Below are positions 1 through 57,163 of a DNA stretch of 57,163 nt, one piece after another. Source of the DNA: a virus; the IMG/VR virus record IMGVR_UViG_3300037452_000193, positions 1 through 57,163 of that record. One strand, written 5' to 3'. The position numbers and the translations under genes are program-made. The notes beneath the pieces were generated by a model that had not been told where the DNA came from, ran no database searches, and saw nothing but the letters and a program-made list of their open reading frames with translations. Positions within the stretch are counted from its first letter, which is position 1. Each line of letters opens with the position of its first letter.

Positions 1-1
1 G

Positions 2-724
2 GGGTTCTCGTGGGGAGCATGGGCCGTCCTGCAGATGCTCTTGCACAGGAGCGAGTTCGTCATTGGGGGCATCTCTCGTTCCTCGCCAACCCAGTGGAAC
101 GCGTACCCGACAGACGGGCCCTTTGCTTTCAGCGACCTCGCCGGTCAGGACACGTCCGGGGTCAACCTCGTCACCCAGACACTGACGACCGTCACCTCAG
201 CGACTGCAGGAATGAGCGGGCCGCCCTACCTCATCACCCTCAATGGAACGTTCTCAGGGTTCTCGGCCAACGAGTTCATAACAATCCAGAACGTCTCGAG
301 TTCCAGTTCCTCCGATTCGACCAGCTACACGCAACTCCTCAACACACCGCCGGGTCCCACGGGGGGCCTGCGCCCCAACTGCTCGAGCCAGCAGCTGGTA
401 AGCGCGTCCTCGAGCCACCTCGCGTTCAACCTCGGGACGATGCCCACGGACACCCTGACCTCTCTGCAGGTCTCGGCCAACACCGTGCTCAACTCGCTGA
501 CCGTGCCGCTCGCCTTGGCTTGGGGCACGACCGGAGAGCTCGTCATGTTCCCCGAGCTCAACACGATCGCGTCCAACGCCATTGCGAACGGTGCTCCGGT
601 GACCCCCTACGTGATGACTGGCGAGACCCACGAATGGCTCGACGCTGATTCCACCGCTTTCGCCGGGACCCCGACTGCCTGGGTGCAGTCGGTCCTCGAC
701 CCGCACTACCCACCCGTCCACTGA
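2..724 (+). CDS. Tail/adhesin-type structural protein, 5' end missing
   Basis: The frame is open from the window edge, so the true start probably lies outside; the first internal ATG is at 35. The visible part is Ser/Thr/Gly-rich, beta-structure-type sequence without a recognised catalytic motif, ending in ...DPHYPPVH. It is followed 12 bases later by another tail-type gene in the same direction, so it is read as the C-terminal part of a tail fibre or minor tail protein. If the genome is circular it could continue the gene cut at the right end of the window, but the two frames do not join directly. The protein family is not recognised. Confidence 0.7.
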   Translation, partial: GFSWGAWAVLQMLLHRSEFVIGGISRSSPTQWNAYPTDGPFAFSDLAGQDTSGVNLVTQTLTTVTSATAGMSGPPYLITLNGTFSGFSANEFITIQNVSSSSSSDSTSYTQLLNTPPGPTGGLRPNCSSQQLVSASSSHLAFNLGTMPTDTLTSLQVSANTVLNSLTVPLALAWGTTGELVMFPELNTIASNAIANGAPVTPYVMTGETHEWLDADSTAFAGTPTAWVQSVLDPHYPPVH

Positions 725-736
725 AAGAAGAAGCCG

Positions 737-1300
737 ATGCTGCTGACCGATGACATCCGCTGGTGGCCGAGGTTCACGGTCCACAAGTTTCACCATCACG
801 AGCTCGTTGAGGCGGGAGTGGTGGGACGAGGACTCGACGACATCCTCGCGGCGGGCATCGACCCCTATGCCATCACCGAGGTCGAGGGCAATCAGTTGGT
901 GAATCAAGGTCTCGGCTACCTCGGAGAGCTGCTGTGCGGCACAGCCAGTCCGACCAACTACTCCAACGCCAATGCGCGGATCGGTGTAGGGGACAGCTCG
1001 ACAGCCTTCGCCCTGACCCAAACAGACCTCCAGGCCGCTGCCGGCAACACGCACCGCCAGTTCGAACCCATGGCGGCGAGCTACCCCACCGTGGTCAACG
1101 GCGTCTACACCTTCCAGGCCGTCTTCGGCACGGGCGTCGGCAACTTCACCGCCGGCTGGCAAGAGTGGTGCTTCGACTCCGGTGGAGGAGGAGGGGCCGG
1201 CACGACCGTCAGTGGGATGCTCAATCGGGCAGTCGTGAACCTCGGGACGAAGACCAGCGCGGCGACCTGGACCGCAACGGCGACTCTGACAGTCAGCTAA
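737..1300 (+). CDS. Tail-module protein of unknown function (187 aa)
   Basis: The ATG follows an AAAGAAGAAG purine-rich ribosome-binding site. The N-terminus is charged and His/Trp-rich (DDIRWWPRF, KFHHHEL); the rest is beta-rich with a Gly run (SGGGGGAG) near residue 155 and ends in a Thr/Ala strand pattern. A segment near residues 60-100 (NQLVNQGLGYLGELLCG) resembles the start of small phage baseplate or tail-tip proteins, a resemblance by eye only. It is directly followed by the next gene, whose GTG starts right after this stop. Structural role inferred from position. Confidence 0.7.
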   Translation: MLLTDDIRWWPRFTVHKFHHHELVEAGVVGRGLDDILAAGIDPYAITEVEGNQLVNQGLGYLGELLCGTASPTNYSNANARIGVGDSSTAFALTQTDLQAAAGNTHRQFEPMAASYPTVVNGVYTFQAVFGTGVGNFTAGWQEWCFDSGGGGGAGTTVSGMLNRAVVNLGTKTSAATWTATATLTVS

Positions 1301-1687
1301 GTGGGCGCGGCCGACGTCCTCAACAACGGGGCTCAGGCCACGGTCACGTCGGGGGGGCTGACTTCCGTCCTGACCGACAACGCCTTCGTGGTCTCGTCGG
1401 CTGCCGAGTTCGTGAACGTGGCCAGTTCATCGGGGATCCCCCCGACGCAGTTCCGCATCCTCGACGCCAACGCCCCGTCCGAGGTGATGATTGTTGTCAA
1501 TCAATCAGGTGCCGGGCTCGTCGACTGGTTCGTCATCCGAGGCGCCGAGGGTTCCGCCCCGATCGACCACGCTGCCAACTGGACCGCCGTGGGCATGGCG
1601 ACAGCGGCCGGGCTGCGGAACCTCCTTCCTGCGATCCCGGCCGACCGCCCCGCGTCCACCATCAACGCCGCCCGGTACGTCGGCTAA
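1301..1687 (+). CDS. Tail-module protein of unknown function (128 aa)
   Basis: GTG start immediately after the preceding TAA, so translation is probably coupled. The protein is small and beta-rich (TSGGLTSVLTDNAFVVSS, QFRILDANAPSEVMIVVNQS) and ends with TINAARYVG. No signal peptide, membrane segment or catalytic motif is seen. It sits in a run of five tail-type genes and is most likely a minor virion component; the family is not recognised. Confidence 0.65.
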   Translation: MGAADVLNNGAQATVTSGGLTSVLTDNAFVVSSAAEFVNVASSSGIPPTQFRILDANAPSEVMIVVNQSGAGLVDWFVIRGAEGSAPIDHAANWTAVGMATAAGLRNLLPAIPADRPASTINAARYVG

Positions 1688-1696
1688 GGAGCCCGC

Positions 1697-2347
1697 ATGA
1701 GCGCCAACGTGATCCCCGTCTTCACCCAGGCCCCGATCGTCGGCACCTACACGTTGACGACGGCCGACACCAACACGGGGGGAACGGGGGGAACGGCCCC
1801 CACCCACGTCGGGCTCCTCCTCGACGCCACCACCAAGACCGTCGCCTCGGTCACGACGACCAACGGCTCGCAACTGTGCACCGTGTCGTCTGGCGGGTTC
1901 TCGGGCGTCTACGTCGGCATGTCGGTCATCGGGACGGGGATCAACCCCGGTACCGTCGTGCAACTGGTGGCGGGCAACAACCTCATCCTCAGCCAGCAAG
2001 CCACGGCCTCAGGGACGGTCACGCTCACGTTCGTCTGCAACGGCCTCAACGTGTCGAGTGTCCGCTGGGGCTGTCTGGCCACGTCCTCGACCGGCGGGGT
2101 GGTCAACCTGTTCCTCGACGACGGGACGTCGACCTACTACCAGGTCGACGCCCTGCCCTACAACGCCTTCACCTCTGGCGCCACAACGGCATCCCCCTTC
2201 GGGACCAAGCCCTATGACCAGCTCATCATCCCCGGTCCGGGCGGCGGGTTCTCGAACGGCTCGGCCTACACCGGGGGATCGAAGCTCTACGCCACGGTCA
2301 CCGAGACGAACAACGTCCAGGTGACGGCGTTCGCCTCCGCCTTCTGA
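1697..2347 (+). CDS. Tail-module structural protein (216 aa)
   Basis: ATG preceded by AAGGAGCC. The sequence is Thr/Gly/Ser-rich beta structure, including TTTNGSQLCTVSSGGFSGVY and GMSVIGTGINPGTVVQLV, an Ig-like or fibre-type strand pattern. It overlaps the next gene by one base (TGATG), which indicates coupled translation. The protein is likely part of the tail tip or an accessory fibre; no receptor-binding or enzymatic motif can be named. Confidence 0.7.
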   Translation: MSANVIPVFTQAPIVGTYTLTTADTNTGGTGGTAPTHVGLLLDATTKTVASVTTTNGSQLCTVSSGGFSGVYVGMSVIGTGINPGTVVQLVAGNNLILSQQATASGTVTLTFVCNGLNVSSVRWGCLATSSTGGVVNLFLDDGTSTYYQVDALPYNAFTSGATTASPFGTKPYDQLIIPGPGGGFSNGSAYTGGSKLYATVTETNNVQVTAFASAF

Positions 2348-3555
2348 TGCAAGGTCGCGGCCTCAACGTCGGCACCAGCCGTGTCGGCTGGAGGGAGTAC
2401 ACGCCCCAGCTCGACGTCTACAACAGCCAGACGACGACGCCGACGCTCGGAGCGGGCGCAACGCAGTTCGGGCGCTACCTCTACTTGCCCGAGCAAAAGC
2501 TCTGCCTGTGCGACTTCGAGATCGGCTTCGGGTCGAGCCCGTCGCCGGGGAACGGGACGTACATTGTCTCCCTCCCGGTCCCGATGCAGCGGGCATGGGG
2601 GCAGAACGCCAACCTCAACGCCGACCGCCCTGTCGGATCAGGGTGGGCGCTGAAGGGCATCACCGCCCCAGCCATCCCCCTCAGCTGGATCGCTTCCGAC
2701 GCGCCGGGCCTGACCTACAACGGACCGCAGGAGCAGTGGGTCCAGGCACTCCTTCCCTACAACTACGTCTCGGGATCAAGCTCGATCCCGACCACCGCCG
2801 CCTCGGTCGCCGTGTCCTTTCCCTTCACCCTGCCGGTGGCGCCAGCGGCCAGTGACATCATCGTCGTGCCGACTGCCTCAGGTGCGGGGCCTACTGGCAC
2901 GGCCTCTATTCCGGTCACGGCAGCATCGGTAGCGGTGAGTTACCCGCACACAATGGCGTCCGCTCCTGGCCCGCAGGACATCACCATCGTCCCGACGAGC
3001 GGCGCTCCGATCGGTGCGTCGGGCACGGCGACGATCACGACGGGGAATACCAGCGTCGCCGTGTCGTTCACGAACGCCCTCACCAACAGCCCGCTCAACG
3101 CGGCTGACCTCGTCGTCGTGATGACCGCGGCGGAGACGTCGGGCACGGGCCGAGGGTTCTGGATCAGCGGTTTCACGACGTCGGGCTTCACCATCAACGT
3201 CCCCGTGGCGACCGCTGCGAACGTCACCTTCGACTGGCAGGTCCGTATCGGCGGCCCCTACGTCACTGCCACGTCGACGTCGGGCTTCACCCTCGCCCTC
3301 TCGAACAACCCGGGCTCGTCCTACAGCTTCAGCTACCGGGTCAACCCAGCATCCCCGTTCTGGGTGACGAGTGTTTCGACCGCCGGATTCACCGTGAACC
3401 TCCCAAATAACCCGAACGGCTCCTGGGGCTTCAACTGGAAGCTGTTCGGTAGCACTCTCGGCCCAGTCCTCCTCCAGGCCAACAGCGGCTGGGGGATCGG
3501 GAACACGGTCCTCGACCGCATCGCCGGCAGCCTCGTCTACGAGACGCTGGCGTGA
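2347..3555 (+). CDS. Tail/adhesin-type protein with internal beta repeats (402 aa)
   Basis: ATG overlaps the upstream TGA (TGATG). Residues ~1-140 look like a globular virion-attachment region. Residues ~145-260 hold three imperfect repeats built around ASVAVS(F/Y) followed about 20 residues later by I(I/T)(I/V)VPT or LVVVMTA. Residues ~270-370 hold a second set around TSGFT(I/L) and STAGFTVNLP. Such repeats are typical of fibre shafts or stacked Ig-like domains. It overlaps the 17-residue-repeat gene by four bases (GTGA), and the two proteins may work together in the distal tail. Confidence 0.7.
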   Translation: MQGRGLNVGTSRVGWREYTPQLDVYNSQTTTPTLGAGATQFGRYLYLPEQKLCLCDFEIGFGSSPSPGNGTYIVSLPVPMQRAWGQNANLNADRPVGSGWALKGITAPAIPLSWIASDAPGLTYNGPQEQWVQALLPYNYVSGSSSIPTTAASVAVSFPFTLPVAPAASDIIVVPTASGAGPTGTASIPVTAASVAVSYPHTMASAPGPQDITIVPTSGAPIGASGTATITTGNTSVAVSFTNALTNSPLNAADLVVVMTAAETSGTGRGFWISGFTTSGFTINVPVATAANVTFDWQVRIGGPYVTATSTSGFTLALSNNPGSSYSFSYRVNPASPFWVTSVSTAGFTVNLPNNPNGSWGFNWKLFGSTLGPVLLQANSGWGIGNTVLDRIAGSLVYETLA

Positions 3556-4382
3556 GCACGACCGTCTACGGCGGGAACCTGGCCGTCGGCGTCCCCTTCG
3601 TCCCCGGGGCGATGACGCAGACGGCGGTGTCTCTCAGCGACACCGGGAGTGGTGCCGACGTCCTGGCCGCCATCGCGGCCGCGTTCGGTGATACCGCGAG
3701 TGGGGCCGATTCGCTTGCCCAGATCGCTTTCACAATGGCTGACGCAGCGTCAGGGGCAGACGCCCTTGCCCAGATCGCACTCCTGTTGACCGACACCGCG
3801 TCAGGGGCAGATTCCCTCGGCTCGATTGCCCTGACTCTGGCCGACCTGGCCAGCGGGACGGACAGCCTCGGGAGTGTGGGTCTCTTGCTGACCGACAGCG
3901 CCACCGGCGCCGACGTCCTGGGGAGCATCTCAGCCGCCATCGGCTTCGCTGACACTGGCTCAGGCGCGGACAACCTCATTGCCGGCTCGGGCCAGTTCGT
4001 GATGATGAGCGACAGCGCGACAGGCGTGGAGGCGATGACCATCGTGGTGACGCTGGGCTTCTCCGAGTCTGCGACAGGGGCCGACCTCCTTGGCCAAATT
4101 GCCTTGAACCTGGAAGACACCGGGACCGGGGCTGACACTCTGGCACTCTCCGCCTCCCTGGGGTTGAGCGATACCGCCGAGGGCGCTGACTCCCTTTCTC
4201 TCGCCGCGCTGCTCTCTCTCGTCGATGCCAGTGAGTTCATCGACGCCCTGGTGATCCTGCTCCCCTCCCTCGGGGGAGCGGCCGAGCTCTCCATTCAGGC
4301 CTTCGGCGCTGATCTGAGCGTCCAGCCCTTCTCCGCCGAGGAGTCAATCCAAGCCTTCGGCGCCGGGGATTCGATCGAGTAG
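3552..4382 (+). CDS. 17-residue tandem-repeat virion protein (276 aa)
   Basis: GTG start overlapping the previous stop (GTGA). Residues ~27-235 consist of about eleven or twelve copies of a roughly 17-residue repeat with consensus DTASGADSLxxIALxLx. The D..(S/T)G(A/T)D core is nearly invariant; spacing is mostly 17, with a few 18-20 residue units. The C-terminus changes to a second short repeat, SIQAFGA / SVQPFSA / SIQAFGA. There is no signal peptide. The regular acidic, Gly-containing repeat suggests a fibrous or solenoid (possibly beta-roll) extension of the virion. Function is inferred only from architecture and its place between tail genes. Confidence 0.75.
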   Translation: MSTTVYGGNLAVGVPFVPGAMTQTAVSLSDTGSGADVLAAIAAAFGDTASGADSLAQIAFTMADAASGADALAQIALLLTDTASGADSLGSIALTLADLASGTDSLGSVGLLLTDSATGADVLGSISAAIGFADTGSGADNLIAGSGQFVMMSDSATGVEAMTIVVTLGFSESATGADLLGQIALNLEDTGTGADTLALSASLGLSDTAEGADSLSLAALLSLVDASEFIDALVILLPSLGGAAELSIQAFGADLSVQPFSAEESIQAFGAGDSIE

Positions 4383-4389
4383 GAGCCCT

Positions 4390-4725
4390 ATGACCATCCT
4401 CCTGCCCGATCCTATGTACGTCGGCAACTCAGCCCTCGTCGGGGTGACTTTCACGGTCCCCCAGGTCGGCCTCCCGAGAGACCAGTGGCCTGTCGGAGAT
4501 CCTGGAGAGATCACGCTGCAATGGGTCGGCGGGGACGGAGCCTCTCTCATCACCTGGATGTATCAAGGGGCCGGGTCGATCGTCCGCCAGTCCGAGGGGA
4601 TCTACACCGCGGTCATGGCCAACGACAACGTCGGGAGATGGTCGATCCTGTGGACAGGGACCGCTCCTGTCGCGGCGGTGGTCGGAGGGTCTTACCCCGT
4701 GAGTCCCCTGCCAGCGGCCTTCTGA
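4390..4725 (+). CDS. Small tail-module protein (111 aa)
   Basis: ATG preceded by GTAGGAGCC. It has the strand pattern of a single beta-sandwich domain (ITLQWVGGDGASLITWMY, GRWSILWTGTAPV), like small phage proteins of about 100 residues found near tail fibres. Its TGA overlaps the ATG of the next gene (TGATG). No further function can be named. Confidence 0.65.
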   Translation: MTILLPDPMYVGNSALVGVTFTVPQVGLPRDQWPVGDPGEITLQWVGGDGASLITWMYQGAGSIVRQSEGIYTAVMANDNVGRWSILWTGTAPVAAVVGGSYPVSPLPAAF

Positions 4726-5063
4726 TGCGATTCCTGGGCCTCGGGGCCGTGCTGGCGCTCCTGATGGCCTCGGGCGCTTTCGTGGCCTCTGGGACCGTCC
4801 TGGCCACCGATCCGACGGTGTGGGTGGTCAACTGCTCGACGCCCACTCCTTCGGGATGGGACTACTCCGTCCAGTTCACGGGTACCGAGTCCGCCGCGGC
4901 CACCTGGGAGGCCGCCCCTCCTCAATCAGGGCAGTGCTGGGAGACCCTGTACCAGAACCCCGGCTCCCTTACCCCCTCGAAAGAGCTGGTGAAGCTTTGT
5001 GCCAGACCGAAATGGAGGAACGAGCCCGGCCACGCCCAGCGATGCGAGAAGTACGGGCTCTGA
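4725..5063 (+). CDS. Secreted or membrane-anchored small protein (112 aa)
   Basis: Starts MRFLGLGAVLALLMASGAF: a short basic N-terminus and a ~20-residue hydrophobic core ending near VLA, consistent with a signal peptide or a signal anchor. The remainder contains four Cys residues (C near residues 38, 72, 91 and 106), which could form disulfides outside the cytoplasm. It lies at the end of the tail unit, just before the terminator. It could be a lysis accessory or superinfection-exclusion protein, but nothing in the sequence decides this. Confidence 0.6.
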   Translation: MRFLGLGAVLALLMASGAFVASGTVLATDPTVWVVNCSTPTPSGWDYSVQFTGTESAAATWEAAPPQSGQCWETLYQNPGSLTPSKELVKLCARPKWRNEPGHAQRCEKYGL

Positions 5064-5308
5064 TGCTCCCCGGCGCCGGGTTCAAGGCGTTCAAATCCCC
5101 CCACAATCGACCATCGAGCCGTGAGATCGCCCACCGCCAGTCGATGGTGGTGGCCTGTCGAGCCTGCGGGGCCCGGGTGGGGGAGCGGTGCACTGTCCGG
5201 AGTTCCGCCCGCCCGGCCTGGGATCCGCATCGCATCCGAATGGCTGACATTGGACGATGGAAGCGGCGCAGCCTGAATGTCCGCGTGACCTCGAGGTCCA
5301 TTCGGTAA
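5063..5308 (+). CDS. Small zinc-ribbon-like protein (81 aa)
   Basis: ATG overlaps the upstream TGA (TGATG). Residues ~30-58 carry C-x2-C-x7-C (CRACGARVGERC) followed by HRIRM, the pattern of small actinophage zinc-binding proteins (CPACGA..G..C...H..R). It is probably a DNA- or protein-binding accessory factor. It is the last gene before the bidirectional terminator at 5351-5378. Confidence 0.6.
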   Translation: MLPGAGFKAFKSPHNRPSSREIAHRQSMVVACRACGARVGERCTVRSSARPAWDPHRIRMADIGRWKRRSLNVRVTSRSIR

Positions 5309-5350
5309 CCTGACCGCTTCGCCAAATGCGACGGCGTACGAGACGACTTG

Positions 5351-5378
5351 GCCCCCTCTGCCTTCGGGTGGAGGGGGC
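5351..5378. terminator. Hairpin terminator between convergent units
   Basis: GCCCCCTC (5351-5358) pairs perfectly with GAGGGGGC (5371-5378) around a 12-nt loop containing TTCG, followed by TTTG. It lies between the end of the rightward tail unit (5308) and the end of the leftward integrase gene (5396), so it can stop transcription from both sides. Confidence 0.8.
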
Positions 5379-5395
5379 TTTGTCGCGTCCGGGGT

Positions 5396-6205
5396 TCAGT
5401 CGGTGGGCAGTCCGATCGCTGCGACCGCGGCCTTCGCTGCATCCTGATCGAACGCCGTGTAGACGGCCGTGGTGGCCACCGATGCGTGACCGAGGAGTTC
5501 CTGGACCACCCTGAGGTCATGGCACTGCCGGAGGGCGTTGCTGGCGAAGGAGTGCCGGAGGGTGTGCGCTCCTCCCGTGATGCCCTGCTTGCGGAGGAAC
5601 CGCCCGATGTTCCAACTGATCTGATTGGCCGTGAACTTCCGATTGTGCTCGGTCTTCCACATGAGCCCTCCGAAGGGCGGAGTCACGCGTTCGAGAGCCT
5701 CCCGCAACTGAGGGTGAAGGGGGACGAGGCGCTCCTTCCCCCCCTTGGCCTCGGTGACCCGGAGCAGTCCTTCTGCGAGCATCACATCGTCGGCCCGGAG
5801 GCCGGCTATCTCCTGGCACCTGAGGCCGGCCAGCGCCCCGCACAGCAGCCAGGCTCGCATCACCGGCCGAGCGGCTTCCAGGGCCTTCTGGAGGTCCGAG
5901 GAGGGCATCGGACGAGGGAGGCGCCGCGGGGTCTTCGGGGCCTTGATCCGGATGGTCGGGTCTCTCACCTGGAATCCCTCTCCGGAGCAGTACCGGTAGA
6001 AGCACTTCAAATGGGACACCCACAGAGATCGGGTCTTGAGGCTCATGTCCCGACGGTCGAGCCAGGACTCGACCTCCTCTTGGGTGACGTGGAAGCCCAG
6101 CTCCCGCTCAAAGGTCCGCAGCATGATCTCCCGCTGCACGATGGTGGTGTGGGCGAGGCCCTGCCTCTCCATGGATTTCACGTACCGGGCGATGTAGTCG
6201 GCCAT
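5396..6205 (-). CDS. int: Tyrosine recombinase / integrase
   Basis: 269-residue lambda-integrase-family site-specific recombinase. The N-terminal ~90 residues form a SAM-like core-binding domain. The catalytic domain shows all expected residues: Arg129 (AGLRCQEIAGL), Lys154 (TEAKGGKER), His214/Arg217 (HTLRH), His240 (LLGHAS) and Tyr249 (TTAVYTAF). It lacks the extra N-terminal arm-binding domain of the largest phage integrases. It would integrate the phage into the host chromosome by attP x attB recombination. The gene is alone on its strand, with its own promoter and operator sites (6232-6263) and the CCTACGGAA leader motif. No excisionase or attP core could be identified with confidence. 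Confidence 0.93.
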   Translation of the reverse strand: MADYIARYVKSMERQGLAHTTIVQREIMLRTFERELGFHVTQEEVESWLDRRDMSLKTRSLWVSHLKCFYRYCSGEGFQVRDPTIRIKAPKTPRRLPRPMPSSDLQKALEAARPVMRAWLLCGALAGLRCQEIAGLRADDVMLAEGLLRVTEAKGGKERLVPLHPQLREALERVTPPFGGLMWKTEHNRKFTANQISWNIGRFLRKQGITGGAHTLRHSFASNALRQCHDLRVVQELLGHASVATTAVYTAFDQDAAKAAVAAIGLPTD

Positions 6206-6212
6206 TCGATTC

Positions 6213-6263
6213 CCCTTCCGTAGGTGCCCTCATTGTATCGACAGAGGGAAGGGGTGTCTATAC
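6213..6263 (-). promoter_or_regulatory. Integrase promoter with inverted operator half-sites
   Basis: Read on the minus strand, -35 TAGACA (6260-6255), a 17-nt spacer and -10 TACAAT (6237-6232) form a near-consensus sigma-70-type promoter. Two half-sites, GTATCGACA (6235-6243, plus strand) and TGTCTATAC (6255-6263), form an inverted repeat with an 11-nt spacer and overlap both promoter elements, as expected for a repressor operator. The transcript would begin near the CCTACGGAAGGGG ribosome-binding motif just before the integrase ATG. The same layout occurs at 27772-27803. Confidence 0.7.
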
Positions 6264-6265
6264 GC

Positions 6266-6299
6266 GCAAGAACCCCGGCTGGAGAACCGGGGTCCTTGC
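6266..6299. other. Hairpin in the integrase/early-gene intergenic region
   Basis: GCAAGAACCCCGG (6266-6278) and CCGGGGTCCTTGC (6287-6299) form a 13-bp stem with one mismatch and an 8-nt loop. It lies between the divergent integrase and rightward early promoters, beside the operator. It could be a terminator-like insulator, a protein-binding site or part of attP; the sequence does not decide between these. Confidence 0.45.
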
Positions 6300-6307
6300 A
6301 TCCGATC

Positions 6308-6393
6308 CCCTACGGAACGGAGCTCTCACCCTATCGGTGTCCGTGACGTTGTCGCGGCACCCTGGTACCGTGCCAGCACCCTACGGAAAGGAG
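6308..6393 (+). promoter_or_regulatory. Rightward early leader: two CCCTACGGAA motifs and candidate promoter
   Basis: CCCTACGGAACGGAG (6308-6322) and CCCTACGGAAAGGAG (6379-6393) are near-identical. The second supplies the ribosome-binding site of the gene at 6399; the first has no start codon at usable spacing and looks like an orphan copy. Between them a weak promoter candidate, GTGACG-N17-TACCGT (about 6341-6369), could drive the rightward replication unit. The motif is clear, the promoter is tentative. Confidence 0.45.
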
Positions 6394-6398
6394 CACCC

Positions 6399-6575
6399 GT
6401 GGATCTCATCATCACGAAGACGGTGCGAGGCCTGCGGGCCTTGGGCCAGCACGAACTGGCCACCAACTACACCCGAGAGGCCGTCAATCTGTACGGCGGT
6501 GACGTCGTGCCTCTCCTCGACCTCCTCCAGGCGCTCACGCCCCAGGAGATCCGCTGGCTGGCCGAGCTCAACTGA
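6399..6575 (+). CDS. Small protein, first gene of the rightward early unit (58 aa)
   Basis: GTG start 5 bases after GGAG of the CCCTACGGAAAGGAG motif; the stop overlaps the next ATG (TGATG). It begins MDLIITKTVRGLRALGQHEL and is predicted mostly helical with mixed charge. It has no Cys and no clear HTH. As the first early gene beside the integrase it might be an excisionase-like or regulatory protein, but no motif supports a firm call. Confidence 0.65.
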   Translation: MDLIITKTVRGLRALGQHELATNYTREAVNLYGGDVVPLLDLLQALTPQEIRWLAELN

Positions 6576-7303
6576 TGGCTCGGGAGAAGCTGAGCGACCT
6601 CGCCTTTGCGGAGAGTCGTCACAGGTATACGGATCCGCGCACCGGCGAACGCGTCACCGGCGTGACCACCATCGTCGGCCATCTCGACACAGGCGACAAA
6701 CTCGGTGCCGGCGCCGCAGCCGCGGTGAGGCTCCAGAAGGAGGGGCTGGACCATCGCGAGGTGTGGGGGGAGAAAGCCGATACCGGGAACCGCGTCCATG
6801 GATACGCGGAGGACTGGGCCAAGGGCAAGAGCACCGTCGTCGATGCGCAAGACGAGCCTTATCTCGACGCCTTCGCTGCGTTCTGCAACGACCACCGTCC
6901 TGAGTGGCTCGAGGCTGAACGTGCCGTGGTCTCCCACCTCGGGTACGGCGGTCGCTTCGACCTCATCGGGGCCTGGGGAGAAGAGTTTTGGGCTGTTGAT
7001 CTAAAAACCGGGAAACAGTACCTCCCGGAACTCGCTCTCCAGTTGGCTGGCTACACCTCCTGCGACGGAATGATTGTCTACGACGAACGCGGCATGGCCG
7101 TTGATCTTGACCCGTTGCCCCATGTCGATCGCTGGGCAGGTCTCTACCTTCACGACGACGGCCACTACGAGTTGATCGAGGTGCCGCGGATCAAGCCTGA
7201 GGAGGGGATGCCCCGTGACGTCGCACAGAAGTGCGCCGTCGAGGCCTTCCGCCATCTCGCCGTCGTCAAGATTTGGGCCACAGCTGAAAAGAGGAAGCGA
7301 TGA
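6575..7303 (+). CDS. PD-(D/E)XK (RecB/Cas4-like) exonuclease
   Basis: 242 residues. The nuclease core is visible: GYGGRFDLIG near residues 122-131 (catalytic Asp), VDLKTGK near 140-146 (the D-x-K motif) and QLAGY near 155-159 (the Q-x3-Y motif of RecB-like nucleases). The N-terminal Y(T)DPRTGERVTGVTTIVGHLD is typical of phage RecB-like exonucleases. It is followed at once by an ERF-family annealing protein, making a two-component exonuclease/annealase pair for double-strand-break-based recombination. ATG overlaps the upstream TGA. Confidence 0.85.
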   Translation: MAREKLSDLAFAESRHRYTDPRTGERVTGVTTIVGHLDTGDKLGAGAAAAVRLQKEGLDHREVWGEKADTGNRVHGYAEDWAKGKSTVVDAQDEPYLDAFAAFCNDHRPEWLEAERAVVSHLGYGGRFDLIGAWGEEFWAVDLKTGKQYLPELALQLAGYTSCDGMIVYDERGMAVDLDPLPHVDRWAGLYLHDDGHYELIEVPRIKPEEGMPRDVAQKCAVEAFRHLAVVKIWATAEKRKR

Positions 7304-7344
7304 CTGACACGACCCTCTCCGAGCAGATCACCATTCTCCGATGA
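7300..7344 (+). CDS. 14-codon coupled mini-ORF
   Basis: ATG overlaps the exonuclease stop (ATGA) and the mini-ORF's own TGA overlaps the ATG of the ERF gene (ATGA). It encodes MTDTTLSEQITILR. The double overlap suggests it passes ribosomes from the exonuclease to the annealase gene and may set their ratio. Whether the peptide itself has a function is unknown; it is too short for domain analysis. Confidence 0.4.
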   Translation: MTDTTLSEQITILR

Positions 7345-8153
7345 GCGAGCCGGAAGGACCAGAAGTGACCGAGCCAGCTACCCCTCCAGAAGCCGGGCAG
7401 CAGCCCCTGAGGCCCCCTGAGGCCCCCCGACCGGCCCCGGGGGACGTCTGTAGCCATCCCACCTTTTGCGAGGCTCTGGCGCACGCTCAGAGCGACTTCC
7501 CGGTCATCCCGAAGGGCAAGACCGCCCGGATCAAACCCCGCGAGAAGCCGGAGTACACCTACGACTACGCGGACCTGGCCGACATCATCGAGGCGGTCAA
7601 GCCGATCCTCTTCCGGTGCGGTCTGTCGATCTCGCAGCCCATTGGCTTCACCAAGGGCGGCCAGGACTACCTGCAAACGATCCTCATGCACCCGGCAGGG
7701 AGGCTCAAGTCGCGGATGCGTCTCACCGTCCAGCAGTCCACCCCCCAGGCCACAGGATCCCTCATCACCTACTACCGCCGTTACGCCTACTGCGCCATCC
7801 TCGGCATCGTTTCGGAGGCTGACGACGATGGGTCCCTGGCCGAGGCCGCCTACGGAGCCGATGCACCGCGGCGCCGGCGCGCCCCGAGGTCTTCCACGCC
7901 GACGTCTGGCCGCAGAACGCCCACGCGCGCGCGGGGAGTCGAGGGAGACGGTCCGCCGGTCGGCATCATGTCGGCCAAGAACCGCAACGACATCGTGAAG
8001 CACTATGCCAAGGCCGATCCACCGGTCCGCGGCAACACCGAGGTCGAGCTGGCCATCCAGGCACTCATGAAATGGGACGCTCCGGTCACTCTCTCTTCGC
8101 TGACCGTCGAGCAGGGCGGCGACATCATGGACGCACTCGGAATAGCGCCTTGA
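7341..8153 (+). CDS. erf: ERF-family single-strand annealing protein
   Basis: 270 residues. After a Pro-rich N-terminal ~35 residues comes the ERF core: ALAHAQSDFPVIPKGK near 50, YTYDYADLADIIEAVKP near 72-88, and TGSLITYYRRYAY near 138-150 followed by GIVSEADDDG. These are hallmark ERF segments. Such proteins anneal complementary ssDNA and support phage recombination or circularisation. A basic linker (RRRRAPRSSTPTSGRR) leads to a small C-terminal domain. The partner nuclease is upstream and a DnaQ-like exonuclease is downstream, overlapping by four bases. Confidence 0.87.
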   Translation: MSEPEGPEVTEPATPPEAGQQPLRPPEAPRPAPGDVCSHPTFCEALAHAQSDFPVIPKGKTARIKPREKPEYTYDYADLADIIEAVKPILFRCGLSISQPIGFTKGGQDYLQTILMHPAGRLKSRMRLTVQQSTPQATGSLITYYRRYAYCAILGIVSEADDDGSLAEAAYGADAPRRRRAPRSSTPTSGRRTPTRARGVEGDGPPVGIMSAKNRNDIVKHYAKADPPVRGNTEVELAIQALMKWDAPVTLSSLTVEQGGDIMDALGIAP

Positions 8154-8899
8154 CCTGGTTGGATGGGCCTCTGTTGGGGCTGGACCTCGAGGCCACCGGC
8201 AAGGAGCCGGAGACTGCCATCCCGGTGCAGTTCGCACTGGCGTATTGGGATGGAGAGAAGTTCACCCAGGTCCGCCACGGTCTCATCAACCCCGGCGTCC
8301 CGATCCCCGAGGAGTCAACCGCGATCCATCACATCACCGACGAGATGGTGGCCGAACGCGGTGGAGACCTCGACAAGTCGATCATCGGCATCATCGGAGA
8401 GCTCGTCACCGCACAACTGGCGGGCACGCCGGTGGTGGCCATGAACGGTTCCTACGACCTCACTGTGCTGGACCGGTGCTATCGACGGGCCGGTGGTGGT
8501 GGACTCGTCGAGGACTTTCGATGGAATGGGCCGCTGATCGACCCGCTCGTCATCGACCGGCACATCGACCGCTTCCGGAAAGGCTCGCGCACTCTGTCCG
8601 CGCTCTGCCATCAGTACCAGGTACTCCTCGGTGAGGCCCACCAGGCTTATGCCGACGTGGCAGCCACGGTGCAGCTCGCACGGTACGTCGCCTGGACCAA
8701 ACGCAAGCGCCTGGACATCGACCCGCTCGAGCTCCATGCGTTGCAAGTCGTCTGGCATCGCGAGTGGCTCGATTCGTTCAACGAGTACCGAGCGAAGAAG
8801 GGGGACCCGGCGCTGCCTCCCGAAGAAGGTGACTGGCCCATCCGCGGCAGAAGTGCTTGCGTCACCGAAACGTCAGACGTAGGGTCAACCGCCCCCTGA
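8150..8899 (+). CDS. DnaQ-like 3'-5' exonuclease (DEDD family)
   Basis: Start is placed at TTG 8150, whose TTGA overlaps the ERF stop; the next in-frame starts lie inside the conserved core. It has the three exonuclease motifs: Exo I GLDLEATG (Asp/Glu at residues ~10-12), Exo II NGSYDLTVLDR (~98) and Exo III HQAYADVAAT (~164). Length 249 residues. It probably trims 3' ends during recombination or proofreads host-polymerase replication of phage DNA; no phage polymerase is present in the window. Confidence 0.85.
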   Translation: MTWLDGPLLGLDLEATGKEPETAIPVQFALAYWDGEKFTQVRHGLINPGVPIPEESTAIHHITDEMVAERGGDLDKSIIGIIGELVTAQLAGTPVVAMNGSYDLTVLDRCYRRAGGGGLVEDFRWNGPLIDPLVIDRHIDRFRKGSRTLSALCHQYQVLLGEAHQAYADVAATVQLARYVAWTKRKRLDIDPLELHALQVVWHREWLDSFNEYRAKKGDPALPPEEGDWPIRGRSACVTETSDVGSTAP

Positions 8900-8909
8900 A
8901 CGCGAGAAA

Positions 8910-8936
8910 CGGCGCCGGATTCCGACCCAGGCGCCG
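8910..8936 (+). terminator. GC-rich intergenic hairpin
   Basis: CGGCGCC (8910-8916) pairs perfectly with GGCGCCG (8930-8936) around a 13-nt loop in the 67-base gap between the DnaQ-like gene and the next gene. No T-tract follows, so it may be a weak or partial terminator, or an RNA-processing signal, inside the early unit. Confidence 0.45.
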
Positions 8937-8966
8937 CTCCTCTTCGACCTATGAAGGAGGTCGTCT

Positions 8967-9698
8967 GTGCCACGGTACCCCAAGAGTGTCGGGCCGCAAA
9001 CTCTTTCCACAGAGCGCGCCGGCCCAATCCCCCTGCGTGAGGGCCTTCTCCACTGGTTGTCCACACTCCCTGAGCGCGATCAGGAGGGCATCTTGGCGGC
9101 GAAGGGGGGGGGGAGAGTGAACGGTCTCCGGCGCTCCGAGCTTCGGCCTCGCCCCACCGTTTACCGGGGAATCAAGATGCGGTCGCGCCTCGAGGCGAAA
9201 TGGGCTGCCTATTGGGATCAAGAGGAGCAAGACCAGGCTAATGACGGGGTGGCCATGGGCTGGGAATACGAGCCCTATTGCTTCGCTTCGGGCGCGACCC
9301 AATACCTCCCGGACTTCAAGATCACATGGCCAGGCTCACCACTGGGAAGCTCGTGGTACTGCGAAGTCAAGCCTTACGTTCCCAAGGCGCTTGAGGACCT
9401 CATGGAAACCATGGAGGTCATCTTCGATTCTGAGCCGGATGCAGAGTTGTATATCTGCGTCGGCGATCCCGAGGTAGCCGACACTTGGGCCTACCGCTGC
9501 ATCCGGATGTATCCCTTGTCGTGGCCCGAATGGATGGACGGCGATGACCAAACCGTGCGTCAGCCATCCGCTCCGAACTGGTTTCAGGGATTCCAGCGGG
9601 ACTCCCGCGCCGCCGAGTTGATGCACGAACGGAACTGGGTGGGACTCCGCTCCTTGATGCTGGAGCATTTCCGGCGCCGGCGGTGGGTTTCTCGGTGA
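8967..9698 (+). CDS. PD-(D/E)XK-type endonuclease
   Basis: GTG follows a strong AAGGAGG site at 7-nt spacing, which decides the start. The core reads YRGIKMRSRLEAKWAAYWD, then WEYEPYCFASGATQYLPDF, then WYCEVKPYV: the Glu, Asp and E-x-K residues of a PD-(D/E)XK nuclease, as in phage VRR-NUC or Holliday-junction-resolvase-like endonucleases. 243 residues. A Trp-rich C-terminus (SWPEWMDGD, NWFQGF) follows. It lies in the recombination/replication unit and probably cleaves branched or replicating DNA. Confidence 0.75.
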   Translation: MPRYPKSVGPQTLSTERAGPIPLREGLLHWLSTLPERDQEGILAAKGGGRVNGLRRSELRPRPTVYRGIKMRSRLEAKWAAYWDQEEQDQANDGVAMGWEYEPYCFASGATQYLPDFKITWPGSPLGSSWYCEVKPYVPKALEDLMETMEVIFDSEPDAELYICVGDPEVADTWAYRCIRMYPLSWPEWMDGDDQTVRQPSAPNWFQGFQRDSRAAELMHERNWVGLRSLMLEHFRRRRWVSR

Positions 9699-10384
9699 GC
9701 GTCAAGGCGGTCTCCTGGGTCTTCGACCATTCCCCCTACACCCTCGGTGCTCGCCTTGTGCATCTCGCTCTGGCCGACATCGCCAACGAGGACCACGGCT
9801 GGCAGGTGTGGGTTTCAAAGTCGAAAATCGCTGAGAAGGCAAAAGTCAGTCGTGGAACGGTGACTTCCACGTTGGCAAAGATGGTCTCGGATGGATACCT
9901 CGAGGTCGTCGGGATGCAGGCCAAGGGGGTGACGACCTACCGTTTCCTGAGGCCAAAAGATGACCTGTCAGATTCTGACAGGTGCGCGATTGACGGCGTC
10001 GGACCTGCTCAATCAGTCGATCCCGCACCTCTTTTGTTGAACCAAATTGAACCAAAGACCGCGCGCGCTCAGGCGCGAGACCTCACCGGGTTCGACGCCT
10101 TTTGGGACGCTTACCCCTCCCGTCATGGCAAGAAAGAGCGACGATCACAAGCGGTCGATCAGTGGGTGAAGCTCTCTATTGAGGACCGTCGCGCAGCTTG
10201 GAGGGCAGCCCTCAACTACGCCTGCGCTTGCCAAGAGGAGCAGACCATCGCCGCTGACGCGTTTCGGTGGCTCCGTGACAGGAGGTGGGGAGACTGGCAA
10301 GAGGCGGCCGAGTACAACCCTCCGCAGGCATCAGTGACGGAGACGGCTGGCCCCTTGGAGTGGGTACCACCCGAAGACCAGTGA
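9695..10384 (+). CDS. Winged-helix replication initiation / helicase-loader-like protein
   Basis: Start at GTG 9695, overlapping the previous stop (GTGA), gives MSVKAVSWVFDHSP, the usual start of this phage family. Residues ~1-85 are a winged helix (LVHLALADIAN..GWQVWVSKSKIAEKAKVSRGTV..LAKMVSDGYLEV). A variable linker (~90-125) follows. The C-terminal FDAFWDAYPSRHGKKER...FRWLRDRRWGDW resembles DnaT/lambda-O/P-type helicase-loading domains. The linker-coding DNA carries a palindrome and tandem repeats (9963-10056), as in lambda O, where the origin lies inside the initiator gene. It overlaps the RepA-like ATPase gene by four bases. Confidence 0.8.
   Translation: MSVKAVSWVFDHSPYTLGARLVHLALADIANEDHGWQVWVSKSKIAEKAKVSRGTVTSTLAKMVSDGYLEVVGMQAKGVTTYRFLRPKDDLSDSDRCAIDGVGPAQSVDPAPLLLNQIEPKTARAQARDLTGFDAFWDAYPSRHGKKERRSQAVDQWVKLSIEDRRAAWRAALNYACACQEEQTIAADAFRWLRDRRWGDWQEAAEYNPPQASVTETAGPLEWVPPEDQ
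9963..10056. other. Candidate replication origin inside the initiator gene
   Basis: ACCTGTCAGA (9963-9972) and TCTGACAGGT (9974-9983) form a perfect inverted repeat around a single T. About 55 bases on, TTGAACCAAA occurs twice in perfect tandem (10037-10046 and 10047-10056) in a locally A/T-rich patch, followed by a GCGC-rich block. The DNA codes for the linker between the two domains of the initiator. The layout recalls origins within initiator genes; origin function itself is inferred. Confidence 0.4.
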
Positions 10385-11664
10385 CTGAGATCCGCGCCAA
10401 CCTCGAGGCCGAAGAGTGCGTCCTCGGAGCGGCCTTGCTTGACCGTCGGGCTGTCGAGGTGGCGCTGGCTGACCTCAGGCCCAGCGATTTCTACGCCCCC
10501 AAGAACGCTCACGTCTTTGACGCCATGGTGAGTCTCTACGAGGCGGGGACACGCGTTGACGGGGCCACGGTGGCCGACGTCCTCCGCCAGCGCGGCGTCC
10601 ACGACGAGATAGGGGGCGCGGCCTACCTGATCCAGATCCAGGCCAACGTCCCGTCGCCGGCCGGGATTGCCCAGTACACGGCCATTGTCCGTCGGGAATC
10701 CTCAGCGCGGGCCCTTCTGTGGGCGGCATCCGAGGCTCGGTCCGCTCTCCAGGACGACCTCCAGGACCCTCTCAGCGTGGCTGAGACCCTCGCAGGGCGT
10801 CTGGCGAGCCTGGACGGCGCTGGGAGGCTCCCCGAGCGATTCTGGCGGTCCTGGGACGACTACAGCGCCGATCCGCCGGCCGCTGTGTCCCAACCCCTCA
10901 TCGAAGGACTCTGCGATGTCGGGACTCGGACCATCATCCTCGCCGGTGAGAAGGCAGGGAAGAGCTGGCTCCTCCGGCAACTGGCCTTCTGCGCTGCTGC
11001 CGGGGTCCACCCCTTCAACTTTGGGCCGATCGAACCTGTTCGAGTCCTCGTGCTGGACGCTGAGAACCCCGATGCCGAGCTCTACTTGGCTGGAATCGAG
11101 GTGGCCAAGGTGCTCGACCAGCGCCCCCATGCTCAACCGATCCGGCCGGCCCTCCTGTCCTACCCCTATGGAGCTGACCTGCGCTCCCGTCGCGATCGTT
11201 CCGAGGTCGAGGCCGTGCTCGAGGACTTCAAGCCCCAACTGGTCATCGGCGGCCCGGTGTACAAGCTCATGCCGCGGGGCGAGCGCGAGGACATCGACGG
11301 TCACACCGCGGCGCTGCATCGCATCCTCGACGGGTTCCGGCGCCGGTGGGGTGTGGCCCTGATACTCGAGCACCACGCCCCGACGGGGATGCCCGGGAAG
11401 AACCGCGAACTGCGGTCCAAAGGCGGCCAGCAGTGGGCGGCCTGGCCCGAGGTCACTGTGTCCCTTCGGTCGAAGGTCGAGAACGGAGTCATCAGCGCGG
11501 AGGTGACCTACCCCCATCCTCCTCGCGGTCGATTTCGCTGGCCCCTTCGATTTGACCGGGCGACGCGACCGAGCGAGTGGCCATGGATGCCTATTCTCAG
11601 AAACGCCGATCGCGCGCCCGCGGCGGCAGCGGAGCCGTTGCCCCTGGTAGACGAGCCCTTCTGA
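10381..11664 (+). CDS. DnaB-N / RepA-like ATPase (replicative helicase)
   Basis: 427 residues, GTG start overlapping the upstream stop (GTGA). Residues ~5-105 match the DnaB N-terminal domain (LEAEECVLGAALLD, DFYAPKNAHVFDAM, QIQANVPSPAGIAQYTAIVR). From ~175 a RecA-like motor follows with Walker A GEKAGKSW near 187, Walker B VLVLDAENPD near 222, and VIGGPVYKL and LILEHHAP later. The motor resembles RepA/AAA_25 helicases rather than the DnaB C-terminal domain. It probably acts as the phage helicase, loaded by the protein encoded upstream. Confidence 0.82.
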   Translation: MTEIRANLEAEECVLGAALLDRRAVEVALADLRPSDFYAPKNAHVFDAMVSLYEAGTRVDGATVADVLRQRGVHDEIGGAAYLIQIQANVPSPAGIAQYTAIVRRESSARALLWAASEARSALQDDLQDPLSVAETLAGRLASLDGAGRLPERFWRSWDDYSADPPAAVSQPLIEGLCDVGTRTIILAGEKAGKSWLLRQLAFCAAAGVHPFNFGPIEPVRVLVLDAENPDAELYLAGIEVAKVLDQRPHAQPIRPALLSYPYGADLRSRRDRSEVEAVLEDFKPQLVIGGPVYKLMPRGEREDIDGHTAALHRILDGFRRRWGVALILEHHAPTGMPGKNRELRSKGGQQWAAWPEVTVSLRSKVENGVISAEVTYPHPPRGRFRWPLRFDRATRPSEWPWMPILRNADRAPAAAAEPLPLVDEPF

Positions 11665-11707
11665 AATCCGCGCATTGGAACGCTTGTTCGGCTACGGTGC
11701 CCTCCGC

Positions 11708-11767
11708 ATGACGGCGGTCACCTCTCCACGACGCTTCCTCGGAGCCACCTGGGAGGGGGGCGCGTAG
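11708..11767 (+). CDS. Leader peptide before the lysin gene (19 codons)
   Basis: ATG 11708 to TAG 11765-11767 encodes MTAVTSPRRFLGATWEGGA. The lysin GTG starts immediately after its stop, and the leader begins MTAV exactly as the lysin does. The lysin ribosome-binding site (GGGAGGGGGG) lies within the leader's last codons. The start of the leader and the start of the lysin form the two arms of a 13-bp inverted repeat. A regulatory leader is likely, but the evidence is positional. Confidence 0.4.
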   Translation: MTAVTSPRRFLGATWEGGA

Positions 11768-11779
11768 GTGACCGCCGTC
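11710..11779 (+). promoter_or_regulatory. Inverted repeat covering the lysin start codon
   Basis: GACGGCGGTCACC (11710-11722) and GGTGACCGCCGTC (11767-11779) are perfect 13-bp arms separated by 44 bases. In RNA the right arm, which contains the lysin GTG, would pair with the start of the leader ORF. A ribosome on the leader would disrupt the left arm and could open the lysin start. This is a possible translational timing device for lysis. Confidence 0.45.
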
Positions 11780-12502
11780 GACTTCTCATTCACCGTCCCC
11801 TCGGTGGCCGAGCTCGAGGTGGCCCAGGTCGTCGCCGTCGGCCGATACCTGACGGGCGCTGGGAAGTCCATCCTCCCGGTGGAGTTCGAGGACTACATGA
11901 CGGCGGGTATCGGGGTGTGGTTCGTCTTCGAGGACGGGGCCGACGATGCAGACGGCGGAGCAGGGATGGGCGCCGCCAACGCTCTCGCCGCCAACGACGC
12001 CCTCGTTGCACTGGGGCTGCCCACCTCCTGCCCGGTCTACTTCGCGGCCGACAAGGAGTACGCGCCGGGAGCCGAACCTGTGGGGTACTGGCAGGGCATC
12101 GCCACCGTCCGCCCGCGTCTCACCAATGGCGCCTATGGCCAGGGATCTCTGCTCACGCGGCTCCAGTCCATGGGCCTGATCGGCTTCGGCTGGCAGTCCG
12201 ACTCCGATTCGTTCCCTGGGAGCGGCCCGGTTGCCGTGGGCGCCGCAAATCTCCATCAACGCCCTACGGGCGCGCCCCTGTACGGCACTGACCTCGACCT
12301 GATCCTGACCCCGGACTTCGGCCAGTGGCCGCGGCCCGGTCTCACCCCAACCCCCCCCGAGGAGGACGAGAACATGACCTCGATCGAATATGCCGGCCAG
12401 ATGCACGTCTTTTGGACCAACCCCGCTACCGGAGTGTGCTCCCACTGGTGGCAGCAGTCGGGAGTGCCCGGCTGGCATTCGGAGCTCCTGCCGGCGCCGT
12501 GA
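11768..12502 (+). CDS. Endolysin candidate with DUF1906 (glycoside-hydrolase-like) domain
   Basis: 244 residues. The sequence matches the pattern of the DUF1906/Rv2525c-like TIM-barrel family seen in actinobacterial and phage cell-wall enzymes: an N-terminal strand and helix, GIGVWFVFEDGADDADGGAGMGAANALAANDALVALGLP, PVYFAADKEY, GYWQGI, GAYGQGSLL and FGWQSDSDSF. The C-terminal ~45 residues (IEYAGQMHVFWTNPATGVCSHWW) form a small Trp-rich segment that may bind the wall. There is no signal peptide, so a holin or other export route would be needed. It overlaps the next gene by four bases. Confidence 0.75.
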   Translation: MTAVDFSFTVPSVAELEVAQVVAVGRYLTGAGKSILPVEFEDYMTAGIGVWFVFEDGADDADGGAGMGAANALAANDALVALGLPTSCPVYFAADKEYAPGAEPVGYWQGIATVRPRLTNGAYGQGSLLTRLQSMGLIGFGWQSDSDSFPGSGPVAVGAANLHQRPTGAPLYGTDLDLILTPDFGQWPRPGLTPTPPEEDENMTSIEYAGQMHVFWTNPATGVCSHWWQQSGVPGWHSELLPAP

Positions 12503-12840
12503 AGCGCTCACCCCTACGGAGGCGATCGAAGAAACGCGCGAGCGCGACATATCGCGGTGCCCGCGCGCTCGCCGTCAACGAGGCCATCGAGCGCGACCGT
12601 CACTGCAAAGCCCTCGACCTGATCCCCGGCCATGTCTGCCGCGGCGGACTCGTCGGTCACGAGCCGGTGAAGCGGTCAGCGGGCGGCGATCCTCTCAACC
12701 CCGAGGAGGTCGTCGCGGTGTGCGAGGGTTTCAATTCCGACGTCGAGAGTGATGCGGATCTGGCGAAGGTGGCCCGAGAGGTCGGACTGGTGAAGTCAAT
12801 GGGATCCCGCTACGCGAATGGAAGGCTGGTGCGTCGGTGA
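12499..12840 (+). CDS. HNH-like (degenerate) nuclease-fold protein (113 aa)
   Basis: GTG overlaps the lysin stop. A very basic N-terminus (KRSPLRRRSKKR) is followed by HCKALDLIPGHVCRGGLVGHEPVKRSAGGDPLNPEEVVAVCEG: paired Cys residues, the HEP box and C-terminal Cys of small phage HNH proteins. The final histidine of the HNH motif is replaced by FNSD, so catalysis is doubtful. It may be a DNA-binding HNH relative or a weak nickase. Confidence 0.6.
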   Translation: MKRSPLRRRSKKRASATYRGARALAVNEAIERDRHCKALDLIPGHVCRGGLVGHEPVKRSAGGDPLNPEEVVAVCEGFNSDVESDADLAKVAREVGLVKSMGSRYANGRLVRR

Positions 12841-13283
12841 GTCCTATCGCCAACTACACGACGACGGTTCCTGTGTCGAAGAGTGTCGGAGAGGTCCATT
12901 CCATGCTCGTCGCCGCTGGAGCCCGCCAGATCATGTCGGAGTTCGCTGCCGGCGGCGAGCCGATCGGGGTCATGTTCTCTCTCCAGACGGCTCAAGGTCT
13001 TCGGGCATTCCAACTTCCGATCGAGGCTGGTCGCGTCCGTCGGGTGCTGACTCGGGATGCCCCGCCGCGGTTTCACTCCTCGGAACACGCTCAGCGAGTG
13101 GCTTGGCGGATCATGCGAGATTGGCTGCGAGCCCAGCTCGCCATCGTGGAGACCGAGATGGTCGAGTTCGATCAGGTGATGCTGCCCTACATGCGAACTG
13201 AGGGCGGCGCCACGGTCTATGACCGGTATCTCGAAGGCGGCATCCCCGCGTTGTCGGAAGGGGGTGCCGCGACGAACGACTGA
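12837..13283 (+). CDS. Conserved actinophage protein of unknown function (148 aa)
   Basis: GTG overlaps the previous stop (GTGA). It begins MSPIANYTTTVPVSKSVGEV, with ...GARQIMSEF... and AWRIMRDWLRAQLAIVE...VMLPYM, a pattern seen in a widespread actinophage early-gene family with an N-terminal beta region and a C-terminal helical WR(I/L)..W..AQLA.. motif. The family has no established function; location in the replication unit suggests a DNA-metabolism role. Confidence 0.65.
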   Translation: MSPIANYTTTVPVSKSVGEVHSMLVAAGARQIMSEFAAGGEPIGVMFSLQTAQGLRAFQLPIEAGRVRRVLTRDAPPRFHSSEHAQRVAWRIMRDWLRAQLAIVETEMVEFDQVMLPYMRTEGGATVYDRYLEGGIPALSEGGAATND

Positions 13284-13397
13284 CAACCGGACATGCCAAC
13301 CCGGCGCACACCCATGCGAAAGCGAGGCCGACTGATCCTTCCCGATCACCGGCCGGGGCTCTGTATGCGAAGTCGGGGTCCTACATCCGAACGCCGC

Positions 13398-13411
13398 GGT
13401 CCTTCGGGACC
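13398..13411 (+). other. UUCG-tetraloop hairpin upstream of 13432
   Basis: GGTCC (13398-13402), TTCG, GGACC (13407-13411) form a short stable hairpin about 20 bases before the GTG at 13432 and just upstream of its GAGAGGAG ribosome-binding site. It may be a processed 5' end or a weak terminator in the 148-base gap 13284-13431, which otherwise holds no supported gene. Confidence 0.45.
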
Positions 13412-13431
13412 AGATCGAGAGGAGTGGCCCC

Positions 13432-13995
13432 GTGCGCCGCTACTTCCCATTGTTCCTTGTCATTGTCCCTTTGCTCGTCCTCACTCAGCCATGGCAGCCA
13501 TCACCATCACCCTCAGCGACAAGCTCGCCACCAGCATCGACGCCGCTCTTTGTGGCGAAGTTGAGGCTCGGGCAGTTCTTTGCTGTGTCCAAGACCTCGT
13601 CGTGGAAGCTCGTCGGCGTGCCACCTCCGGTACCTACGACGACTACAACCTCGACGACGACCCCGCCTTCGCCTGTGCCTGCGGCAATCCAAGCGCCTTC
13701 GGTCTCATCCACACCACCGGTTCCGGCGGTTGTCGCCCCTTCGCCGCCGGCGGCTCCCACATCTGATGCCTACGCCGAATGGACGCGGGTCGCAGTCTGC
13801 GAAGAAGGAGGGTGGATCGGCTACGCCGGCCCCGCCTACCCCGACTCCCTCGGAATATCGGCGGCGAACTGGGCTGCTTACGGCGGCGGCTCCGATCTTG
13901 CCCCTTCCGCTCAGATCGCGGTGGCTCAGTCGATTGAGGCGGCGGCGGGCACCCCGGGATACGTCCCCGATCAGGGAAGCTGCGCGGCGTGGTGA
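13432..13995 (+). CDS. Exported RPF/transglycosylase-like protein
   Basis: 187 residues. The N-terminus MRRYFPLFLVIVPLLVLTQP is a signal peptide or membrane anchor. A ~90-residue Pro/Thr/Ser linker (PVPTTTTTSTTTPPSP) spans the wall. The C-terminal ~75 residues (YAEWTRVAVCEEGGWIGY...DSLGISAANWAAYGGG...AQIAVAQSIEA...PDQGSCAAW) match resuscitation-promoting-factor/lytic-transglycosylase domains, with Glu in CEEGGW as candidate catalytic residue and two Cys for a disulfide. It would hydrolyse peptidoglycan outside the membrane. Together with the DUF1906-like lysin it gives the phage two wall-degrading enzymes; it could act in lysis or spore/wall remodelling. Confidence 0.78.
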   Translation: MRRYFPLFLVIVPLLVLTQPWQPSPSPSATSSPPASTPLFVAKLRLGQFFAVSKTSSWKLVGVPPPVPTTTTTSTTTPPSPVPAAIQAPSVSSTPPVPAVVAPSPPAAPTSDAYAEWTRVAVCEEGGWIGYAGPAYPDSLGISAANWAAYGGGSDLAPSAQIAVAQSIEAAAGTPGYVPDQGSCAAW

Positions 13996-14031
13996 ATTGA
14001 GGACGCGGGGCTACGAACCGAAGGAGCCAAC

Positions 14032-14391
14032 ATGAACAAAAAGCAGAAGCGGTGCCGCCACGACGCCCTGGCCGATGCCAAGGACGGGGGGTCGATCTGT
14101 ATCGACTGTGACCGCACCTGGTCGTCCCCCCCGGAGCCCCGTGTCTCACCTGTCGCTGTGGACTGCATGACACCTGATGTCATCAACGTCCCGGCGGGCA
14201 TCACGGACATCACTGCCTTGGTGGTGGCCGGGGACGAGCTCCGCGACGTCCTCAACCGGTGCAAGGGCCGCGGCATCTCGAACAAAGCCTCGAGCGTCCC
14301 GGCCCAGCACGAGATCAACCGCGCCCTCAGCCGTTGGAAGATGGAAGCCCACCCGAGGGTCGACCTCCCTGTTCGCGAAGCCGCTGAGTGA
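14032..14391 (+). CDS. Small Cys-containing protein of unknown function (119 aa)
   Basis: ATG after GAAGGAGCC. The N-terminal ~35 residues hold a zinc-knuckle-like C..H...C-x2-C set (CRHDALADAKDGGSICIDC). The middle (GDELRDVLNRCKGRG...EINRALSRW) is helical. It overlaps the LexA-N-like gene by four bases (GTGA). Function unknown; perhaps a regulator expressed with its neighbour. Confidence 0.6.
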   Translation: MNKKQKRCRHDALADAKDGGSICIDCDRTWSSPPEPRVSPVAVDCMTPDVINVPAGITDITALVVAGDELRDVLNRCKGRGISNKASSVPAQHEINRALSRWKMEAHPRVDLPVREAAE

Positions 14392-14606
14392 CTGACGAGA
14401 CGGGAGAGCGCATCTTGGCGTTCGTCCGAAAGTTCCGGGAGAAGGAGGGGTACGCGCCGACCATCCGCGAGATCGCCGCGGGTTGCGGGGGGCTCTCCGT
14501 GGACACCGTGCATCGTCACCTCAAGCACCTCGAGCGCGTCGGGCGCGTGACCTGGGGGCCCGGGAGCTCGACGGCCAAGGCGAGGACGCTCCAGGTGATC
14601 GAATGA
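14388..14606 (+). CDS. LexA N-terminal-type winged-helix DNA-binding protein (72 aa)
   Basis: MTDETGERILAFVRKFREKEGYAPTIREIAAGCGG-LSVDTVHRHLKHLERVGRV: the complete LexA DNA-binding domain (helix, PT(I/V)REI, recognition helix) with no peptidase domain after it. It can bind DNA but cannot self-cleave, so it may act as a Cro-like regulator, an SOS-box mimic or an antirepressor partner. GTG and stop both overlap neighbours by four bases. Confidence 0.75.
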   Translation: MTDETGERILAFVRKFREKEGYAPTIREIAAGCGGLSVDTVHRHLKHLERVGRVTWGPGSSTAKARTLQVIE

Positions 14607-15103
14607 GTGGGTGGGCGTTTACCGCCCTCGGCGTTCCGGCGCCTCAGGGCTCGAAGCGAGCGTTTGTGAACAGGCATACCGGGCGAGCGAGCGTCGTCGA
14701 GGCTTCGGCTCGAGCTCGTCCCTGGCGCGAAACGATCAAGGCTTCGGCTCCCCCCGGGGCCCAGCGCCTCGACGGACCGGTCGCCATGGCCTGTGCCTTC
14801 ACCATGCCTCGTCCCAAGTCGGCACGAAGGGCCGATCACATTCCCTGCTCTCGCCCCGACGTCGACAAGCTGGCGCGCCTCGCCCTCGACGCCTGTGTCG
14901 AGGCGGGGATCCTGGCCGACGACGCGCGGGTCGCTTGGCTTCTGGCAACGAAGGTCTGGTACCCCTACGATCTTCATGCCCTCGACACGCCCGGAGTCGT
15001 GATCGCTGGGTGCGAGATCGTCCTGGGATCCTGGCAGTCGTTCCTCGAGGGGCTCATGGACATTGCCGTGAAAAAACACCAAGACCGCCGCGCTGCGGTT
15101 TGA
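14603..15103 (+). CDS. rusA: RusA-family Holliday junction resolvase
   Basis: 166 residues starting at ATG 14603. It has the RusA signatures: GVPAPQGSKRAF near 9-20, AFTMPRPKS near 68, the catalytic region RPDVDKLARLALDAC near 84-98, and ILADDARVAWL near 102-112, which together supply the acidic residues. It would resolve four-way junctions made during recombination by the exonuclease/ERF system. Overlaps the LexA-N-like gene by four bases. Confidence 0.85.
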   Translation: MSGWAFTALGVPAPQGSKRAFVNRHTGRASVVEASARARPWRETIKASAPPGAQRLDGPVAMACAFTMPRPKSARRADHIPCSRPDVDKLARLALDACVEAGILADDARVAWLLATKVWYPYDLHALDTPGVVIAGCEIVLGSWQSFLEGLMDIAVKKHQDRRAAV

Positions 15104-15114
15104 AAGGAGCCACC

Positions 15115-15525
15115 ATGCCCGTCGAACCCCGAGACCTCGGGATCCACAAAGGACAGCCGATCAAGAGCGAGACCGTCGTCCTCCGCAAAGGGGCGCGCGT
15201 GTTCCGCGACGTCTCCGAACTCGCCTCGTTCGAGGTGGAAGACGGCCAGATCGGTTTCGCCATGCTGATGTTCCGGCAAGCAGGGGACAGCTTCGAGGCA
15301 GTGATGTCCTCGGACGAGCCGGACAAGATCATCGGGTACGACCGCAAGCTCCTCTTGGACGTGGTGGGCGCGGCCCCCGACGACCGCGAAGGAACCGCGA
15401 AGACCTTGGAGCGGATGGCCGCCCGGGTGGCTGACCGGGCCGAGCAGAAGCGCCAGGAGAAGGCGGGGAACGTGCGGTTGGCCGGGATCGACCCGGTGCC
15501 CGACGATGACGGAGAGGGCGATTGA
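15115..15525 (+). CDS. Early protein of unknown function (136 aa)
   Basis: ATG after AAAGGAGCCACC. Mixed alpha/beta sequence; the N-terminus GQPIKSETVVLRKGARVFRDVSEL and the acidic, helical C-terminus (RMAARVADRAEQKRQEKAGN...DDDGEGD) give no family. The acidic tail is reminiscent of ssDNA-binding or DNA-mimic proteins, a weak suggestion only. Its stop overlaps the TTG start of the HNH gene. Confidence 0.6.
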   Translation: MPVEPRDLGIHKGQPIKSETVVLRKGARVFRDVSELASFEVEDGQIGFAMLMFRQAGDSFEAVMSSDEPDKIIGYDRKLLLDVVGAAPDDREGTAKTLERMAARVADRAEQKRQEKAGNVRLAGIDPVPDDDGEGD

Positions 15526-16073
15526 CCGTGGCCGCGCCCTGCTGGATCGCCGGCTGCGGCCGCCCGGCGCGGCGACGCGGCTGGTGTCCCGCTCACGCCT
15601 CCCGCTTCTACCGCCATGGCGATCCCCTAGCGGGGACCCGCGAGCGCCGACCCAAGGATGTCGATCCGGCCGACTGGTTTTGGCGGTACGTCGACAAGGA
15701 AGGCGCTGTTCCCACGTTCAGGCCTGATCTCGGGCACTGCTGGATATGGACTGGGTACCGGAGCGCGAGGGGCTACGGGCGCCTCTCTATCGGTGGCCAG
15801 ACGTACCTCGCTCACAATGTCGCCTATGAGATCGTGGTGGGGCTCCCCATTTCCGGGCTTGAGCCGGACCACCTCTGCCGCGTCACCTCATGCGTGAATC
15901 CGGCGCACATCGAGCACGTGACCCATCAGGAGAACACGCGGCGCGGTTTCGCGGTGAAGATCGCGTGCCCCGTCGGTCACCCCTACGACGATGTCAACAC
16001 TTACGTCGACCCCGAAGGGCATCGGCGGTGCCGTGCTTGCGCGAGGGAGCGCGATCGTGCGAGGGCGCGATGA
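15522..16073 (+). CDS. HNH endonuclease with N- and C-terminal zinc clusters
   Basis: Start TTG 15522 overlaps the upstream stop (TTGA); GTG 15528 is an alternative. The N-terminus CWIAGCGRPARRRGWCPAH is a small zinc finger. The centre CWIWTGYRSARGYGRLSIGGQTYLAHNVAYEIVVG...EPDHLCRVTSCVNPAHIEHVTHQEN is the HNH_3-type homing-endonuclease core (DH...N..H). The C-terminus CPVGHPYDDVN...RRCRAC is another zinc cluster. Likely a free-standing homing endonuclease or a packaging-associated HNH protein; location favours the former. Confidence 0.8.
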   Translation: MTVAAPCWIAGCGRPARRRGWCPAHASRFYRHGDPLAGTRERRPKDVDPADWFWRYVDKEGAVPTFRPDLGHCWIWTGYRSARGYGRLSIGGQTYLAHNVAYEIVVGLPISGLEPDHLCRVTSCVNPAHIEHVTHQENTRRGFAVKIACPVGHPYDDVNTYVDPEGHRRCRACARERDRARAR

Positions 16074-16269
16074 GCGCGTCGCTCGGTTCAGCGATGACGA
16101 GGCCCGGCGGTTACGGCGTGTGTGCAAAGCTCTTGGCACGACGCCTCAGGAACTTGCGCATTTCGCTACCATGCAGGCGATAGATGAGCTCGAGGGCCTC
16201 GCGGCGGAGCAGGAAGCGATCTGGCGGTTCTACAACCGAGGAGAAGAGCATGGACGGTCTACCCGCTGA
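16057..16269 (+). CDS. Small ribbon-helix-helix-like protein (70 aa)
   Basis: GTG 16057 overlaps the end of the HNH gene; other in-frame starts lie farther upstream. RVARFSDDEARRLRRVCKALGTTPQELAHFATMQAIDEL fits an RHH pattern (beta strand, helix, turn, helix). Possible DNA-binding regulator. The competing frame at ATG 16070, which also overlaps the upstream stop, gives only a 37-residue product without family features. Confidence 0.55.
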   Translation: MRGRDERVARFSDDEARRLRRVCKALGTTPQELAHFATMQAIDELEGLAAEQEAIWRFYNRGEEHGRSTR

Positions 16270-16429
16270 CCCGATGACGGAACTCCAAGAGGGAGCCACG
16301 CAAATGCACGAGCTCTTCAAGGGCTACGTGGAGGCTGGTTTTACCCAGGAGCAAGCCCTCCGCCTCGTCGGAATGGTCCTCCAAGCGGCGGTGGCTGTGT
16401 CCCTTGGAGGCAGTCCCCCGCCTCAGTGA
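16250..16429 (+). CDS. Small helical protein (59 aa)
   Basis: ATG after GAGGAGAAG. The core MHELFKGYVEAGFTQEQALRLVGMVLQAAV is a two-helix unit common in small actinophage proteins of unknown function. It overlaps genes on both sides (19 and 4 bases). Confidence 0.6.
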   Translation: MDGLPADPMTELQEGATQMHELFKGYVEAGFTQEQALRLVGMVLQAAVAVSLGGSPPPQ

Positions 16430-17232
16430 GCACCCCCTCGCGGCCGGCCGTTCGACTCCAGGAGAAGATCCGAGGAGCCATCCAAGACCTCGAGGGTCTT
16501 CTCGAGCCCTCCGAGGTGAGTTCAGGGACGGTTGCCGCCGATCTCCTGCGTCGAGTCCAGGAGACTTCGGAGATCGACGGATACGCCCCCTCAAGCGGCG
16601 GAGAGCCCTCGAGGAGCAAAGGGACCTCCGATCCTACCTTCGGGGCGATCGTGGCCCGTGAGGCGGACGTGTGTGTCCGCTGTGAGGGTCGAGGATGGAC
16701 GGTGGTGGTCCTTCCGGGCAGAGACGCCAAGGGTCGCCCGAAGGAACCCGAACAGCGACCCTGCCGGCGGTGTGGGGGGAAAGGCACGCGATGGGCCGAT
16801 CCGGTCCGCGACGCTCTCGAGGAGATGTTCACCGACCTCGATCAGGTTGTCAGGCTGTGCCGGGGGATCACCCGAGTCCAGACCAAAGTCACGGGGATGC
16901 GGGCCCGGGACGGGGAACGCAAGAGCTCACTCCAGGGATCGTGCATGGCCTGTGACACCCCTGTGACCGGTATCGGCTCGAACCGCCTGAAACGGGGACT
17001 CTGCAACGCCTGCTATCTGGCCTGGGGATCCTGGAAGCTCCGTCAGCAACCCACCAACGATCCAGGAGGGGACATGCAGAGGTACGTCTCCTGGCGTCGG
17101 GGGGAGATGGCTCGGAAGGAACGCGAAGCCGAAGCCGAGAAGGCTCAGCGCGCCTCGAGCTCGGTGGAAGCGATAGTGGGGGACATGGATCGGCTCCAGA
17201 AGCGCGGCATCATGCCGGTCCGTCGCAGTTAG
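16426..17232 (+). CDS. Multi-zinc-finger protein (268 aa)
   Basis: GTG overlaps the upstream stop. DnaJ-like motifs CVRCEGRG and CRRCGGKG lie near residues 84 and 110, and a second pair CMAC...CNAC near 178-202 (a zinc finger of the GLC-x-A-C type). An N-terminal helix (LQEKIRGAIQDLEGLL) and a C-terminal charged coiled-coil (EMARKEREAEAEKAQ) flank them. It is the last gene of the rightward early unit; its TAG touches the stop of the opposing leftward unit. Likely a nucleic-acid-binding or chaperone-like factor, exact role unknown. Confidence 0.65.
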   Translation: MSTPSRPAVRLQEKIRGAIQDLEGLLEPSEVSSGTVAADLLRRVQETSEIDGYAPSSGGEPSRSKGTSDPTFGAIVAREADVCVRCEGRGWTVVVLPGRDAKGRPKEPEQRPCRRCGGKGTRWADPVRDALEEMFTDLDQVVRLCRGITRVQTKVTGMRARDGERKSSLQGSCMACDTPVTGIGSNRLKRGLCNACYLAWGSWKLRQQPTNDPGGDMQRYVSWRRGEMARKEREAEAEKAQRASSSVEAIVGDMDRLQKRGIMPVRRS

Positions 17233-17402
17233 TCCCCGAGAGCAGCCAACGCCGTTCGCAACTGGCAACTTGGGCAAGCTCCACAGTCGTAGAAGAAGAC
17301 GCCCGGCTCGCACCCGTCGTCCACTTCCTCAGGTGTTGTCGGTCGATCTTGAATGTCCGTGCAGGCCGCGTCGAACTCCCTCGCCGCTTTCACGACCCTC
17401 AT
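17229..17402 (-). CDS. Small zinc-binding protein (57 aa), end of leftward unit
   Basis: ATG at 17402 overlaps the upstream gene's stop (ATGA). MRVVKAAREFDAAC... leads to YDCGACPSCQLRTAL, a C-x2-C-x2-C cluster. It is the promoter-distal gene of the leftward operon and converges with the rightward unit, sharing bases at the stop codons. Function unknown. Confidence 0.6.
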   Translation of the reverse strand: MRVVKAAREFDAACTDIQDRPTTPEEVDDGCEPGVFFYDCGACPSCQLRTALAALGD

Positions 17403-17647
17403 GGCTTTACCTCCGTCACTTCTCGTTGCAGCGCCCAGTGACACTCGATGTTGGTGCAATGGTCTGTGACCGAGTGACGGGTTGCGCCGTAGCCGCCGTG
17501 GCGAAACAGGACCGGCTCATCGCTCGTTACTCGTTTCAGACCTGAGCCGCAGGCTGGACACTCGGATGACTCCACGGCCACCAAGGCTCGGGAGCCGATG
17601 CGGCGTTCGACTTCATCGAGAACGAACAGTCCCTCACCCATCGTCAC
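17399..17647 (-). CDS. Small zinc-ribbon protein (82 aa)
   Basis: Start GTG 17647 (or ATG 17641, MGEGLFV). CPACGSGLKRV...TDHCTNIECHW shows two Cys pairs about 30 residues apart, a zinc ribbon. Overlaps the downstream gene by four bases. Family not recognised. Confidence 0.6.
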   Translation of the reverse strand: MTMGEGLFVLDEVERRIGSRALVAVESSECPACGSGLKRVTSDEPVLFRHGGYGATRHSVTDHCTNIECHWALQREVTEVKP

Positions 17648-17705
17648 CGCTCCGATCCCGGCAGCCCCAGATTTGGTTATGGTCCGCTGGTGGTTCAGGC
17701 CACAT
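17634..17705 (-). CDS. Possible 23-codon mini-ORF
   Basis: ATG 17705 encodes MWPEPPADHNQIWGCRDRSG plus three residues. It fills most of the gap between 17709 and 17647 and overlaps the start of the next gene, like other mini-ORFs in this unit. Support is weak: no clear ribosome-binding site was seen. Confidence 0.25.
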   Translation of the reverse strand: MWPEPPADHNQIWGCRDRSGDDG

Positions 17706-17708
17706 CGC

Positions 17709-18089
17709 TCACGCTTCCTCTTTCTGTTCGACTGCCGTGTGTTCCCACCAGTAGTCGGGGTCTTCGTCGTGCTCTGGAACGCAGCGAGTGTGGTGGAAGC
17801 ACCAGCGGCAGAGGAGCAGGCGGCATCGGGAACAGCGGGTGCGCCGCCTGCCTTCCGGCCCTTCGCACGCTTCGCAGGCTTTCAATGGCTTCGTGGGTTC
17901 GACTGGCCCGTCATGCGCTGCTCCTGCGTAATCCGATCCTGAACCGATCATCCCGTGCGTGGGTTCGACTGGTGGGGCTGGAGGGTGGACGCTTCGTGGT
18001 CGGCCGCAGATGCCGCAGCCTTCGTTGCCCCATTCGTCCAAGGGGTTGAGCGTGCGCTTGGCGAACGGGTGCGGGGCGTAGATCGGCAT
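17709..18089 (-). CDS. Cys/His-rich protein (126 aa)
   Basis: ATG 18089 overlaps the upstream TGA (TGATG). An N-terminal CGICGRPRSVH zinc-knuckle is followed by a dense cluster ACEACEGPEGRRRTRCSRCRLLLCRWCFHHTRC, with eight Cys and two His able to bind two zinc ions (RING/treble-clef-like spacing). No enzyme motif. Possibly an adaptor or nucleic-acid-binding protein. Confidence 0.65.
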   Translation of the reverse strand: MPIYAPHPFAKRTLNPLDEWGNEGCGICGRPRSVHPPAPPVEPTHGMIGSGSDYAGAAHDGPVEPTKPLKACEACEGPEGRRRTRCSRCRLLLCRWCFHHTRCVPEHDEDPDYWWEHTAVEQKEEA

Positions 18090-18589
18090 CAGCCACCCCC
18101 TGGGTTGTGCCAGAACGGATCGGGCATCGTGTCGTCGCAGGCTTCGCAGATCAGTCCACCGTTGCCGTCCTGACGCTGATTTGCGTGAGTGCATTTGGGT
18201 GGGGCTGGAGAGGGAGGGGCGGCACAAGCGTCGAGTGCTGCGTACACACCAAGTGCGAGGGCTGCCCGGTCTGCGCTGTCAACGGAGTGACGCCATTCGT
18301 TCGTTGCCACCCAAAGCTTCATCAGGTTGGCAACGAGTGCGAGGTCCGGTCCTTTTGCCTCGATGATTTGTCGAGCTAGTGCGGTCTCCCCTTCTAGCTC
18401 GCTGACTCTGGCAAGGGCGGCGTCCAACTGGTCGATGAGGGCGATGGCACACCGAGTATCCAGAGGAATCGTGGCTCGGACACCTACGCACCGTTTTCGG
18501 AGTCGTCGCAAGAACGAACTGGTCAACGGCGGGAAATGTCCGAGGGGGACCTCCCGCATATGTTCGGCATCACGCTTTTCGTCAGCCAT
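18089..18589 (-). CDS. Helical protein with C-terminal zinc motif (166 aa)
   Basis: ATG 18589 overlaps the upstream stop. The centre is helical (ALIDQLDAALARVSELEGETALARQIIEAKG), and the C-terminus CTHANQRQDGNGGLICEAC carries a zinc-knuckle. Genome position in the leftward operon suggests a middle/early accessory protein. Not recognised. Confidence 0.6.
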   Translation of the reverse strand: MADEKRDAEHMREVPLGHFPPLTSSFLRRLRKRCVGVRATIPLDTRCAIALIDQLDAALARVSELEGETALARQIIEAKGPDLALVANLMKLWVATNEWRHSVDSADRAALALGVYAALDACAAPPSPAPPKCTHANQRQDGNGGLICEACDDTMPDPFWHNPGGG

Positions 18590-18893
18590 TGAGATTCGCT
18601 TTCTGCTCTCGCTCGTACTGATCTCGGCGCAGTAGACGACACAGGATGGGCTGTCCTTTCTGCGCCTCCTCGATTCGATCAGCCAGATGGTCAGTCACCG
18701 GCCAGTCTTTGGTCCCAATGGTGGGTCGTCCATCGACGTAGGTGGTCTGCGAGTCTTCATGGAGCCTGAGCGACCAGACCTCAATCCAGACGTATTCGAC
18801 TACCTCCTCGGAGACTTCCCGTTTCGTTTCGACTTTTCGGCCTTCGTCGCTGACCGGTGCCTCGCTCTCCTGTTCGTCGGTCGGGTCAGGCAT
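18582..18893 (-). CDS. Small protein of unknown function (103 aa)
   Basis: Start is placed at ATG 18893 (MPDPTDEQESEAPVSDEGRK); the frame stays open upstream through the hexanucleotide repeat, giving an artificial-looking Val/Gly run. YVWIEVWSLRLHEDSQTTYVDGRP...DHLADRIEEAQKG is a compact alpha/beta domain. The N-terminal APVSDEGRK resembles the PPVSDEGGR of the gene at 20930. Confidence 0.6.
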   Translation of the reverse strand: MPDPTDEQESEAPVSDEGRKVETKREVSEEVVEYVWIEVWSLRLHEDSQTTYVDGRPTIGTKDWPVTDHLADRIEEAQKGQPILCRLLRRDQYEREQKANLNG

Positions 18894-18902
18894 CAATACG
18901 AC

Positions 18903-19028
<126 letters not shown>

Positions 19029-19056
19029 GTTTGCCAGCCAGGTTGGAGAACGAAGT

Positions 19057-19395
19057 TCACTTCTGGTCCTTCGGAAGAACGTGGTTCCAGGGGAACATGT
19101 CGGTGACAGCGTTGGCGTTGACCCAACAGGTGCCGACCGGCTCGACCTCGCTGAGTGTGCCGTCCTTTATCGCCTGCATGAATCGGCCGCTGTTGGCGAC
19201 CCACGAAGCGTCGGCCAGTTCGATGAGATTTCCGTTCACGGCTTTCACTTTGCCGACCAGGTGGTAGGTCACGGTGCGGATGAACAGCTTTTTGCCCACG
19301 AAGTCAGAGAGCGCCGAAATGTCGGTGGCCCCGCCTTCGCATAGTTCAGCCGAGAGAGCCTCGGCCAGTTCGTCGCTGATTTCAATGGTCTTCAT
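19057..19395 (-). CDS. Conserved phage protein of unknown function (112 aa)
   Basis: ATG 19395 after GAAAGGAACC. MKTIEISDELAEALSAEL is followed by KKLFIRTVTYHLVGKVKAVNGNLIELADASWVANSGRFMQAIKDGTLSEVEPVG, a beta-barrel-like pattern I associate with a phage family of unknown function. No catalytic residues stand out. Its start overlaps the 18-codon mini-ORF upstream (ATGA). Confidence 0.7.
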   Translation of the reverse strand: MKTIEISDELAEALSAELCEGGATDISALSDFVGKKLFIRTVTYHLVGKVKAVNGNLIELADASWVANSGRFMQAIKDGTLSEVEPVGTCWVNANAVTDMFPWNHVLPKDQK

Positions 19396-19448
19396 TGGTT
19401 CCTTTCTTGGTTGTTCCCCTCGCTCGGTGTCACGGGTAGCTCAGGCAT
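19392..19448 (-). CDS. 18-codon coupled mini-ORF
   Basis: ATG 19448 lies just before the stop of the upstream gene, and its TGA overlaps the ATG of the 112-residue gene (ATGA). It encodes MPELPVTPSEGNNQERNQ, and its last codons carry the GAAAGGAACC ribosome-binding site of the downstream gene. Probably a translational coupling element; a peptide function is not excluded. Confidence 0.4.
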   Translation of the reverse strand: MPELPVTPSEGNNQERNQ

Positions 19449-19764
19449 GACATCCCCATTTCGCACCGCACCGGCATTTGTGGTCACTGACGTGATCGAA
19501 CTTTCGCTCGCACCCGTGACCGTTCCAGAGGTCGCAGCACTTCCCACGACAGTGATGACAACGCTCCGATACCGGGATGATGTGAGCACAGACGGGACAG
19601 AGTCCACCAGGCGTTCCTATTGCTGGCATCCAATCGACCCTTTCGTCCGAGGGCTGTCGGGGAGCAGTCAGAGTACGACCAGGAAACGCCTCTCGACCGC
19701 ACGCATTCGGACGCTGGCATTTACCGCCCTCGTCGCAGCATCTCAGCCACTCAGCCGTCACCAT
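19441..19764 (-). CDS. Cys-rich zinc-binding protein (107 aa)
   Basis: Start ATG 19764 (or GTG 19761) overlaps the upstream stop. An internal ATG at 19629, behind a GACGAAAGGG motif, would give only the 62-residue C-terminal domain. The N-part WLRCCDEGGKCQRPNACG and C-part CPVCAHIIPVSERCHHCRGKCCDLWNGHGCERKFDHVSDHKCRCG hold about 16 Cys. The segment APRQPSDER between them recurs in the gene at 20160. It may be two zinc domains, or two genes fused or read from two starts. Confidence 0.55.
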   Translation of the reverse strand: MVTAEWLRCCDEGGKCQRPNACGREAFPGRTLTAPRQPSDERVDWMPAIGTPGGLCPVCAHIIPVSERCHHCRGKCCDLWNGHGCERKFDHVSDHKCRCGAKWGCHA

Positions 19765-19964
19765 GCCGTCGCCCACCTCCCGCAGCGGTCGCACCGCCAG
19801 AGCTTGTTTCGTCCGAGGTCGGTGAGGTGCTGGTGCCGCCCGGATTCGGGATGATCGCACTTCCGGGTGCGCCACCAGGCGACGAGACTGCCGAGGTAGA
19901 CCATGCGGCTCACGTTGCCTTTCAGCTCGGGAAAGAACGGCTCGTCAGGCACCTTGCGGCACAT
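19758..19964 (-). CDS. Small zinc-binding protein (68 aa)
   Basis: ATG 19964 overlaps the upstream gene by 20 bases. CDHPESGRHQHLTDLGRNKLWRCDRCGRW gives a CxH...C-x2-C zinc site behind a short hydrophobic strand (MVYLGSLVAWW). Function unknown. Confidence 0.6.
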   Translation of the reverse strand: MCRKVPDEPFFPELKGNVSRMVYLGSLVAWWRTRKCDHPESGRHQHLTDLGRNKLWRCDRCGRWATAW

Positions 19965-20160
19965 CCGTTGGACGCCCGGTCTGCTGCACGTAATAGGTGA
20001 TGTCGGCCAGGACTTCGGCCACCGGGTTGTTACCGGGGTCGGTGGTGTAGAGGCCGAGGATCGCTGCGATCTGATCTAGGGCGGCGCTGTCGCTCATGCT
20101 GTCCATGTCCAGTTTCCTTTCGTCCGAGGGTTGTCGGGGAGCGGGGTCGTCAGTCACCAT
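19945..20160 (-). CDS. Small acidic protein (71 aa)
   Basis: ATG 20160 overlaps the upstream stop (ATGGTGA). A second start at 20106 (MDSMSDSAALDQI) lies behind GACGAAAGGAAACTGGAC. The N-terminal APRQPSDER segment is shared with the gene at 19764. The core ALDQIAAILGLYTTDPGNNPVAEVLADITYYVQQTGRP is helical. No family recognised. Confidence 0.55.
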   Translation of the reverse strand: MVTDDPAPRQPSDERKLDMDSMSDSAALDQIAAILGLYTTDPGNNPVAEVLADITYYVQQTGRPTDVPQGA

Positions 20161-20264
20161 GCGTTACCTCCATGCCAGATGCCAGAGAGGACGGCCCAGG
20201 TGAACACGCCGCCACCAACGAACCCCAGGCTGAGGAAATACACGCACAGTCGATTGAGTTTCAC
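20154..20264 (-). CDS. Single-pass membrane miniprotein (36 aa)
   Basis: GTG 20264 follows CGACGAAAGGGGAGCGAT. After VKLNRLC the segment VYFLSLGFVGGGVFTWAVLS is one transmembrane helix, ending GIWHGGNAW. Could be a small holin-like or membrane-modulating protein; size alone cannot decide. Confidence 0.5.
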   Translation of the reverse strand: MKLNRLCVYFLSLGFVGGGVFTWAVLSGIWHGGNAW

Positions 20265-20304
20265 ATCGCTCCCCTTTCGTCGGCTCCCTCTCGGGACTCC
20301 CGGC

Positions 20305-20514
20305 TCACCGGAAACACACTTTGCAGAGCGCGTTCCAGGGCGCGCGCGCTTCCATGTCCTCACGCAAGTGGTTGTCGTCGCGGATGCCGAAGGTCTCGGG
20401 ATAGAACCAAGGAACTGCTTGTTTCGCCCGCTTGCAATCGGCATGGTGAATCGTGCGACCATCTCGACTTCGCTTGTATCGCGGCTCTGAGCCACCGGAG
20501 GGGGTTTCAGGCAT
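20305..20514 (-). CDS. Small Cys-containing basic protein (69 aa)
   Basis: ATG 20514 overlaps the upstream TGA (TGATG). RYKRSRDGRTIHHADCKRAKQAVPWFYPE ... CKVCFR has the H..C...C-x2-C pattern of small phage zinc proteins. Not otherwise recognised. Confidence 0.55.
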   Translation of the reverse strand: MPETPSGGSEPRYKRSRDGRTIHHADCKRAKQAVPWFYPETFGIRDDNHLREDMEARAPWNALCKVCFR

Positions 20515-20930
20515 CAGAACGGCGACAGCCACGGAAGCTCCTCGGGGAAGCCTTGAGCGGCGCTGACGCGGTTGAACTTGCTGACGATGGACCGCGGCAG
20601 GTCGATTCCGTAGTGCCAGGCGAGCAGGTCGAGGTAGAGGAACACGTCCGCCAGTTCATCGGCCAGCATCGCTCCTAGTTCGTAGACTGGCGGGTCGTTC
20701 GGCCCCGGAGCCATCCCGCACTCGACCCGGCGCAGCTTCTTGATGACGTTCAGCGCCTCGCCGCATTCGCCGCCGAGAGCCGTGGCCCAGTCAGCGCCCG
20801 TCCAGTCGTTGCGATCCTCGTGCCAGCGGCGGCACCTCGCCGTGTTCATCGCGTGCACCTGCTCGAACGTCAAATGGTCTGTCCTTCCGCCTTCGTCACT
20901 CACGGGTGGGGGGGTTTCGGATTCAGGCAC
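20514..20930 (-). CDS. MazG-like nucleotide pyrophosphohydrolase
   Basis: 138 residues from GTG 20930. The MazG core is visible: TFEQVHAMNTARCRRW, WALGGECGEALN-type E-x2-E (GGECGEALNVIKKLRR) and E-x2-D (LADELADVFLYLD), followed by ...IVSKFNRVSAAQGFPEELP. These bind magnesium and hydrolyse NTPs or dNTPs to monophosphate and pyrophosphate. In phages MazG-like enzymes are linked to nucleotide-pool or (p)ppGpp control. The N-terminal PPVSDEGGR resembles the leader of 18893. Confidence 0.82.
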   Translation of the reverse strand: MPESETPPPVSDEGGRTDHLTFEQVHAMNTARCRRWHEDRNDWTGADWATALGGECGEALNVIKKLRRVECGMAPGPNDPPVYELGAMLADELADVFLYLDLLAWHYGIDLPRSIVSKFNRVSAAQGFPEELPWLSPF

Positions 20931-21105
20931 GATGCGTCGTCAATCGGTAGCCGTCAGAACACGGCACAACATCCATGCGATATTCCCCCACGTAGGTCCA
21001 GCAAGGGATTCGCTTGCGATGGTTGATGTTGGGGCGGGTCGAATCGCCACATGAACATCTCGCCTCACCGGGCTTCTCTGCTTCTTGGGGGCGGTCAGGG
21101 GTCAC
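20923..21105 (-). CDS. Small Cys-rich protein (60 aa)
   Basis: GTG 21105 overlaps the stop of the 18-codon mini-ORF upstream (GTGA) and lies behind GGTAGGAAC. ARCSCGDSTRP...RIPCWTYVGEYRMDVVPCSDGY contains four Cys. No family recognised. Confidence 0.55.
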   Translation of the reverse strand: MTPDRPQEAEKPGEARCSCGDSTRPNINHRKRIPCWTYVGEYRMDVVPCSDGYRLTTHRA

Positions 21106-21158
21106 GACGTTCCTACCAACTGACCGAGGCGTTCGATGCGAGCCTCCTTGTCGGTCAC
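21102..21158 (-). CDS. 18-codon coupled mini-ORF
   Basis: GTG 21158 overlaps the TGT/DpdA-like gene's stop (GTGA), and its own TGA overlaps the next GTG (GTGA). It encodes VTDKEARIERLGQLVGTS, a short charged helix. It carries the downstream ribosome-binding site. Same arrangement as at 7300-7344. Confidence 0.4.
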   Translation of the reverse strand: MTDKEARIERLGQLVGTS

Positions 21159-21895
21159 TTCGATTCCTTTCGGGGTTCGGGCAACGCAGCCTTGTGAGCC
21201 GCATGACTCGGTGATTCCCAGGTCCAGAGGGTCGGGCTGTTGGCCGAAGCGGCATGCCATTTGGCCAGCTCAGCCTCTCCTCGACCGTGCCTTTCGCCGG
21301 CTGAGTCCGTCTGTAGCTTGCGCTTGCGGTACTTGATGAACGTTCCATCCACTGACAGACAGCCCATCCGGTCAGCGGCCATGTAGCGGCGTTCGCTGTT
21401 GACCCGACCCATGTGGACCCACTTCCCGGCGTTGCGGGCTTCTCGGGCCAACTCGGCGGCGGCTTCGGACTCCTTCCACTCCTTCCAGCCTGGGGTGCGC
21501 TTCTCGCCGCCGATGAATAGGCAGTCCAGTTCGTCCCAGGGCCAGTGAAGGCGTTCGGCCCCATCCTGGGCCACCACCGCCACCGGAAAGCCGAGAGCGC
21601 GCATTTCCGGGGCGAAGGCCAAACCGCGCACAAGTGACTGGCCAGCGTCGGGGTAAACATCGGGGGCGACGGCGAACAGGCATCGGGTGGTCGGAAGTTG
21701 TTCGATCCACTCGGCCCATTCCTGCTCGATCCAGGTGTCAGCGAAACAGCCGTTGTCAGCCGCCCAAAACGGGTATCGAAGGACGCGCAGGTGGTAGCTG
21801 TTCCCCTGTTGGATCATCAGCCCATCGCCCTGGGCGATGATGGTCGGCTCAATGCGATCGTTGGTGACGCCAGTGAGGTAGATCACCGCTGTCAC
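21155..21895 (-). CDS. TGT/DpdA-like TIM-barrel protein (candidate DNA/tRNA base-modification)
   Basis: GTG 21895 overlaps the upstream stop; 246 residues. The sequence fits a widespread actinobacterial/phage family: YLTGVTNDRIEP, PFWAADNGCF, RCLFAVAPDVYPDA, GFPVAVVAQDGAE, DCLFIGGEKRTPGWKEWKESEAAAELAREARNAGKWVHMGRVNSERR, CLSVDGTFI. The order of (A)ADNG.F, APDV, VAQD, IGG and S.DGT motifs at successive strand ends resembles queuine tRNA-ribosyltransferase/DpdA TIM barrels, but no partner deazaguanine pathway genes are in the window. Function is therefore a hypothesis. Confidence 0.5.
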   Translation of the reverse strand: MTAVIYLTGVTNDRIEPTIIAQGDGLMIQQGNSYHLRVLRYPFWAADNGCFADTWIEQEWAEWIEQLPTTRCLFAVAPDVYPDAGQSLVRGLAFAPEMRALGFPVAVVAQDGAERLHWPWDELDCLFIGGEKRTPGWKEWKESEAAAELAREARNAGKWVHMGRVNSERRYMAADRMGCLSVDGTFIKYRKRKLQTDSAGERHGRGEAELAKWHAASANSPTLWTWESPSHAAHKAALPEPRKESK

Positions 21896-22125
21896 CAGTA
21901 CCGCTGGTCCTCGGCGTTGCCTGAGCCGCGACAGTTCGGGCACCGATGGAATTGACCGTTGCAACCTGCTTCCCAGCACCCTTCGGAACTACCGGTATCC
22001 TCACAGTCCTCGACTCCTTCGCCGCCGCAGGTCGTGCAGGCATCGACCGAGTAGTCGTATTCCTCGACGTCTTCACAGGCCGCGAGCAAGGTGGCAACCT
22101 CGTCTTGTTCCTCGGGCATCGTCAC
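21892..22125 (-). CDS. DnaJ-type zinc-finger protein (77 aa)
   Basis: GTG 22125 overlaps the upstream stop (GTGA). ACTTCGGEGVEDCEDTGSSEGCWEAGCNGQFHRCPNCRGSGN contains CxxCxGxG repeats like the DnaJ cysteine-rich domain. An acidic N-terminus precedes it. Possibly an adaptor that binds unfolded protein or nucleic acid. Confidence 0.6.
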   Translation of the reverse strand: MTMPEEQDEVATLLAACEDVEEYDYSVDACTTCGGEGVEDCEDTGSSEGCWEAGCNGQFHRCPNCRGSGNAEDQRYW

Positions 22126-22307
22126 CGCTGCGCCGCCTCCCACTCCTGCTTGGTTGGAGCGCAGTCGAAGACCTGCCAGAAAGGCTCCCGATGGACGATT
22201 GCGACCAAGGCTCGGCGATGGCGGCGTTCCCGACTCTGGCGAGTGTTCGCCTCCGTGCAGACCGCACAGCGGCATCCTCGTCGGTACTGGTAGTTGCCGT
22301 GCCTCAC
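22122..22307 (-). CDS. Small 'HGxxxYRxGCRCxxC' family protein (61 aa)
   Basis: GTG 22307 overlaps the upstream stop. RHGNYQYRRGCRCAVCTEANTRQSRERRHRRAL is a widespread actinobacterial/phage motif with a CxC-x2-C metal site and a basic helix, seen alone or beside HNH domains. Likely nucleic-acid binding. Confidence 0.65.
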   Translation of the reverse strand: MRHGNYQYRRGCRCAVCTEANTRQSRERRHRRALVAIVHREPFWQVFDCAPTKQEWEAAQR

Positions 22308-22423
22308 GGCCGGTACCTCCAGCAACAGGGATAATGCTCGGGAGCCTTGTGCCCGCACTCAATGCAGTGATGACGAGGTCGGGGTCTGGCGAGCACGATT
22401 TTGTACCACCCAGGTCGGCTCAC
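22304..22423 (-). CDS. Zinc miniprotein (39 aa)
   Basis: GTG 22423 overlaps the upstream stop and its own stop overlaps the next GTG. RHHCIECGHKAPEHYPCCWRYRP supplies a C-x2-C...C-C site. Very small, but held in register by overlaps on both sides. Confidence 0.5.
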   Translation of the reverse strand: MSRPGWYKIVLARPRPRHHCIECGHKAPEHYPCCWRYRP

Positions 22424-22941
22424 CCCACCTCCTCCCCGCATGTCTTGCATCGACGGTGGAGCAGGCCGAGGGGTTTCCAGTTGATGCAGGACTCTTGCTC
22501 GAAGTGCAGCGACTTTTGCCCGCGAACAACATGGCTGTCGCACAGTCCCTGTGGCAATCTCCCGACGCTCCACGTCACCGGCTCCCACCACTCCTCGATT
22601 TCGTGCTGGTGCGTTTCGAGGATGACAGCTTTGATCTTGCGGAGCGGAGCGCCACCGCGTGCCTTGCTGTAGCGGCCATAGGGGACGACCTGACCCGCCG
22701 AATATTTCTCGTCGTCCCAGAACAAGCCGCGCTCACTCAGTTCGATCCGCTCCTCGTAGCCTTCCTCTGTCGGTTGGTCGGGGAGGAGGGTCAAGTTGTC
22801 GGTCGGGGACTCATACCAGGATGAAGCCGCTTCGTCTTTTATGACTGACACCCGTCCGGTTGTTACACGAGACTTCTTGACGACAGTCCCCTCCCACCCG
22901 TCCTTGTGGCGCACCCGATCACCGGGCTTGAAGGTGGTCAT
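22420..22941 (-). CDS. KOW/SH3-like N-terminal domain protein (173 aa)
   Basis: ATG 22941 overlaps the stop of the 23-codon mini-ORF (ATGA). FKPGDRVRHKDGWEGTVVKKS...GRVSVIKDE is a small SH3/KOW-type barrel. The C-terminus LLHRRCKTCGEEVG is a half zinc ribbon, with a Trp-rich middle (EEWWEPVTW). Might bind RNA polymerase or nucleic acids; speculative. Confidence 0.6.
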   Translation of the reverse strand: MTTFKPGDRVRHKDGWEGTVVKKSRVTTGRVSVIKDEAASSWYESPTDNLTLLPDQPTEEGYEERIELSERGLFWDDEKYSAGQVVPYGRYSKARGGAPLRKIKAVILETHQHEIEEWWEPVTWSVGRLPQGLCDSHVVRGQKSLHFEQESCINWKPLGLLHRRCKTCGEEVG

Positions 22942-23009
22942 CGGGCGTAGCCCGGCGGGGCGATCACCGCAGTGGCCTCCTCGTGATATCGGATGCGTCG
23001 GGTCTTCAC
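22938..23009 (-). CDS. 23-codon coupled mini-ORF
   Basis: GTG 23009 follows AAAGGAGCCCCA, a good ribosome-binding site, and the stop overlaps the next ATG (ATGA). It encodes VKTRRIRYHEEATAVIAPPG plus three residues. It lies directly beside the start of the rightward HNH gene. Confidence 0.45.
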   Translation of the reverse strand: MKTRRIRYHEEATAVIAPPGYAR

Positions 23010-23038
23010 TGGGGCTCCTTTGTGAAAGAATGTGCGGC

Positions 23039-23635
23039 ATGGGTCAAGCAGGGACCATATGCGTCGTGGAGGGGTGCCCGAACCTCTTGACCAGGCACTC
23101 CTCCTTCGGAATGTGTGGCAAGCACGCTCGCAAGATGCGCCTCTATGGCGACCCCCTTGCGGGGAAAACAGCCGTGCGGCGGGGGATGACGTCTTCCGAA
23201 TACCAACGATGGTGGCGGAAGCAGAATCCCGGCAAGCAGGCCGAATACGGACGGCGCTGGCGGGAGAGGAATCCTGATTTTGACTTCGCTGGACAGGCGC
23301 GTCGCGTTGCCCTTCGTCGGTTCGGCCTCACTCCGGAAGGCTTCGATGCCCTGCTCGCGTCCCAGGCGGGGTGCTGCGCAATCTGTGGGACTCCCGAACC
23401 TGGCGGGCAAGGTACGTGGCATATCGACCACGACCATGATTGCTGCCCACAACGCAAGAGATCTTGTGGTAAATGCATCCGCGGGCTGCTTTGCCACCAC
23501 TGCAACACGGCGCTCGGTCTCTTCCGGGACCATCCGGGCAACCTCTACCATGCTCTCGAATACCTTGAGCATCACGGACTCCAGCGCCTGTCTGCCTCCA
23601 GCCGCTCCCCCTCAAGCGCCTCGGCCGCTTTCTGA
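23039..23635 (+). CDS. Endonuclease-VII-like HNH homing endonuclease
   Basis: 198 residues. An N-terminal zinc finger CVVEGCPNLLTRHSSFGMCGKH and the linker MTSSEYQRWWRKQNPGK...YGRRWRERNPD precede the recombination-endonuclease-VII core: CAICGTPEPGG near 111, HIDHDHDC near 127, RGLLCHHCNTALGLFRDHPGNL near 146. It is the only rightward gene between 17.2 and 27.8 kb and overlaps the 3' end of the DUF3631-type gene on the other strand by 64 bases, the pattern of an inserted free-standing homing gene. Confidence 0.85.
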   Translation: MGQAGTICVVEGCPNLLTRHSSFGMCGKHARKMRLYGDPLAGKTAVRRGMTSSEYQRWWRKQNPGKQAEYGRRWRERNPDFDFAGQARRVALRRFGLTPEGFDALLASQAGCCAICGTPEPGGQGTWHIDHDHDCCPQRKRSCGKCIRGLLCHHCNTALGLFRDHPGNLYHALEYLEHHGLQRLSASSRSPSSASAAF

Positions 23636-24564
23636 GCCCTCTTGGTCCAATCCTTCCCGAGAGCCTCCCCGATGGCCAGGAGAGGCTCCCAGCAGTCCGC
23701 ACGGCGGTCTCTGATGTCTCCGAGGTCGGGTCGGGCTGCCCGAAGAGCGGGGACATTGACGCGCTCCCACTCGGCTAATGATGTCCTGAGAGTCTCAGCC
23801 TCCGGTCCCACATCTCGGAGTCGAAACTCGTCGACGCGCCGCCGCGGCTTCGACATCGGGACCACAATGGCTCGGTCCTTGATGGTCGGCGGCAGGGTAG
23901 TGAATCCGATGCCAGCTAGGGCAGTGGCCGCGAACGCTGGCAGTGCCTCGATCTCGGTCTTGCCTTTGCATCGATAGGCACTTGCCCCACGCCTGTGACC
24001 TGCGTTGATGACTCCCCGGAGAGTTTCGTTCGACCTTCCACCGCCCCACACCACATCCACCTCATCGACCAGGAGCGTGGTCTGAGCAGCGGCGATCATC
24101 CGCAAGAGCACTACGCCGGTCACGTCGGCCACCCGTCGCGGGTTCGGGGTCAGGAGCTCGAGCACCTCAAGCGTCCGTGTCTTGCCACAACCAGGCTCGT
24201 CGCTCAAGAAAGCCAGTCTCGGCGTCGATTCGGCGGACGAGATGGCGTGAGCGTGCATCGTCCACAAAGTCACCGTCGTCAGGTGGTCCTCGGTCGGGAA
24301 AGCCACGAATGAGTGCAGGAACCCGGCGACTCGATCGGCCAAGGCCTCACCATCGATCGGCTCAGACTGTTCCCATTCCGACCGTATCAGGTCCTCCTGC
24401 AGGCTCTCAGCGCCTCTCACAGGGGTCTCAGGAGCCTCCCTGGGAGCGTTCGCCGCGGCCCAGGCCCGAAGGGCGGCCATCTGATCTCCAGGGGCCACAG
24501 ACGGCCGCACAGCGCCTCTCCCCGGTGTCCTGACACTTCTGGCCAGGCGAGCCGGGCGGATCAC
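23572..24564 (-). CDS. P-loop ATPase with DUF3631-like C-terminus
   Basis: 330 residues, ATG overlapping the upstream stop (ATGA). Walker A DEPGCGKTR near 122-130 and Walker B LLVDEVD near 164-170, then GHRRGASAYRC, FAATALAGIGFTTLPPTIKDRAIVVPM (sensor-like Arg segment) and the DUF3631 C-terminus DVRDRRADCWEPLLAIGEALG-type (GDIRDRRADCWEPLLAIGEALGKDW). Such proteins are helicase- or primase-associated ATPases in actinobacterial mobile elements. The N-terminal ~75 residues lack a visible primase domain, so it is not a full primase-helicase. Confidence 0.75.
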   Translation of the reverse strand: MIRPARLARSVRTPGRGAVRPSVAPGDQMAALRAWAAANAPREAPETPVRGAESLQEDLIRSEWEQSEPIDGEALADRVAGFLHSFVAFPTEDHLTTVTLWTMHAHAISSAESTPRLAFLSDEPGCGKTRTLEVLELLTPNPRRVADVTGVVLLRMIAAAQTTLLVDEVDVVWGGGRSNETLRGVINAGHRRGASAYRCKGKTEIEALPAFAATALAGIGFTTLPPTIKDRAIVVPMSKPRRRVDEFRLRDVGPEAETLRTSLAEWERVNVPALRAARPDLGDIRDRRADCWEPLLAIGEALGKDWTKRAQKAAEALEGERLEADRRWSP

Positions 24565-24848
24565 GGCGTCACCTTGGCCAGAAAGTGCTCGAGCGCGGCG
24601 TCTGCCTCTGGGTGACGCGGTGAGGCACCGCGGGTCCGCACCATCCGGACCATGAGCTCCTCGGCTTTGGCCGCGTCGGCCCTGGTCGAGAAGGCCAGGT
24701 CAGCCGCCTCGGGCTCCGGGCAGGCGATCACCCATCGGCCGTCCGACTGCTTGGCCACGCATCCCACGCCACCGTTGGTGTGATGGACGTTGTCCACGTA
24801 CCATCCGCCGTGCCGCCACCGCTCCGTGAACCGAGGCTCCCAGGTCAT
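24561..24848 (-). CDS. Conserved small phage protein (95 aa)
   Basis: ATG 24848 overlaps the upstream stop. RFTERWRHGGWYVDNVHHTNGGVGCVAKQSDGRWVIAC...FSTRADAAKAEELMVRM is a recognisable actinophage pattern (Trp-rich strand, G.VGCV, DGRW, R.EAA..E) of unknown function. Overlaps the ATPase gene by four bases. Confidence 0.65.
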   Translation of the reverse strand: MTWEPRFTERWRHGGWYVDNVHHTNGGVGCVAKQSDGRWVIACPEPEAADLAFSTRADAAKAEELMVRMVRTRGASPRHPEADAALEHFLAKVTP

Positions 24849-25132
24849 GACGGGACCTCGAGATCCGTGGTCGTCACGCGGTATTGGCCCTTGTTGTCGG
24901 GCGAGCACTGCCAGGACATTCCGGATTGCATGGTGATCCGGACCCACCGATCGGTCTGACCCGGGCTCACGGCTTCGACCTCGTCGTCGAAGATGACGCC
25001 GTTTTGCCGATAGATGATGCGGTCGCCTTGGCACAGATCGGCAGCCCTGGTGGCCAACCCTTCAAGCGTGAGCAGGGCATCTATCGCCTGCTCCGCGGTC
25101 ACTTCTCTCAGGTCAAGCACTTTCGTCTCCAT
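24845..25132 (-). CDS. Small protein, first gene of a leftward sub-unit (95 aa)
   Basis: Two starts are possible: ATG 25132 (METKVLDLREV) or GTG 25120, which sits 6 bases after GGAG of the CCCTACGGAAATGGAG motif and is the better-spaced one. The core LTAEQAID-type helix is followed by a beta domain (GDRIIYRQNGVIFDDEVEAVSPGQTDRWVRITM). It is headed by operator half-sites at 25175-25196. Function unknown. Confidence 0.6.
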   Translation of the reverse strand: METKVLDLREVTAEQAIDALLTLEGLATRAADLCQGDRIIYRQNGVIFDDEVEAVSPGQTDRWVRITMQSGMSWQCSPDNKGQYRVTTTDLEVPS

Positions 25133-25134
25133 TT

Positions 25135-25196
25135 CCGTAGGGGTGTGATACACACTGCGCCCTTTCGGGCTTTCTGTCAATACAAAGTGTCAATAC
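25135..25196 (-). promoter_or_regulatory. Operator/promoter region with two direct GTATTGACA sites
   Basis: On the minus strand GTATTGACA occurs twice (25196-25188 and 25183-25175), 4 bases apart, followed by the hairpin GCCC-GAAA-GGGC, then TGTATC and the CCCCTACGGAA motif. TTGACA can serve as -35, but no good -10 lies at 17 nt; TGTATC lies 22 nt away, the same spacing as at 27.2 kb. The first half-site includes the stop codon of the upstream gene (25190). The hairpin may end upstream transcription. Confidence 0.5.
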
Positions 25197-25351
25197 GGAG
25201 GGTATTGGTGGGCCACCAGCCGCATTCGACCTTCCGCCGGGACGCACACAACCCAGGCATGGCATGACGGGCACTCAGCGGACCGATTGATCGGACCCCA
25301 CAAACCCTCGCGCCGGGCGATTAGCTTTCCCCCTCCGGTGCACAGCGTCAT
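25190..25351 (-). CDS. Small zinc-finger protein (53 aa)
   Basis: ATG 25351 overlaps the ParB-HTH stop (ATGA). MTLCTGGGKLIARREGLWG...AECPSCHAWV...LVAHQYPPY has the C...C-x2-C...H pattern of small actinophage zinc fingers. Its stop codon is embedded in the operator half-site at 25188-25196. Confidence 0.6.
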   Translation of the reverse strand: MTLCTGGGKLIARREGLWGPINRSAECPSCHAWVVCVPAEGRMRLVAHQYPPY

Positions 25352-26250
25352 GCTCGCCCTGTCTCTTCGGCCCATCCGTCGATGGTCGACCGATACCACG
25401 CCGGAGCCTTCGAAACGTACAGGTCAGGCTCCGGCAGGAGAGCGCGGACCTTCCATTTGTGGGCGGTTGCAGGCACGACTCCGAGGTGCTCCGCGATGTC
25501 CACCAGGCCCAGCACCGACTCGCGCGTCATCGCGTTTTCGGCCCGGGCCATCCGCTCCCCCTCGTTGACCAGGTACCGGGCCAGCTCGACCGACCATTCC
25601 TCGGTTGCGAGACGGAAATCTCCCCCAAAGAGCGCCGATTCCTCTTGAGCGGCCTCTGCGGCTTTCCTGGCCGCCTCTCCGCACGCTCCGACCCACGCTC
25701 CCAGGTTGGGAGCATCCTCGAGCAGTCGAACCATGGTGGCTTGTACCGCCGGAGCCAAGGCATACAACGGTCGACACCAGGCAAAGCCTCGCGCCGCCAT
25801 GATCGGACGTACCGCGGGGTCCAGGCGCAAGAGTTCGAGCCGGTTCCTGACAAAGCCAGGGGTCCGACCGACACTCTCCGCAATTCGCTCGACCGTCCAC
25901 CCCGCGTCGACCAGTTCCCCAAACCCTTCGGCATCTTCCCAGGGTTGCGCCTCGTGGTGCGTCAGGTTGTCGGCCATGGCGCTGGCCAGCTCCTCGGCTC
26001 TGTCTGCAGGGTCTTCGACATAGGCAGGGATCTCCGACCACCCCAGGCCCTCAACGGCCGTCAGCCGGTGATCTCCCCCTTTCAACCGATACCGACCGTC
26101 AGGGGTTGGAACGACGCGGATCGGATTGTGCAATCCTTCGGCTTTGATCCGATTGCGCAGTCCATCGACGTCGTCGACCTTTCGGTAGTTGTGACGGTCG
26201 ATGAGGTGCACCGACACGAGCACCGCGGTTCGGATCTCAGCGGTGCTCAC
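25348..26250 (-). CDS. ParB-like protein fused to an excisionase-type HTH
   Basis: 300 residues, GTG after GGGGGAGGATTACTT. Residues ~10-95 are a ParB N-terminal domain (VHLIDRHNYRK, EGLHNPIRVVPTPDGRYRLKGGDHRLTAVEGLGWSEIPA); the usual GERR box reads KGGDHR. Residues ~100-150 hold the ParB/KorB HTH (ELVDAGWTVERIAESVGRTPGFVRNRLELL). The last ~60 residues (VLGLVDIAEHLGVVPATAHKWKVRALLPEPDLYVSKAPAWYRSTIDGWAEE) match AlpA/excisionase-type HTH_17 domains. No ParA is encoded, so classical partition is unlikely; a site-specific DNA-binding or excision/regulatory role fits better. Confidence 0.75.
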   Translation of the reverse strand: MSTAEIRTAVLVSVHLIDRHNYRKVDDVDGLRNRIKAEGLHNPIRVVPTPDGRYRLKGGDHRLTAVEGLGWSEIPAYVEDPADRAEELASAMADNLTHHEAQPWEDAEGFGELVDAGWTVERIAESVGRTPGFVRNRLELLRLDPAVRPIMAARGFAWCRPLYALAPAVQATMVRLLEDAPNLGAWVGACGEAARKAAEAAQEESALFGGDFRLATEEWSVELARYLVNEGERMARAENAMTRESVLGLVDIAEHLGVVPATAHKWKVRALLPEPDLYVSKAPAWYRSTIDGWAEETGRA

Positions 26251-26399
26251 AAGTAATCCTCCCCCGCCTCAGCATCTGAAAGATGGCACGGGCATCTGCA
26301 ATCCGGGTCGATTTCCCACGCCGGATCTCCGACAGCGGAGGTGTATTCCTGAACGCAAGGGCAATTCCCCTCATCGTCGGGGATCTCAATATGGGTCAC
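26247..26399 (-). CDS. CxC-rich miniprotein (50 aa)
   Basis: GTG 26399 overlaps the upstream stop (GTGA) and its TGA overlaps the ParB-HTH start. VTHIEIPDDEGNCPCVQEY...DPDCRCPCHLSDAEAGED holds CPC and CRCPCH metal-type motifs. Found by tracing overlaps; it fills the gap between two larger genes exactly. Confidence 0.6.
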   Translation of the reverse strand: MTHIEIPDDEGNCPCVQEYTSAVGDPAWEIDPDCRCPCHLSDAEAGEDYL

Positions 26400-26599
26400 G
26401 TCGGCCACCTCTTCGCGTTCCACCGAGACTGAAACCGAAGATCACGCCGGTAGGCCCTCACGTCGACGAGGAGCCACCCGACGACCGCGATCCCCAAAGC
26501 ACAGGGGATCGACCACCATTCCAGAGGAGTGCCGATGATGCCGGGCACGATGGCCAGCAGACACCAGTCGGCCAGCTCTGAGCGCGTTGAGCGTTTCAT
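26396..26599 (-). CDS. Two-helix membrane protein (67 aa)
   Basis: ATG 26599 overlaps the upstream stop (ATGA). LADWCLLAIVPGIIGTPLEW and WSIPCALGIAVVGWLLVDV are two hydrophobic segments, followed by a basic tail (RAYRRDLRFQSRWNAKRW), a topology with both ends in the cytoplasm as in class-II holins. It is far from the lysins and in an early/middle unit, so a holin role is only one possibility. Confidence 0.6.
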   Translation of the reverse strand: MKRSTRSELADWCLLAIVPGIIGTPLEWWSIPCALGIAVVGWLLVDVRAYRRDLRFQSRWNAKRWPT

Positions 26600-27126
26600 A
26601 TTTCCTCGCCGTCGACACTGAGAGTGACCACGCCGAAGTAGAAGAGCGACGCGAACGCTTCGACGTCGTCCGATTCCTGATTTAGCGGCTCAGTCCACGG
26701 CTTGAACCAATCTTGATACTTGTACCGGGCACGCTCAACGTCGCCGTCCATAGTCGTGGTCACCAGCACGCGATCTGCCGGCCCACCGGTGCCAAGCAGA
26801 ATCGACCAGGTGACCTCACCGTGACGGGAGACGGTCTCAAGGGCGACGTCGAGCACCCCTTCGCGAAGTCTTTCCTCCACGCGCTCCCGGACGTCGTCGC
26901 TCTCAGTCAGGTTGCTAATTGCGAGTGCTGTGGCGATACCGTCGTCCGACATCTCCACCACCAGCCGATCGGCCAGGGCCTCCGCCCATCCGTCGTGGCC
27001 CATGGCGTCCGCCTTCTGGCGCAGCTCTTCGACATGCTCGATCTTGTCGCTGTCCGCCTCTCCGAATCTGCGCCCGTAGTATTCGCACGCTTCACGGTAG
27101 AACCGGTCTTCGGTCTCTTCGGTCAT
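26596..27126 (-). CDS. Acidic protein of unknown function (176 aa)
   Basis: ATG 27126 behind CCCCTACGGAAGGAAAGCC. Highly acidic; helical N-terminus (TEDRFYREACEYYGRRFGEADSDKIEHVEELRQKADAMGHDGWAEALADRLVVEM) and beta C-terminal half (VTWSILLGTGGPADRVLVTTTMDGDVERARYKYQDWF). First gene of a sub-unit controlled by operator sites at 27160-27200. An anti-restriction-like DNA mimic is conceivable from charge, not shown. Confidence 0.6.
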   Translation of the reverse strand: MTEETEDRFYREACEYYGRRFGEADSDKIEHVEELRQKADAMGHDGWAEALADRLVVEMSDDGIATALAISNLTESDDVRERVEERLREGVLDVALETVSRHGEVTWSILLGTGGPADRVLVTTTMDGDVERARYKYQDWFKPWTEPLNQESDDVEAFASLFYFGVVTLSVDGEEI

Positions 27127-27132
27127 GGCTTT

Positions 27133-27200
27133 CCTTCCGTAGGGGTTTGTGTGCTCCACTGTCTATACAGTGTGCGCCCATGCGGGCGAGGTGTCAATAC
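27133..27200 (-). promoter_or_regulatory. Operator/promoter region of the 27126 unit
   Basis: Minus-strand order: GTATTGACA (27200-27192), an inverted repeat CGCCC-GCAT-GGGCG, GTATAGACA (27168-27160, itself within the near-palindrome ACTGTATAGACAGT), then CCCCTACGGAAGG at 27146-27134. The two half-sites are in direct orientation, 23 bases apart. TTGACA to TGTATA is 22 bases, as at 25.2 kb. A regulated promoter is likely but its exact -10 is uncertain. Confidence 0.5.
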
Positions 27201-27250
27201 GCTTAGGACAGTTCATCTCCCGGGGGAGCGAGTTGGGGCGGGGTCGATGC

Positions 27251-27412
27251 TCAGTCTCCTGCCTTGTGCGCCCTTGACCATGACTCTCCGTCGGCTTTGC
27301 AGCTGAGCCGGCCGGAGGAATCGCCACAGGTCTCGCAATGGGCGATCCAATGAGACCAGACACCGCGGCCGACTGGGACCACGCGGACCAGGTGCTCGGG
27401 GTAGTCGACCAT
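27251..27412 (-). CDS. Small protein with C-x2-C motif (53 aa)
   Basis: ATG 27412 overlaps the upstream TGA (TGATG). MVDYPEHLVRVVPVGRGVWSHWIAHCETCGDSSGRLSC reads like a one-strand zinc-binding protein. Found by following the overlap; the competing frame across this stretch has no family features. Confidence 0.55.
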   Translation of the reverse strand: MVDYPEHLVRVVPVGRGVWSHWIAHCETCGDSSGRLSCKADGESWSRAHKAGD

Positions 27413-27714
27413 CACATCACACTGGCAAGGGCGGCGGCATCATCAGTCTGGACAAAGACCTCGCGGATATACCCGCACCCTGCCTCCTCCTCGAGCTGGC
27501 CACTGGCAAGCAGTGGCAAAAGCTCAGTGGCTGTGAACATGCGTCGGTCAGTCTCACCCTTGACCACAAACCGTGTACCTGGTGAGTGGTCGCGGACGAT
27601 ATGGACAAACCGGGCGCATCCTTCACACTGGCAGAGCCAGATACCACGCTGGCCCACCAGGTCGGCCCTGGTGGCCATCTCATGGCCCATGGTCAACATT
27701 GCGCCTTCATTCAT
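27412..27714 (-). CDS. First leftward gene from the central control region (100 aa)
   Basis: ATG 27714 behind CCCCTACGGAAAAGGAGCGCCG. MNEGAMLTMGHEMATRADLVGQRGIWLCQCEGCARFVHIV carries a CxC-x2-C cluster, then RFVVKGETDRRMFTATELLPLLASGQL and a YIREVFV strand. As the promoter-proximal gene of an operator-controlled unit it may be a regulator; no defined HTH is visible. Confidence 0.6.
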   Translation of the reverse strand: MNEGAMLTMGHEMATRADLVGQRGIWLCQCEGCARFVHIVRDHSPGTRFVVKGETDRRMFTATELLPLLASGQLEEEAGCGYIREVFVQTDDAAALASVM

Positions 27715-27727
27715 CGGCGCTCCTTTT

Positions 27728-27803
27728 CCGTAGGGGAATCGGCGCCCTCTTCGACGCCTTGTTGCCTCCTCATTGTATAGACACACACACTCTCTGTCAA
27801 TAC
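27728..27803 (-). promoter_or_regulatory. Main leftward promoter with inverted operator
   Basis: Minus strand: -35 TTGACA (27800-27795), 17-nt spacer, -10 TACAAT (27777-27772), the best sigma-70-type promoter in the window. Half-sites GTATAGACA (27775-27783) and TGTCAATAC (27795-27803) flank an 11-nt spacer and overlap both hexamers, as at the integrase promoter. The CCCCTACGGAAAAGGAG motif (minus strand, 27737-27721) ends the ~50-nt leader. Confidence 0.75.
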
Positions 27804-28186
27804 ACATGAGACACCCCATCCCCCACCAGGCTCTAACACCGGTACTACGGTTCCCGAACTAGTCGGTCCGAAGCAATGCTCCCGACAGAACCGAAGAGCT
27901 CGAAGCTTTCGGGAACGCCAGCAAATCAAAGCGGCGAAAGGTTGCTGTCTAAATCTATATGACAGTGCAGAAAACGGGCCGCATTTGGCGTCTTCCGCCA
28001 CCCTTCCGGCGTGCTAGCTACCGCGAGCACTTTTCGGCCTCGCCCCACGACAAGCCGCTGACCAGGGATAACATACAGTCGCTACTATGTGTGCTCCGCA
28101 AGGCAGGCCGGCGGTGCTCAGGTATAGGCGATTTCCCCCTTTTTGTTTCTCCCATCCCCCGCTAAGTCGCCTATATCCCCCAACAC
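27804..28186. promoter_or_regulatory. Bidirectional control region between leftward and late genes
   Basis: No convincing gene; a 68-codon rightward frame at 27959-28165 has no ribosome-binding site or protein-like composition. Visible elements: an A/T-richer patch with CTGTC...GACAG arms near 27946-27966, a candidate rightward promoter TGACCA-N18-TACTAT (28059-28088), and an inverted repeat TATAGGCGA (28123-28131) / TCGCCTATA (28167-28175) around a pyrimidine-rich 35-base spacer just before the first late gene. Could hold the late-gene switch, a packaging (cos/pac) site or attP. Confidence 0.5.
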
Positions 28187-28492
28187 ATGACGGAGCCTCG
28201 AATCCCCCCTGGATCCGCCCGGCTGTGGCAATCTGAACCCGATGCCCGACGGGCCCTCTACGTCCTCTCCCTGTGGGCGTACCGTCGGTCTTGGGGTGCG
28301 GGGGTGAGGCGCTCAGCGGTACGCCAACTGCAGGGTTCTCCGCCGGGACCTGAGGTCTCCCCCCGTACCCCCACTAAGCGGGGGAACCGGCAGAAGATCG
28401 ACGAAGACGACGTCGCAACTGTGGGGTTCGAGGCTTGGTGCCGGGCCACCGGATACGATCCCTCGACCCGGACCTACAGGGAGCCAGCATGA
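28187..28492 (+). CDS. First late-unit protein, unknown function (101 aa)
   Basis: ATG 28187, ten bases after the inverted repeat; no strong ribosome-binding site is seen, so a leaderless or short-leader transcript is possible. Basic central part (AYRRSWGAGVRRSAVRQLQG...TPTKRGNRQKIDEDDV) and C-terminal VGFEAWCRATGYDPSTRTYREPA. It overlaps the next gene by four bases. Possibly a small DNA-binding or packaging protein. Confidence 0.55.
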   Translation: MTEPRIPPGSARLWQSEPDARRALYVLSLWAYRRSWGAGVRRSAVRQLQGSPPGPEVSPRTPTKRGNRQKIDEDDVATVGFEAWCRATGYDPSTRTYREPA

Positions 28493-29082
28493 TCGACTTC
28501 GAAGACGGGGCGGATCGGCCCCTGGCCACCGACAACGATGAGCTCGGGGTGCTGCGCAAGATCCTGGCTACGAACCGGGCCGCCCTCCTCGATCTGCAAG
28601 CCATCCGCACCACCCTCGCCGCCTTTCTGAAAGACTGGCTGGCGGTACAGGAAAACCCCAACCAGGCCGTGACTGCGGTCGTGACACCTCCAGGAGGACC
28701 AATGCCCCTGACCGTCGACTCCACCGGACAGTCCCTCATCCTCACCTTCGAGGACGACCACGGCGACGCCACCGCCCCTCCGAGCGGGGATGGCTCTGGA
28801 CTCGTGGTGACCCTCACCTCCGACAACCCGTCCGTGGCGTCGGTCGGCACCGCCGTCCAGGGCACGGATGCCGCCGGCAACGTGAATTACTCCGCCCCCC
28901 TGACCTTCGGGGTCGACGGGAGCTTCAACGCCGGGGCCACCGTGGCCAACACGTCAGGAGCCGCTCTCCTCGACGACGACGGGGTCACCCCCTTCGTGCA
29001 GCCCGCTTCGGTCCCGGTCACGGTGGCCGCAGGTCAGGCCACGACCGGTGACGTCTCCGAGGCCCCGGGTGGCACCGCCTGA
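28489..29082 (+). CDS. Ig-like-domain structural protein (197 aa)
   Basis: ATG 28489 overlaps the upstream stop (ATGA). N-terminal helix (NDELGVLRKILATNRAALLDLQAIRTTLAAFLKDWLAVQ), then an Ig-like beta domain from ~65: PMPLTVDSTGQSLILTFEDDHGDATAPP, GLVVTLTSDNPSVASVG, NYSAPLTFGVDGSFNAGATVANTSG, ending with Thr/Ala-rich strands. This resembles BIG/He_PIG-like modules on phage capsids or tails. Position next to terminase supports a virion role. Confidence 0.65.
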   Translation: MIDFEDGADRPLATDNDELGVLRKILATNRAALLDLQAIRTTLAAFLKDWLAVQENPNQAVTAVVTPPGGPMPLTVDSTGQSLILTFEDDHGDATAPPSGDGSGLVVTLTSDNPSVASVGTAVQGTDAAGNVNYSAPLTFGVDGSFNAGATVANTSGAALLDDDGVTPFVQPASVPVTVAAGQATTGDVSEAPGGTA

Positions 29083-29185
29083 TCCTGGGTTCGAGAGCCC
29101 GGGCCGTGGGTACGGCACCGGTGAAATGCTCATGGTGGGGACGCCGCCGAACTCAGGCGTGACGGGCGGGAGAGACCGCCGCCGA

Positions 29186-29258
29186 CGCAGGGTGGAGAAG
29201 TTGGTATCTCGCCTGGCTCATAACCAGGAGATCGCCGGTTCGAGTCCGGCCCCTGCCA
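29186..29258 (+). tRNA. tRNA with CAU anticodon and initiator-type features
   Basis: Full cloverleaf: acceptor CGCAGGG/CCCTGCC, D stem GAGA/TCTC, anticodon stem CCTGG/CCAGG with loop CTCATAA (anticodon CAU at 29219-29221), T stem GCCGG/CCGGC with loop TTCGAGT, discriminator A73, no encoded CCA. Initiator hallmarks: the 1:72 pair is a C-C mismatch (bacterial initiators have C-A) and the D stem has A11:U24. It lacks one of the three consecutive G:C pairs at 29-31 (U29:A41 here). So it is initiator-like, not a normal elongator Met or Ile tRNA. Confidence 0.88.
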
Positions 29259-29310
29259 CTCAATCGGGTCTGGTGGTCCGCCTCGGTGGGTTGGGGACCA
29301 AGGAGAGGGC

Positions 29311-29601
29311 CTACGCCGCCCTGCGCCGTAGATGCCTGACGAAGGCCCCGAAGCCGATCAGATAGGCGAGAACGAGCATCTCGAAGACCCACCACGTCCC
29401 CCCGTTGGCGAACCACCAGACGTGGTAGATCGTCCACCATGCCCAATGGATCACCTCGTAGACGGCGAGGATCCCCAGGCCGATGAAAAAGGCTTGGGCC
29501 AGGGTCTTTGCGACGAACCCGGCTCCCCACCACCACCAACCGACGGAGTAGTAGGCGAAGCCCCCCTTCCGTTGGTCGATCCAGACCCGGCGGTACCTCA
29601 C
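29311..29601 (-). CDS. Trp-rich membrane protein (96 aa)
   Basis: GTG 29601 overlaps the upstream stop (GTGA). At least two hydrophobic segments (GFVAKTLAQAFFIGLGILAVY and WWVFEMLVLAYLIGFGAFV) with an amphipathic Trp/His/Tyr stretch between (VIHWAWWTIYHVWWFANGGTWW); about one residue in eight is Trp. Short basic tail. Could be a holin-like or immunity membrane protein. It forms a two-gene leftward island with the RHH-type protein inside the late region. Confidence 0.65.
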   Translation of the reverse strand: MRYRRVWIDQRKGGFAYYSVGWWWWGAGFVAKTLAQAFFIGLGILAVYEVIHWAWWTIYHVWWFANGGTWWVFEMLVLAYLIGFGAFVRHLRRRAA

Positions 29602-30131
29602 AGCTTCACCTTCCCCTTCAACTTGGCCCCGCAGAGCCGGCAGAACTCCAGGTCCATGACCTTGTTCCGCAGGGCGGGGGGATGGTCGCACTGCTCGGGG
29701 TCGACCCTCTTGTGGGTGACGGCCCTCTTGCGGCCACGGGGGGGTCTCGGGGGGCCAGGGGCGATGGGGGCCTGTCGCTTGGTCTCTGGAGCTCGGGGGT
29801 CCCGGCTCTTGCGGAGCTTCTCGAGGTAGTCGACGACCAAGGTGGAGACCGTGGTCCCGTTGGCATGGGCCGCCACTCTCCCTGCGTCCCAGGCCTCCTG
29901 ACTGCAGCGGAAAGCGCGAACCCGGGTCCCGGGGGACGGCGGCCGCATGATGCGAGGCTCTCCGTCGCGTCTCTTGCCGGTCTTGACCGTGATCTTCTTC
30001 CATGGGACTTTGGCGGCCAGGAAATCCTGGACCAGGGCTGAAACGGTCGTGTCGAAGTGGGCAGCGACGGCCTGAGCGTTCTCCCACACCTCATCAGTGG
30101 TGCGGATGTTCCGAATCGGGGTACTGGCCAC
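29598..30131 (-). CDS. Tandem ribbon-helix-helix-like regulator with zinc tail (177 aa)
   Basis: GTG 30131 behind GAGAGGAGCCCC. Two related segments, IRNIRTTDEVWENAQAVAAH (~6) then TTVSALVQDFLA, and RVRAFRCSQEAWDAGRVAAH (~70) then TTVSTLVVDYLEK, both fit RHH units (strand, helix, T-x-S-x-L-x-x-x-x-L). A basic linker and CDHPPALRNKVMDLEFCRLCG zinc ribbon follow. Its promoter region carries three operator half-sites, so it is a good candidate for the protein that binds them, by autoregulation. Confidence 0.6.
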   Translation of the reverse strand: MASTPIRNIRTTDEVWENAQAVAAHFDTTVSALVQDFLAAKVPWKKITVKTGKRRDGEPRIMRPPSPGTRVRAFRCSQEAWDAGRVAAHANGTTVSTLVVDYLEKLRKSRDPRAPETKRQAPIAPGPPRPPRGRKRAVTHKRVDPEQCDHPPALRNKVMDLEFCRLCGAKLKGKVKL

Positions 30132-30143
30132 GGGGCTCCTCTC

Positions 30144-30195
30144 TGTCGATACGTTCGTATCTACAGTGCACCCGCGACTGTATCTCTGTCAATAC
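30144..30195 (-). promoter_or_regulatory. Operator cluster between RHH-type gene and small terminase
   Basis: TGTCGATAC (30144-30152) and the variant GTATCTACA (30157-30165) face each other with a 4-base gap, and TGTCAATAC (30187-30195) follows. On the minus strand GTATTGACA supplies a TTGACA -35 element for the gene starting at 30131. The cluster also precedes terS on the plus strand, so it may control both directions. Confidence 0.55.
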
Positions 30196-30206
30196 AGGAG
30201 CCGGCC

Positions 30207-30656
30207 ATGCCCGACGACGAAGAAGAGACGATCACCGTTTTGGTCCCGGCCATTCCCAGCGCGGTCGTCAACGGGGCGTCGAACCGGGCCATCACCACCG
30301 CCATCGCGGAGGACCTCTGCGAGCAGCTCATCGGCATCTATCCCTGGGTGCTCGAGTGCGACGCGGTGGCCATCGAGCAGTATTGCCGGGCCGAAGCCAG
30401 GGCACGCCTGCTCGACGACTACTGCATGAGGAAGGCCGAAGCGGAGGGGCCGGAGTGCGTCGCCCCGCATATGTGGTCAGAGGCTTCGAAGGCGGAGACC
30501 AACGCCATGCGGGCCGCTGAGGCCCTGGGCCTGACCCCGGCCGGCCGCGGGAAGATCATGAAGGACGCCGGCATCTTCGCCTCGAGCTTCAACACCGAGG
30601 GTGTCCAGGGGCTCCGGGCCGTCGGCGCCGAGATTCGCCGTCGGCGGGGAGCGTGA
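30207..30656 (+). CDS. terS: Terminase small subunit
   Basis: 149 residues from ATG 30207 (CAGGAGCCGGCC before it). Helical N-terminal region (AITTAIAEDLCEQLIGIYPW...DAVAIEQYCRAEARARLLDDYCMRKAEAEGPE) and C-terminal WSEASKAETNAMRAAEALGLTPAGRGKIMKDAG: the P27/terS-type pattern (EA...NA.R....LGLTP..R.K). Directly followed by the large subunit with a GTGA overlap. It should recognise the packaging site and recruit TerL. Confidence 0.8.
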   Translation: MPDDEEETITVLVPAIPSAVVNGASNRAITTAIAEDLCEQLIGIYPWVLECDAVAIEQYCRAEARARLLDDYCMRKAEAEGPECVAPHMWSEASKAETNAMRAAEALGLTPAGRGKIMKDAGIFASSFNTEGVQGLRAVGAEIRRRRGA

Positions 30657-32230
30657 GCCAGGAAGCTCTCGACCTCCTCTTCGGCATGGTGCTGGAGGAC
30701 GGTCGGAGGTGGGGCGATGCGGCGGCCGACTTCCAGATCGAGGATGCCAAGGCGATCCTCCTCAATGAACGCCCCGACCCGACCTGGCACTTCCTCACCC
30801 GTGCTCGGGGCGGGTCGAAATCGACCGACGTCGGAGCCATTTCCATCGCCTGGCTGGTGGAGGACGCCCCTCCGCTCTCGAACGGCCATATCGTCGCCGC
30901 CTCCACAGACCAAGCCTCGATCGTCATTGATGCGGCCCACGGGCTGATCGCGCGCACCCCTGAGCTCGCGGATGCTCTGGTGGCCGAATCCGTCCGCCTC
31001 CGGGCCCCGAACGGCGCCTGGGTCGAGGTACTGGCTCAATCCGACTCCGGAGCCTGGGGCTTGCGCGACGCCCGCCTGATCGTGGCCGACGAGTTCTGCC
31101 AATGGCCGGAGACCCGTGGAGCGAAGCGGGTGTGGCAGGCCCTCCAATCGGCGGCTCCGAAGGTCCCGAACTGCAAGCTCATCGCCATGTCCTCGGCGGG
31201 CGAGCCCTCTCATTGGACGCGCGACGTCCTCGAGAAGGCGCAGACCAACCCCCTGTGGCGAGTGAACGAAGTTCCCGGTCCTGTTCCTTGGCTCAATGCG
31301 GAGGAGCTCGAGGCCCTCAAGTGGGACCTCCCCCCCTCCGCCTACGAGCGCCTCGTTCTCAACATCTGGTCCGAGGCCGAAGATCGAGCCGTATCTGAGG
31401 AGGACTGGAACTACGCGGCCCGGGACTACTCCTCCCTGAGCCCTCAGCCCAACATCCGCTACATCATCGCCGTGGACATCGGCATCCTGAACGACGCCTC
31501 GGTCATGGTGATTGCTCACAAGGAGCCGATTGATGACCAAGCTCGCTTTGGGCCTCATCGAGTTGTGGTCGACCACGTCGAGCGATGGAAAGGCTCCAAG
31601 AAGAAGCCGATCAACCCCTCGGACGTCGAGGACTGGCTGGTGCAGCAGGCGCCGCGGTGGAACCGGGCCACGGTCTACGCCGACCCCGACCAGTTCCGAG
31701 GCAACGTCCTCAACCTCAACCGACGCGGAGTGCGGGCCAAGGAGTTCCCTTTCACGGCCACGTCGGTGGGGACGGTGGCGACGGCCCTGGTCCAGACCTT
31801 CCGCAGTCGACAGATCTACGTCCCCGCCCGGCCGCCGGCCGGCCCGGTCCTGAAAGACGAGCTCCTCCGGGTCCGCCTGCGTGAATCCGCCCCCGGAGTA
31901 ACGCGGCTCGACCACGACCGCGGCGGGCACGACGACCAGGCCGTGACCGTCGGGATGGCCTGCAAGCTCCTGTTGGGCAACGCCGGGGCCATTGGTGCAA
32001 ACTTTCGTGAATTCATGATTCGCGATAGTGAGCGCCAGCTCCAAAAGCGGACTGAGCGCGGTCGGCAGGACGATGCCAAGTCTCGGCTCGAGCGGCGCAT
32101 GAACAATCGGAGAGAGGTGGTGCGCAGGACGCGCCGCCGGGAGCGCGAGGAGTGCCTCCACCGTTGGAGCCCGGACGGCTCCTACTGCGTGTTCTGCTTC
32201 ACGCCGAAGCCCGAAGAGGTCCCCGTCTGA
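30653..32230 (+). CDS. terL: Terminase large subunit
   Basis: 525 residues. ATPase: Walker A-like ARGGSKST at 51-58 and Walker B LIVADEFC near 141-148. RNase-H-like nuclease: AVDIG near 272, YADPDQ near 340, and HDRGGHDDQAV near 420. Powers DNA translocation into the prohead and cuts genome ends. The C-terminal ~60 residues are Arg/Glu-rich with a Cys pair (CLHRWSPDGSYCVFC), a small zinc motif not usual in terminases. GTG overlaps terS stop; TGA overlaps portal ATG. Confidence 0.92.
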   Translation: MSQEALDLLFGMVLEDGRRWGDAAADFQIEDAKAILLNERPDPTWHFLTRARGGSKSTDVGAISIAWLVEDAPPLSNGHIVAASTDQASIVIDAAHGLIARTPELADALVAESVRLRAPNGAWVEVLAQSDSGAWGLRDARLIVADEFCQWPETRGAKRVWQALQSAAPKVPNCKLIAMSSAGEPSHWTRDVLEKAQTNPLWRVNEVPGPVPWLNAEELEALKWDLPPSAYERLVLNIWSEAEDRAVSEEDWNYAARDYSSLSPQPNIRYIIAVDIGILNDASVMVIAHKEPIDDQARFGPHRVVVDHVERWKGSKKKPINPSDVEDWLVQQAPRWNRATVYADPDQFRGNVLNLNRRGVRAKEFPFTATSVGTVATALVQTFRSRQIYVPARPPAGPVLKDELLRVRLRESAPGVTRLDHDRGGHDDQAVTVGMACKLLLGNAGAIGANFREFMIRDSERQLQKRTERGRQDDAKSRLERRMNNRREVVRRTRRREREECLHRWSPDGSYCVFCFTPKPEEVPV

Positions 32231-35200
32231 TGCCTCGACTTCCTCGGTTGCGGTCACGCACTCCCGTGCTCGAGCCTGGCGAGCTCCTCACCCGGGCCAT
32301 CAAGGTCGCCACGAAGCCCGAGACGCTGGCGGAGTTCCGTCCCGAGGACCGTCGGAGCATCGACGAAGTGGCCCAGGCCCTCAAGGCCGGGGCGAACTGG
32401 ACCCCTCCGGGGACGAGCTCAGGGACGGTCGCCCAGTTGTCCCGGGCCCGGCCCGTGTCGGCCACGGTGCTGGCGCAACAGGCCCGTCAATCTCTGGCCC
32501 CGAGCTCGACCCTCACGCCGGCCCATATCGAGATCGCTCTTCGTGACCAAGGTCTCGACTGGGTGCAGCCCTTCGCTCCTGGCCGTCCCCTCACCCCGTA
32601 CTACGGCTACGACCGCCGGCCGCGCGAGCGCAACTACGAAGTCGGCCGCAACATCACGACGCAAACGCGTCCCGGACGCATCCCCTACGAGACCCTCAAG
32701 CACCTCATCGAGTCCTACGACGTGGCGATGATCTGCATGAGGCACGCCATCCAGGATCTTCGCTCGATGCGCGTCCGCTTCGAAGCCATGGATGGGTACG
32801 AAGAGAACCCGGTCAAAGAGATCGCCGCGGCCAAGGATTTCTGGCGGCGCCCCGATCGGAAGATCGACATCGAGACGGGCAAGCCCATCCCCAACACCGG
32901 GATGACGCTGCGCAACTGGCTGTGCAAGCACGCGACCGACGTGTGGCGGTTCGACTGCGGCTCCATGTATCGCCACCGCGACCGTGCCGGCCGGCTCCTC
33001 AGCCTTCCGATCCCCGACGGCACGCTCTTCGCGCCGATGCTCGACTACTTCGGTACGAATCCCTCGGGGGACGCTCCGGCTTTCCAGCAGTTCATCCAGG
33101 GAATCCCCTGGGACTGGATCCGGTGGGACGCTCTCATCTACGAGCCGATGTGGCCGCACACCGAGGATCCTTACGGTGTCGCGCCGATCGAGACGATCCT
33201 CGTCAACGCCAACACGGACATCCGGCTCCAGACGTACTTCCTCCAGTTCTTCACGACGGGCACCGTTCCAGAAGCGTTCGCCATCGCGCCCGAGGATCAG
33301 TCCGACCCCGACTCTCTTGCCGACTGGCAGGAGATGTACAACGACTGGTCCTACGGCGACCAATCCGAGCGGTGGGGCCTCCGTTGGCTGCCCCACGACA
33401 CCGAGCTCGAGTTCTACAAGCCCCAGCAGTTCGACCCGGAAGTGGCCGAGTACGTCATGCGGCGCACGGTCGCGGCGTTCATGATGGTGCCCCACGACCT
33501 CGGTTTCACTGCCGACGTCAATCGGTCCACCGCTGATACGCAGATGGACACGCAGTTCCGGATCAACTCGCTGCCTCACGTCGCCTACTACGAGGACATC
33601 ATGGACGCGGTCACCCAGGAAGACCTGGGGCTGCCCGTCCAGATCCGCTTCGACACCGGTCGCGAGAAAGAAGACCGCCTCATGGAGGCGCAGGCCCACC
33701 AGATCTACGTTTCGATCGGGGCTGAATCGGCGGACGAGGTGCGGGACAAGGTTCTCGGCCATGCCATCAATCCCGAGGAGAAGGTCCCCCGCTTCTTCGA
33801 CTCGGTGCGCCTGGGCCCGATCCCCATCGCCTACCTGCTCGCCACCGCAGGAGATGTCGACCCCCTCACCGGTGCACCTCGTCCTGGGACGGTCCAAGCC
33901 CGCGACCTCGTGCTTCCAGGGACGCCGGGGCCCGACCCGGTGGCCGACCCGCCGAGCTCCAACTACCCCAACGCGGCTGGGCACGACCAGCAGCGCGAAC
34001 GGCAGGGGGTGATCGGTCCCCCAAAAGCCGCCGGCCCGCTCGTCCCCGGGCCCCTCTCACCAGAAGCCAGCAGAGGGCGAACCAACGGCGCGAGACCCGC
34101 GCCGAGAACCGGCGCCAATCCGCCGCGACCCCGAGGCGGAGCCGGCCCCGATCAGGGAACAGCGGCTAGGCGCACCCTCAAGGAAGCCACCGCGGGGGTG
34201 TCGCTGGCTACTGGCATTGCCGGTTCACCGGGCCTCATCCCGACCGAGGTGCCTGACGAGGACGAGATCACCGAGGACGTGCTCCGCTGGCGCCGTCAGT
34301 CGCGCAAGCGCGTGGCCAAGGGCAAGCCCCCGCGCCCCTTCGAAAACTCGGCCATCCCGAACGCTCTTCATTTCGAAGTATGGAAGAGCCTCCAGGAGGC
34401 GCGAACCCGCGAGGCCGTCGACGAGGCGTTCTTCTCGGCCTTCCAGCCGTACCAGCCCTACGAGGAGACCGAGACCCGTCCCTTCTCCGGTCTGGCTCTT
34501 CGAGCCAAGGACACGGGCCGCGTGCTCATGGTCCAACGGGCCCCCGACCTCAGTGACCCAGCGGGTGGGTACTTCGAGTTCCCCGGCGGCCACGTCGACG
34601 AGGGCGAGAGCACCTACGACGGGTCCCTCCGCGAGTGGGAGGAAGAGACCGGCTGCAAGATGCCGCCGGGCGCCTGCCGCGTCTCGGGTTGGGAGTCGTC
34701 GAACGGCATCTACCGGGGCCACATTTGGGAGACCCCGGCCGAGTCCGACGTCGACCTGTGGGACCGTACCGAGGTCGAGAACCCGGACAACCCCGACCAG
34801 GACGAGGACCAGTTCGAAGCCATCGTCTGGATGAACCCAGGGCACATCTCCAACAACCCCGTGGTCCGCCCTGAGCTGCGTCTCGACAGCCAACTGGTCC
34901 AGGATGCCCTCAAGAAGGAGGCTGCGCCCAACCTGGCCGGCCTCGCCCTCGTCGCCGCTGACACCGATCGTGTCCTGATGGTCCAGCGGGGCAACAAGGA
35001 CGACGGCGGGGGAGCGCGCTTCGAGTTCCCCATGGGCCACCTCGACGGTGGGGAGAGCGCCCGGTCCGCCGCCCGTCGCGAGTGGCAGGAGGAGACCGGA
35101 GCCACCCTCCCCAAAGATGCCGAGGAGATCGGCACCTGGTCCCACGAGGACTTCCAGGGCTTCGTCTACCGCATCCCCAAGCAAGACAGCGTCAAGCTCG

Positions 35201-35355
35201 GGAACGCCGATGGGGACGAAATCTCGGCCATCTCCTGGCGCGACATCGACGACCTGGACGAGAAGGAGGTCCGGGACAAGGTCCGCGACCACCTCGACCA
35301 GTCGGAACCTCTCCTCGAGCAGGCCGAAAAGGACGGTGGTCCCCCAAAAGTGTGA
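32230..35355 (+). CDS. Portal protein fused to two Nudix hydrolase domains
   Basis: 1041 residues in one uninterrupted frame from ATG 32230 (TGATG with terL). Residues ~90-540 are a phage portal: YDVAMICMRHAIQDLRSMRVRFE, W...RPDRKIDIETG, PDGTLFAPMLDYFG, DALIYEPMWPHTEDPYGVAPIE, MRRTVAAFMMVPHDLGFTADVNRSTADTQ. A Pro/Gly/Arg linker (~570-670) and a basic helical stretch follow. Two Nudix domains begin near 751 and 900, with complete Nudix boxes: GHVDEGESTYDGSLREW + EEETGC (~785-808) and GHLDGGESARSAARREWQ + EETGA (~934-957). Both keep the RE..EE metal-binding residues. Single portal proteins are usually 400-700 residues. Substrate unknown; it could act on nucleotides or capped/modified nucleotides in the prohead or infected cell. 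Confidence 0.88.
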   Translation: MPRLPRLRSRTPVLEPGELLTRAIKVATKPETLAEFRPEDRRSIDEVAQALKAGANWTPPGTSSGTVAQLSRARPVSATVLAQQARQSLAPSSTLTPAHIEIALRDQGLDWVQPFAPGRPLTPYYGYDRRPRERNYEVGRNITTQTRPGRIPYETLKHLIESYDVAMICMRHAIQDLRSMRVRFEAMDGYEENPVKEIAAAKDFWRRPDRKIDIETGKPIPNTGMTLRNWLCKHATDVWRFDCGSMYRHRDRAGRLLSLPIPDGTLFAPMLDYFGTNPSGDAPAFQQFIQGIPWDWIRWDALIYEPMWPHTEDPYGVAPIETILVNANTDIRLQTYFLQFFTTGTVPEAFAIAPEDQSDPDSLADWQEMYNDWSYGDQSERWGLRWLPHDTELEFYKPQQFDPEVAEYVMRRTVAAFMMVPHDLGFTADVNRSTADTQMDTQFRINSLPHVAYYEDIMDAVTQEDLGLPVQIRFDTGREKEDRLMEAQAHQIYVSIGAESADEVRDKVLGHAINPEEKVPRFFDSVRLGPIPIAYLLATAGDVDPLTGAPRPGTVQARDLVLPGTPGPDPVADPPSSNYPNAAGHDQQRERQGVIGPPKAAGPLVPGPLSPEASRGRTNGARPAPRTGANPPRPRGGAGPDQGTAARRTLKEATAGVSLATGIAGSPGLIPTEVPDEDEITEDVLRWRRQSRKRVAKGKPPRPFENSAIPNALHFEVWKSLQEARTREAVDEAFFSAFQPYQPYEETETRPFSGLALRAKDTGRVLMVQRAPDLSDPAGGYFEFPGGHVDEGESTYDGSLREWEEETGCKMPPGACRVSGWESSNGIYRGHIWETPAESDVDLWDRTEVENPDNPDQDEDQFEAIVWMNPGHISNNPVVRPELRLDSQLVQDALKKEAAPNLAGLALVAADTDRVLMVQRGNKDDGGGARFEFPMGHLDGGESARSAARREWQEETGATLPKDAEEIGTWSHEDFQGFVYRIPKQDSVKLGNADGDEISAISWRDIDDLDEKEVRDKVRDHLDQSEPLLEQAEKDGGPPKV

Positions 35356-36125
35356 GACCCGGGCCCGGGGGGCACCGGGAAGAGTGGCTCGTCGGGTTCT
35401 ACGCCCCGAGGCTCCAGCGGGCCCTCGACGGGATCGTCGATTCGCGAGCGGTCGCGAACCGGTTGGTCGGGGTGAGCGGGCTCGAGGCGCAGAAGAGTGC
35501 TCTCGGTGACCTGGCCCAGGCGGTGGCACAGAGCGCCAATCTTCGGCTCCAGCGTCTCCGGGCCGAGCTTCGACGCCTCTGGTCCGACTCCTGGATCGCA
35601 GGAGCGAAGGACGCCAGCGACCACGGTGCTCAACCGCCGGCCGACGACCCCCTCGAAAAGGCCGTGCAGTCGGTCGACTGGGCCGAGTGGACCCCGGGAG
35701 CCCCACTGCCCGAGCCTCCGGGCATCGAGAACGTCGACCAGCAGGTTGGCGCCCTCATCTCGGGCCTGAGCGACACCACCCGGGCGCAGATCGTCCAGGC
35801 GGTGAACAATTTTGTCAACGGTCGGGTCGCGCACGTTCCCTGGACTTCGGCGGACGTGGCCGCTCTGGCGGCACAGATCGCAGCCCTGCTCGACGACCCC
35901 AACCGGGCCGTAGTCATCGCCCGTACCGAGGTCAACCGGGCCATGACCCAGGGATCAGCGGATCTCTTCGCCCGAGCTGGCATCGCCATGTTCAACCTCC
36001 TGGACCACCCGACGGCCTGCCAACGGTGCAAGGACATCGCCGCGGCGAACCCTCACCCTGTCTCGGACGTCTCGGCGTTGCCCCCGATCCACCCGCAGTG
36101 CCGGTGCAGCATCGGGCCGGCCTGA
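35352..36125 (+). CDS. MuF-like head morphogenesis protein
   Basis: 257 residues from GTG 35352, overlapping the portal stop. N-terminal helical region; C-terminal Mu gpF-type domain: AVVIARTEVNRAMTQGSADLFARAGI near 182-207, DHPTACQRCKDIAAANP near 216, LPPIHPQCRCSIG at the end. The Cys/His motif (CxxC...HPxCRC) is the family signature. Works next to the portal as a minor capsid or head-tail component. Confidence 0.85.
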   Translation: MRPGPGGHREEWLVGFYAPRLQRALDGIVDSRAVANRLVGVSGLEAQKSALGDLAQAVAQSANLRLQRLRAELRRLWSDSWIAGAKDASDHGAQPPADDPLEKAVQSVDWAEWTPGAPLPEPPGIENVDQQVGALISGLSDTTRAQIVQAVNNFVNGRVAHVPWTSADVAALAAQIAALLDDPNRAVVIARTEVNRAMTQGSADLFARAGIAMFNLLDHPTACQRCKDIAAANPHPVSDVSALPPIHPQCRCSIGPA

Positions 36126-36135
36126 GAGGAACCCC

Positions 36136-36486
36136 ATGCGAGTCGCCTTCGATCTGGACGGCACGCTCGATGCGAGTCCCGAGCTCTGCAAGCTCCTCCG
36201 GGCCCTCAAGAAACGGGGCGACAAGATCGTCGTCCTGACCGGCTGCCATGAGGAGCCGATCACCGATGCGGACATCGACGAGAAGCGGGCCAAGCTCGAC
36301 TCTCTCGGTGTCGGAGATTCCGTCGACAAGCTCAAGGTCTACCCGCAGTCCCGGGTCGCTCAGTGCAAGGCCGAGTATTGCCGGCGCAAGGATGTCGCCC
36401 TCTTCATCGACAACAGCCTGAGGAACGCCTCCCTGGCGCCCGACGGCACCACCGTCCTCGTTCCCTGGAAGCACCTCACCGGATAG
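36136..36486 (+). CDS. HAD-superfamily phosphatase-like protein (116 aa)
   Basis: ATG after GAGAGGAACCCC. Motif I DLDGTL at 6-11 (both Asp present), motif II KIVVLTG near 30-36, a Lys in KVYPQSR and motif IV-like VALFIDNSLRN near 87-97. It is a compact cap-less HAD enzyme that could remove phosphates from nucleotides or polynucleotide ends. Being placed one gene after a portal carrying two Nudix domains is striking: both are nucleotide-phosphate enzymes inside a head operon. Confidence 0.8.
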   Translation: MRVAFDLDGTLDASPELCKLLRALKKRGDKIVVLTGCHEEPITDADIDEKRAKLDSLGVGDSVDKLKVYPQSRVAQCKAEYCRRKDVALFIDNSLRNASLAPDGTTVLVPWKHLTG

Positions 36487-36495
36487 GAGGCCCTC

Positions 36496-36948
36496 ATGGG
36501 CACAACCCCCGCACCCTCGATCGACAATCTCTCCGCCAAGGCGAACGAGGCGCAGAAGATCACGGGCTTCCCAGCGCCCGGTACCGCCGACTCTGGTGGG
36601 TACTTCCTCGGCTTCGTCGCCTCGGGTACCGCGGCTGGAGTCAACGGCGGAGCGGGAAGCATCACGACGCCCTCCATCCCGACTTCCGGTTCATCCCACC
36701 CGGTCACCAACAACACCGGTGTCGACGTCATCGCCTACATCACCGGGGGGACTGTCACTGTCGTCAACGTGGACGGCGTGACCACGGGCGCGACCTCGGG
36801 TCCCTTCTACATCCCGAGCGGGGGGACCATCTACATCACCTATTCGGTGGCGCCAACCTGGGTGTGGGCCCCGGCCGCGGCCCCGGCCGGCTTCATCCAG
36901 GCCATCGTCAACGGCAACGTGGTCAAGATCCCGTACTTCAACGCCTGA
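36496..36948 (+). CDS. Small virion protein, probably decoration-type (150 aa)
   Basis: ATG after GGATAGGAGGCCCTC. A beta-rich, Gly/Thr-rich sequence (SITTPSIPTSGSSHPVTNNTGVDVIAYITGGTVTVVNVDG...TSGPFYIPSGGTIYITYSVAPTWVW) similar in character to capsid-decorating or spike-like phage proteins. Overlaps the next gene by one base (TGATG). Confidence 0.65.
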   Translation: MGTTPAPSIDNLSAKANEAQKITGFPAPGTADSGGYFLGFVASGTAAGVNGGAGSITTPSIPTSGSSHPVTNNTGVDVIAYITGGTVTVVNVDGVTTGATSGPFYIPSGGTIYITYSVAPTWVWAPAAAPAGFIQAIVNGNVVKIPYFNA

Positions 36949-37289
36949 TGGCCATTCTCCTCGCCCAGGTCCCCACCGCCGAGACGGCGAGTGGGGTCTC
37001 GGCCGTCCTCCAGGCCCAGGCGCTCAACTATCTGGCGGTCGACATCAACGTCTCCACCGTCACCGGGACGACGCCCTCGTGCACCTTCGTGGTCGAGCGA
37101 CAGGGCGCTGACGGCAACTGGTATGCCATCTGGACCTCTTCGGCGGTCACCGCGGCCGGCTCGACCTCGACCAGTATCGGGCCGGGCTGCGCGACGGATC
37201 AGGTCTTCACCTCGAACATCCGCTTGCGCTGGACAATCACGGGAACCACCCCGAGCTTCACCTTCTCGGCCTCCATCATCGGGAAGTGA
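36948..37289 (+). CDS. Small beta-rich virion protein (113 aa)
   Basis: ATG overlaps the upstream TGA. LAVDINVSTVTGTTPSCTFVVERQGADGNWYAIWTSSAVTAAGSTSTSIG...NIRLRWTITGTTPSFTFSASIIG is a regular beta-sandwich pattern. With the preceding gene it may form a pair of capsid decoration proteins. Overlaps the next gene by four bases. Confidence 0.65.
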   Translation: MAILLAQVPTAETASGVSAVLQAQALNYLAVDINVSTVTGTTPSCTFVVERQGADGNWYAIWTSSAVTAAGSTSTSIGPGCATDQVFTSNIRLRWTITGTTPSFTFSASIIGK

Positions 37290-37576
37290 GCACCCGGGCA
37301 GCCAAGCGCCGGCAGAAGGACATCGACCAGGCCGCGACCCGGCTGCTCAAATCAGGGGTGCTGCCTTCTGCAAGCGCCGAAGGTGAGGTTCACCTCACTC
37401 GGACCCAACAGCGTCAGCTGATGCGGTCCCTCGGCTGGCGCGGGTCGAAGGCGCAGCGGCACAACGTCGAGCGCGGGCTCAAGCGGTTCGGTGAAGTCAT
37501 GCTGGTCGAGCAAGCCTTGGACCGGGCCCAAGACCGCGTCGACCACCCCGTCCGGTCTCGTCTCAGGAGGCGATGA
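37286..37576 (+). CDS. Small basic head-module protein (96 aa)
   Basis: GTG overlaps the upstream stop (GTGA). Strongly basic and helical (STRAAKRRQKDIDQAATRLLKSG, RTQQRQLMRSLGWRGSKAQRHNVERGLKRFGE). DNA-binding or scaffold-associated role possible; no family recognised. Confidence 0.6.
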   Translation: MSTRAAKRRQKDIDQAATRLLKSGVLPSASAEGEVHLTRTQQRQLMRSLGWRGSKAQRHNVERGLKRFGEVMLVEQALDRAQDRVDHPVRSRLRRR

Positions 37577-38022
37577 TGGGCAAGATCGCCAACGGTACCG
37601 TCCTCAAGGCGGCGGAAGAGGACCGGTTCCTCCTCCTCGTGGCCTACAGCCCCAACCGGATGCCCCACAGGGGCGCGGATGGGGCCATCGACATCGTCCA
37701 GCCCCGCGTGCTCGAAAAAGCGTGCTGGCGGTTCATGGACAACGGCGCCAAGGTCGGCCTCTGGCATGAACCGGGCCACGGAGACGCAGCGCGGGTCGTC
37801 GAGAACTACATCTACCGGAACCCCGTTCCGTGGGTGATGAAGTCGCCGGCTGGGGTCGAGGAGATCGTCCAGGAGGGTGATTGGGTGACTGGGATGATCC
37901 TGACGCGGCCCACCTGGAAGCTGTACAAGGCGAATCTGATCGGTGGGGCCTCACCGCAGGGCGCGTGCAGTCGCGTCGAGCCGAGGCCCGAGACCCTTGA
38001 ACGAGTGAGGAGCAGGTCATGA
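37573..38022 (+). CDS. XkdF-like prohead protease candidate (149 aa)
   Basis: ATG 37573 overlaps the upstream stop. LLVAYSPNRMPHRGADGAIDIVQPRVLEKACWRFMDNGAKVGLWHEPGHGDAARVVENYIYRNPVPWV...GDWVTGMILTRPTWKLYKANLIGGASPQG fits the XkdF-type fold: a substrate strand, a His in LWHEPGH and a Ser in GGASPQG near the C-terminus as candidate catalytic residues. Between portal/MuF and scaffold/capsid, where the head maturation protease is expected. Confidence 0.65.
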   Translation: MMGKIANGTVLKAAEEDRFLLLVAYSPNRMPHRGADGAIDIVQPRVLEKACWRFMDNGAKVGLWHEPGHGDAARVVENYIYRNPVPWVMKSPAGVEEIVQEGDWVTGMILTRPTWKLYKANLIGGASPQGACSRVEPRPETLERVRSRS

Positions 38023-39695
38023 CGGACACCCTGGACGACGCGGCCAAGAACGGCATCACCGAGTTCGACGTGCTCGACCCGACGGAACTCCATCTCGTCG
38101 GTGCCGGCGCCAACGGGTTCACCGCCCTGGCCGCCAAGAGCGCAGCCACGGTGATCGACGAGAGCGGGGACCTTTCGAAGGCTCGGTTCGCCGGGTTTTG
38201 CGGCGTCCCTGATTGTGTCGTGTGCAAGGGCCGTTTCGGCAAGGGTTTCGACACCCTCATCGAGCGGGCCGGCAAGAAGCGCCTCAAGGCCAAGGACCGC
38301 CGGGCCCTGCCGAAGGGTGCTTTCGCCATCCCCGAGAAGGCGCCGGGGCCCGGCTCCTACCCCATCCACGACGAGTCCCACGCCCGGAGTGCGCTTTCCG
38401 AACTCCACAACGCCTCACCGGATGAACAGAAGAGGATCAAGGCTGCTGTGCACCGCCGTTATCCGAACATCGACATGGAGAAAGCCTCTCAGAACTCCCA
38501 CGAGGACGGCCCCACGCCCTCTCCGAGCGGCTCCGAGGGGCAGACTCGCCAGAACCACCCCCACATGGGCGCCGTGCACATGGAGGTCACTCCGGAGGGC
38601 TACAAGGTCACCATGCCCACCTTCGCCGGCCACCCGGCGCCGAGTGCCGACCAGGAGGGCCACGGGTCGACCGCTCCGAACAAGACCATCCCGAAGGGCG
38701 AGGCCCTGAGCCAGACGCGCGGCAACACCCGCAAGGGTGGGGATGGCCACGGGACTCCCGCTCCTGGGGGAGACGCTGACGCCGACGCAGCAGAGCGCGA
38801 GGCGCGGGAACAGACCGAGGAACTCACCCGTAAGGCCCGCGAGGTTCTCGTGGCCCGAGGAATGACGTCCCCGGACGACAGAGCGAAAGAGATCGCGGCG
38901 ACTCTCATGGCCCAAAAGGCCGCCGGGGACGCGGCCTGGGAGCAGCACGATGCCGACGTTGCCGAACACATCGGTGAACTGGCGCAAGAGCTCGAAGAGC
39001 GAGAAAAGGCAGAACAGAACACGACCAAGGAGATTGAAGACATGACCCCTGAGGAGCTCACCAAGATGCTCGACGAGCGCGACGTGGCTCGTCGGGCCGC
39101 CAAGCAGCAGAAGAAGGAAGCGGCGAAGGCCAAGGCCGACGCCAAGAAGGCCAAGATGAAGGCCAAGGCCGACGCCAAAGCCAAGGCCAAGCAGGACGAG
39201 ATGGATGTCGAGAAGAGGGCGATCCTCGAGAAGGCAGCCGTCGATCCGCAGTTCGCAGCCGATCTGCACGTGCTCAAGCAGGCCAAGAAGGACCGAAAGG
39301 CCGCCAAGAAGGCAGCGAAGGGTCCGGCCCTGCCCGAGTCCGTGCTCAAGGATCTGGCGGGCATCAAGGAGCTGGTCGAGAAGGTGGCCGGCACCCCCAT
39401 GCCCATCCCCGTCCTCAACGAGGCCGGTATCCGTTCCGCAGGCGGCGTGCCCGCCCTGCGGGGGACACCGGGCGGCGAGGGCGGCGCGTTCAAGGCCCTG
39501 GAGGACAAGGTCGCCAAGGCCGCCGAGAGCGGCACGGTCGAAGAGTTCTCCAAGGCACAGTCCGAACTGACCACGGCCCGGTTGGTCGCCTTCGAGCGAC
39601 TCCGTGCAGGTGGCCTGTCGGACGCCGAGGCCATGGCCCGGGTGGGCGGTACGCCGCGCCCCGGTTCTCCGGCCGCCCTCGCAGGCGCACGCTGA
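38019..39695 (+). CDS. Scaffold-like protein with DUF6582-type N-terminal motif (558 aa)
   Basis: ATG overlaps the upstream stop (ATGA). Residues ~85-150 carry the phage motif RRALPKGAFAIPEK...YPIHDESHARSALSELHNASPDEQKRIKAAVHRRYPNI. The middle is disordered and His/Gly/Pro-rich. Residues ~330-440 form a long Lys/Ala/Glu coiled-coil (RRAAKQQKKEAAKAKADAKK and following), and the C-terminus is Gly/Pro-rich. Position before the capsid gene and the coiled-coil suit a scaffolding protein that the upstream protease would digest. Confidence 0.65.
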   Translation: MTDTLDDAAKNGITEFDVLDPTELHLVGAGANGFTALAAKSAATVIDESGDLSKARFAGFCGVPDCVVCKGRFGKGFDTLIERAGKKRLKAKDRRALPKGAFAIPEKAPGPGSYPIHDESHARSALSELHNASPDEQKRIKAAVHRRYPNIDMEKASQNSHEDGPTPSPSGSEGQTRQNHPHMGAVHMEVTPEGYKVTMPTFAGHPAPSADQEGHGSTAPNKTIPKGEALSQTRGNTRKGGDGHGTPAPGGDADADAAEREAREQTEELTRKAREVLVARGMTSPDDRAKEIAATLMAQKAAGDAAWEQHDADVAEHIGELAQELEEREKAEQNTTKEIEDMTPEELTKMLDERDVARRAAKQQKKEAAKAKADAKKAKMKAKADAKAKAKQDEMDVEKRAILEKAAVDPQFAADLHVLKQAKKDRKAAKKAAKGPALPESVLKDLAGIKELVEKVAGTPMPIPVLNEAGIRSAGGVPALRGTPGGEGGAFKALEDKVAKAAESGTVEEFSKAQSELTTARLVAFERLRAGGLSDAEAMARVGGTPRPGSPAALAGAR

Positions 39696-39708
39696 CCTCA
39701 GTCAGCGT
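39689..39708 (+). terminator. Hairpin between scaffold-like and capsid genes
   Basis: ACGCTGAC (39689-39696), loop CTCA, GTCAGCGT (39701-39708): a perfect 8-bp stem that includes the scaffold-like gene's stop codon. No T-run follows. It may protect the capsid mRNA 5' end or partly terminate, raising capsid over scaffold output. Confidence 0.45.
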
Positions 39709-39744
39709 CCCCGCACACGACCCAAGAGAGAGGAGGAGCCCACC

Positions 39745-41271
39745 ATGAGTTGGGGCTCTGACACCCTCGGTATCACCGAGGAGACGATGGAGATGGTGAA
39801 GGCCGCCACAAGCGGCATCACGACCTCCACCGGCATCGCGGGCGTGGTGCTCGACCCGAAACTGTTCTCATTGGTCCCGGTCGACACCCCGTTCTTCAAC
39901 AGCACCCCCCGCCGTCCGGCGGACATGGGTGCGAGGTTCGCCTTCTGGCAGACCTTGCTCAACATCAACAACCAGCAGCCCGACATCGGTACCCCGTTCG
40001 AGCAGGCCGGCCAGTTGGTCCTCATCCAGGACCAGTACCTCGCCGCCCAGTTCGTGCCCATGGCACTCGGCGGCACCGTGTCGGAAGACGCGCTGGCGAC
40101 GGCCCAGGGCTACGCGGATGCGCTGGCTGTGGACACGCTCCAGACCATCAACCAAGTGCTGATCGGGATGGACATCCACCAGCTCAACGCGCAGAACTTC
40201 GCGCTGCCCACGGCGGGTACGCCCACACTCACCGCATCGACCACGGGCGGCTCCATCGCCGCCACGACGACGGTGTACGTGAAGGTGGCGGGCCGATCCG
40301 GGGTGAACTACTACCGAGGTGGATCGCAGACGGCATCGTCCGAAGCGAGCACCACCACGGGAGGCTCGACCGCCACCAACTCCGTTGCAGGCTTCGTCAC
40401 CGCCATCAAGGGTGCCGCGGCGTACGACTGGTACGTGGGGTCGACCTCGGGAGCGGAGTTCTACTACACGACCACGACGACCAACACCGTCACCATCACG
40501 ACGATCCCCACGGCGGCACAGCTCGTGCCGTCGCTGTCCGGCATCTATCACGCCGGCCTGGCGGGACCGTCCGCAGTGCCGACGGCGGACTCGTCGTACC
40601 AGTCGTACTGGCAGAACGGACTGACCGCCTCGATCCTCGGGGACTATGCCTCGCAGCCTGACCAGTTGGGTGCCGGCCTGACGTTCACCAACTTGGTGAC
40701 GCCGGGATCGGGGACCACCCAGGGTGCTTACTACTCGTCCCTCGACGGGGCGCAGTTGAGCGTGCAAGGTGCTGCTCTCGAGCAGATCGACGTCATGAAC
40801 CGGGCGATCTACGACACCTATCAGGTGACGCCGACCCGTCTGCTCATGGGGTCCCAGTCCATCAACGACATCGCCAACGCGCTGTTGGACAACCCGCAGG
40901 CCGTCACCTGGCTGGTGCCGACCGACGCCTCCGGGAGAGCCCGACTCGTGGCCGGCGGTGCCGTGGCCGTCTATCTGAACAAGACGGTCAATGGGAAGCC
41001 GATCACCCTCGAGCTTCACCCCCACCTGCCTCCAAGCCAGATCATCGCTGTGGTCGACGAGGTGCCTTTCCCGGGCGCCAACATCTCCACGGCGATCTCC
41101 GTCGAGACGCTGATCGACTTCTGGCGCTTCGACTATGGGACCTCGCGCGTGCCGAACACCGCCAACGGTGGCCCTCGGTACGACTTCGAGATCCGCTCGC
41201 TCCAGGCCCTGGAGAACAAGGCAGCCCCGGTCATGGGGATCCTCGACAACATCGGCGCAGGCATCGCCTGA
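39745..41271 (+). CDS. Major capsid protein with inserted Ig-like domain
   Basis: 508 residues from ATG 39745 behind GAGAGGAGGAGCCC. HK97-type capsid features: N-terminal MSWGSDTLGITEETMEMVKAATSG, TPFFNSTPRRPADMGARFAFWQ, QFVPMALGGTVSEDALATAQ, later IDVMNRAIYDTYQVTPTRLLMGSQSINDI...ELHPHLPPSQIIAVVDEVPFPGANISTAISVETLIDFWRFDYG. Residues ~155-265 (TPTLTASTTGGSIAATTTVYVKVAGRSG and on, to TITTIPTAAQ) are a Thr/Ser-rich Ig-like domain inserted into the capsid fold, likely surface-exposed. The XkdF-like protease and scaffold lie upstream. Confidence 0.88.
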   Translation: MSWGSDTLGITEETMEMVKAATSGITTSTGIAGVVLDPKLFSLVPVDTPFFNSTPRRPADMGARFAFWQTLLNINNQQPDIGTPFEQAGQLVLIQDQYLAAQFVPMALGGTVSEDALATAQGYADALAVDTLQTINQVLIGMDIHQLNAQNFALPTAGTPTLTASTTGGSIAATTTVYVKVAGRSGVNYYRGGSQTASSEASTTTGGSTATNSVAGFVTAIKGAAAYDWYVGSTSGAEFYYTTTTTNTVTITTIPTAAQLVPSLSGIYHAGLAGPSAVPTADSSYQSYWQNGLTASILGDYASQPDQLGAGLTFTNLVTPGSGTTQGAYYSSLDGAQLSVQGAALEQIDVMNRAIYDTYQVTPTRLLMGSQSINDIANALLDNPQAVTWLVPTDASGRARLVAGGAVAVYLNKTVNGKPITLELHPHLPPSQIIAVVDEVPFPGANISTAISVETLIDFWRFDYGTSRVPNTANGGPRYDFEIRSLQALENKAAPVMGILDNIGAGIA

Positions 41272-41287
41272 CCACCACCGATCCGGA

Positions 41288-41320
41288 GGGGGGCGCGGGC
41301 CCGGGATACCCGCGCCCCCC
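41288..41320 (+). terminator. Strong terminator after the capsid gene
   Basis: GGGGGGCGCGGG (41288-41299) and CCCGCGCCCCCC (41309-41320) form a perfect 12-bp stem with a 9-nt loop, 16 bases after the capsid stop. There is no T-run, as is common for high-GC actinobacterial terminators. It probably reduces downstream transcription so that capsid is made in excess. Confidence 0.85.
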
Positions 41321-41350
41321 ATTCGGGCCTGAATCAACAAGGAGCCAACC

Positions 41351-41707
41351 GTGTACATCAAGGCCTTTCGTGAACAGCAAGTCCGGGTGCAGGACCCTCT
41401 TCGCCCCGGCCGCCGTGTCTTCGAGACCCGGCTGATCCCTTCAGGAGCAAGCACTCTCAGCCACCCCGACGGCAAGGGCGGCATGGACCACTACGAAGCC
41501 GACGAGGACGGGTGGCTCGACGCTCCCCACGAACTCGCTGCGTTCGTCCGCAACTTCCGCGGTCCTTCGGGAGAGCGGTGGTACACCCCCGACGAGGTCG
41601 GGGAAGAGGTCGCCTCTGGCCGCATCCAGGCCGATCCAGCCGATGAACTCCCCGCCAGTGGGGCCAAGACGACCAAGAAGGCCGCAGCGGCCTCCGCCGA
41701 CGCCTGA
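41351..41707 (+). CDS. Head-completion-region protein (118 aa)
   Basis: GTG after AAGGAGCCAACC. MYIKAFREQQVRVQDPLRPGRRVFETRLIPSG...DGKGGMDHYEADEDGWLDAPHELAAFVRNFRGPSGERWYTPDEVGEEV is a beta-then-helix pattern; the C-terminus is Ala/Lys-rich. Position between capsid and connectors suggests a head-tail joining or capsid-associated role; family not recognised. Confidence 0.6.
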   Translation: MYIKAFREQQVRVQDPLRPGRRVFETRLIPSGASTLSHPDGKGGMDHYEADEDGWLDAPHELAAFVRNFRGPSGERWYTPDEVGEEVASGRIQADPADELPASGAKTTKKAAAASADA

Positions 41708-42192
41708 GAGTCGTCGTCGCCCACACGGGCATCCATCCGGCCACGGAGCGGTCGGTCAGGGAACTGGCCCCCAGGGCTGAGTGGCGAGACGTGTCTCGGA
41801 GCACCCTGGCCTACAGCGAGCTCCTGGCCGAGCTCTGGCGTGAGGCCGAGGACTTCCTCGTCGTCGAGCACGACATCGAGCTCACGGCCGAGGCGCTCCG
41901 AGAAGCCCTCGAATGTCCGTGCGAGTGGTCCACGAGCCCCTTCCCTTCCCCGGGGCCGTCCCCCTTCACCATGTCGCTCGGGTGTACGCGCTTCCGGAAG
42001 TCCCTCATGGAGCAGCTTCCGCAAGCCGTTGACCGAGCCAACCGGATCGACGACTCGGGGTCCGTGTGCCCGCCGGGCCATTGGAAGCTTCTCGACGCTC
42101 GGCTCTACTCGGTCCTCCGGGGGACGGCGCCGGACCTGCGCTCCCCGCATCTCCACTCTCCGGTGCCTCACCACCACGAGTACCCGAGGTGA
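41704..42192 (+). CDS. Protein resembling a small glycosyltransferase-like phage family (162 aa)
   Basis: Protein-like sequence runs upstream of the first usual start (GTG 41791, 133 aa): RVVVAHTGIHPATERSVRELAPRAEWRDVS. The only earlier start is CTG 41704, overlapping the previous stop as CTGA in the manner of the ATGA/GTGA overlaps elsewhere. Core YSELLAELWREAEDFLVVEHDIELTAEALREALECPCEW...SPFTMSLGCTRF; the VEHDI acidic motif and Cys pairs resemble phage proteins sometimes predicted to have glycosyltransferase folds. The start and the function are uncertain; the frame is well supported. Confidence 0.55.
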   Translation: MRVVVAHTGIHPATERSVRELAPRAEWRDVSRSTLAYSELLAELWREAEDFLVVEHDIELTAEALREALECPCEWSTSPFPSPGPSPFTMSLGCTRFRKSLMEQLPQAVDRANRIDDSGSVCPPGHWKLLDARLYSVLRGTAPDLRSPHLHSPVPHHHEYPR

Positions 42193-42193
42193 C

Positions 42194-42382
42194 ATGGGCA
42201 AGCAGAAGATCGAGTCTCAGGACACCATCGACACGGCCACCCATTTCCTCCACCGGCTTCAAGCTGACGGGTGGGCGCTCGAAGGCCTCGAGCAGGAGAT
42301 CGAGTACGCCCAGGCCCGCCCCGGCGGTCCGAAGCTGGTCATCGGCTCGGTGGTGACCATCAAGCTCATCCCGATCCGCTGA
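42194..42382 (+). CDS. Small head-tail-region protein (62 aa)
   Basis: ATG 42194 one base after the previous stop. MGKQKIESQDTIDTATHFLHRLQADGWALEGLEQEIEYAQARPGGPKLVIGSVVTIKLIPIR: one helix then two strands. Unrecognised, but start and stop fit exactly between neighbours. Confidence 0.6.
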   Translation: MGKQKIESQDTIDTATHFLHRLQADGWALEGLEQEIEYAQARPGGPKLVIGSVVTIKLIPIR

Positions 42383-42391
42383 GGAGACGCC

Positions 42392-43396
42392 GTGGCCCTG
42401 CCCTACACGCCGGTGGTCCTCTCCGCCCCCATCGTCAACCCGTCCGTGGGATCAGTCGGCGGAACGACGATCCCCTACATCTCGAACTCCCAATACACCT
42501 TCGCTCCGACCGCGATGAACGTGCAGAACATCGGGCCGGGCCCGGTTCAGAACGCACAGATCCTGGCCGACACCATTCGTCGAGCGTCGCGGTGGGCCGA
42601 CACCATTTGTTTCGGCGCGGACGTTGCCTCGACCGGGGCGGGGCTGGCAGCGGGGCTCTCCGTCGAATCGGTGAACGTGAGGCTGAAAGGCGGTGTTCTT
42701 CGCCTGGTCTGCGACTACCGCCCGATCCAACAGGTGATCGGGGTGGACGTCGGCCCCGACCCTTCCAACGTCGCTTCGATCGGGCCGAACATCGCCGCAT
42801 CCGTCTCCATCGGACGGCGCACGATCTTCGTGCCCTTCGTGGGCATCCCGATCCGAGCCGGGGATGTCGGGAGTCCTGTTCCCTATTCCGCCTACCCGGG
42901 TGGGACCGTGTACGCGGTCTGGTCCTATGTCTATGGCTACGCCCACACCGAGCTCGTCGCGGACGTCGCGAAAGGCGCAACCTCCTGCGTGGTGCGGGCC
43001 ACCAACGGGACCGGGGGTGTGTGGGGAGTGTTCCCCAACATCACCTCTCTGCTCATCTCGGACAGCGAGAACACCGAGACGGTGATGGTGACGGGGGTCA
43101 CTACAGGGTCGGACACGACGACGCTGACGACCACTCCCTTCGACAACGCCCATACCCTGCCTGAGTCGCCCGACTTCATTCCCGTCTCCGCCTTGGGGGA
43201 CGACATCCACCAGGCTGTGATCTCTCTGACCACCATGGTCATCAAGCTCCGAGGCGTGGGTTCGATGGTCATGCCCTCTGCGCCAGGAGGGAAGCCCTCG
43301 GGGAAGGCCTTGTCTCAGGCCGGCGCTGAGGGGGACTGGGGGACAGCCTGTCGGCTGCTCACTCCCTACAGGATCCGAAACAAAGCCAAGGTCTGA
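42392..43396 (+). CDS. Head-tail connector-region protein (334 aa)
   Basis: GTG after GAGGAGACGCC. N-terminal ~40 residues are extended; then AQILADTIRRASRWADTICFG..., as in head-tail adaptor proteins, followed by a large beta domain (GGTVYAVWSYVYGYAHTELVADVAKGATSCVVRATNGTGGVWGVFPNITSLLISDSENTETVMVTGVTTGSDTTTLTT) and a helical C-terminus (DDIHQAVISLTTMVIKLRG). Overlaps the next gene (TGATG). Likely connector/adaptor with an extra beta domain. Confidence 0.6.
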   Translation: MALPYTPVVLSAPIVNPSVGSVGGTTIPYISNSQYTFAPTAMNVQNIGPGPVQNAQILADTIRRASRWADTICFGADVASTGAGLAAGLSVESVNVRLKGGVLRLVCDYRPIQQVIGVDVGPDPSNVASIGPNIAASVSIGRRTIFVPFVGIPIRAGDVGSPVPYSAYPGGTVYAVWSYVYGYAHTELVADVAKGATSCVVRATNGTGGVWGVFPNITSLLISDSENTETVMVTGVTTGSDTTTLTTTPFDNAHTLPESPDFIPVSALGDDIHQAVISLTTMVIKLRGVGSMVMPSAPGGKPSGKALSQAGAEGDWGTACRLLTPYRIRNKAKV

Positions 43397-43917
43397 TGGG
43401 GCGGGCTCAGGTCCGAGAAGAGATCACGGCGCAGATCCAAGATCTGCAGATTCCGAACGTGGGAACCGTCTTCCCCGCTCGGCCTGTGATCTTGAAGGAA
43501 TCGGACTACACCGAACGGATGAACGGCGAGGCCGTCTCCTACTCGGGGAACGGGTCGGGCTGCGTCATCGTCGTGAACCTCCCCACCGACCGGCGCGAGC
43601 GCATCGCTTTGACCGGGATTGGGTCGGTCAACGACTTCGACAAGCACGCCATCGCCCTCGAGCTCTTCTTCGCTTCCACCTATGGGGCGGGGATCGAAGC
43701 CCAACAGGACTACGACGCCATTGTCGACATCCTCATCCCCGCCCTGAGAGCGAAGGCTGTACCGGGTCCAGCGATCTGGATGGCTGGTGGAGAAGTGGGG
43801 ACAGGCATCGAGCACTCGATGGACGAGCCCTACACCCCTGAGGACGGGAACACCATCCTCATCAACGGAATCATCCGCTACGAGGCTTGGGAACAGCTCG
43901 TCGGCGTCGGCGTCTGA
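43396..43917 (+). CDS. Tail terminator-like protein (173 aa)
   Basis: ATG overlaps the upstream TGA. MGRAQVREEITAQIQDLQIPNVGTVFPARP...SGCVIVVNLPTDRRERIALTG...FDKHAIALELFFAS...DYDAIVDILIPALRAKAVPG...ILINGIIRYEAWEQLV matches the helix-strand-helix layout of tail terminator proteins in siphophages. Precedes the tail tube gene. Confidence 0.65.
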   Translation: MGRAQVREEITAQIQDLQIPNVGTVFPARPVILKESDYTERMNGEAVSYSGNGSGCVIVVNLPTDRRERIALTGIGSVNDFDKHAIALELFFASTYGAGIEAQQDYDAIVDILIPALRAKAVPGPAIWMAGGEVGTGIEHSMDEPYTPEDGNTILINGIIRYEAWEQLVGVGV

Positions 43918-43928
43918 AAGGACAACCC

Positions 43929-44168
43929 ATGACTGTGACCGTCACCAACACAGACACGATGACGCGCTACTGGCCGCGCATCCCCGATCCAGGGACTGGG
44001 CGTCCCCTGACCCTCGAGCCAGGCGAATCAGCAGACATCGACGACCTACCCGATGACTTCGAGGACCCCTACCTCACGGTCAGCCCCCAGCAGAACGCTC
44101 CGATCGTCCCACCCCCCGTTCCGAGTCCACCAGCGGCAACCGAGCCGGCCGCCTCAGAAGAGGAGTAA
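43929..44168 (+). CDS. Small acidic protein before the tail tube gene (79 aa)
   Basis: ATG 43929 after AAAGGACAACCC. MTVTVTNTDTMTRYWPRIPDPGTGRPLTLEPGESADI is one beta domain, followed by a Pro/Ala/Glu-rich tail. Four bases before the tail tube ATG. A small virion or accessory protein; family not recognised. Confidence 0.6.
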   Translation: MTVTVTNTDTMTRYWPRIPDPGTGRPLTLEPGESADIDDLPDDFEDPYLTVSPQQNAPIVPPPVPSPPAATEPAASEEE

Positions 44169-44171
44169 CCG

Positions 44172-45428
44172 ATGCCCCTGATCCAAGGTACGGGGAACGC
44201 CTACCCGTCAGCACTGACCAACATCGGTATCGCCCTCGAGGCGACGACCGGGACCCCGATCACCCCGACCCATGTGATCCCGGTGAAGGGGCCGAAGTAC
44301 AAGCCGGATCTCATGTTCATCCCCGACGACACGCTCCAGGGATCCATGGTGCAGACCTACGACCTGGTGACGGGTCTGCGCTATGACGGACACGGGTGGA
44401 GCGGTCCTCCGTACCTGGACAGCTTCCCGAACTTCCTGTGTGCGGAGTTCGGCTCGGTGGACACGGTCACGGCCGCTCCTGCAAGCACCACCCTCAACGG
44501 GAACGTGGCTGCGGGGTCGACCACCGCGGTCGTCGCCTCCATGGGCTCGCCTCCGATCATCGCCGGGTCGTGGGTGACCTTCGGCTCTGCGTCTCTTGGG
44601 ACGCTCGAAACCCACCAGGTCCTGTCGGTGTCCACCGACACCTTGACACTGGTCGAGCCCATGATCTTCGCCCAGCCCACCGGTGGGACGGTCACGGGGT
44701 TGACCAAGCACCAGTTCTGTCTCCTCAACGCAGGTGGAAGGATCGGCGCCCAACCTCCATCCATGACGCTCATGGACTTCAACGGGGAAGAATGGCGCCA
44801 GATCTCCGCGGCGCAGCTCGACGAACTGACCATCAAGGGCAACGGGACCGGGCTGATCGACTACACCTGCACCTTCTTCGGCAACCCCGCCGTGGAGGAC
44901 GCCACGCCCCCGAGCCTGTCGGCCAACACCATCCAGACTCCTGCGCCATGGTCCTTCTACTGCTTGATCGGTCCCGTCGGCTCGTCCTTGGCGACCTTGG
45001 CCTCGACGGGGTACAACCCGTCGGTCACCGACTGGGAGTTCGACTTCAAGCGCGGGGTCAAGCCGATCCCCGCTCTGACGGGTCAGCAGGCCTACTTCCA
45101 ATACTTCGCCAACGTGCTGCAGAACTCGGGCAAGATGACCTTCATCGAGCAGAGCGGGTCTCCGCAGCTCAACAACTTCCTCACCGCACAGCGCCTCGTC
45201 TTCGACTTCTCGATCTTCGACATGAAGGCGGGATTCGCCATGAACTTCCACGCGTCGAACGCGGAGTTCAAGACGGGTGAGATCGACCGGTCCAAGGAAT
45301 GGGTGGACGTGCCGATGGAGTTCGAGCTCCTTCCGTCGACCACCGATCTCCTGACCGGTGGAAGCAACACCGGAGTCGGGCCGGTCATCGTGACCGTGGC
45401 CAACTCCACCACCACCGCCTATCACTAG
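44172..45428 (+). CDS. Major tail (tube) protein
   Basis: 418 residues; MPLIQGTGNAYPSALTNIGIALEATTGTPITPTHVIPVKGPKYKPDLMFIPDDTLQGSMVQTYD is the typical start of actinophage tail tube proteins. Central Ig-like stretch (STTLNGNVAAGSTTAVVASMGSPPIIAGSWVTFGSASLG) and QLDELTIKGNGTGLIDYTCTFFG follow. Directly upstream of the tail assembly chaperones, the conserved siphovirus order. Confidence 0.8.
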   Translation: MPLIQGTGNAYPSALTNIGIALEATTGTPITPTHVIPVKGPKYKPDLMFIPDDTLQGSMVQTYDLVTGLRYDGHGWSGPPYLDSFPNFLCAEFGSVDTVTAAPASTTLNGNVAAGSTTAVVASMGSPPIIAGSWVTFGSASLGTLETHQVLSVSTDTLTLVEPMIFAQPTGGTVTGLTKHQFCLLNAGGRIGAQPPSMTLMDFNGEEWRQISAAQLDELTIKGNGTGLIDYTCTFFGNPAVEDATPPSLSANTIQTPAPWSFYCLIGPVGSSLATLASTGYNPSVTDWEFDFKRGVKPIPALTGQQAYFQYFANVLQNSGKMTFIEQSGSPQLNNFLTAQRLVFDFSIFDMKAGFAMNFHASNAEFKTGEIDRSKEWVDVPMEFELLPSTTDLLTGGSNTGVGPVIVTVANSTTTAYH

Positions 45429-45454
45429 GAATCAACCAAAGGGAGCCAACCCAA

Positions 45455-45988
45455 GTGAGCCAGACCAAGACCCTCAAGGACGGGACGGTGATCGTCCTTC
45501 GTGACCTAACAGAGCTGCGCGGCCGAGATCGGAATCTCCTCAAAGCCAGTGCGATTGCTGCGCAGTCAGCCATCGAGAAGCTCGGCCTCGAGGAGGTCGC
45601 ACCGGCCGAAGGCGAGTCTGACGAGGACTATGCCAAGCGCATCGGGAAGCTGCAGTCCGATGCCCACCTGAGCATCTATGAGGGTCTGGCGCTCCAGGAG
45701 GTGCAAGAGGCTGCAGTGGTGGCGTCGCTGATCTCGTGGTCTCGGAACGAACCTATTCCGACGATGGAGACGGTTGGGGACCTGGACGGAGACTTCCACG
45801 ACGAACTCGTTGCCGCGGTCGGCGCCGTGCCCTTCGCTGAGACCACCTTCGAGGAGCAGCCACAAGGCGAAAACCCTACTGGCAGCTCCAGCTCCTCAAG
45901 TACGCCGTCCAGGGACGGCTCGGAGCCGGACACAGGGTCGACCCCGACGTTGCCGAGCTCTGGCGAGAGCATCGCTACCGCCAGCTAG
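45455..45988 (+). CDS. Tail assembly chaperone, short form (gpG-like)
   Basis: 177 residues from GTG 45455. VSQTKTLKDGTVIVLRDLTELRGRDRNLLKASAI...SDEDYAKRIGKLQSDAHLSIYEGLALQEVQEAAVVASLISWS...DGDFHDELVAAVG is helical, of chaperone type. The in-frame end after the slippery site is a low-complexity Ser/Thr tail, as usual for short forms. It guides tape measure and tube assembly. Confidence 0.75.
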   Translation: MSQTKTLKDGTVIVLRDLTELRGRDRNLLKASAIAAQSAIEKLGLEEVAPAEGESDEDYAKRIGKLQSDAHLSIYEGLALQEVQEAAVVASLISWSRNEPIPTMETVGDLDGDFHDELVAAVGAVPFAETTFEEQPQGENPTGSSSSSSTPSRDGSEPDTGSTPTLPSSGESIATAS

Positions 45989-46128
45989 ACGGTCTCACCC
46001 ACGATCAATACCTCGACGAGCCGGCGATCATCGTCGACTACCGGCTGGGCTTCCTCGGGATCGAGGCGGAGATGGAGAAGGAAGCCATGGAGGAGGCCCA
46101 ACGCAAGGCTGAGTCGAGGCGCAGATAG
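45455..46128 (+). CDS. Tail assembly chaperone, long form by -1 frameshift (gpGT-like)
   Basis: A -1 shift at CGAAAAC (45868-45874) joins the first 140 codons to the frame that ends at TAG 46126-46128, adding PYWQLQLLKYAVQGRLGAG...ELWREHRYRQLDGLTHDQYLDEPAIIVDYRLGFLGIEAEMEKEAMEEAQRKAE. This extension has no start of its own at the junction, its PYWQL-W-L pattern is typical of gpT domains, and its stop overlaps the next GTG. Predicted total 224 residues. Confidence 0.75.
45868..45874 (+). promoter_or_regulatory. Slippery site for -1 frameshift
   Basis: CGAAAAC read as GAA-AAC in the zero frame; the Asn tRNA on AAC can re-pair with AAA after a one-base back-step, after which CCC TAC TGG begins the extension. 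It is not a perfect X-XXY-YYZ heptamer because the P-site codon GAA would re-pair with CGA. Confidence 0.6.
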
Positions 46129-46580
46129 TGGGCGTCTACACGGCTGGGACAATTGCCGGTCTGGACGTCCTGGCCAAGAGGGTCGATAACGCGACGCGCC
46201 AGTCAGTGGCGGACGTCCTCGAACGGTTCCAGGGCGCAGGTCGCCTGCTCGCCCCGAAAGGAACGATCGGGAACACGACCAACGCTCCTGGGGACCTGGC
46301 TCGGTCCATCCTCGTGGAAGGGCCGTTTGGCGCGGACGGGGCCTTCGAGGGCCAGGTCGGGCCGACCGTCATCTACGGCCGACAGCGCGAGCTCGGCGGC
46401 CCGATCTTCGTGAAGCGGGCAAAGCAACTGCGCTTCGTGAAGTTCGGCACCGTCTACTACCGACATGCGGTCTTCCAGAAGCCCGAGCCGTACTTGAAGT
46501 CGGCCTACGATCTCGAGCAGCCGGTCATCCCAGGCATCGTCTACCGCGACCTTGAAGCCGCGTTGGCGGGGGCTCAGTAG
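46128..46580 (+). CDS. HK97 gp10-like tail/neck component (150 aa)
   Basis: GTG 46128 overlaps the frameshift frame's stop. RQSVADVLERFQGAGRLLAPKGTIGNTTNAPGDLARSI...YGRQRELGGPIFVKRAKQLRFVKFGTVYYRHAVFQKPEPYLKSAYD follows the HK97-gp10 pattern (helix, 'APK.TG' loop, Y..ELG, GT, PEPYL..A). Such proteins usually lie before the tail tube gene; here it sits between chaperones and tape measure. Confidence 0.65.
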   Translation: MGVYTAGTIAGLDVLAKRVDNATRQSVADVLERFQGAGRLLAPKGTIGNTTNAPGDLARSILVEGPFGADGAFEGQVGPTVIYGRQRELGGPIFVKRAKQLRFVKFGTVYYRHAVFQKPEPYLKSAYDLEQPVIPGIVYRDLEAALAGAQ

Positions 46581-49500
46581 TGGCGGGCTATCTCCCTCCG
46601 GTCGTCATCACCGTCGTCGGGGAGGACGCCGACTTCCTGGCCATGATCGCCAGGGACAAGGCGATCCTTGCTGACTGGGCCGGCCAGCTCACGAACACGC
46701 AACTCGGGGCTGACGACGCGCAGGTCATCAGCGGAGTTGCCGCGGCCAAAGCCATCGTCGAGCAGTTCGGGACCGACTCAGCGGACGCGAAGCTCGGCGT
46801 GGACGACGGCGCCGTTGAGGCTGCCTTCTACAAGCTCGAAGCCGAGCTTGCCGCGATCGCCCGCCAGATCACCAATGCCCCCATCGGCGCAGACCTCACC
46901 ACTCAGTTCTTCGAGCAACTGGCCGAGATCAAGGAGTACATCCGCTCCAGCGGAGGGGACGCCCAGGTCGGGTTCGAGCTCGCGCCTGGTGCGTTGGCCG
47001 AACTGCGGGCGATGGTCAACGCGGCCACAGCCGACTCCATCGTCGACATGCACGTCGGGATCGACGAGGCCAGCGTCGCCCACACGATCCAGCAGGCGAT
47101 CCTTCTCAAGGCGGAGGTCGCCGCCATCCTCGGCCAGACCGACATGGTCATTGACGTCTCCGAGAAGGGACTGGCGGGAGTCGTTGCGGAGACCGCTGCA
47201 GCGAAGGCCGCCTCCGGGGGCCTCCTCGGAGGTGCAGGAGCCGCCACGGGCGGAGGGCTGCTCGGCAATCTGCTGTGGGGCGGCGGGACGGGCTTCATGG
47301 CCGCCCTCCTGTCCCCCCTCACAGGCCTCCAGAAGCTCTTCTCAGCCTCCTTCGGGAGCCTGGGGTCACTCGCTGGGTTCGGCCCCGAGCACGCCATCCT
47401 GACGGGTGTGGGCCTCGCTGGATCGCTCGGTGGCGCGGGACTCGGCGCCGGCCTCCTCGGGCTTGGCTCCCTCGGGGTGGCCGGTGTCGGGATGGGCACG
47501 GACATGGCCGGCCTCGGTCAAGCCGCGGGTGACATCAAGAACGTCACCTCGGCTCAGACCGCTCTCAACAACGCCATCCTCGGCTACGGCCCGGCCAGCA
47601 TCGAAGCGGCGGACGCTCAGGCCCAACTGACCATCGCGACGCAGACGTTCAGCCCGGTCGCTCGTGCTGCCGTCGTCCAAGTGTCGAACATGGCGCAGCA
47701 GTTCAAGTCTCAGTTCGATCAGGTGACGGGTGCCGCCGAGAAGACTGGCGCGCAGATCATCGGGCAATTCATTCAGCTCGGAGAGAAGTTCCTGCCCACC
47801 ATCGGCAAGTACGCCGCCGAGAACATGGACATCATCCAGAAGGGGCTGCAGCCGCTGATCCAATGGATCGGTGGACCTGGTCTCGCCATCTTCACCGAGC
47901 TCGAGGCGAAGTTTCAGAAGGATCTTCCGAGCGCCCTGCAGGCACTCACCAACGGCTTCGAGTTGCTGATCCGCACCATTGGTCTCGTCGCTCCGAAGAC
48001 CGGTGGACTCATCTCCTCCATCGACAAGTTCGTCACCAAGTACAACGGCGTCGACTGGGACAGGTGGGTCAAGGGCGTCGACAAGCTCATCGCCATCTTC
48101 CGGGTGTGGGATTCCTTCGCCAAGATCCTCGCCAAGGACGTCTTCGACATCTTCGGCAAGAGCGCCGGCCTCGGTGTCGGGATCATCGAGCTGCTCACTG
48201 GGAAGCTGCAGGGCCTTCACGCCGGGTTGCAGGGTCTTGGCGGTCAGCAACTCTCCACCCTGTTCACGGTCCACAAAGCTGAGATCCTCGCCCTCATCAC
48301 GGCGATTCTGAATGTGGGCAAGGCGTTCACGAGCATGTATTTGATCGCCGCGCCGGTCCTCGTGCAGGTGGCGACCCTGGTACTACGCGTCCTTGACGCG
48401 GTTCTCGAGTTCGTCAACCACTTCCCCGGCGGGTCGACCTTCCTGGGGTTCTTTCTGCTGGCTGGGAAGCTCGGCATCCTGCGTCCGCTGTTCTTGGGGG
48501 TGAGGGGCGACGCCGGCCTCCTGGAGACCACCCTTGCCAACATCGGGAAGATGGGCGGAAGGGCGTTCGTTTCGCTGCTCGAAAGCCTCGGTGGCGTTGC
48601 CGCGGCGATGCTCGGGGTCGAGACCGAATCAGTCGGACTTCGGATCGCTCTGGGTGCTCTGAGCACCGTCGGGGTCATCCTTCTCGGGGTGGCCATCTAC
48701 GAGATGGTCAAGCATCTCGGCGCGTTCCGCACTGCCCTCATCGTCGGAGCGGTCGCGGTCGGAGTCATCACCGCTTCCTTCCTTGGTCTCGACATCGCCT
48801 CGGGCGGCCTGATCCCGGCGATCGGTGCCCTGGCCGTGGCCATTCTCTACCTCGCGACCCACTGGAAACAGTCGTGGACGGACATCAAGCACGTCTTCGA
48901 CGACGCGGTCACCTTCCTGCGCTCGGGCTTCGGTACCCTCATCCTGCTGCTCCAGGGTCCGATCGGCGTCATGCTGCTGATCGCCCTCCACTGGCAGCAG
49001 TTGTGGAGCGTGATCCGAACCGTCGGCACCGACATCGTCAATTTCTTCGTCGGGCTGAATCGCGACATCACCCACGCCCTCGACGATCTGTCCTCCGCCC
49101 TCTACACCGCGGGCAAGGACGCCATCATGGGCCTGGTCCACGGGATTGAGGACGCCGCCCTCGCCCCGGTTCACGCCATCCAGAATGTCGGCAAGTCCAT
49201 CCTGCACGGGCTGTCGGACGTGGTGGGCTGGCTTTCCCCGTGGTCGACGACGATCCAGGCGGGGTCCGACGCCTCGGCTGGGCTGGCCCAAGGGATCACG
49301 GGCAACAGCGCGACGGCCGTCAACGCGGCGAAGACCGTAGCCAACCAGATCACGACGGCTTTCGGTTCCCTGACCCAGCCTGCTCAGGTGTCAGCGTCGG
49401 TCAAGAGCCTCGAAGGGATCTTCTCCGGGCTGGCCGGAGCGTTCAATGCTTTCGCTTCGGCCGCCAACAACGCTGCGTCCGTCGCGGGCAATCTGAATGC

Positions 49501-50968
49501 GGTCAAGTCGGCCGTCTCCGCCTTTGCTGAGGCCGCTCCAAAGGTCCTTGGTCCGCTGAGTTCCGTGGGGAACGCCTTCGCCAAGTTCACCGCCGGCCCT
49601 CAGATCAAAGCCTTTGCAGGGACGCTGTGGAACGTTGCCGCTGCCTTCAAGGCCTTCGGTGCCGCCGCCCGAGCGGCCAGTGGCGTCTCTGCTGGAGCCA
49701 TCTTCTCTCTGGTCGTGGGACTCGGTGCCCTGGCCAAGGACGCTCCGAAGATCGACGGGGCGATCTCGGGCATTGTGAACGCCTTCAAGGGGCTCGGGTC
49801 CCTGAAAGCCGTGGCCACCGATCTGAGCTCGGTCACCAAGGTCTTCGCCAATGTCGGCATCCTCTTCGTGGACTTCGGCAAGGCCGCCAGCGCCGCCTCG
49901 AGCGTGACCGTCCAGGCTGTCCAGTCCATGCTGGCTGGACTGCAGGGGCTGACCGACGCCGCACCCTGGATCTCGGCGGCCATCGGCAATATCGTCGAGG
50001 CCTTCTCCCAGCTCGACGAGACCAAGAAGATCGGAAACGACCTCGCTCAATTGTCCGGCGTGTTCAACGCTCTGGGCAAGGTCTTCTCCGCCTTCGGGGG
50101 TCTGGCCAAGTCCTCCTCCGACATCAGCGTGCTGGCCATGATCGGTGTCCTCGTGGCCATGCAGCGGATCCAGGGATTCGCCAACGCCTTCGTGCCCGCC
50201 CTCCAGGGGGTCGAGAAGGAGTTCTCCAAGCTCGGAAATCTGAGCGACCTGGAGAACCACCTGAACAGCCTCTCGGGCGACATCATGGCCCTGGGCAAGG
50301 TCTTCCAGTCCCTCTCAGGGGCCGCTCAGGCCGCTGCAGGGGTCACGCCGCAGGCTCTGGGCCAGATCACCACCGCCGTCCAGCAACTGGGCTCCGCCCT
50401 CGGTCAAATGGCGGGGGACATCAACTCGGCCGCCGGCCCAGCCTTGTCCGCTCTGAACTCGATGGTCTCCCAGATGCTGGCCGTGCTCAACGGCTCGGTC
50501 GGACAGTTCTCCTCGGCCGGGCAGTCCATCGGCGCCGCGATCACCCAAGGCATAACTGCGGGCGTCACGGCCAACGCGGGGGCGGCGGCGGCAGCGGCGG
50601 CGGCGGCGGGCGCCAGCACCATCGCTGCCGGTCGGGGATCGGTCCGGGCCCAGTCTCCTTCCCTGGACGGGTGGGATCTCGGGCGTGACATCGTCCTCGG
50701 GACGGCGCTGGGCATCTCTCAGAACGCCGGCCTTCTCCAGCAGGCCTACACGAGGACCATCGCTCCTTTCGCCACGGTCGGAGGGGCTGGAGCGGGTGCG
50801 GCCGGCGGCGGAGCGAACTGGCACGTTGAGGCCAACTTCAACATCTACGCCTCTTCCGCGAACGATGGGGCTGCGATCAAGCAGGCCATCGGAACCCAGG
50901 CTGCCGAGGAGTTCGCCAAGCAGATCGCGGTCTCTGTCCGTGCAGGAGCCGGGACGGTCTATTCGTGA
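46580..50968 (+). CDS. Tape measure protein
   Basis: 1462 residues from GTG 46580, directly after the gp10-like gene. Helical throughout, with Gly-rich stretches (~215-310), hydrophobic segments in the middle (~610-760: GFFLLAGKLGILRPLFLGV, VILLGVAIYEMV, LIVGAVAVGVITASFLG) and about five repeats of ~73 residues from ~941 to ~1290 (recurring F-x3-G-K/A-x-x-x-A(S)S-V...). Its length sets tail length (roughly 1.5 Angstrom per residue in this family, hence on the order of 200 nm). It may also help DNA cross the host membrane. Confidence 0.9.
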   Translation: MAGYLPPVVITVVGEDADFLAMIARDKAILADWAGQLTNTQLGADDAQVISGVAAAKAIVEQFGTDSADAKLGVDDGAVEAAFYKLEAELAAIARQITNAPIGADLTTQFFEQLAEIKEYIRSSGGDAQVGFELAPGALAELRAMVNAATADSIVDMHVGIDEASVAHTIQQAILLKAEVAAILGQTDMVIDVSEKGLAGVVAETAAAKAASGGLLGGAGAATGGGLLGNLLWGGGTGFMAALLSPLTGLQKLFSASFGSLGSLAGFGPEHAILTGVGLAGSLGGAGLGAGLLGLGSLGVAGVGMGTDMAGLGQAAGDIKNVTSAQTALNNAILGYGPASIEAADAQAQLTIATQTFSPVARAAVVQVSNMAQQFKSQFDQVTGAAEKTGAQIIGQFIQLGEKFLPTIGKYAAENMDIIQKGLQPLIQWIGGPGLAIFTELEAKFQKDLPSALQALTNGFELLIRTIGLVAPKTGGLISSIDKFVTKYNGVDWDRWVKGVDKLIAIFRVWDSFAKILAKDVFDIFGKSAGLGVGIIELLTGKLQGLHAGLQGLGGQQLSTLFTVHKAEILALITAILNVGKAFTSMYLIAAPVLVQVATLVLRVLDAVLEFVNHFPGGSTFLGFFLLAGKLGILRPLFLGVRGDAGLLETTLANIGKMGGRAFVSLLESLGGVAAAMLGVETESVGLRIALGALSTVGVILLGVAIYEMVKHLGAFRTALIVGAVAVGVITASFLGLDIASGGLIPAIGALAVAILYLATHWKQSWTDIKHVFDDAVTFLRSGFGTLILLLQGPIGVMLLIALHWQQLWSVIRTVGTDIVNFFVGLNRDITHALDDLSSALYTAGKDAIMGLVHGIEDAALAPVHAIQNVGKSILHGLSDVVGWLSPWSTTIQAGSDASAGLAQGITGNSATAVNAAKTVANQITTAFGSLTQPAQVSASVKSLEGIFSGLAGAFNAFASAANNAASVAGNLNAVKSAVSAFAEAAPKVLGPLSSVGNAFAKFTAGPQIKAFAGTLWNVAAAFKAFGAAARAASGVSAGAIFSLVVGLGALAKDAPKIDGAISGIVNAFKGLGSLKAVATDLSSVTKVFANVGILFVDFGKAASAASSVTVQAVQSMLAGLQGLTDAAPWISAAIGNIVEAFSQLDETKKIGNDLAQLSGVFNALGKVFSAFGGLAKSSSDISVLAMIGVLVAMQRIQGFANAFVPALQGVEKEFSKLGNLSDLENHLNSLSGDIMALGKVFQSLSGAAQAAAGVTPQALGQITTAVQQLGSALGQMAGDINSAAGPALSALNSMVSQMLAVLNGSVGQFSSAGQSIGAAITQGITAGVTANAGAAAAAAAAAGASTIAAGRGSVRAQSPSLDGWDLGRDIVLGTALGISQNAGLLQQAYTRTIAPFATVGGAGAGAAGGGANWHVEANFNIYASSANDGAAIKQAIGTQAAEEFAKQIAVSVRAGAGTVYS

Positions 50969-51321
50969 GCTACCTCCGCACCTGTCCGATCTGCGGAGCG
51001 GAGCTGGCTCCCAACATGGACGGACCCTGGACTCCTCCATGGAGGTGCGACGCCTGTTTCATGTCGTGGTGGGTGGCCGAGCTCACCCCCGAGGCGCGCG
51101 CTTCCTTCGATCGAGAGCGCCGGGACCACGGATATGCAGGGTCCCCCTCTCAGAAAGCGGTACGCGAGGGAGTGCGCATCGAAGCCGAGGAGGCGGCCGT
51201 ACGTGGCACCTGCATCCGACGGGAGCAGATCGGCCTCGTGCCCAAAGAGACCTTGTCCGCCCTGCTCGCCCGTCACCGGGTCGCCCCCGACTTCGCCGCG
51301 CAGATGACCGCACAGAGGTGA
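50965..51321 (+). CDS. Zinc-ribbon protein in the tail module (118 aa)
   Basis: GTG overlaps the tape measure stop. RTCPICGAELAPNMDGPWTPPWRCDACFMSWW is a clear C-x2-C...C-x2-C zinc ribbon, followed by a helical region. Zinc ribbons directly after the tape measure are unusual in a tail operon; it may be an assembly factor rather than a virion part. Confidence 0.7.
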   Translation: MSYLRTCPICGAELAPNMDGPWTPPWRCDACFMSWWVAELTPEARASFDRERRDHGYAGSPSQKAVREGVRIEAEEAAVRGTCIRREQIGLVPKETLSALLARHRVAPDFAAQMTAQR

Positions 51322-51324
51322 GCC

Positions 51325-52245
51325 ATGGGCGTCATCGTCGTACCGGGCGTCGTCGCCCCACTTCCGTATGCGCCCACGCTCCTCTCTCCGCCCAACGGAG
51401 CCTTTGAGGATCTCTCCCAAGAGCCTGTCTTCACCTGGCAATACAACCCGGCTCAGACAGGCCTGACCCAGACCGCCTACCAGTTCGCCATCCTGGTCAA
51501 CGGCGGCTCGACACCGCTCTACTGGAACTACGGCGCCCACACCTTCCAGACGACCCCCTATTGGATCTCAGGGGCTTTCCAGTCCCTCATCTTCCCCATG
51601 GGGGCCTTCACCGACGGCAACGTCTACCAGTGGACCGTGGCCACGCAGGATGCCAACGGACGCGGGCCGGCCGCCAACCTCTGGACGATCAACGCTCAAG
51701 CTCCCCCGGTCGTCACCGTCCTCACCCCTTCGGGGACAATCACCACCTCGACCCCGATCGTGTCCTGGGGGATGTCCTTCCCCACCGGTGTCACTCAGAC
51801 GGGCTTCCGAGTCATCATCTACAACGAGACGCAGTACACGGCTGCGGGCTTCACGCCCGGCTCGGGCCCGGCGGTCTACGACACCGGCCTGGTCGGCTCG
51901 ACGTACACGACCTCGGTCGATCTCTCGACCATCCCCGTCAACCTGCAGAACACGGTCTCCTATCGGGCCTACGTCCAGGTCACCGAGTCGGGGGGACAAG
52001 CGTCCGCGTGGGCCTATTCATCCTTCACGGTCACCTACTTCGCTCCGAACGTCCCCGTCATCACCGCGGCCCAGGGGACTGATCCTGGCACGGGGATGCC
52101 GGTGATCGACCTCTTGGTGGTCGGGCAGGACAACCTCCTGTCCGCTCAGGACGCCAACCCGACATTGGGCCTCGGCTCCTGGCGCCCCCTCGCCAACTGC
52201 ACGGTCGCCTCCACTGGCTCCGGTCTCCAGATGACGAGGAGCTGA
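51325..52245 (+). CDS. Minor tail protein with fibronectin-III/Ig-like domains (306 aa)
   Basis: ATG after AGGTGAGCC. Repeating beta-sandwich motifs: APTLLSPPNGAFEDLSQEPVFTWQYNPAQTGLTQTAYQFAILVNGG, VYQWTVATQDANGRGPAANLWTI, PPVVTVLTPSGTITTSTPIVSW, VSYRAYVQVTESGGQASAW. Two to three FN3-like domains, as in distal tail or tip proteins that contact the cell surface. Confidence 0.75.
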   Translation: MGVIVVPGVVAPLPYAPTLLSPPNGAFEDLSQEPVFTWQYNPAQTGLTQTAYQFAILVNGGSTPLYWNYGAHTFQTTPYWISGAFQSLIFPMGAFTDGNVYQWTVATQDANGRGPAANLWTINAQAPPVVTVLTPSGTITTSTPIVSWGMSFPTGVTQTGFRVIIYNETQYTAAGFTPGSGPAVYDTGLVGSTYTTSVDLSTIPVNLQNTVSYRAYVQVTESGGQASAWAYSSFTVTYFAPNVPVITAAQGTDPGTGMPVIDLLVVGQDNLLSAQDANPTLGLGSWRPLANCTVASTGSGLQMTRS

Positions 52246-52246
52246 G

Positions 52247-53428
52247 GTGCCCGGAGCCTACGGAACCGGCGCCTACGGGACTGAACCCTATGGCTCCGAG
52301 ACTCCCAGCGGGCACGCCACCGCCTCGGCCTCGCTCTCGGCGTCCTTCTCCGGGTCGGGCAGCGCGGTCGTCAACTACATCGCGTCCGCCTCGCTCTCCG
52401 CGTCTTTCTCAGGGACGGCGGTCTCTTCCGGTGCGGGGATGGAGGCGCAGACCGCGCCGGGCACGGGCGGGTACGCGGTGGCGGCATCGACCGAGTACAC
52501 GGCGATCGCCTCCTTCCAAGCCGCGACCACGGGTCGGATGTGCCAAGTGGGGATCATCTGGTACGACGCGACGGGAACCCAGGTCGGAAGCATTGTCGGA
52601 ACGGGAGTTACCGACAACACGAGCACTCCGACCCAGGCCGTCTGCACGGCGACCTCCCCCCTCACTGCAGCCTTCGCCTCTGTGTTCACGGTGGTCGTGA
52701 CCTCTTCGTCGGGGGAGGTCCACGACGTCACCGACATCGACCTGGCCCCGGGGATGAACACGACCTGGTCCCAGGGGGGATTGGCAGGGCTCACCGAGGT
52801 GATCCTCCTGCGCTCGGATGGCCTGTACGTGCGCACGGCGTCGATCGCCAACCCCTACCGTTTGCCCCTCACAACTCAGACCCAGATCATCGAGGACCTC
52901 GAGGCGGTCCCGACCGTCGCCTACACCTACCAGGCGCAAATCGCGGTGAACGTCGGGGGCGACCTGATGCTCTCCGCGGCGGCAACGTCGAACAGTGTCA
53001 CGCTGGTCACGACCGGGTGGTGGGAGGTTGACCCCAACAACCCGTCCTCGGCCGTGTCGGCGCAGGCGATCAACTGGGAGCCGCAGGTCACCGAGCAATC
53101 AACCGCTCACCTCGTCATGGGCCAGCAGACCCCGAACGTGGTGGCCAACGTCATGGGTGGGCTGGACGGGCAGGCCACTTTCGAGACCTTCGACCCGGAC
53201 ACCTACGCCGACTTCCAGGCGCTCCTGACCAGCCAGTCGACCATCTGGGTCTCCTCTCCCTTCGGCCCGACCGACTCGGCCTACGTGCGCTTCGGACCCC
53301 AGACTGGAGGGTTGTCCTCGGGGTCGGGCAACAAGGTCAATGACTCTTCGCTGCTCCCCGGTACTTCCGAGAACATGCACCGCACCACGGCTGTGACGTG
53401 GGTGGCGCAGGCGAGGCCTCCGGTATGA
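52247..53428 (+). CDS. Minor tail protein (393 aa)
   Basis: GTG one base after the preceding stop. The N-terminus has short repeats (GTGAYGTEPYG; ASASLSASFSG occurring twice ~18 residues apart), then two large beta domains (QTAPGTGGYAVAASTEYTAIASFQAATTGRMCQVGIIWYDATGTQV, and NWEPQVTEQSTAHLVMGQQTPNVVANVMGGLDGQATFETFD). Overlaps the next gene by four bases. Tail-tip component by position. Confidence 0.7.
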   Translation: MPGAYGTGAYGTEPYGSETPSGHATASASLSASFSGSGSAVVNYIASASLSASFSGTAVSSGAGMEAQTAPGTGGYAVAASTEYTAIASFQAATTGRMCQVGIIWYDATGTQVGSIVGTGVTDNTSTPTQAVCTATSPLTAAFASVFTVVVTSSSGEVHDVTDIDLAPGMNTTWSQGGLAGLTEVILLRSDGLYVRTASIANPYRLPLTTQTQIIEDLEAVPTVAYTYQAQIAVNVGGDLMLSAAATSNSVTLVTTGWWEVDPNNPSSAVSAQAINWEPQVTEQSTAHLVMGQQTPNVVANVMGGLDGQATFETFDPDTYADFQALLTSQSTIWVSSPFGPTDSAYVRFGPQTGGLSSGSGNKVNDSSLLPGTSENMHRTTAVTWVAQARPPV

Positions 53429-54789
53429 CGTTCTCCCCCACCGACGACTTCATTGATGCCCAACGGTACGGGGCGCTCCTCGTCCAGGCCCGTTTCACCA
53501 TCTTCCAGGGCGGAGTGGCGATCGGGAACGCCTACGAGTCGGTGTCGACGGGCACCTTCACCATCGACCGGAACTCCGAGTTCCGGCGCACAGGACAGCT
53601 CACGGTCGAGGTCACCCCGACCATCCCGCCTCCGCTTCTCCTGCCTGTCAACCCTTCCTCGGTGCTCGCCCCTTTCGGGACGGAGATCTACATCGAGACG
53701 GGCATCGCTTCTGCCGGCAACACCGTGGCGGTCGGGGCAGCGGAGGTGGCTCCGACCCAGTGGGTTCCTGCTGGTCTGTTCACGATCGCCACCACCACGG
53801 TCGACGACACAACACTCGACCTCACGATCTCCCTGGAGCTGTACGACAGAGCGTGGGTGATCGCCCAGCGGACGTTGAAGAGCCCGTACCTCTTTCCTTC
53901 GACAGCCTCGGGCAACTTCGTGGCCGAGATCAAGAAGCTGCTCGACCAGGCGTGGGGACAGCAGATCGGTGTCCAGCCCCTCGCCTACAACATCGTCCCG
54001 ACCTCAGCGGTGGTCCCTGTCGCTTCCTACGATCAAGGGTCCGATCCCTGGCAAGCCTGCCTCGACATGGCATCGGCCATCGGATACGAGCTCTACTTCG
54101 ATCCAATGGGCGTCGTGACCGGTCACCCGATCCCGAACCCGGGCACCACTCCGGTTACGTGGAACTTCTCCGACGACGCGACGGCGATCCAGGGACTCCC
54201 CGGGACAGGGTCGACGGCCCTCTTCGGGGATCCTTACTCGACCCCAGTCGAAGTCTCGGTGAGCATGACCCGCGACGGCATCTTTAATGACATCGTCATC
54301 CAAGGGACCGGAGATGAGAACGCCGCCACCTACGCCTTCGGTATCGAGACCTCAGGGCCTCCGATCCTGGCTGAGGCAGCGGACACCAACCCTCTATCCC
54401 CGACCTTCATCGGCGGGGCACTCGGGGACGTCCCGCAGTTCAACGCCTCATCCCTCATCACCGCCGAAGGGGCGACGGGGACGGCCCAGTCCGATCTCTA
54501 CGCCGCGTTGTCGGCAGCATGGCAGGTCACCCTCAACATCGCCCCGAACCCGATCTTCGACGTGGACAACGTCATCACGGTCACCCGTCCCCGCGTCGGC
54601 CTCTACAACGCCATGGTGGTGCTTGACACGATCACCCAGACGATCAACTATGCCGACACGATGCAACTGACGGGACGGGTGCTGTCCAATCAACCGGCTC
54701 CTCCCGCCCCCACCCCCGGAGAGTCCTTCAATCAGTGGGATGACGGCGGGGACATCTGGGACAACCCCAGCGACACCTGGGACGCCTGA
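53425..54789 (+). CDS. Minor tail / baseplate hub-like protein (454 aa)
   Basis: ATG overlaps the upstream stop (ATGA). RYGALLVQARFTIFQGGVAIGNAYESVSTGTFTIDRNSEFRRTGQLTVEV..., then YDRAWVIAQRTLKSPYLF, FVAEIKKLLDQAWGQQIGVQPLAYN, DPWQACLDMASAIGYELYFDPMGVVTG: the layout of DUF5047-like/baseplate hub proteins in actinophages. Acidic, Trp-containing C-terminus (QWDDGGDIWDNPSDTWDA). Confidence 0.75.
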   Translation: MTFSPTDDFIDAQRYGALLVQARFTIFQGGVAIGNAYESVSTGTFTIDRNSEFRRTGQLTVEVTPTIPPPLLLPVNPSSVLAPFGTEIYIETGIASAGNTVAVGAAEVAPTQWVPAGLFTIATTTVDDTTLDLTISLELYDRAWVIAQRTLKSPYLFPSTASGNFVAEIKKLLDQAWGQQIGVQPLAYNIVPTSAVVPVASYDQGSDPWQACLDMASAIGYELYFDPMGVVTGHPIPNPGTTPVTWNFSDDATAIQGLPGTGSTALFGDPYSTPVEVSVSMTRDGIFNDIVIQGTGDENAATYAFGIETSGPPILAEAADTNPLSPTFIGGALGDVPQFNASSLITAEGATGTAQSDLYAALSAAWQVTLNIAPNPIFDVDNVITVTRPRVGLYNAMVVLDTITQTINYADTMQLTGRVLSNQPAPPAPTPGESFNQWDDGGDIWDNPSDTWDA

Positions 54790-55358
54790 TGGCCAGCTAC
54801 CCGAACGCGATCTTCACCCCGGTCATCGCAACCGCTCAGTCCCTGCGAACCTCTCCGACGGGGCCGGCCGAGCTCTACAACGCCGTGGCTGCCGAGGTCG
54901 TGGCGATCGAGCAGACCTTCGGCACGGACCCAGACTTCATCCCCGTCGACGACGCCGCCGTGTCCGGGGGTCCATTCGGCAGCAGCACTCAGACCCACAT
55001 CCTCACCTTCGATGAGTTCGGAGTGTGCATCGACGACACTCTGATCGACATCGCCAGCCAACCCCTGGTGCCGATCGCCATCACCAACGCCAATTTCACC
55101 CTCGACACCTTTACCTTCCAGCGCGTCGATCTCAGCAGCGGGAACGTCCTTGGCACCCTTGTCGCCCAGCCCCCGGACCTCACGGCCGTAGGCTTTCGGG
55201 TCTACAAGACGGGCCATACCCTCACCATCGCTGCCGGTGCTGGCGACACTCTCTTTTTCTCCGGGTACACGGGCCCGCTCACCTACTCCTCGATGCTCAG
55301 TGGAGGGGTGCTGCAGTACAACGAATCGGCGGGGATCTGGGACCTGATGGCCTCGTGA
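54789..55358 (+). CDS. Tail fibre-base or baseplate protein (189 aa)
   Basis: ATG overlaps the upstream TGA (TGATG). MASYPNAIFTPVIATAQSLRTSPTGPAELYNAVAAEVVAIEQTFGTDP is the recurrent phage 'YPnai...a...lq..hhn.l..Eviaie..lG..p' N-terminal adaptor of fibre-attachment proteins; a beta domain follows. Overlaps the next gene by four bases. Confidence 0.7.
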   Translation: MASYPNAIFTPVIATAQSLRTSPTGPAELYNAVAAEVVAIEQTFGTDPDFIPVDDAAVSGGPFGSSTQTHILTFDEFGVCIDDTLIDIASQPLVPIAITNANFTLDTFTFQRVDLSSGNVLGTLVAQPPDLTAVGFRVYKTGHTLTIAAGAGDTLFFSGYTGPLTYSSMLSGGVLQYNESAGIWDLMAS

Positions 55359-57163
55359 CGCTGGCCATCACCTCCGCCCAGGCACCGCCCGCATTCCCCG
55401 CGGGATCACCTGTTGACTTCGCCTTCACCGCGTCGGGGGGGACACCGCCCTACACCTGGTCGATGGACCAGACGAATCTGGCGAACACGGGCCTCGTTTT
55501 CAACGCGGTCAACCCGGATCCGAACACTCCGAACGAGGCCTCCCTCACCGGGACCCCGGTGCTGGACGGCAACTTCCAGTGCCCGGTCATGGTCACCGAC
55601 TCGACCATGGCCACAGCGACTCAGAACAAGTTCAACGTCACCGTCGTCACCACCGACCCCCGACTCAACGGCCAAAACTTCGCCACGGTCACCCTCAACA
55701 AGCTCATGGCGCCGTTCCAGATCGTCTCGAGCTACTTCACCCACACGGGACAGGTCAGCGGCAAGTTCACCATGGCCACCGTGGGCCAGATCACCACCGC
55801 GGGGACTCTCGCGACAAAGGGCGCGGGGAAGGTAACAGCTGGCGCCGCTGTCGTGACCACGTCCGGCGGAACGGCGATGTGGAGCTTCACCTCGGTCGAC
55901 GCGAACAACAACCTGATCGGGCTCAAGCTGCTCTCGGGGAACAAGACCGACACCGTCTCCCCCGGAGCAGCGATCGCCTTCAACGAGATTGTCACCTACA
56001 AGGCCAGCGGACTCCCACCTGGCGTCAAGATCTCCAACAACAGCGACACCGTGAGTGCTTCGCTGACCGGAACTCCGAGCGCCACACAGGCAGCGGTGAC
56101 ACCCGGACCGCTGACTCCTCCCGAAGTGTTGGCGCTGGGCCAGTTCTACCCCGCCTACGTCGTCTCCCTCACAGCCACGGGATCGTGCGGGGGCCTCGGG
56201 ACCGCCCCCTTCTACCTCTACGTGGTCCCGAACGACTCACTCCACTGCCTCGATCCCTCAGATCCGGCAGGGGTCTCGATCCTCGGGATCGACACGAGCG
56301 CCAACGCCCCCATGGACGGACAGCCCGGCGCAGGGCTTCCGCTCTACCTGTCGGCCTATGCCGCGGCCAACCACACGAATGGCCAATACGGCATCTCGGG
56401 GGGGGCGATCACCGGACCGCTGGTCCAAGTACCTGCTGGGGCCGTGTGGGACGGCGGCGGGACGATGACGAACTCCCCGTTCAACAGCGGAGGAGTGTCC
56501 AACATCCCGAGCCTCTCGTACTCGGGACCCGTCTACATCTCCCCGAACGGGATCCAGACGAGCGACCGGCCCGACGGGTCCAACTGCAACGTGGTGATCC
56601 GCAACGCCGGCATCTATTCGCCCTACACCGACAACACCGGGCTTGCGGGCCAGGAGTACAACGGCAGCGCCGTCACTCAGGACGAAGGCACCGACAACAT
56701 CTGGTACGGCATCTTCGCCGTCGGGGCGAATCAGGGCCAGGCGACCTACCATTCGCAGCTCGTCTATCAGGAAGCCTTCTTCCCACGGTCAGCGACCAAT
56801 CCGAGGTACATCAACATCAAGGCCCGGTGCTCCTACGGGGACGGGATGAACATCCTGGCCCAGACCCAACAAGGGCCTGTCACCAATCTCTTCGTCGAGA
56901 ACTTCGACCTCGACTACTGCGGGCGCGAATCCATCACCGTCGGCACTGTCACCGGTGCGACGATCGGCACCGCCGCTGGCGGGATCAACATCGGCCCGAA
57001 CTCGCAATATGGGCAGGACTATGACTTCGAGTCCGACCTTGGGGGATTTGTCGAAGGTCACGGGAGTGACATCGGGTCGACCGACGTCATCATCACCAAC
57101 TCCTACGGAGTGAAGGACATCCGGTTCATCGAATCTCTTCAAGCTCCGGTCAACAATCCCTGT
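55355..57163 (+). CDS. Tail fibre/adhesin with Ig-like (putative-Ig) domains, 3' end missing
   Basis: GTG 55355 overlaps the upstream stop; the frame stays open for 603 codons to the window end. N-terminal region (AITSAQAPPAFPAGSPVDFAF...GGTPPYTWSM...NFQCPVMVTDSTMATATQNKFNVTV) is a He_PIG-type Ig-like domain common in adhesins. From ~300 the sequence changes to a beta-helix-like pattern (GPLVQVPAGAVWDGGGTMTNSPFNSGGVSN, NPRYINIKARCSYGDGMNIL, TVGTVTGATIGTAAGGINIG), as in receptor-binding or polysaccharide-binding fibres. Confidence 0.78.
   Translation, partial: MTLAITSAQAPPAFPAGSPVDFAFTASGGTPPYTWSMDQTNLANTGLVFNAVNPDPNTPNEASLTGTPVLDGNFQCPVMVTDSTMATATQNKFNVTVVTTDPRLNGQNFATVTLNKLMAPFQIVSSYFTHTGQVSGKFTMATVGQITTAGTLATKGAGKVTAGAAVVTTSGGTAMWSFTSVDANNNLIGLKLLSGNKTDTVSPGAAIAFNEIVTYKASGLPPGVKISNNSDTVSASLTGTPSATQAAVTPGPLTPPEVLALGQFYPAYVVSLTATGSCGGLGTAPFYLYVVPNDSLHCLDPSDPAGVSILGIDTSANAPMDGQPGAGLPLYLSAYAAANHTNGQYGISGGAITGPLVQVPAGAVWDGGGTMTNSPFNSGGVSNIPSLSYSGPVYISPNGIQTSDRPDGSNCNVVIRNAGIYSPYTDNTGLAGQEYNGSAVTQDEGTDNIWYGIFAVGANQGQATYHSQLVYQEAFFPRSATNPRYINIKARCSYGDGMNILAQTQQGPVTNLFVENFDLDYCGRESITVGTVTGATIGTAAGGINIGPNSQYGQDYDFESDLGGFVEGHGSDIGSTDVIITNSYGVKDIRFIESLQAPVNNPC

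Follow-up and report, generated by a model that had tools for sequence, protein, structure and literature searches.

A predicted hairpin that may seal the endolysin start codon within the replication block of an uncultured phage

The DNA analyzed here is the record of an uncultured virus, 57,163 bases long with a GC content of about 65%, and the whole of this stretch is referred to as the window. The genes that frame the locus are listed below.

6575-7303, exonuclease
7341-8153, ERF
8072-8899, RNase T-like exonuclease
9683-10384, replication-initiation-like protein
10285..11664, plus strand, DnaB-like replicative helicase with a DnaB N-terminal domain and AAA_25 (PF00772 E 1.3e-26, PF13481 E 2.4e-16, phrog_19 E 2.7e-22)
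11768..12502, plus strand, endolysin of 244 amino acids with an Rv2525c-like glycoside-hydrolase-like domain
13432-13995, transglycosylase-like protein (phrog_29757, E 8.2e-5)
14483-15103, RusA-like protein
15522-16073, HNH protein
30653, terminase; 32152, portal; 46580, tape measure; tail genes up to about 55 kb

The lysin gene is placed in the early/replication block, between the helicase gene and the RusA-like and HNH genes, and the terminase, portal and tail genes are found at 30-57 kb. The stop codon of the helicase gene lies 103 nt 5' of the lysin start on the same strand, a gene order that fits a lysin carried on read-through mRNA from the early genes. Terminase relatives were found in five syntenic viral records (62-67% identity), and more distant ones in contigs of metagenome-assembled genomes, assigned to Acidimicrobiales or Actinomycetes at six of eight loci. 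Because these contigs belong mostly to such taxa, the host of this phage is probably an actinobacterium. The helicase had no close relative in viral contigs, and its 576 matching phage records all fell below 60% identity. Two observations were made in passing on other proteins of this lineage. The portal ORF (32152-35355, 1067 amino acids) combines a portal match at residues 158-534 with a C-terminal match to MutT/NUDIX hydrolase families, a portal-NUDIX fusion, and a protein of the relative G002 (L009 5539-6687) contains DSVGDSVWTSV-like repeats in a long run.

The lysin protein matches PF08924 with an E-value of 1.7e-9 (38.5 bits, above the curated cut-off of 27.2) and the phrog_13480 endolysin family with an E-value of 1.1e-9. 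No phage record matched it at E 1e-5, and no close relative was present in viral or genome contigs; at E 10, 12 phage records were retrieved, among which Mycobacterium and Gordonia lysins were plausible. Its first residues, MTAVDF, align with the N-termini of the lysins of a sister phage (G005), of Mycobacterium phage prophi91-3 and of Gordonia phage Jumbo, with an invariant Asp common to all. Judged from this alignment, GTG 11768 is the true lysin start. The elements recognized around it are as follows.

11693..11698, plus strand, TACGGT, a -10-like hexamer just 5' of the leader ATG; the best -35 scores 2/6, none being credible, and a promoter role is unsupported
11708..11767, plus strand, putative leader ORF of 19 codons, MTAVTSPRRFLGATWEGGA, from ATG 11708 to TAG 11765-11767
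11710..11723, plus strand, 5' arm of a 14-bp inverted repeat
11732..11742, plus strand, inner pairing segment CGCTTCCTCGG, in the loop, predicted to pair with the Shine-Dalgarno stretch and its flanks
11751..11760, plus strand, Shine-Dalgarno stretch GGGAGGGGGG of the lysin, inside the 42-nt loop
11766..11779, plus strand, 3' arm, which includes the final two TAG bases, the lysin GTG and lysin codons 2-4

An earlier note on this DNA had described a 13-bp inverted repeat through which the start region of the leader pairs perfectly with the lysin start. The repeat and its perfect pairing are real, but its length is 14 bp: 11710-11723 (GACGGCGGTCACCT) is complementary to 11766-11779 (AGGTGACCGCCGTC), 42 nt apart. 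Since the lysin start is supported by the alignment with three phage lysins, the stem would cover the true start codon and codons 2-4. When loops of 3-80 nt were considered, this was the longest perfect inverted repeat in the window, the runner-up being one of 12 bp (41288-41320). Repeats of at least 14 bp were expected 0.03, 0.06 and 0.06 times per simulated window under Markov models of order 1, 3 and 5, respectively (200 simulations each). About 3.3% of positions would bring an arm onto the sense start of a called gene, and the product of the two figures gives about 0.001-0.002 expected 14-bp repeats on a start, a rough after-the-fact value that was computed once the site had already been picked and that is to be read as an upper bound on rarity. 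As the site was picked for its striking look, the chance figures for the repeat are optimistic. Arm-like sequences with up to three mismatches are frequent in the window (37 versus 14.5 expected), and apart from the arms themselves no sequence in it matched an arm with one mismatch or none.

Some related sequences were recorded on the way. The leader's first ten bases, ATGACGGCGG, occur again at 11897-11906 inside the lysin gene and at 54740, and the 11897 copy could pair over 8 bp with the 3' arm, as a weak alternative partner. The runner-up repeat at 41288-41320 is a perfect, GC-only hairpin with a 9-nt loop, located 17 nt past the stop of ORF 39604-41271 in a terminator-like position.

RNA folding, the check proposed in the earlier note, was carried out on pieces of increasing length, and the lysin GTG was indeed predicted to be sealed. 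In contexts of 186, 301 and 501 nt, the pairs of the stem had probabilities of 0.98-1.00 and the GTG an unpaired probability of 0.00. A 91-nt piece folded at -46 kcal/mol (z -3.55), with equally stable folds in 1 of 200 shuffles; the total energy of a 186-nt piece was unremarkable (z -1.27; 23 of 200 shuffles equally stable) because the surrounding sequence folds well too. The ribosome-binding site had been placed in the loop of the hairpin, which is correct with respect to the outer stem, although the predicted sealing goes further: loop bases 11734-11740 pair with most of the Shine-Dalgarno stretch in the predicted fold, leaving unpaired probabilities of 0.07-0.17 at 11755-11760, whose partners are 11734-11739, and of 0.31-0.65 at 11751-11754.

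To compare this start with others, we computed the opening cost, defined as the energy needed to clear positions -17 to +13 of a start, for 60 of the 61 genes called in the window, the last one being too close to its end; the calls were made by a simple method based on codon usage and Shine-Dalgarno sequences, which is rough and misses some homology-supported genes. With a folding window of -60/+30, the lysin start cost 36.3 kcal/mol and ranked first of 60 (mean 14.2, sd 4.9), and with -90/+60 it cost 32.0 and again ranked first. With a short window of -40/+20, which leaves out the 5' arm, it ranked fifth. A cost of 36.3 kcal/mol was reached by none of 600 random plus-strand ATG or GTG codons, and by 2 of 460 random GC-rich positions at related lysin loci. 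The contribution of the 5' arm was visible when the transcript was shortened: a 5' end at or before 11708 gave an opening cost of about 31 kcal/mol, 30.7 at 11708 itself, and 5' ends at 11716, 11720 and 11724 gave 21.7, 20.3 and 19.3. Similarly, holding the 5' arm unpaired lowered the cost from 28.5 to 19.0 kcal/mol. Even with this arm opened, the lysin start would still cost about 19 kcal/mol, above the mean of the called starts. These computations support a hairpin in which the lysin start codon would be hidden together with most of its Shine-Dalgarno stretch, with a predicted sealing far stronger than at any other of the 60 called starts.

A serious rival explanation, although the less likely one, is that the repeat is neutral and arose by chance. 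The 3' arm consists of frequent GC-rich codons, ACC GCC GTC (Thr Ala Val), and the upstream match could have been produced by drift or by a short template-switch mutation, then tolerated, or left without consequence if another wall-degrading enzyme does lysis. The 0.03-0.06 such repeats expected per window and the abundance of arm-like sequences are in its favor, and so is the lack of conservation, as the repeat is found neither in the sister phage nor in 79 family members. Only one of the five syntenic terminase relatives carried a PF08924 lysin, and this start is unsealed; at the unsealed start of the lysin of the sister phage G005, a member of this family, the opening cost is 16.2. A profile search yielded 80 distant lysin loci, of which 79 could be scored, with start codons picked by a heuristic so that some may be wrong; an inverted repeat of at least 11 bp over the start was seen at 0 of these 79 related phage lysin starts. 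Searches with the site itself retrieved no DNA relative in the phage collection (blastn, 1301 bases), and the two-arm pattern did not recur in viral contigs. The transglycosylase-like protein at 13432-13995, which has counterparts beside RusA in two relatives, also fits the chance explanation, since the lysin may then be expendable.

Two points weigh against chance. The repeat falls on the start codon with the highest opening cost of the 60 starts, and the related lysin starts are mostly open, with a mean opening of 11.4 and a maximum of 27.2 (n=79) compared with a mean of 15.3 at 790 random positions. As related phage lysin starts are usually open, the sealed start is atypical, and it should be selected against unless it is useful. 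As for the transglycosylase-like protein, which is encoded near the RusA-like gene, ORFs with a similar-looking C-terminal part, judged by eye, were noticed in two relatives (L006 3902-4450 and L014 3372-3953, minus strand), near a RusA or RNase T gene; this protein may be the conserved lysis or entry enzyme of the lineage.

We also considered whether the leader could act on the lysin. As had been claimed, the leader stop directly precedes the lysin start, TAG 11765-11767 abutting GTG 11768. The leader is in the lysin's own frame, with the two starts 60 nt apart, so that it amounts to the part of that frame 5' of the GTG, ended by an amber codon. Starts immediately preceded by a stop codon make up 3 of the 61 genes called and 2.1% of 3000 randomly chosen ATG or GTG codons, a background against which the arrangement is unremarkable; among 69 such stop-start sites in the window, 30% have an in-frame ATG 10-60 codons upstream. 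The mere presence of a small upstream ORF was dropped as evidence because it was uninformative: under a loose definition, such ORFs are seen before 43 of the 60 genes and also before 28% of random sites. The shared MTAV run pointed out in the earlier note is present in both proteins and the arms are complementary, but the Thr and Ala codons differ (ACG GCG in the leader, ACC GCC in the lysin) and the run offers no independent evidence; it is a by-product of arms that are complementary and nearly self-symmetric (ACSGCSGT).

The rival explanation built on this ORF holds that ribosomes translating the 19-codon leader melt the hairpin, end at the TAG, and either reinitiate at the GTG or let others load, so that lysin output depends on leader translation. 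Adjacent stop and start codons favor reinitiation, and coupling by RNA unfolding or reinitiation is documented, including for the MS2 coat-lysis pair (PMC12548453). The leader frame is the best-scoring of the three frames over 11665-11767. In the sister phage, the lysin ATG overlaps the stop of the preceding ORF by 4 nt (ATGA), indicating that coupling to an upstream ORF occurs in the lineage. The same adjacency, however, is what random starts and upstream ATG codons supply at the rates given above. The codon score of the leader is near zero, at the 16th percentile of in-frame windows and above 98% of off-frame windows, hence between the two classes, and the leader is not conserved. Its only Shine-Dalgarno candidate is a 4-nt GGTG at 11696-11699, which is not convincing, and the predicted hairpin also takes in the leader start, which costs 28.4 kcal/mol to open with the 3' arm present and 14.2 with this arm left out. 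The leader is thus unproven as a gene, and the role of opener that it had been given was not supported; on balance we regard this switch as unlikely. A 44-codon ORF (11577-11711) was also seen, which overlaps the helicase end in another frame and whose stop codon shares an ATGA with the leader ATG; small ORFs could be linked into a coupled chain in this way, but the arrangement is probably a coincidence.

The region was also scanned for promoters. No sigma-70-like promoter was found in 10200-14200, in a scan that would miss a phage-specific promoter type. No promoter was recognized inside the hairpin, the two TANNNT sites of 11500-11770 (11592 and 11693) lying upstream of the arm, and no Rfam covariance model matched 11500-12000 up to E 1; the suggestion that an RNA change opens the hairpin therefore found no support. 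The hexamer at 11693, TACGGT, ends 9 nt before the leader ATG and resembles the TACNNT -10 hexamers in the intergenic gaps of this phage, which makes a near-leaderless start of the leader conceivable; leaderless upstream ORFs are common in mycobacteria (PMC4633059). Its -35 reaches 2/6, against 6/6 for a site at 27777 on the minus strand. A promoter at this hexamer would fit only a leaderless reading of the leader, because the mRNA would begin close to the leader ATG and still contain the hairpin. A promoter at 11693 might give a near-leaderless mRNA on which leader ribosomes melt the hairpin and hand over at TAG-GTG, an arrangement we consider quite improbable. In this improbable reading, the lysin would stay locked on read-through early mRNA, where the leader ATG is internal and lacks a good Shine-Dalgarno sequence, and leaderless initiation would serve for timing in place of the truncating late promoter of T4. 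Elsewhere in the window, the site at 27777 (minus strand) is a perfect TTGACA, 17 nt and TACAAT, in a gap (27150-28100) with many promoter-like hexamers on both strands; this gap is perhaps the main control region of the phage.

A perfect dyad in a 103-bp gap, where a transcription signal might be expected, could alternatively be an element of DNA or transcription, either the operator of a regulator or a terminator or attenuator between helicase and lysin. The arms lie 42 nt apart, and the operator was dropped for want of a second arm copy with 0 or 1 mismatch in the window. The terminator was dropped as well: the site lacks a T-run, no terminator was called there, and the 3' arm is lysin coding sequence. 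We consider an element of this kind very improbable.

The explanation we propose is a translational lock acting in cis on the endolysin within the early/replication transcription unit, a model that we hold with belief and doubt in about equal measure. On mRNA reading through from the helicase side, the 14-bp stem would hide the lysin GTG, and the inner helix would hide most of the Shine-Dalgarno stretch. 30S subunits would then be barred from loading, and no lysin would be made early. Release could occur via an mRNA that begins within the 5' arm or downstream of it, generated by a late promoter or an RNase cut; alternatively, ribosomes traversing the 5' arm could open the start. From the predicted fold, we infer that the hairpin may form in the cell and lower lysin synthesis, and that it may be regulated and selected. 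The earlier note had proposed a switch that delays lysin translation. Its core agrees with the start being strongly sealed by prediction and with the lysin lying in the early block, a position in which delayed lysin translation makes sense, while the openers it named, the leader or an RNA change, are unsupported.

Holins and late promoters are usually credited with the timing of lysis. A lock of this kind, if real, would allow a lysin gene to be kept inside a replication operon without early killing of the host. In a limited search of open-licence papers, we came across no actinophage lysin described as having its start sealed by a hairpin. The nearest annotated lysins, those of prophi91-3 (lysin A) and Jumbo, resemble the present one in their PF08924 domain, their aligned start and 27-31% identity, but their genes are neighbors of tail or lysis genes, and their starts are open (opening 6.3 and 11.5).

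There are precedents for hairpins that seal the start of a late phage gene on early mRNA, namely T4 gene e, soc, 49 and I-TevI (PMC3014915, PMC2988022). The lock on T4 gene e goes back to McPheeters et al. 1986, as given in PMC3014915 and in the reference list of PMC2988022. PMC3014915 describes gene e as sealed on long early transcripts and as translated from late ones that start within the structure, with a 100-fold difference. As in T4, the gene of a lysis enzyme would be reached here by long early transcripts (judging by gene order), and the predicted hairpin would sequester both Shine-Dalgarno sequence and start codon and free the start when its 5' arm is truncated. Unlike here, T4 has mapped late promoters within the 5' part of the structure, and we have not filed the lysin hairpin under the gene e system because none was recognized here. 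The enzyme family also differs, and the present phage is GC-rich and probably infects actinobacteria. The T4-type locks on homing endonucleases (I-TevI, I-TevII, I-TevIII, segB and Aeh1 mobE) are alike in that a hairpin over the ribosome-binding site silences a late product on early polycistronic mRNA, but those genes are not lysis genes, and release is by a late promoter in the hairpin. Coupling by RNA unfolding, as in MS2 coat-lysis and rpmI-rplT, shares with our site a downstream start whose inhibitory structure could be melted by upstream translation; there, however, the upstream partners are real genes, whereas here it is a putative 19-codon ORF whose start lies within the same hairpin. 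The T4 lock has been tested and is found in related phages, while the one described here is predicted, in one genome. If it is real, this translational silencing of a lysin on early mRNA, for which T4 is the best-documented case, would have arisen independently in a differently ordered phage, probably of Actinomycetota.

Follow-up and report, generated by a model that had tools for sequence, protein, structure and literature searches.

A variant initiator-type tRNA upstream of the terminase genes in an undescribed lineage of temperate phages

The window analysed here, that is the whole stretch of DNA, is an IMG/VR virus record of 57,163 bases with a GC content of about 65% and the gene complement of a temperate tailed phage, including portal, tape measure and tail genes in addition to those listed in Table 1. 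Its sole tRNA, with the anticodon CAU, was identified by both ARAGORN and Rfam RF00005 (62.8 bits, E 2.7e-11) and lies 1.4 kb upstream of the gene for the terminase large subunit (TerL). Given this E value and the conservation of a tRNA at the corresponding place in three relatives, the gene is far beyond chance. CCA is not encoded, A73 being followed by CTC. No promoter or terminator was recognised when the sequence on either side was scanned, and in particular no sigma-70-like promoter nearby; transcription is therefore presumed to proceed from the upstream gene or from an unrecognised promoter. Downstream of TerL, a single 1029-aa frame at 32266-35355 (+) combines a portal with two NUDIX domains (approximately aa 746-826 and 893-1001), and both the portal part and the NUDIX part were matched in the relatives L014, L016, L017, L018 and L021.

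Table 1. Coordinates of the tRNA, its parts and selected phage genes in the window
Feature	Position	Strand	Evidence	Remark
Initiator-type tRNA (CAU), 73 nt	29186..29258	(+)	ARAGORN; Rfam RF00005; initiator covariance model	
C1, mismatched with C72	29186..29186	(+)	structural parse	unpaired acceptor-stem end, formylation determinant
A11, paired with U24 (29209)	29196..29196	(+)	structural parse	initiator-specific R11:Y24
Anticodon arm	29212..29228	(+)	structural parse	C27 C28 U29 G30 G31 / C39 C40 A41 G42 G43, loop CUCAUAA
Anticodon CAU	29219..29221	(+)	ARAGORN	
C72, mismatched with C1	29257..29257	(+)	structural parse	
Tyrosine integrase	5396..6205	(-)	phrog_1 E 2.3e-40; PF00589	23 kb from tRNA
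Recombination and replication genes	6.5-11.7 kb			
ParB-like gene	25348-26250	(-)		
Arc-like repressor gene	29598..30131	(-)	phrog_6506 E 2.3e-15	between tRNA and terminase genes
TerL	30653..32230	(+)	phrog_9 E 5.9e-25	query for finding relatives

Neither megablast of window positions 20000-44000 nor tblastn with the terminase returned a match among 50,697 phage records; no cultured relative was thus found, and the phage lineage is an undescribed one. The nearest relatives were five metagenomic viral contigs with terminases 62–67% identical to that of the window, and the Arc-like repressor, which served as a synteny marker, was also detected by tblastn in L014, L016, L017 and L018. Remoter relatives sat in metagenome-assembled genomes (MAGs) titled Acidimicrobiales, Actinomycetes and similar, which points to Acidimicrobiia-like hosts, actinobacteria of soil. 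Portal profiles and wider terminase profiles brought to light no additional relative with a new tRNA. In distant Acidimicrobiia prophages, other tRNAs stood in place of the CAU tRNA upstream of the same terminase family (tRNA-Pro(GGG) at L007:6545-6619 and L008:3220-3295; tRNA-Gln(CTG) at L009:4822-4896).

Structural parsing of the tRNA revealed initiator features in the D arm and acceptor stem (A11:U24, G2:C71, C3:G70), an open C1×C72, and two of the three G:C pairs expected at 29:41, 30:40 and 31:39, with the central G30:C40 and the inner G31:C39 retained and the canonical G29:C41 replaced by U29 (29214) and A41 (29226). The C-C mismatch, A11:U24 and the two G:C pairs had been described in a first-pass annotation of the sequence, and all were reproduced by the parse. 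The remaining stem pairs were standard (20/20), and the lowest-energy RNA fold was a cloverleaf with 1:72 open.

Since CAU is the anticodon of initiator, elongator Met and (before modification) Ile2 tRNAs, the gene was scored with covariance models built from initiators of the host phylum (n=24) and from elongator Met (n=17) and Ile2 (n=8) tRNAs of the host class, all three of which assigned host control tRNAs to the correct class. The window tRNA scored 82.5 bits with the initiator model (R1), 66.9 with elongator Met (R2) and 55.3 with Ile2 (R3); the corresponding values were 53.2, 37.0 and 33.0 bits for the tRNA of L014 and L016 and 65.6, 49.7 and 38.5 bits for that of L017, so that the preference for the initiator model was alike in all (approximately 16 bits). 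Identity to host initiators reached 82%, and to elongator Met tRNAs at most 75%. The initiator-type assignment made in the first pass was upheld by these models, and by its sequence the tRNA is classed as a variant rather than a canonical member of that type, because only two of the three G:C pairs are present.

An elongator tRNA-Met that serves codon supply and resembles an initiator by chance would also carry CAU and could well lack one of the three G:C pairs, and drift is possible in a phage gene. The elongator model nevertheless scored 15.6 bits lower than the initiator model, all relatives retained R11:Y24 and a mismatch at 1:72 despite strong sequence change, AUG forms a single-codon family, and most tRNAs of this kind stand alone in their locus; nor does the window tRNA show the elongator features of the clade (G1:C72 or G1:U72, C11:G24, an elongator anticodon stem). 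We consider this explanation improbable. The same anticodon would be expected of a tRNA-Ile2 in which C34 is turned into lysidine to read AUA, an objection that had been raised beforehand, but the Ile2 model from host genomes scored 27 bits worse than the initiator model (55.3 against 82.5), the acceptor and anticodon stems of host-clade Ile2 are absent (A4:U69 and G5:C68 occur here) and the D arm is of initiator type, which leaves the Ile2 identity with almost no likelihood.

When the tRNA was compared with Acidimicrobiia and Actinomycetota tRNA-fMet, C1×C72 proved to be the usual state of the host clade (31/36 parsed host-phylum initiator loci); the C-C mismatch is therefore no sign of divergence, lends support to the host assignment, and answers the earlier concern that it might be a sequencing error. 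The unusual feature of the window tRNA is instead U29:A41. A generic initiator pattern was matched in 321/397 host-phylum genomes, and an initiator with a base other than G29 was found in none of 394 Actinomycetota genomes, the host phylum constituting the whole bacterial baseline. C1×C72, G2:C71, C3:G70, A11:U24, G30:C40, G31:C39, the CUCAUAA loop and A73 are shared with host tRNA-fMet, whereas G29:C41 and C13:G22-G46 of the host correspond to U29:A41 and A13:U22-A46 in the window, and the window tRNA further differs in A4:U69, G57 and G59, a D loop one base shorter and its phage-borne location. Mycoplasma initiators (AU/GC/GU; PMC10568206) have likewise lost the outer G:C pair and kept the central one; unlike the window tRNA, they are cellular, belong to a reduced genome with IF3 changes, and are also altered at 31:39. 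Contig C282 of a host-class MAG (G002) carries seven mostly low-scoring tRNAs in approximately 0.8 kb (132-943), resembling a phage tRNA array.

Five stem pairs of the window tRNA differed from the host-class consensus (4:69, 13:22, 27:43, 29:41 and 51:63); both sides had changed in all five and pairing was broken in none, and position 46 had shifted along with 13:22 (C13:G22-G46 to A13:U22-A46). In L014 (= L015), L016 and L017, a CAU tRNA was likewise located upstream of the Arc-like repressor, small terminase and TerL genes, about 1.8–2.2 kb from TerL. The L014 and L016 tRNAs were identical over 75/75 positions between flanks that were 59% identical on both sides; in this version U6×C67 is mismatched and an additional C lies next to the T stem. 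The L017 tRNA has U1×U72 and G11:C24, so that its bases differ with the initiator logic kept. L018 was examined and carried no tRNA, which indicates that the tRNA is dispensable. The compensated stem changes, the 75/75 identity within 59% flanks and the synteny argue that the window tRNA is an old, selected phage gene, neither a fresh host copy nor an attachment site; the earlier suggestion of a captured host gene accordingly holds for a distant origin only, not for a recent copy. Selection on the tRNA, as seen in the compensated pairs and the L014/L016 identity, also fits the role in initiation that had been proposed. A functionless passenger in decay could account for the missing tRNA in L018 and for the imperfect acceptor pairing of the L014/L016 version, but hardly for pairing that is complete after five double changes or for 75/75 identity between 59% flanks, and is in our judgement very improbable.

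The phage encodes a tyrosine integrase, and many viral contigs carry host initiator genes near their ends, apparently at prophage junctions, so that the tRNA might be a fragment of a host tRNA that serves as a site of integration (attP/attL) or that came along by accident. Against this, the tRNA is whole and lies 23 kb from the integrase rather than adjacent to it, every stem change is compensatory, the gene is syntenic in three relatives, and no identity core from the 3' half of a host tRNA is present: the longest block common to the window tRNA and host initiators was the 11-nt anticodon arm, with at most 6 consecutive identical bases in the 3' half. Nor was any host genome seen in which a prophage ended within tRNA-fMet and had a core in common with the window tRNA. 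The distance to the integrase and the 6-nt limit also tell against the use in integration that the first-pass annotation had offered, and we regard a role as an attachment site as extremely unlikely. A T-arm-like stretch near the integrase (approximately 5066-5100, GGCGTTCAAATCCCCCC) was considered and rejected, as it was absent from 100 host-class genomes and from every fetched locus.

A pattern scan of viral contigs, combining the initiator D arm with the UGG/CCA stem, recovered U29:A41 initiators in at least 119 contigs. In the 93 distinct U29:A41 initiators among the matches listed, 1:72 was paired in 28% (G:C or C:G in 3%), pairs 2:71 to 7:66 in 83–100% and other stems in 98–100%, percentages that are somewhat inflated since the parser demanded most pairs except 1:72. 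No other tRNA was present in the locus at 41/52 interior U29:A41 loci among the matches listed; this solitary occurrence leaves codon supply without explanatory value and fits a supplement or backup for initiation. When the stem condition was removed, 118 tRNAs could be parsed; A29:U41 with the inner pairs preserved occurred in 45 of them, the complete set of G:C pairs in 44 and UA/GC/GC in 10. These proportions are not relied on, as part of this sample consists of host genes at prophage ends. G30:C40 was retained in 79/81 distinct non-UA viral initiators. A46 accompanied A13:U22 or U13:A22 in 8/23 against 3/145 (p 5e-6, shared descent ignored), as expected from an intact 13-22-46 triple.

The idea that the viral A29:U41 tRNAs are phage genes throughout was rejected, many being located at contig ends and resembling host genes at prophage junctions. 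In L156, L161, L177, L180, L185, L199, L225, L231 and L245, a canonical-looking A29:U41 initiator gene lay less than approximately 100 bases from the end; such end-located genes probably mark sites where prophages adjoin tRNA-fMet, and they suggest that AU/GC/GC (A29:U41) initiators occur in certain bacteria. Because the A29:U41 set is mixed with host genes, we base our case on the U29:A41 tRNAs and on the phage lineage of the window.

Among phage records, 126–129 matched initiator queries (E <= 1e-8), a few host fragments being among them; 18 matches were fetched and 17 scored, and the initiator model exceeded the elongator model in 17/17. The margin was only 4–6 bits in some of these tRNAs and C11:G24 occurred in a few, so that not every phage tRNA bears every initiator feature. 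Annotated examples of the initiator type include those of Caulobacter phage CcrSC, Stenotrophomonas phage QDWS359, Pseudomonas phage D3, Aeromonas phage AP1 and Lak phages. Annotated phage tRNA-fMet and tRNA-Met genes resemble the window tRNA in being phage-borne and in preferring the initiator model, and CcrSC and RcXuper share its UA/GC/GC stem; they differ in phage and host and in the 1:72 bases and loop (D3 has C1×U72 and C33). CcrSC and QDWS359 carry a tRNA-fMet annotation, and most initiator-type phage tRNAs are labelled plain tRNA-Met. The premise of the first pass that phage tRNAs are usually elongators stands as a rule, although initiator types are commoner in phages than annotation implies. 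The loop CCCAUAA, with C33 for the near-universal U33, was observed in tRNAs labelled tRNA-Met in L287 (1504-1579; the temperate Pseudomonas phage D3), L288 and L291.

We think it probable that the window tRNA is a functional, phage-owned initiator which goes back to an old capture of an Acidimicrobiia-type initiator and whose later evolution took place in the phage, under selection. By analogy with studied initiators, we expect it to undergo charging and formylation and to support initiation, perhaps with less stringency than its host counterpart. CAU is read by MetRS (PMC9976931), and host MetRS would charge the tRNA through this anticodon. Formylation is directed by an unpaired 1:72 with G2:C71, C3:G70 and A11:U24 (PMC7949028, PMC9976931), and the host formyltransferase would be expected to accept the tRNA given its unpaired C1×C72 and the same three pairs. 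The three G:C pairs serve the P site (PMC7949028), G30 and the central pair mattering most within the stem (PMC7005279), and after delivery by IF2 the retained G30:C40 and G31:C39 would pass the initiator check; Mycoplasma pneumoniae is viable with an AU/GC/GU initiator (PMC10568206). Positions 29:41 and 30:40 touch 16S rRNA at the P site (PMC4611024), and as the former pair is altered here, activity could be reduced. During infection the phage tRNA may supplement or replace the host initiator pool when this is short or cut. In the least certain step of this scheme, U29:A41 may also reduce cleavage of the tRNA by host enzymes whose target is the anticodon arm of initiators.

A more specific version of this last step invokes nucleases that cleave initiators (VapC-type PIN toxins): once these have destroyed the host initiator, the phage tRNA would take its place, its altered arm escaping cleavage. 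In several bacteria, VapCs are known to cleave tRNA-fMet within the anticodon arm (PMC4105405, PMC8522696), the cut falling between A38 and C39 (PMC4105405), and a published model holds that phage tRNAs escape anticodon nucleases via anticodon-loop changes (PMC10264068). The alteration of a host-invariant 29:41 pair, the C33 in the loops of phages D3 and Donnerlittchen and the mostly solitary occurrence of initiator-type tRNAs in their loci are consistent with such evasion. In the window tRNA, however, the loop CUCAUAA and A38-C39 are unaltered and the stem alone differs, the same eLife study (PMC10264068) notes that phages as a rule do not encode tRNA-fMet when it is a VapC target, and A29:U41 is apparently present in some bacteria themselves. 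Evasion is a possibility that we hold to be rather less than even, and the broader reading of a functional phage-owned initiator is preferred.

According to one account, the three G:C pairs are universal in initiator tRNAs across the kingdoms (PMC4611024). Viral initiator-type tRNAs that have lost the outer pair, yet are widespread and under selection, amount to a natural mutagenesis experiment on initiator identity, and they suggest, in a form open to experiment, how phages might safeguard translation initiation or seize it; most of these genes are concealed by the annotation tRNA-Met. We put forward, quite tentatively and as an idea less likely than not, that many phage lineages maintain virus-specific, stand-alone initiator tRNAs in which the outer pair of the three and the 1:72 bases have re-evolved, R11:Y24, G30:C40 and an acceptor end that pairs weakly or not at all having been preserved. 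Such tRNAs would allow phage translation to begin after cleavage or depletion of the host initiator, or in preference to it. If true, this class would represent a means by which viruses specifically take over initiation. In an open library of 5.39 million papers, in which subscription journals are sparsely represented, no work was found that treats the initiator tRNAs of phages as a class.

In L291, L296, L298 and L304 (Bradleyvirinae and an Erythrobacter phage), the initiator-type tRNA adjoins the large terminase gene, as it lies near that gene in the window, and this terminase-side position may reflect a shared location on the late transcript.
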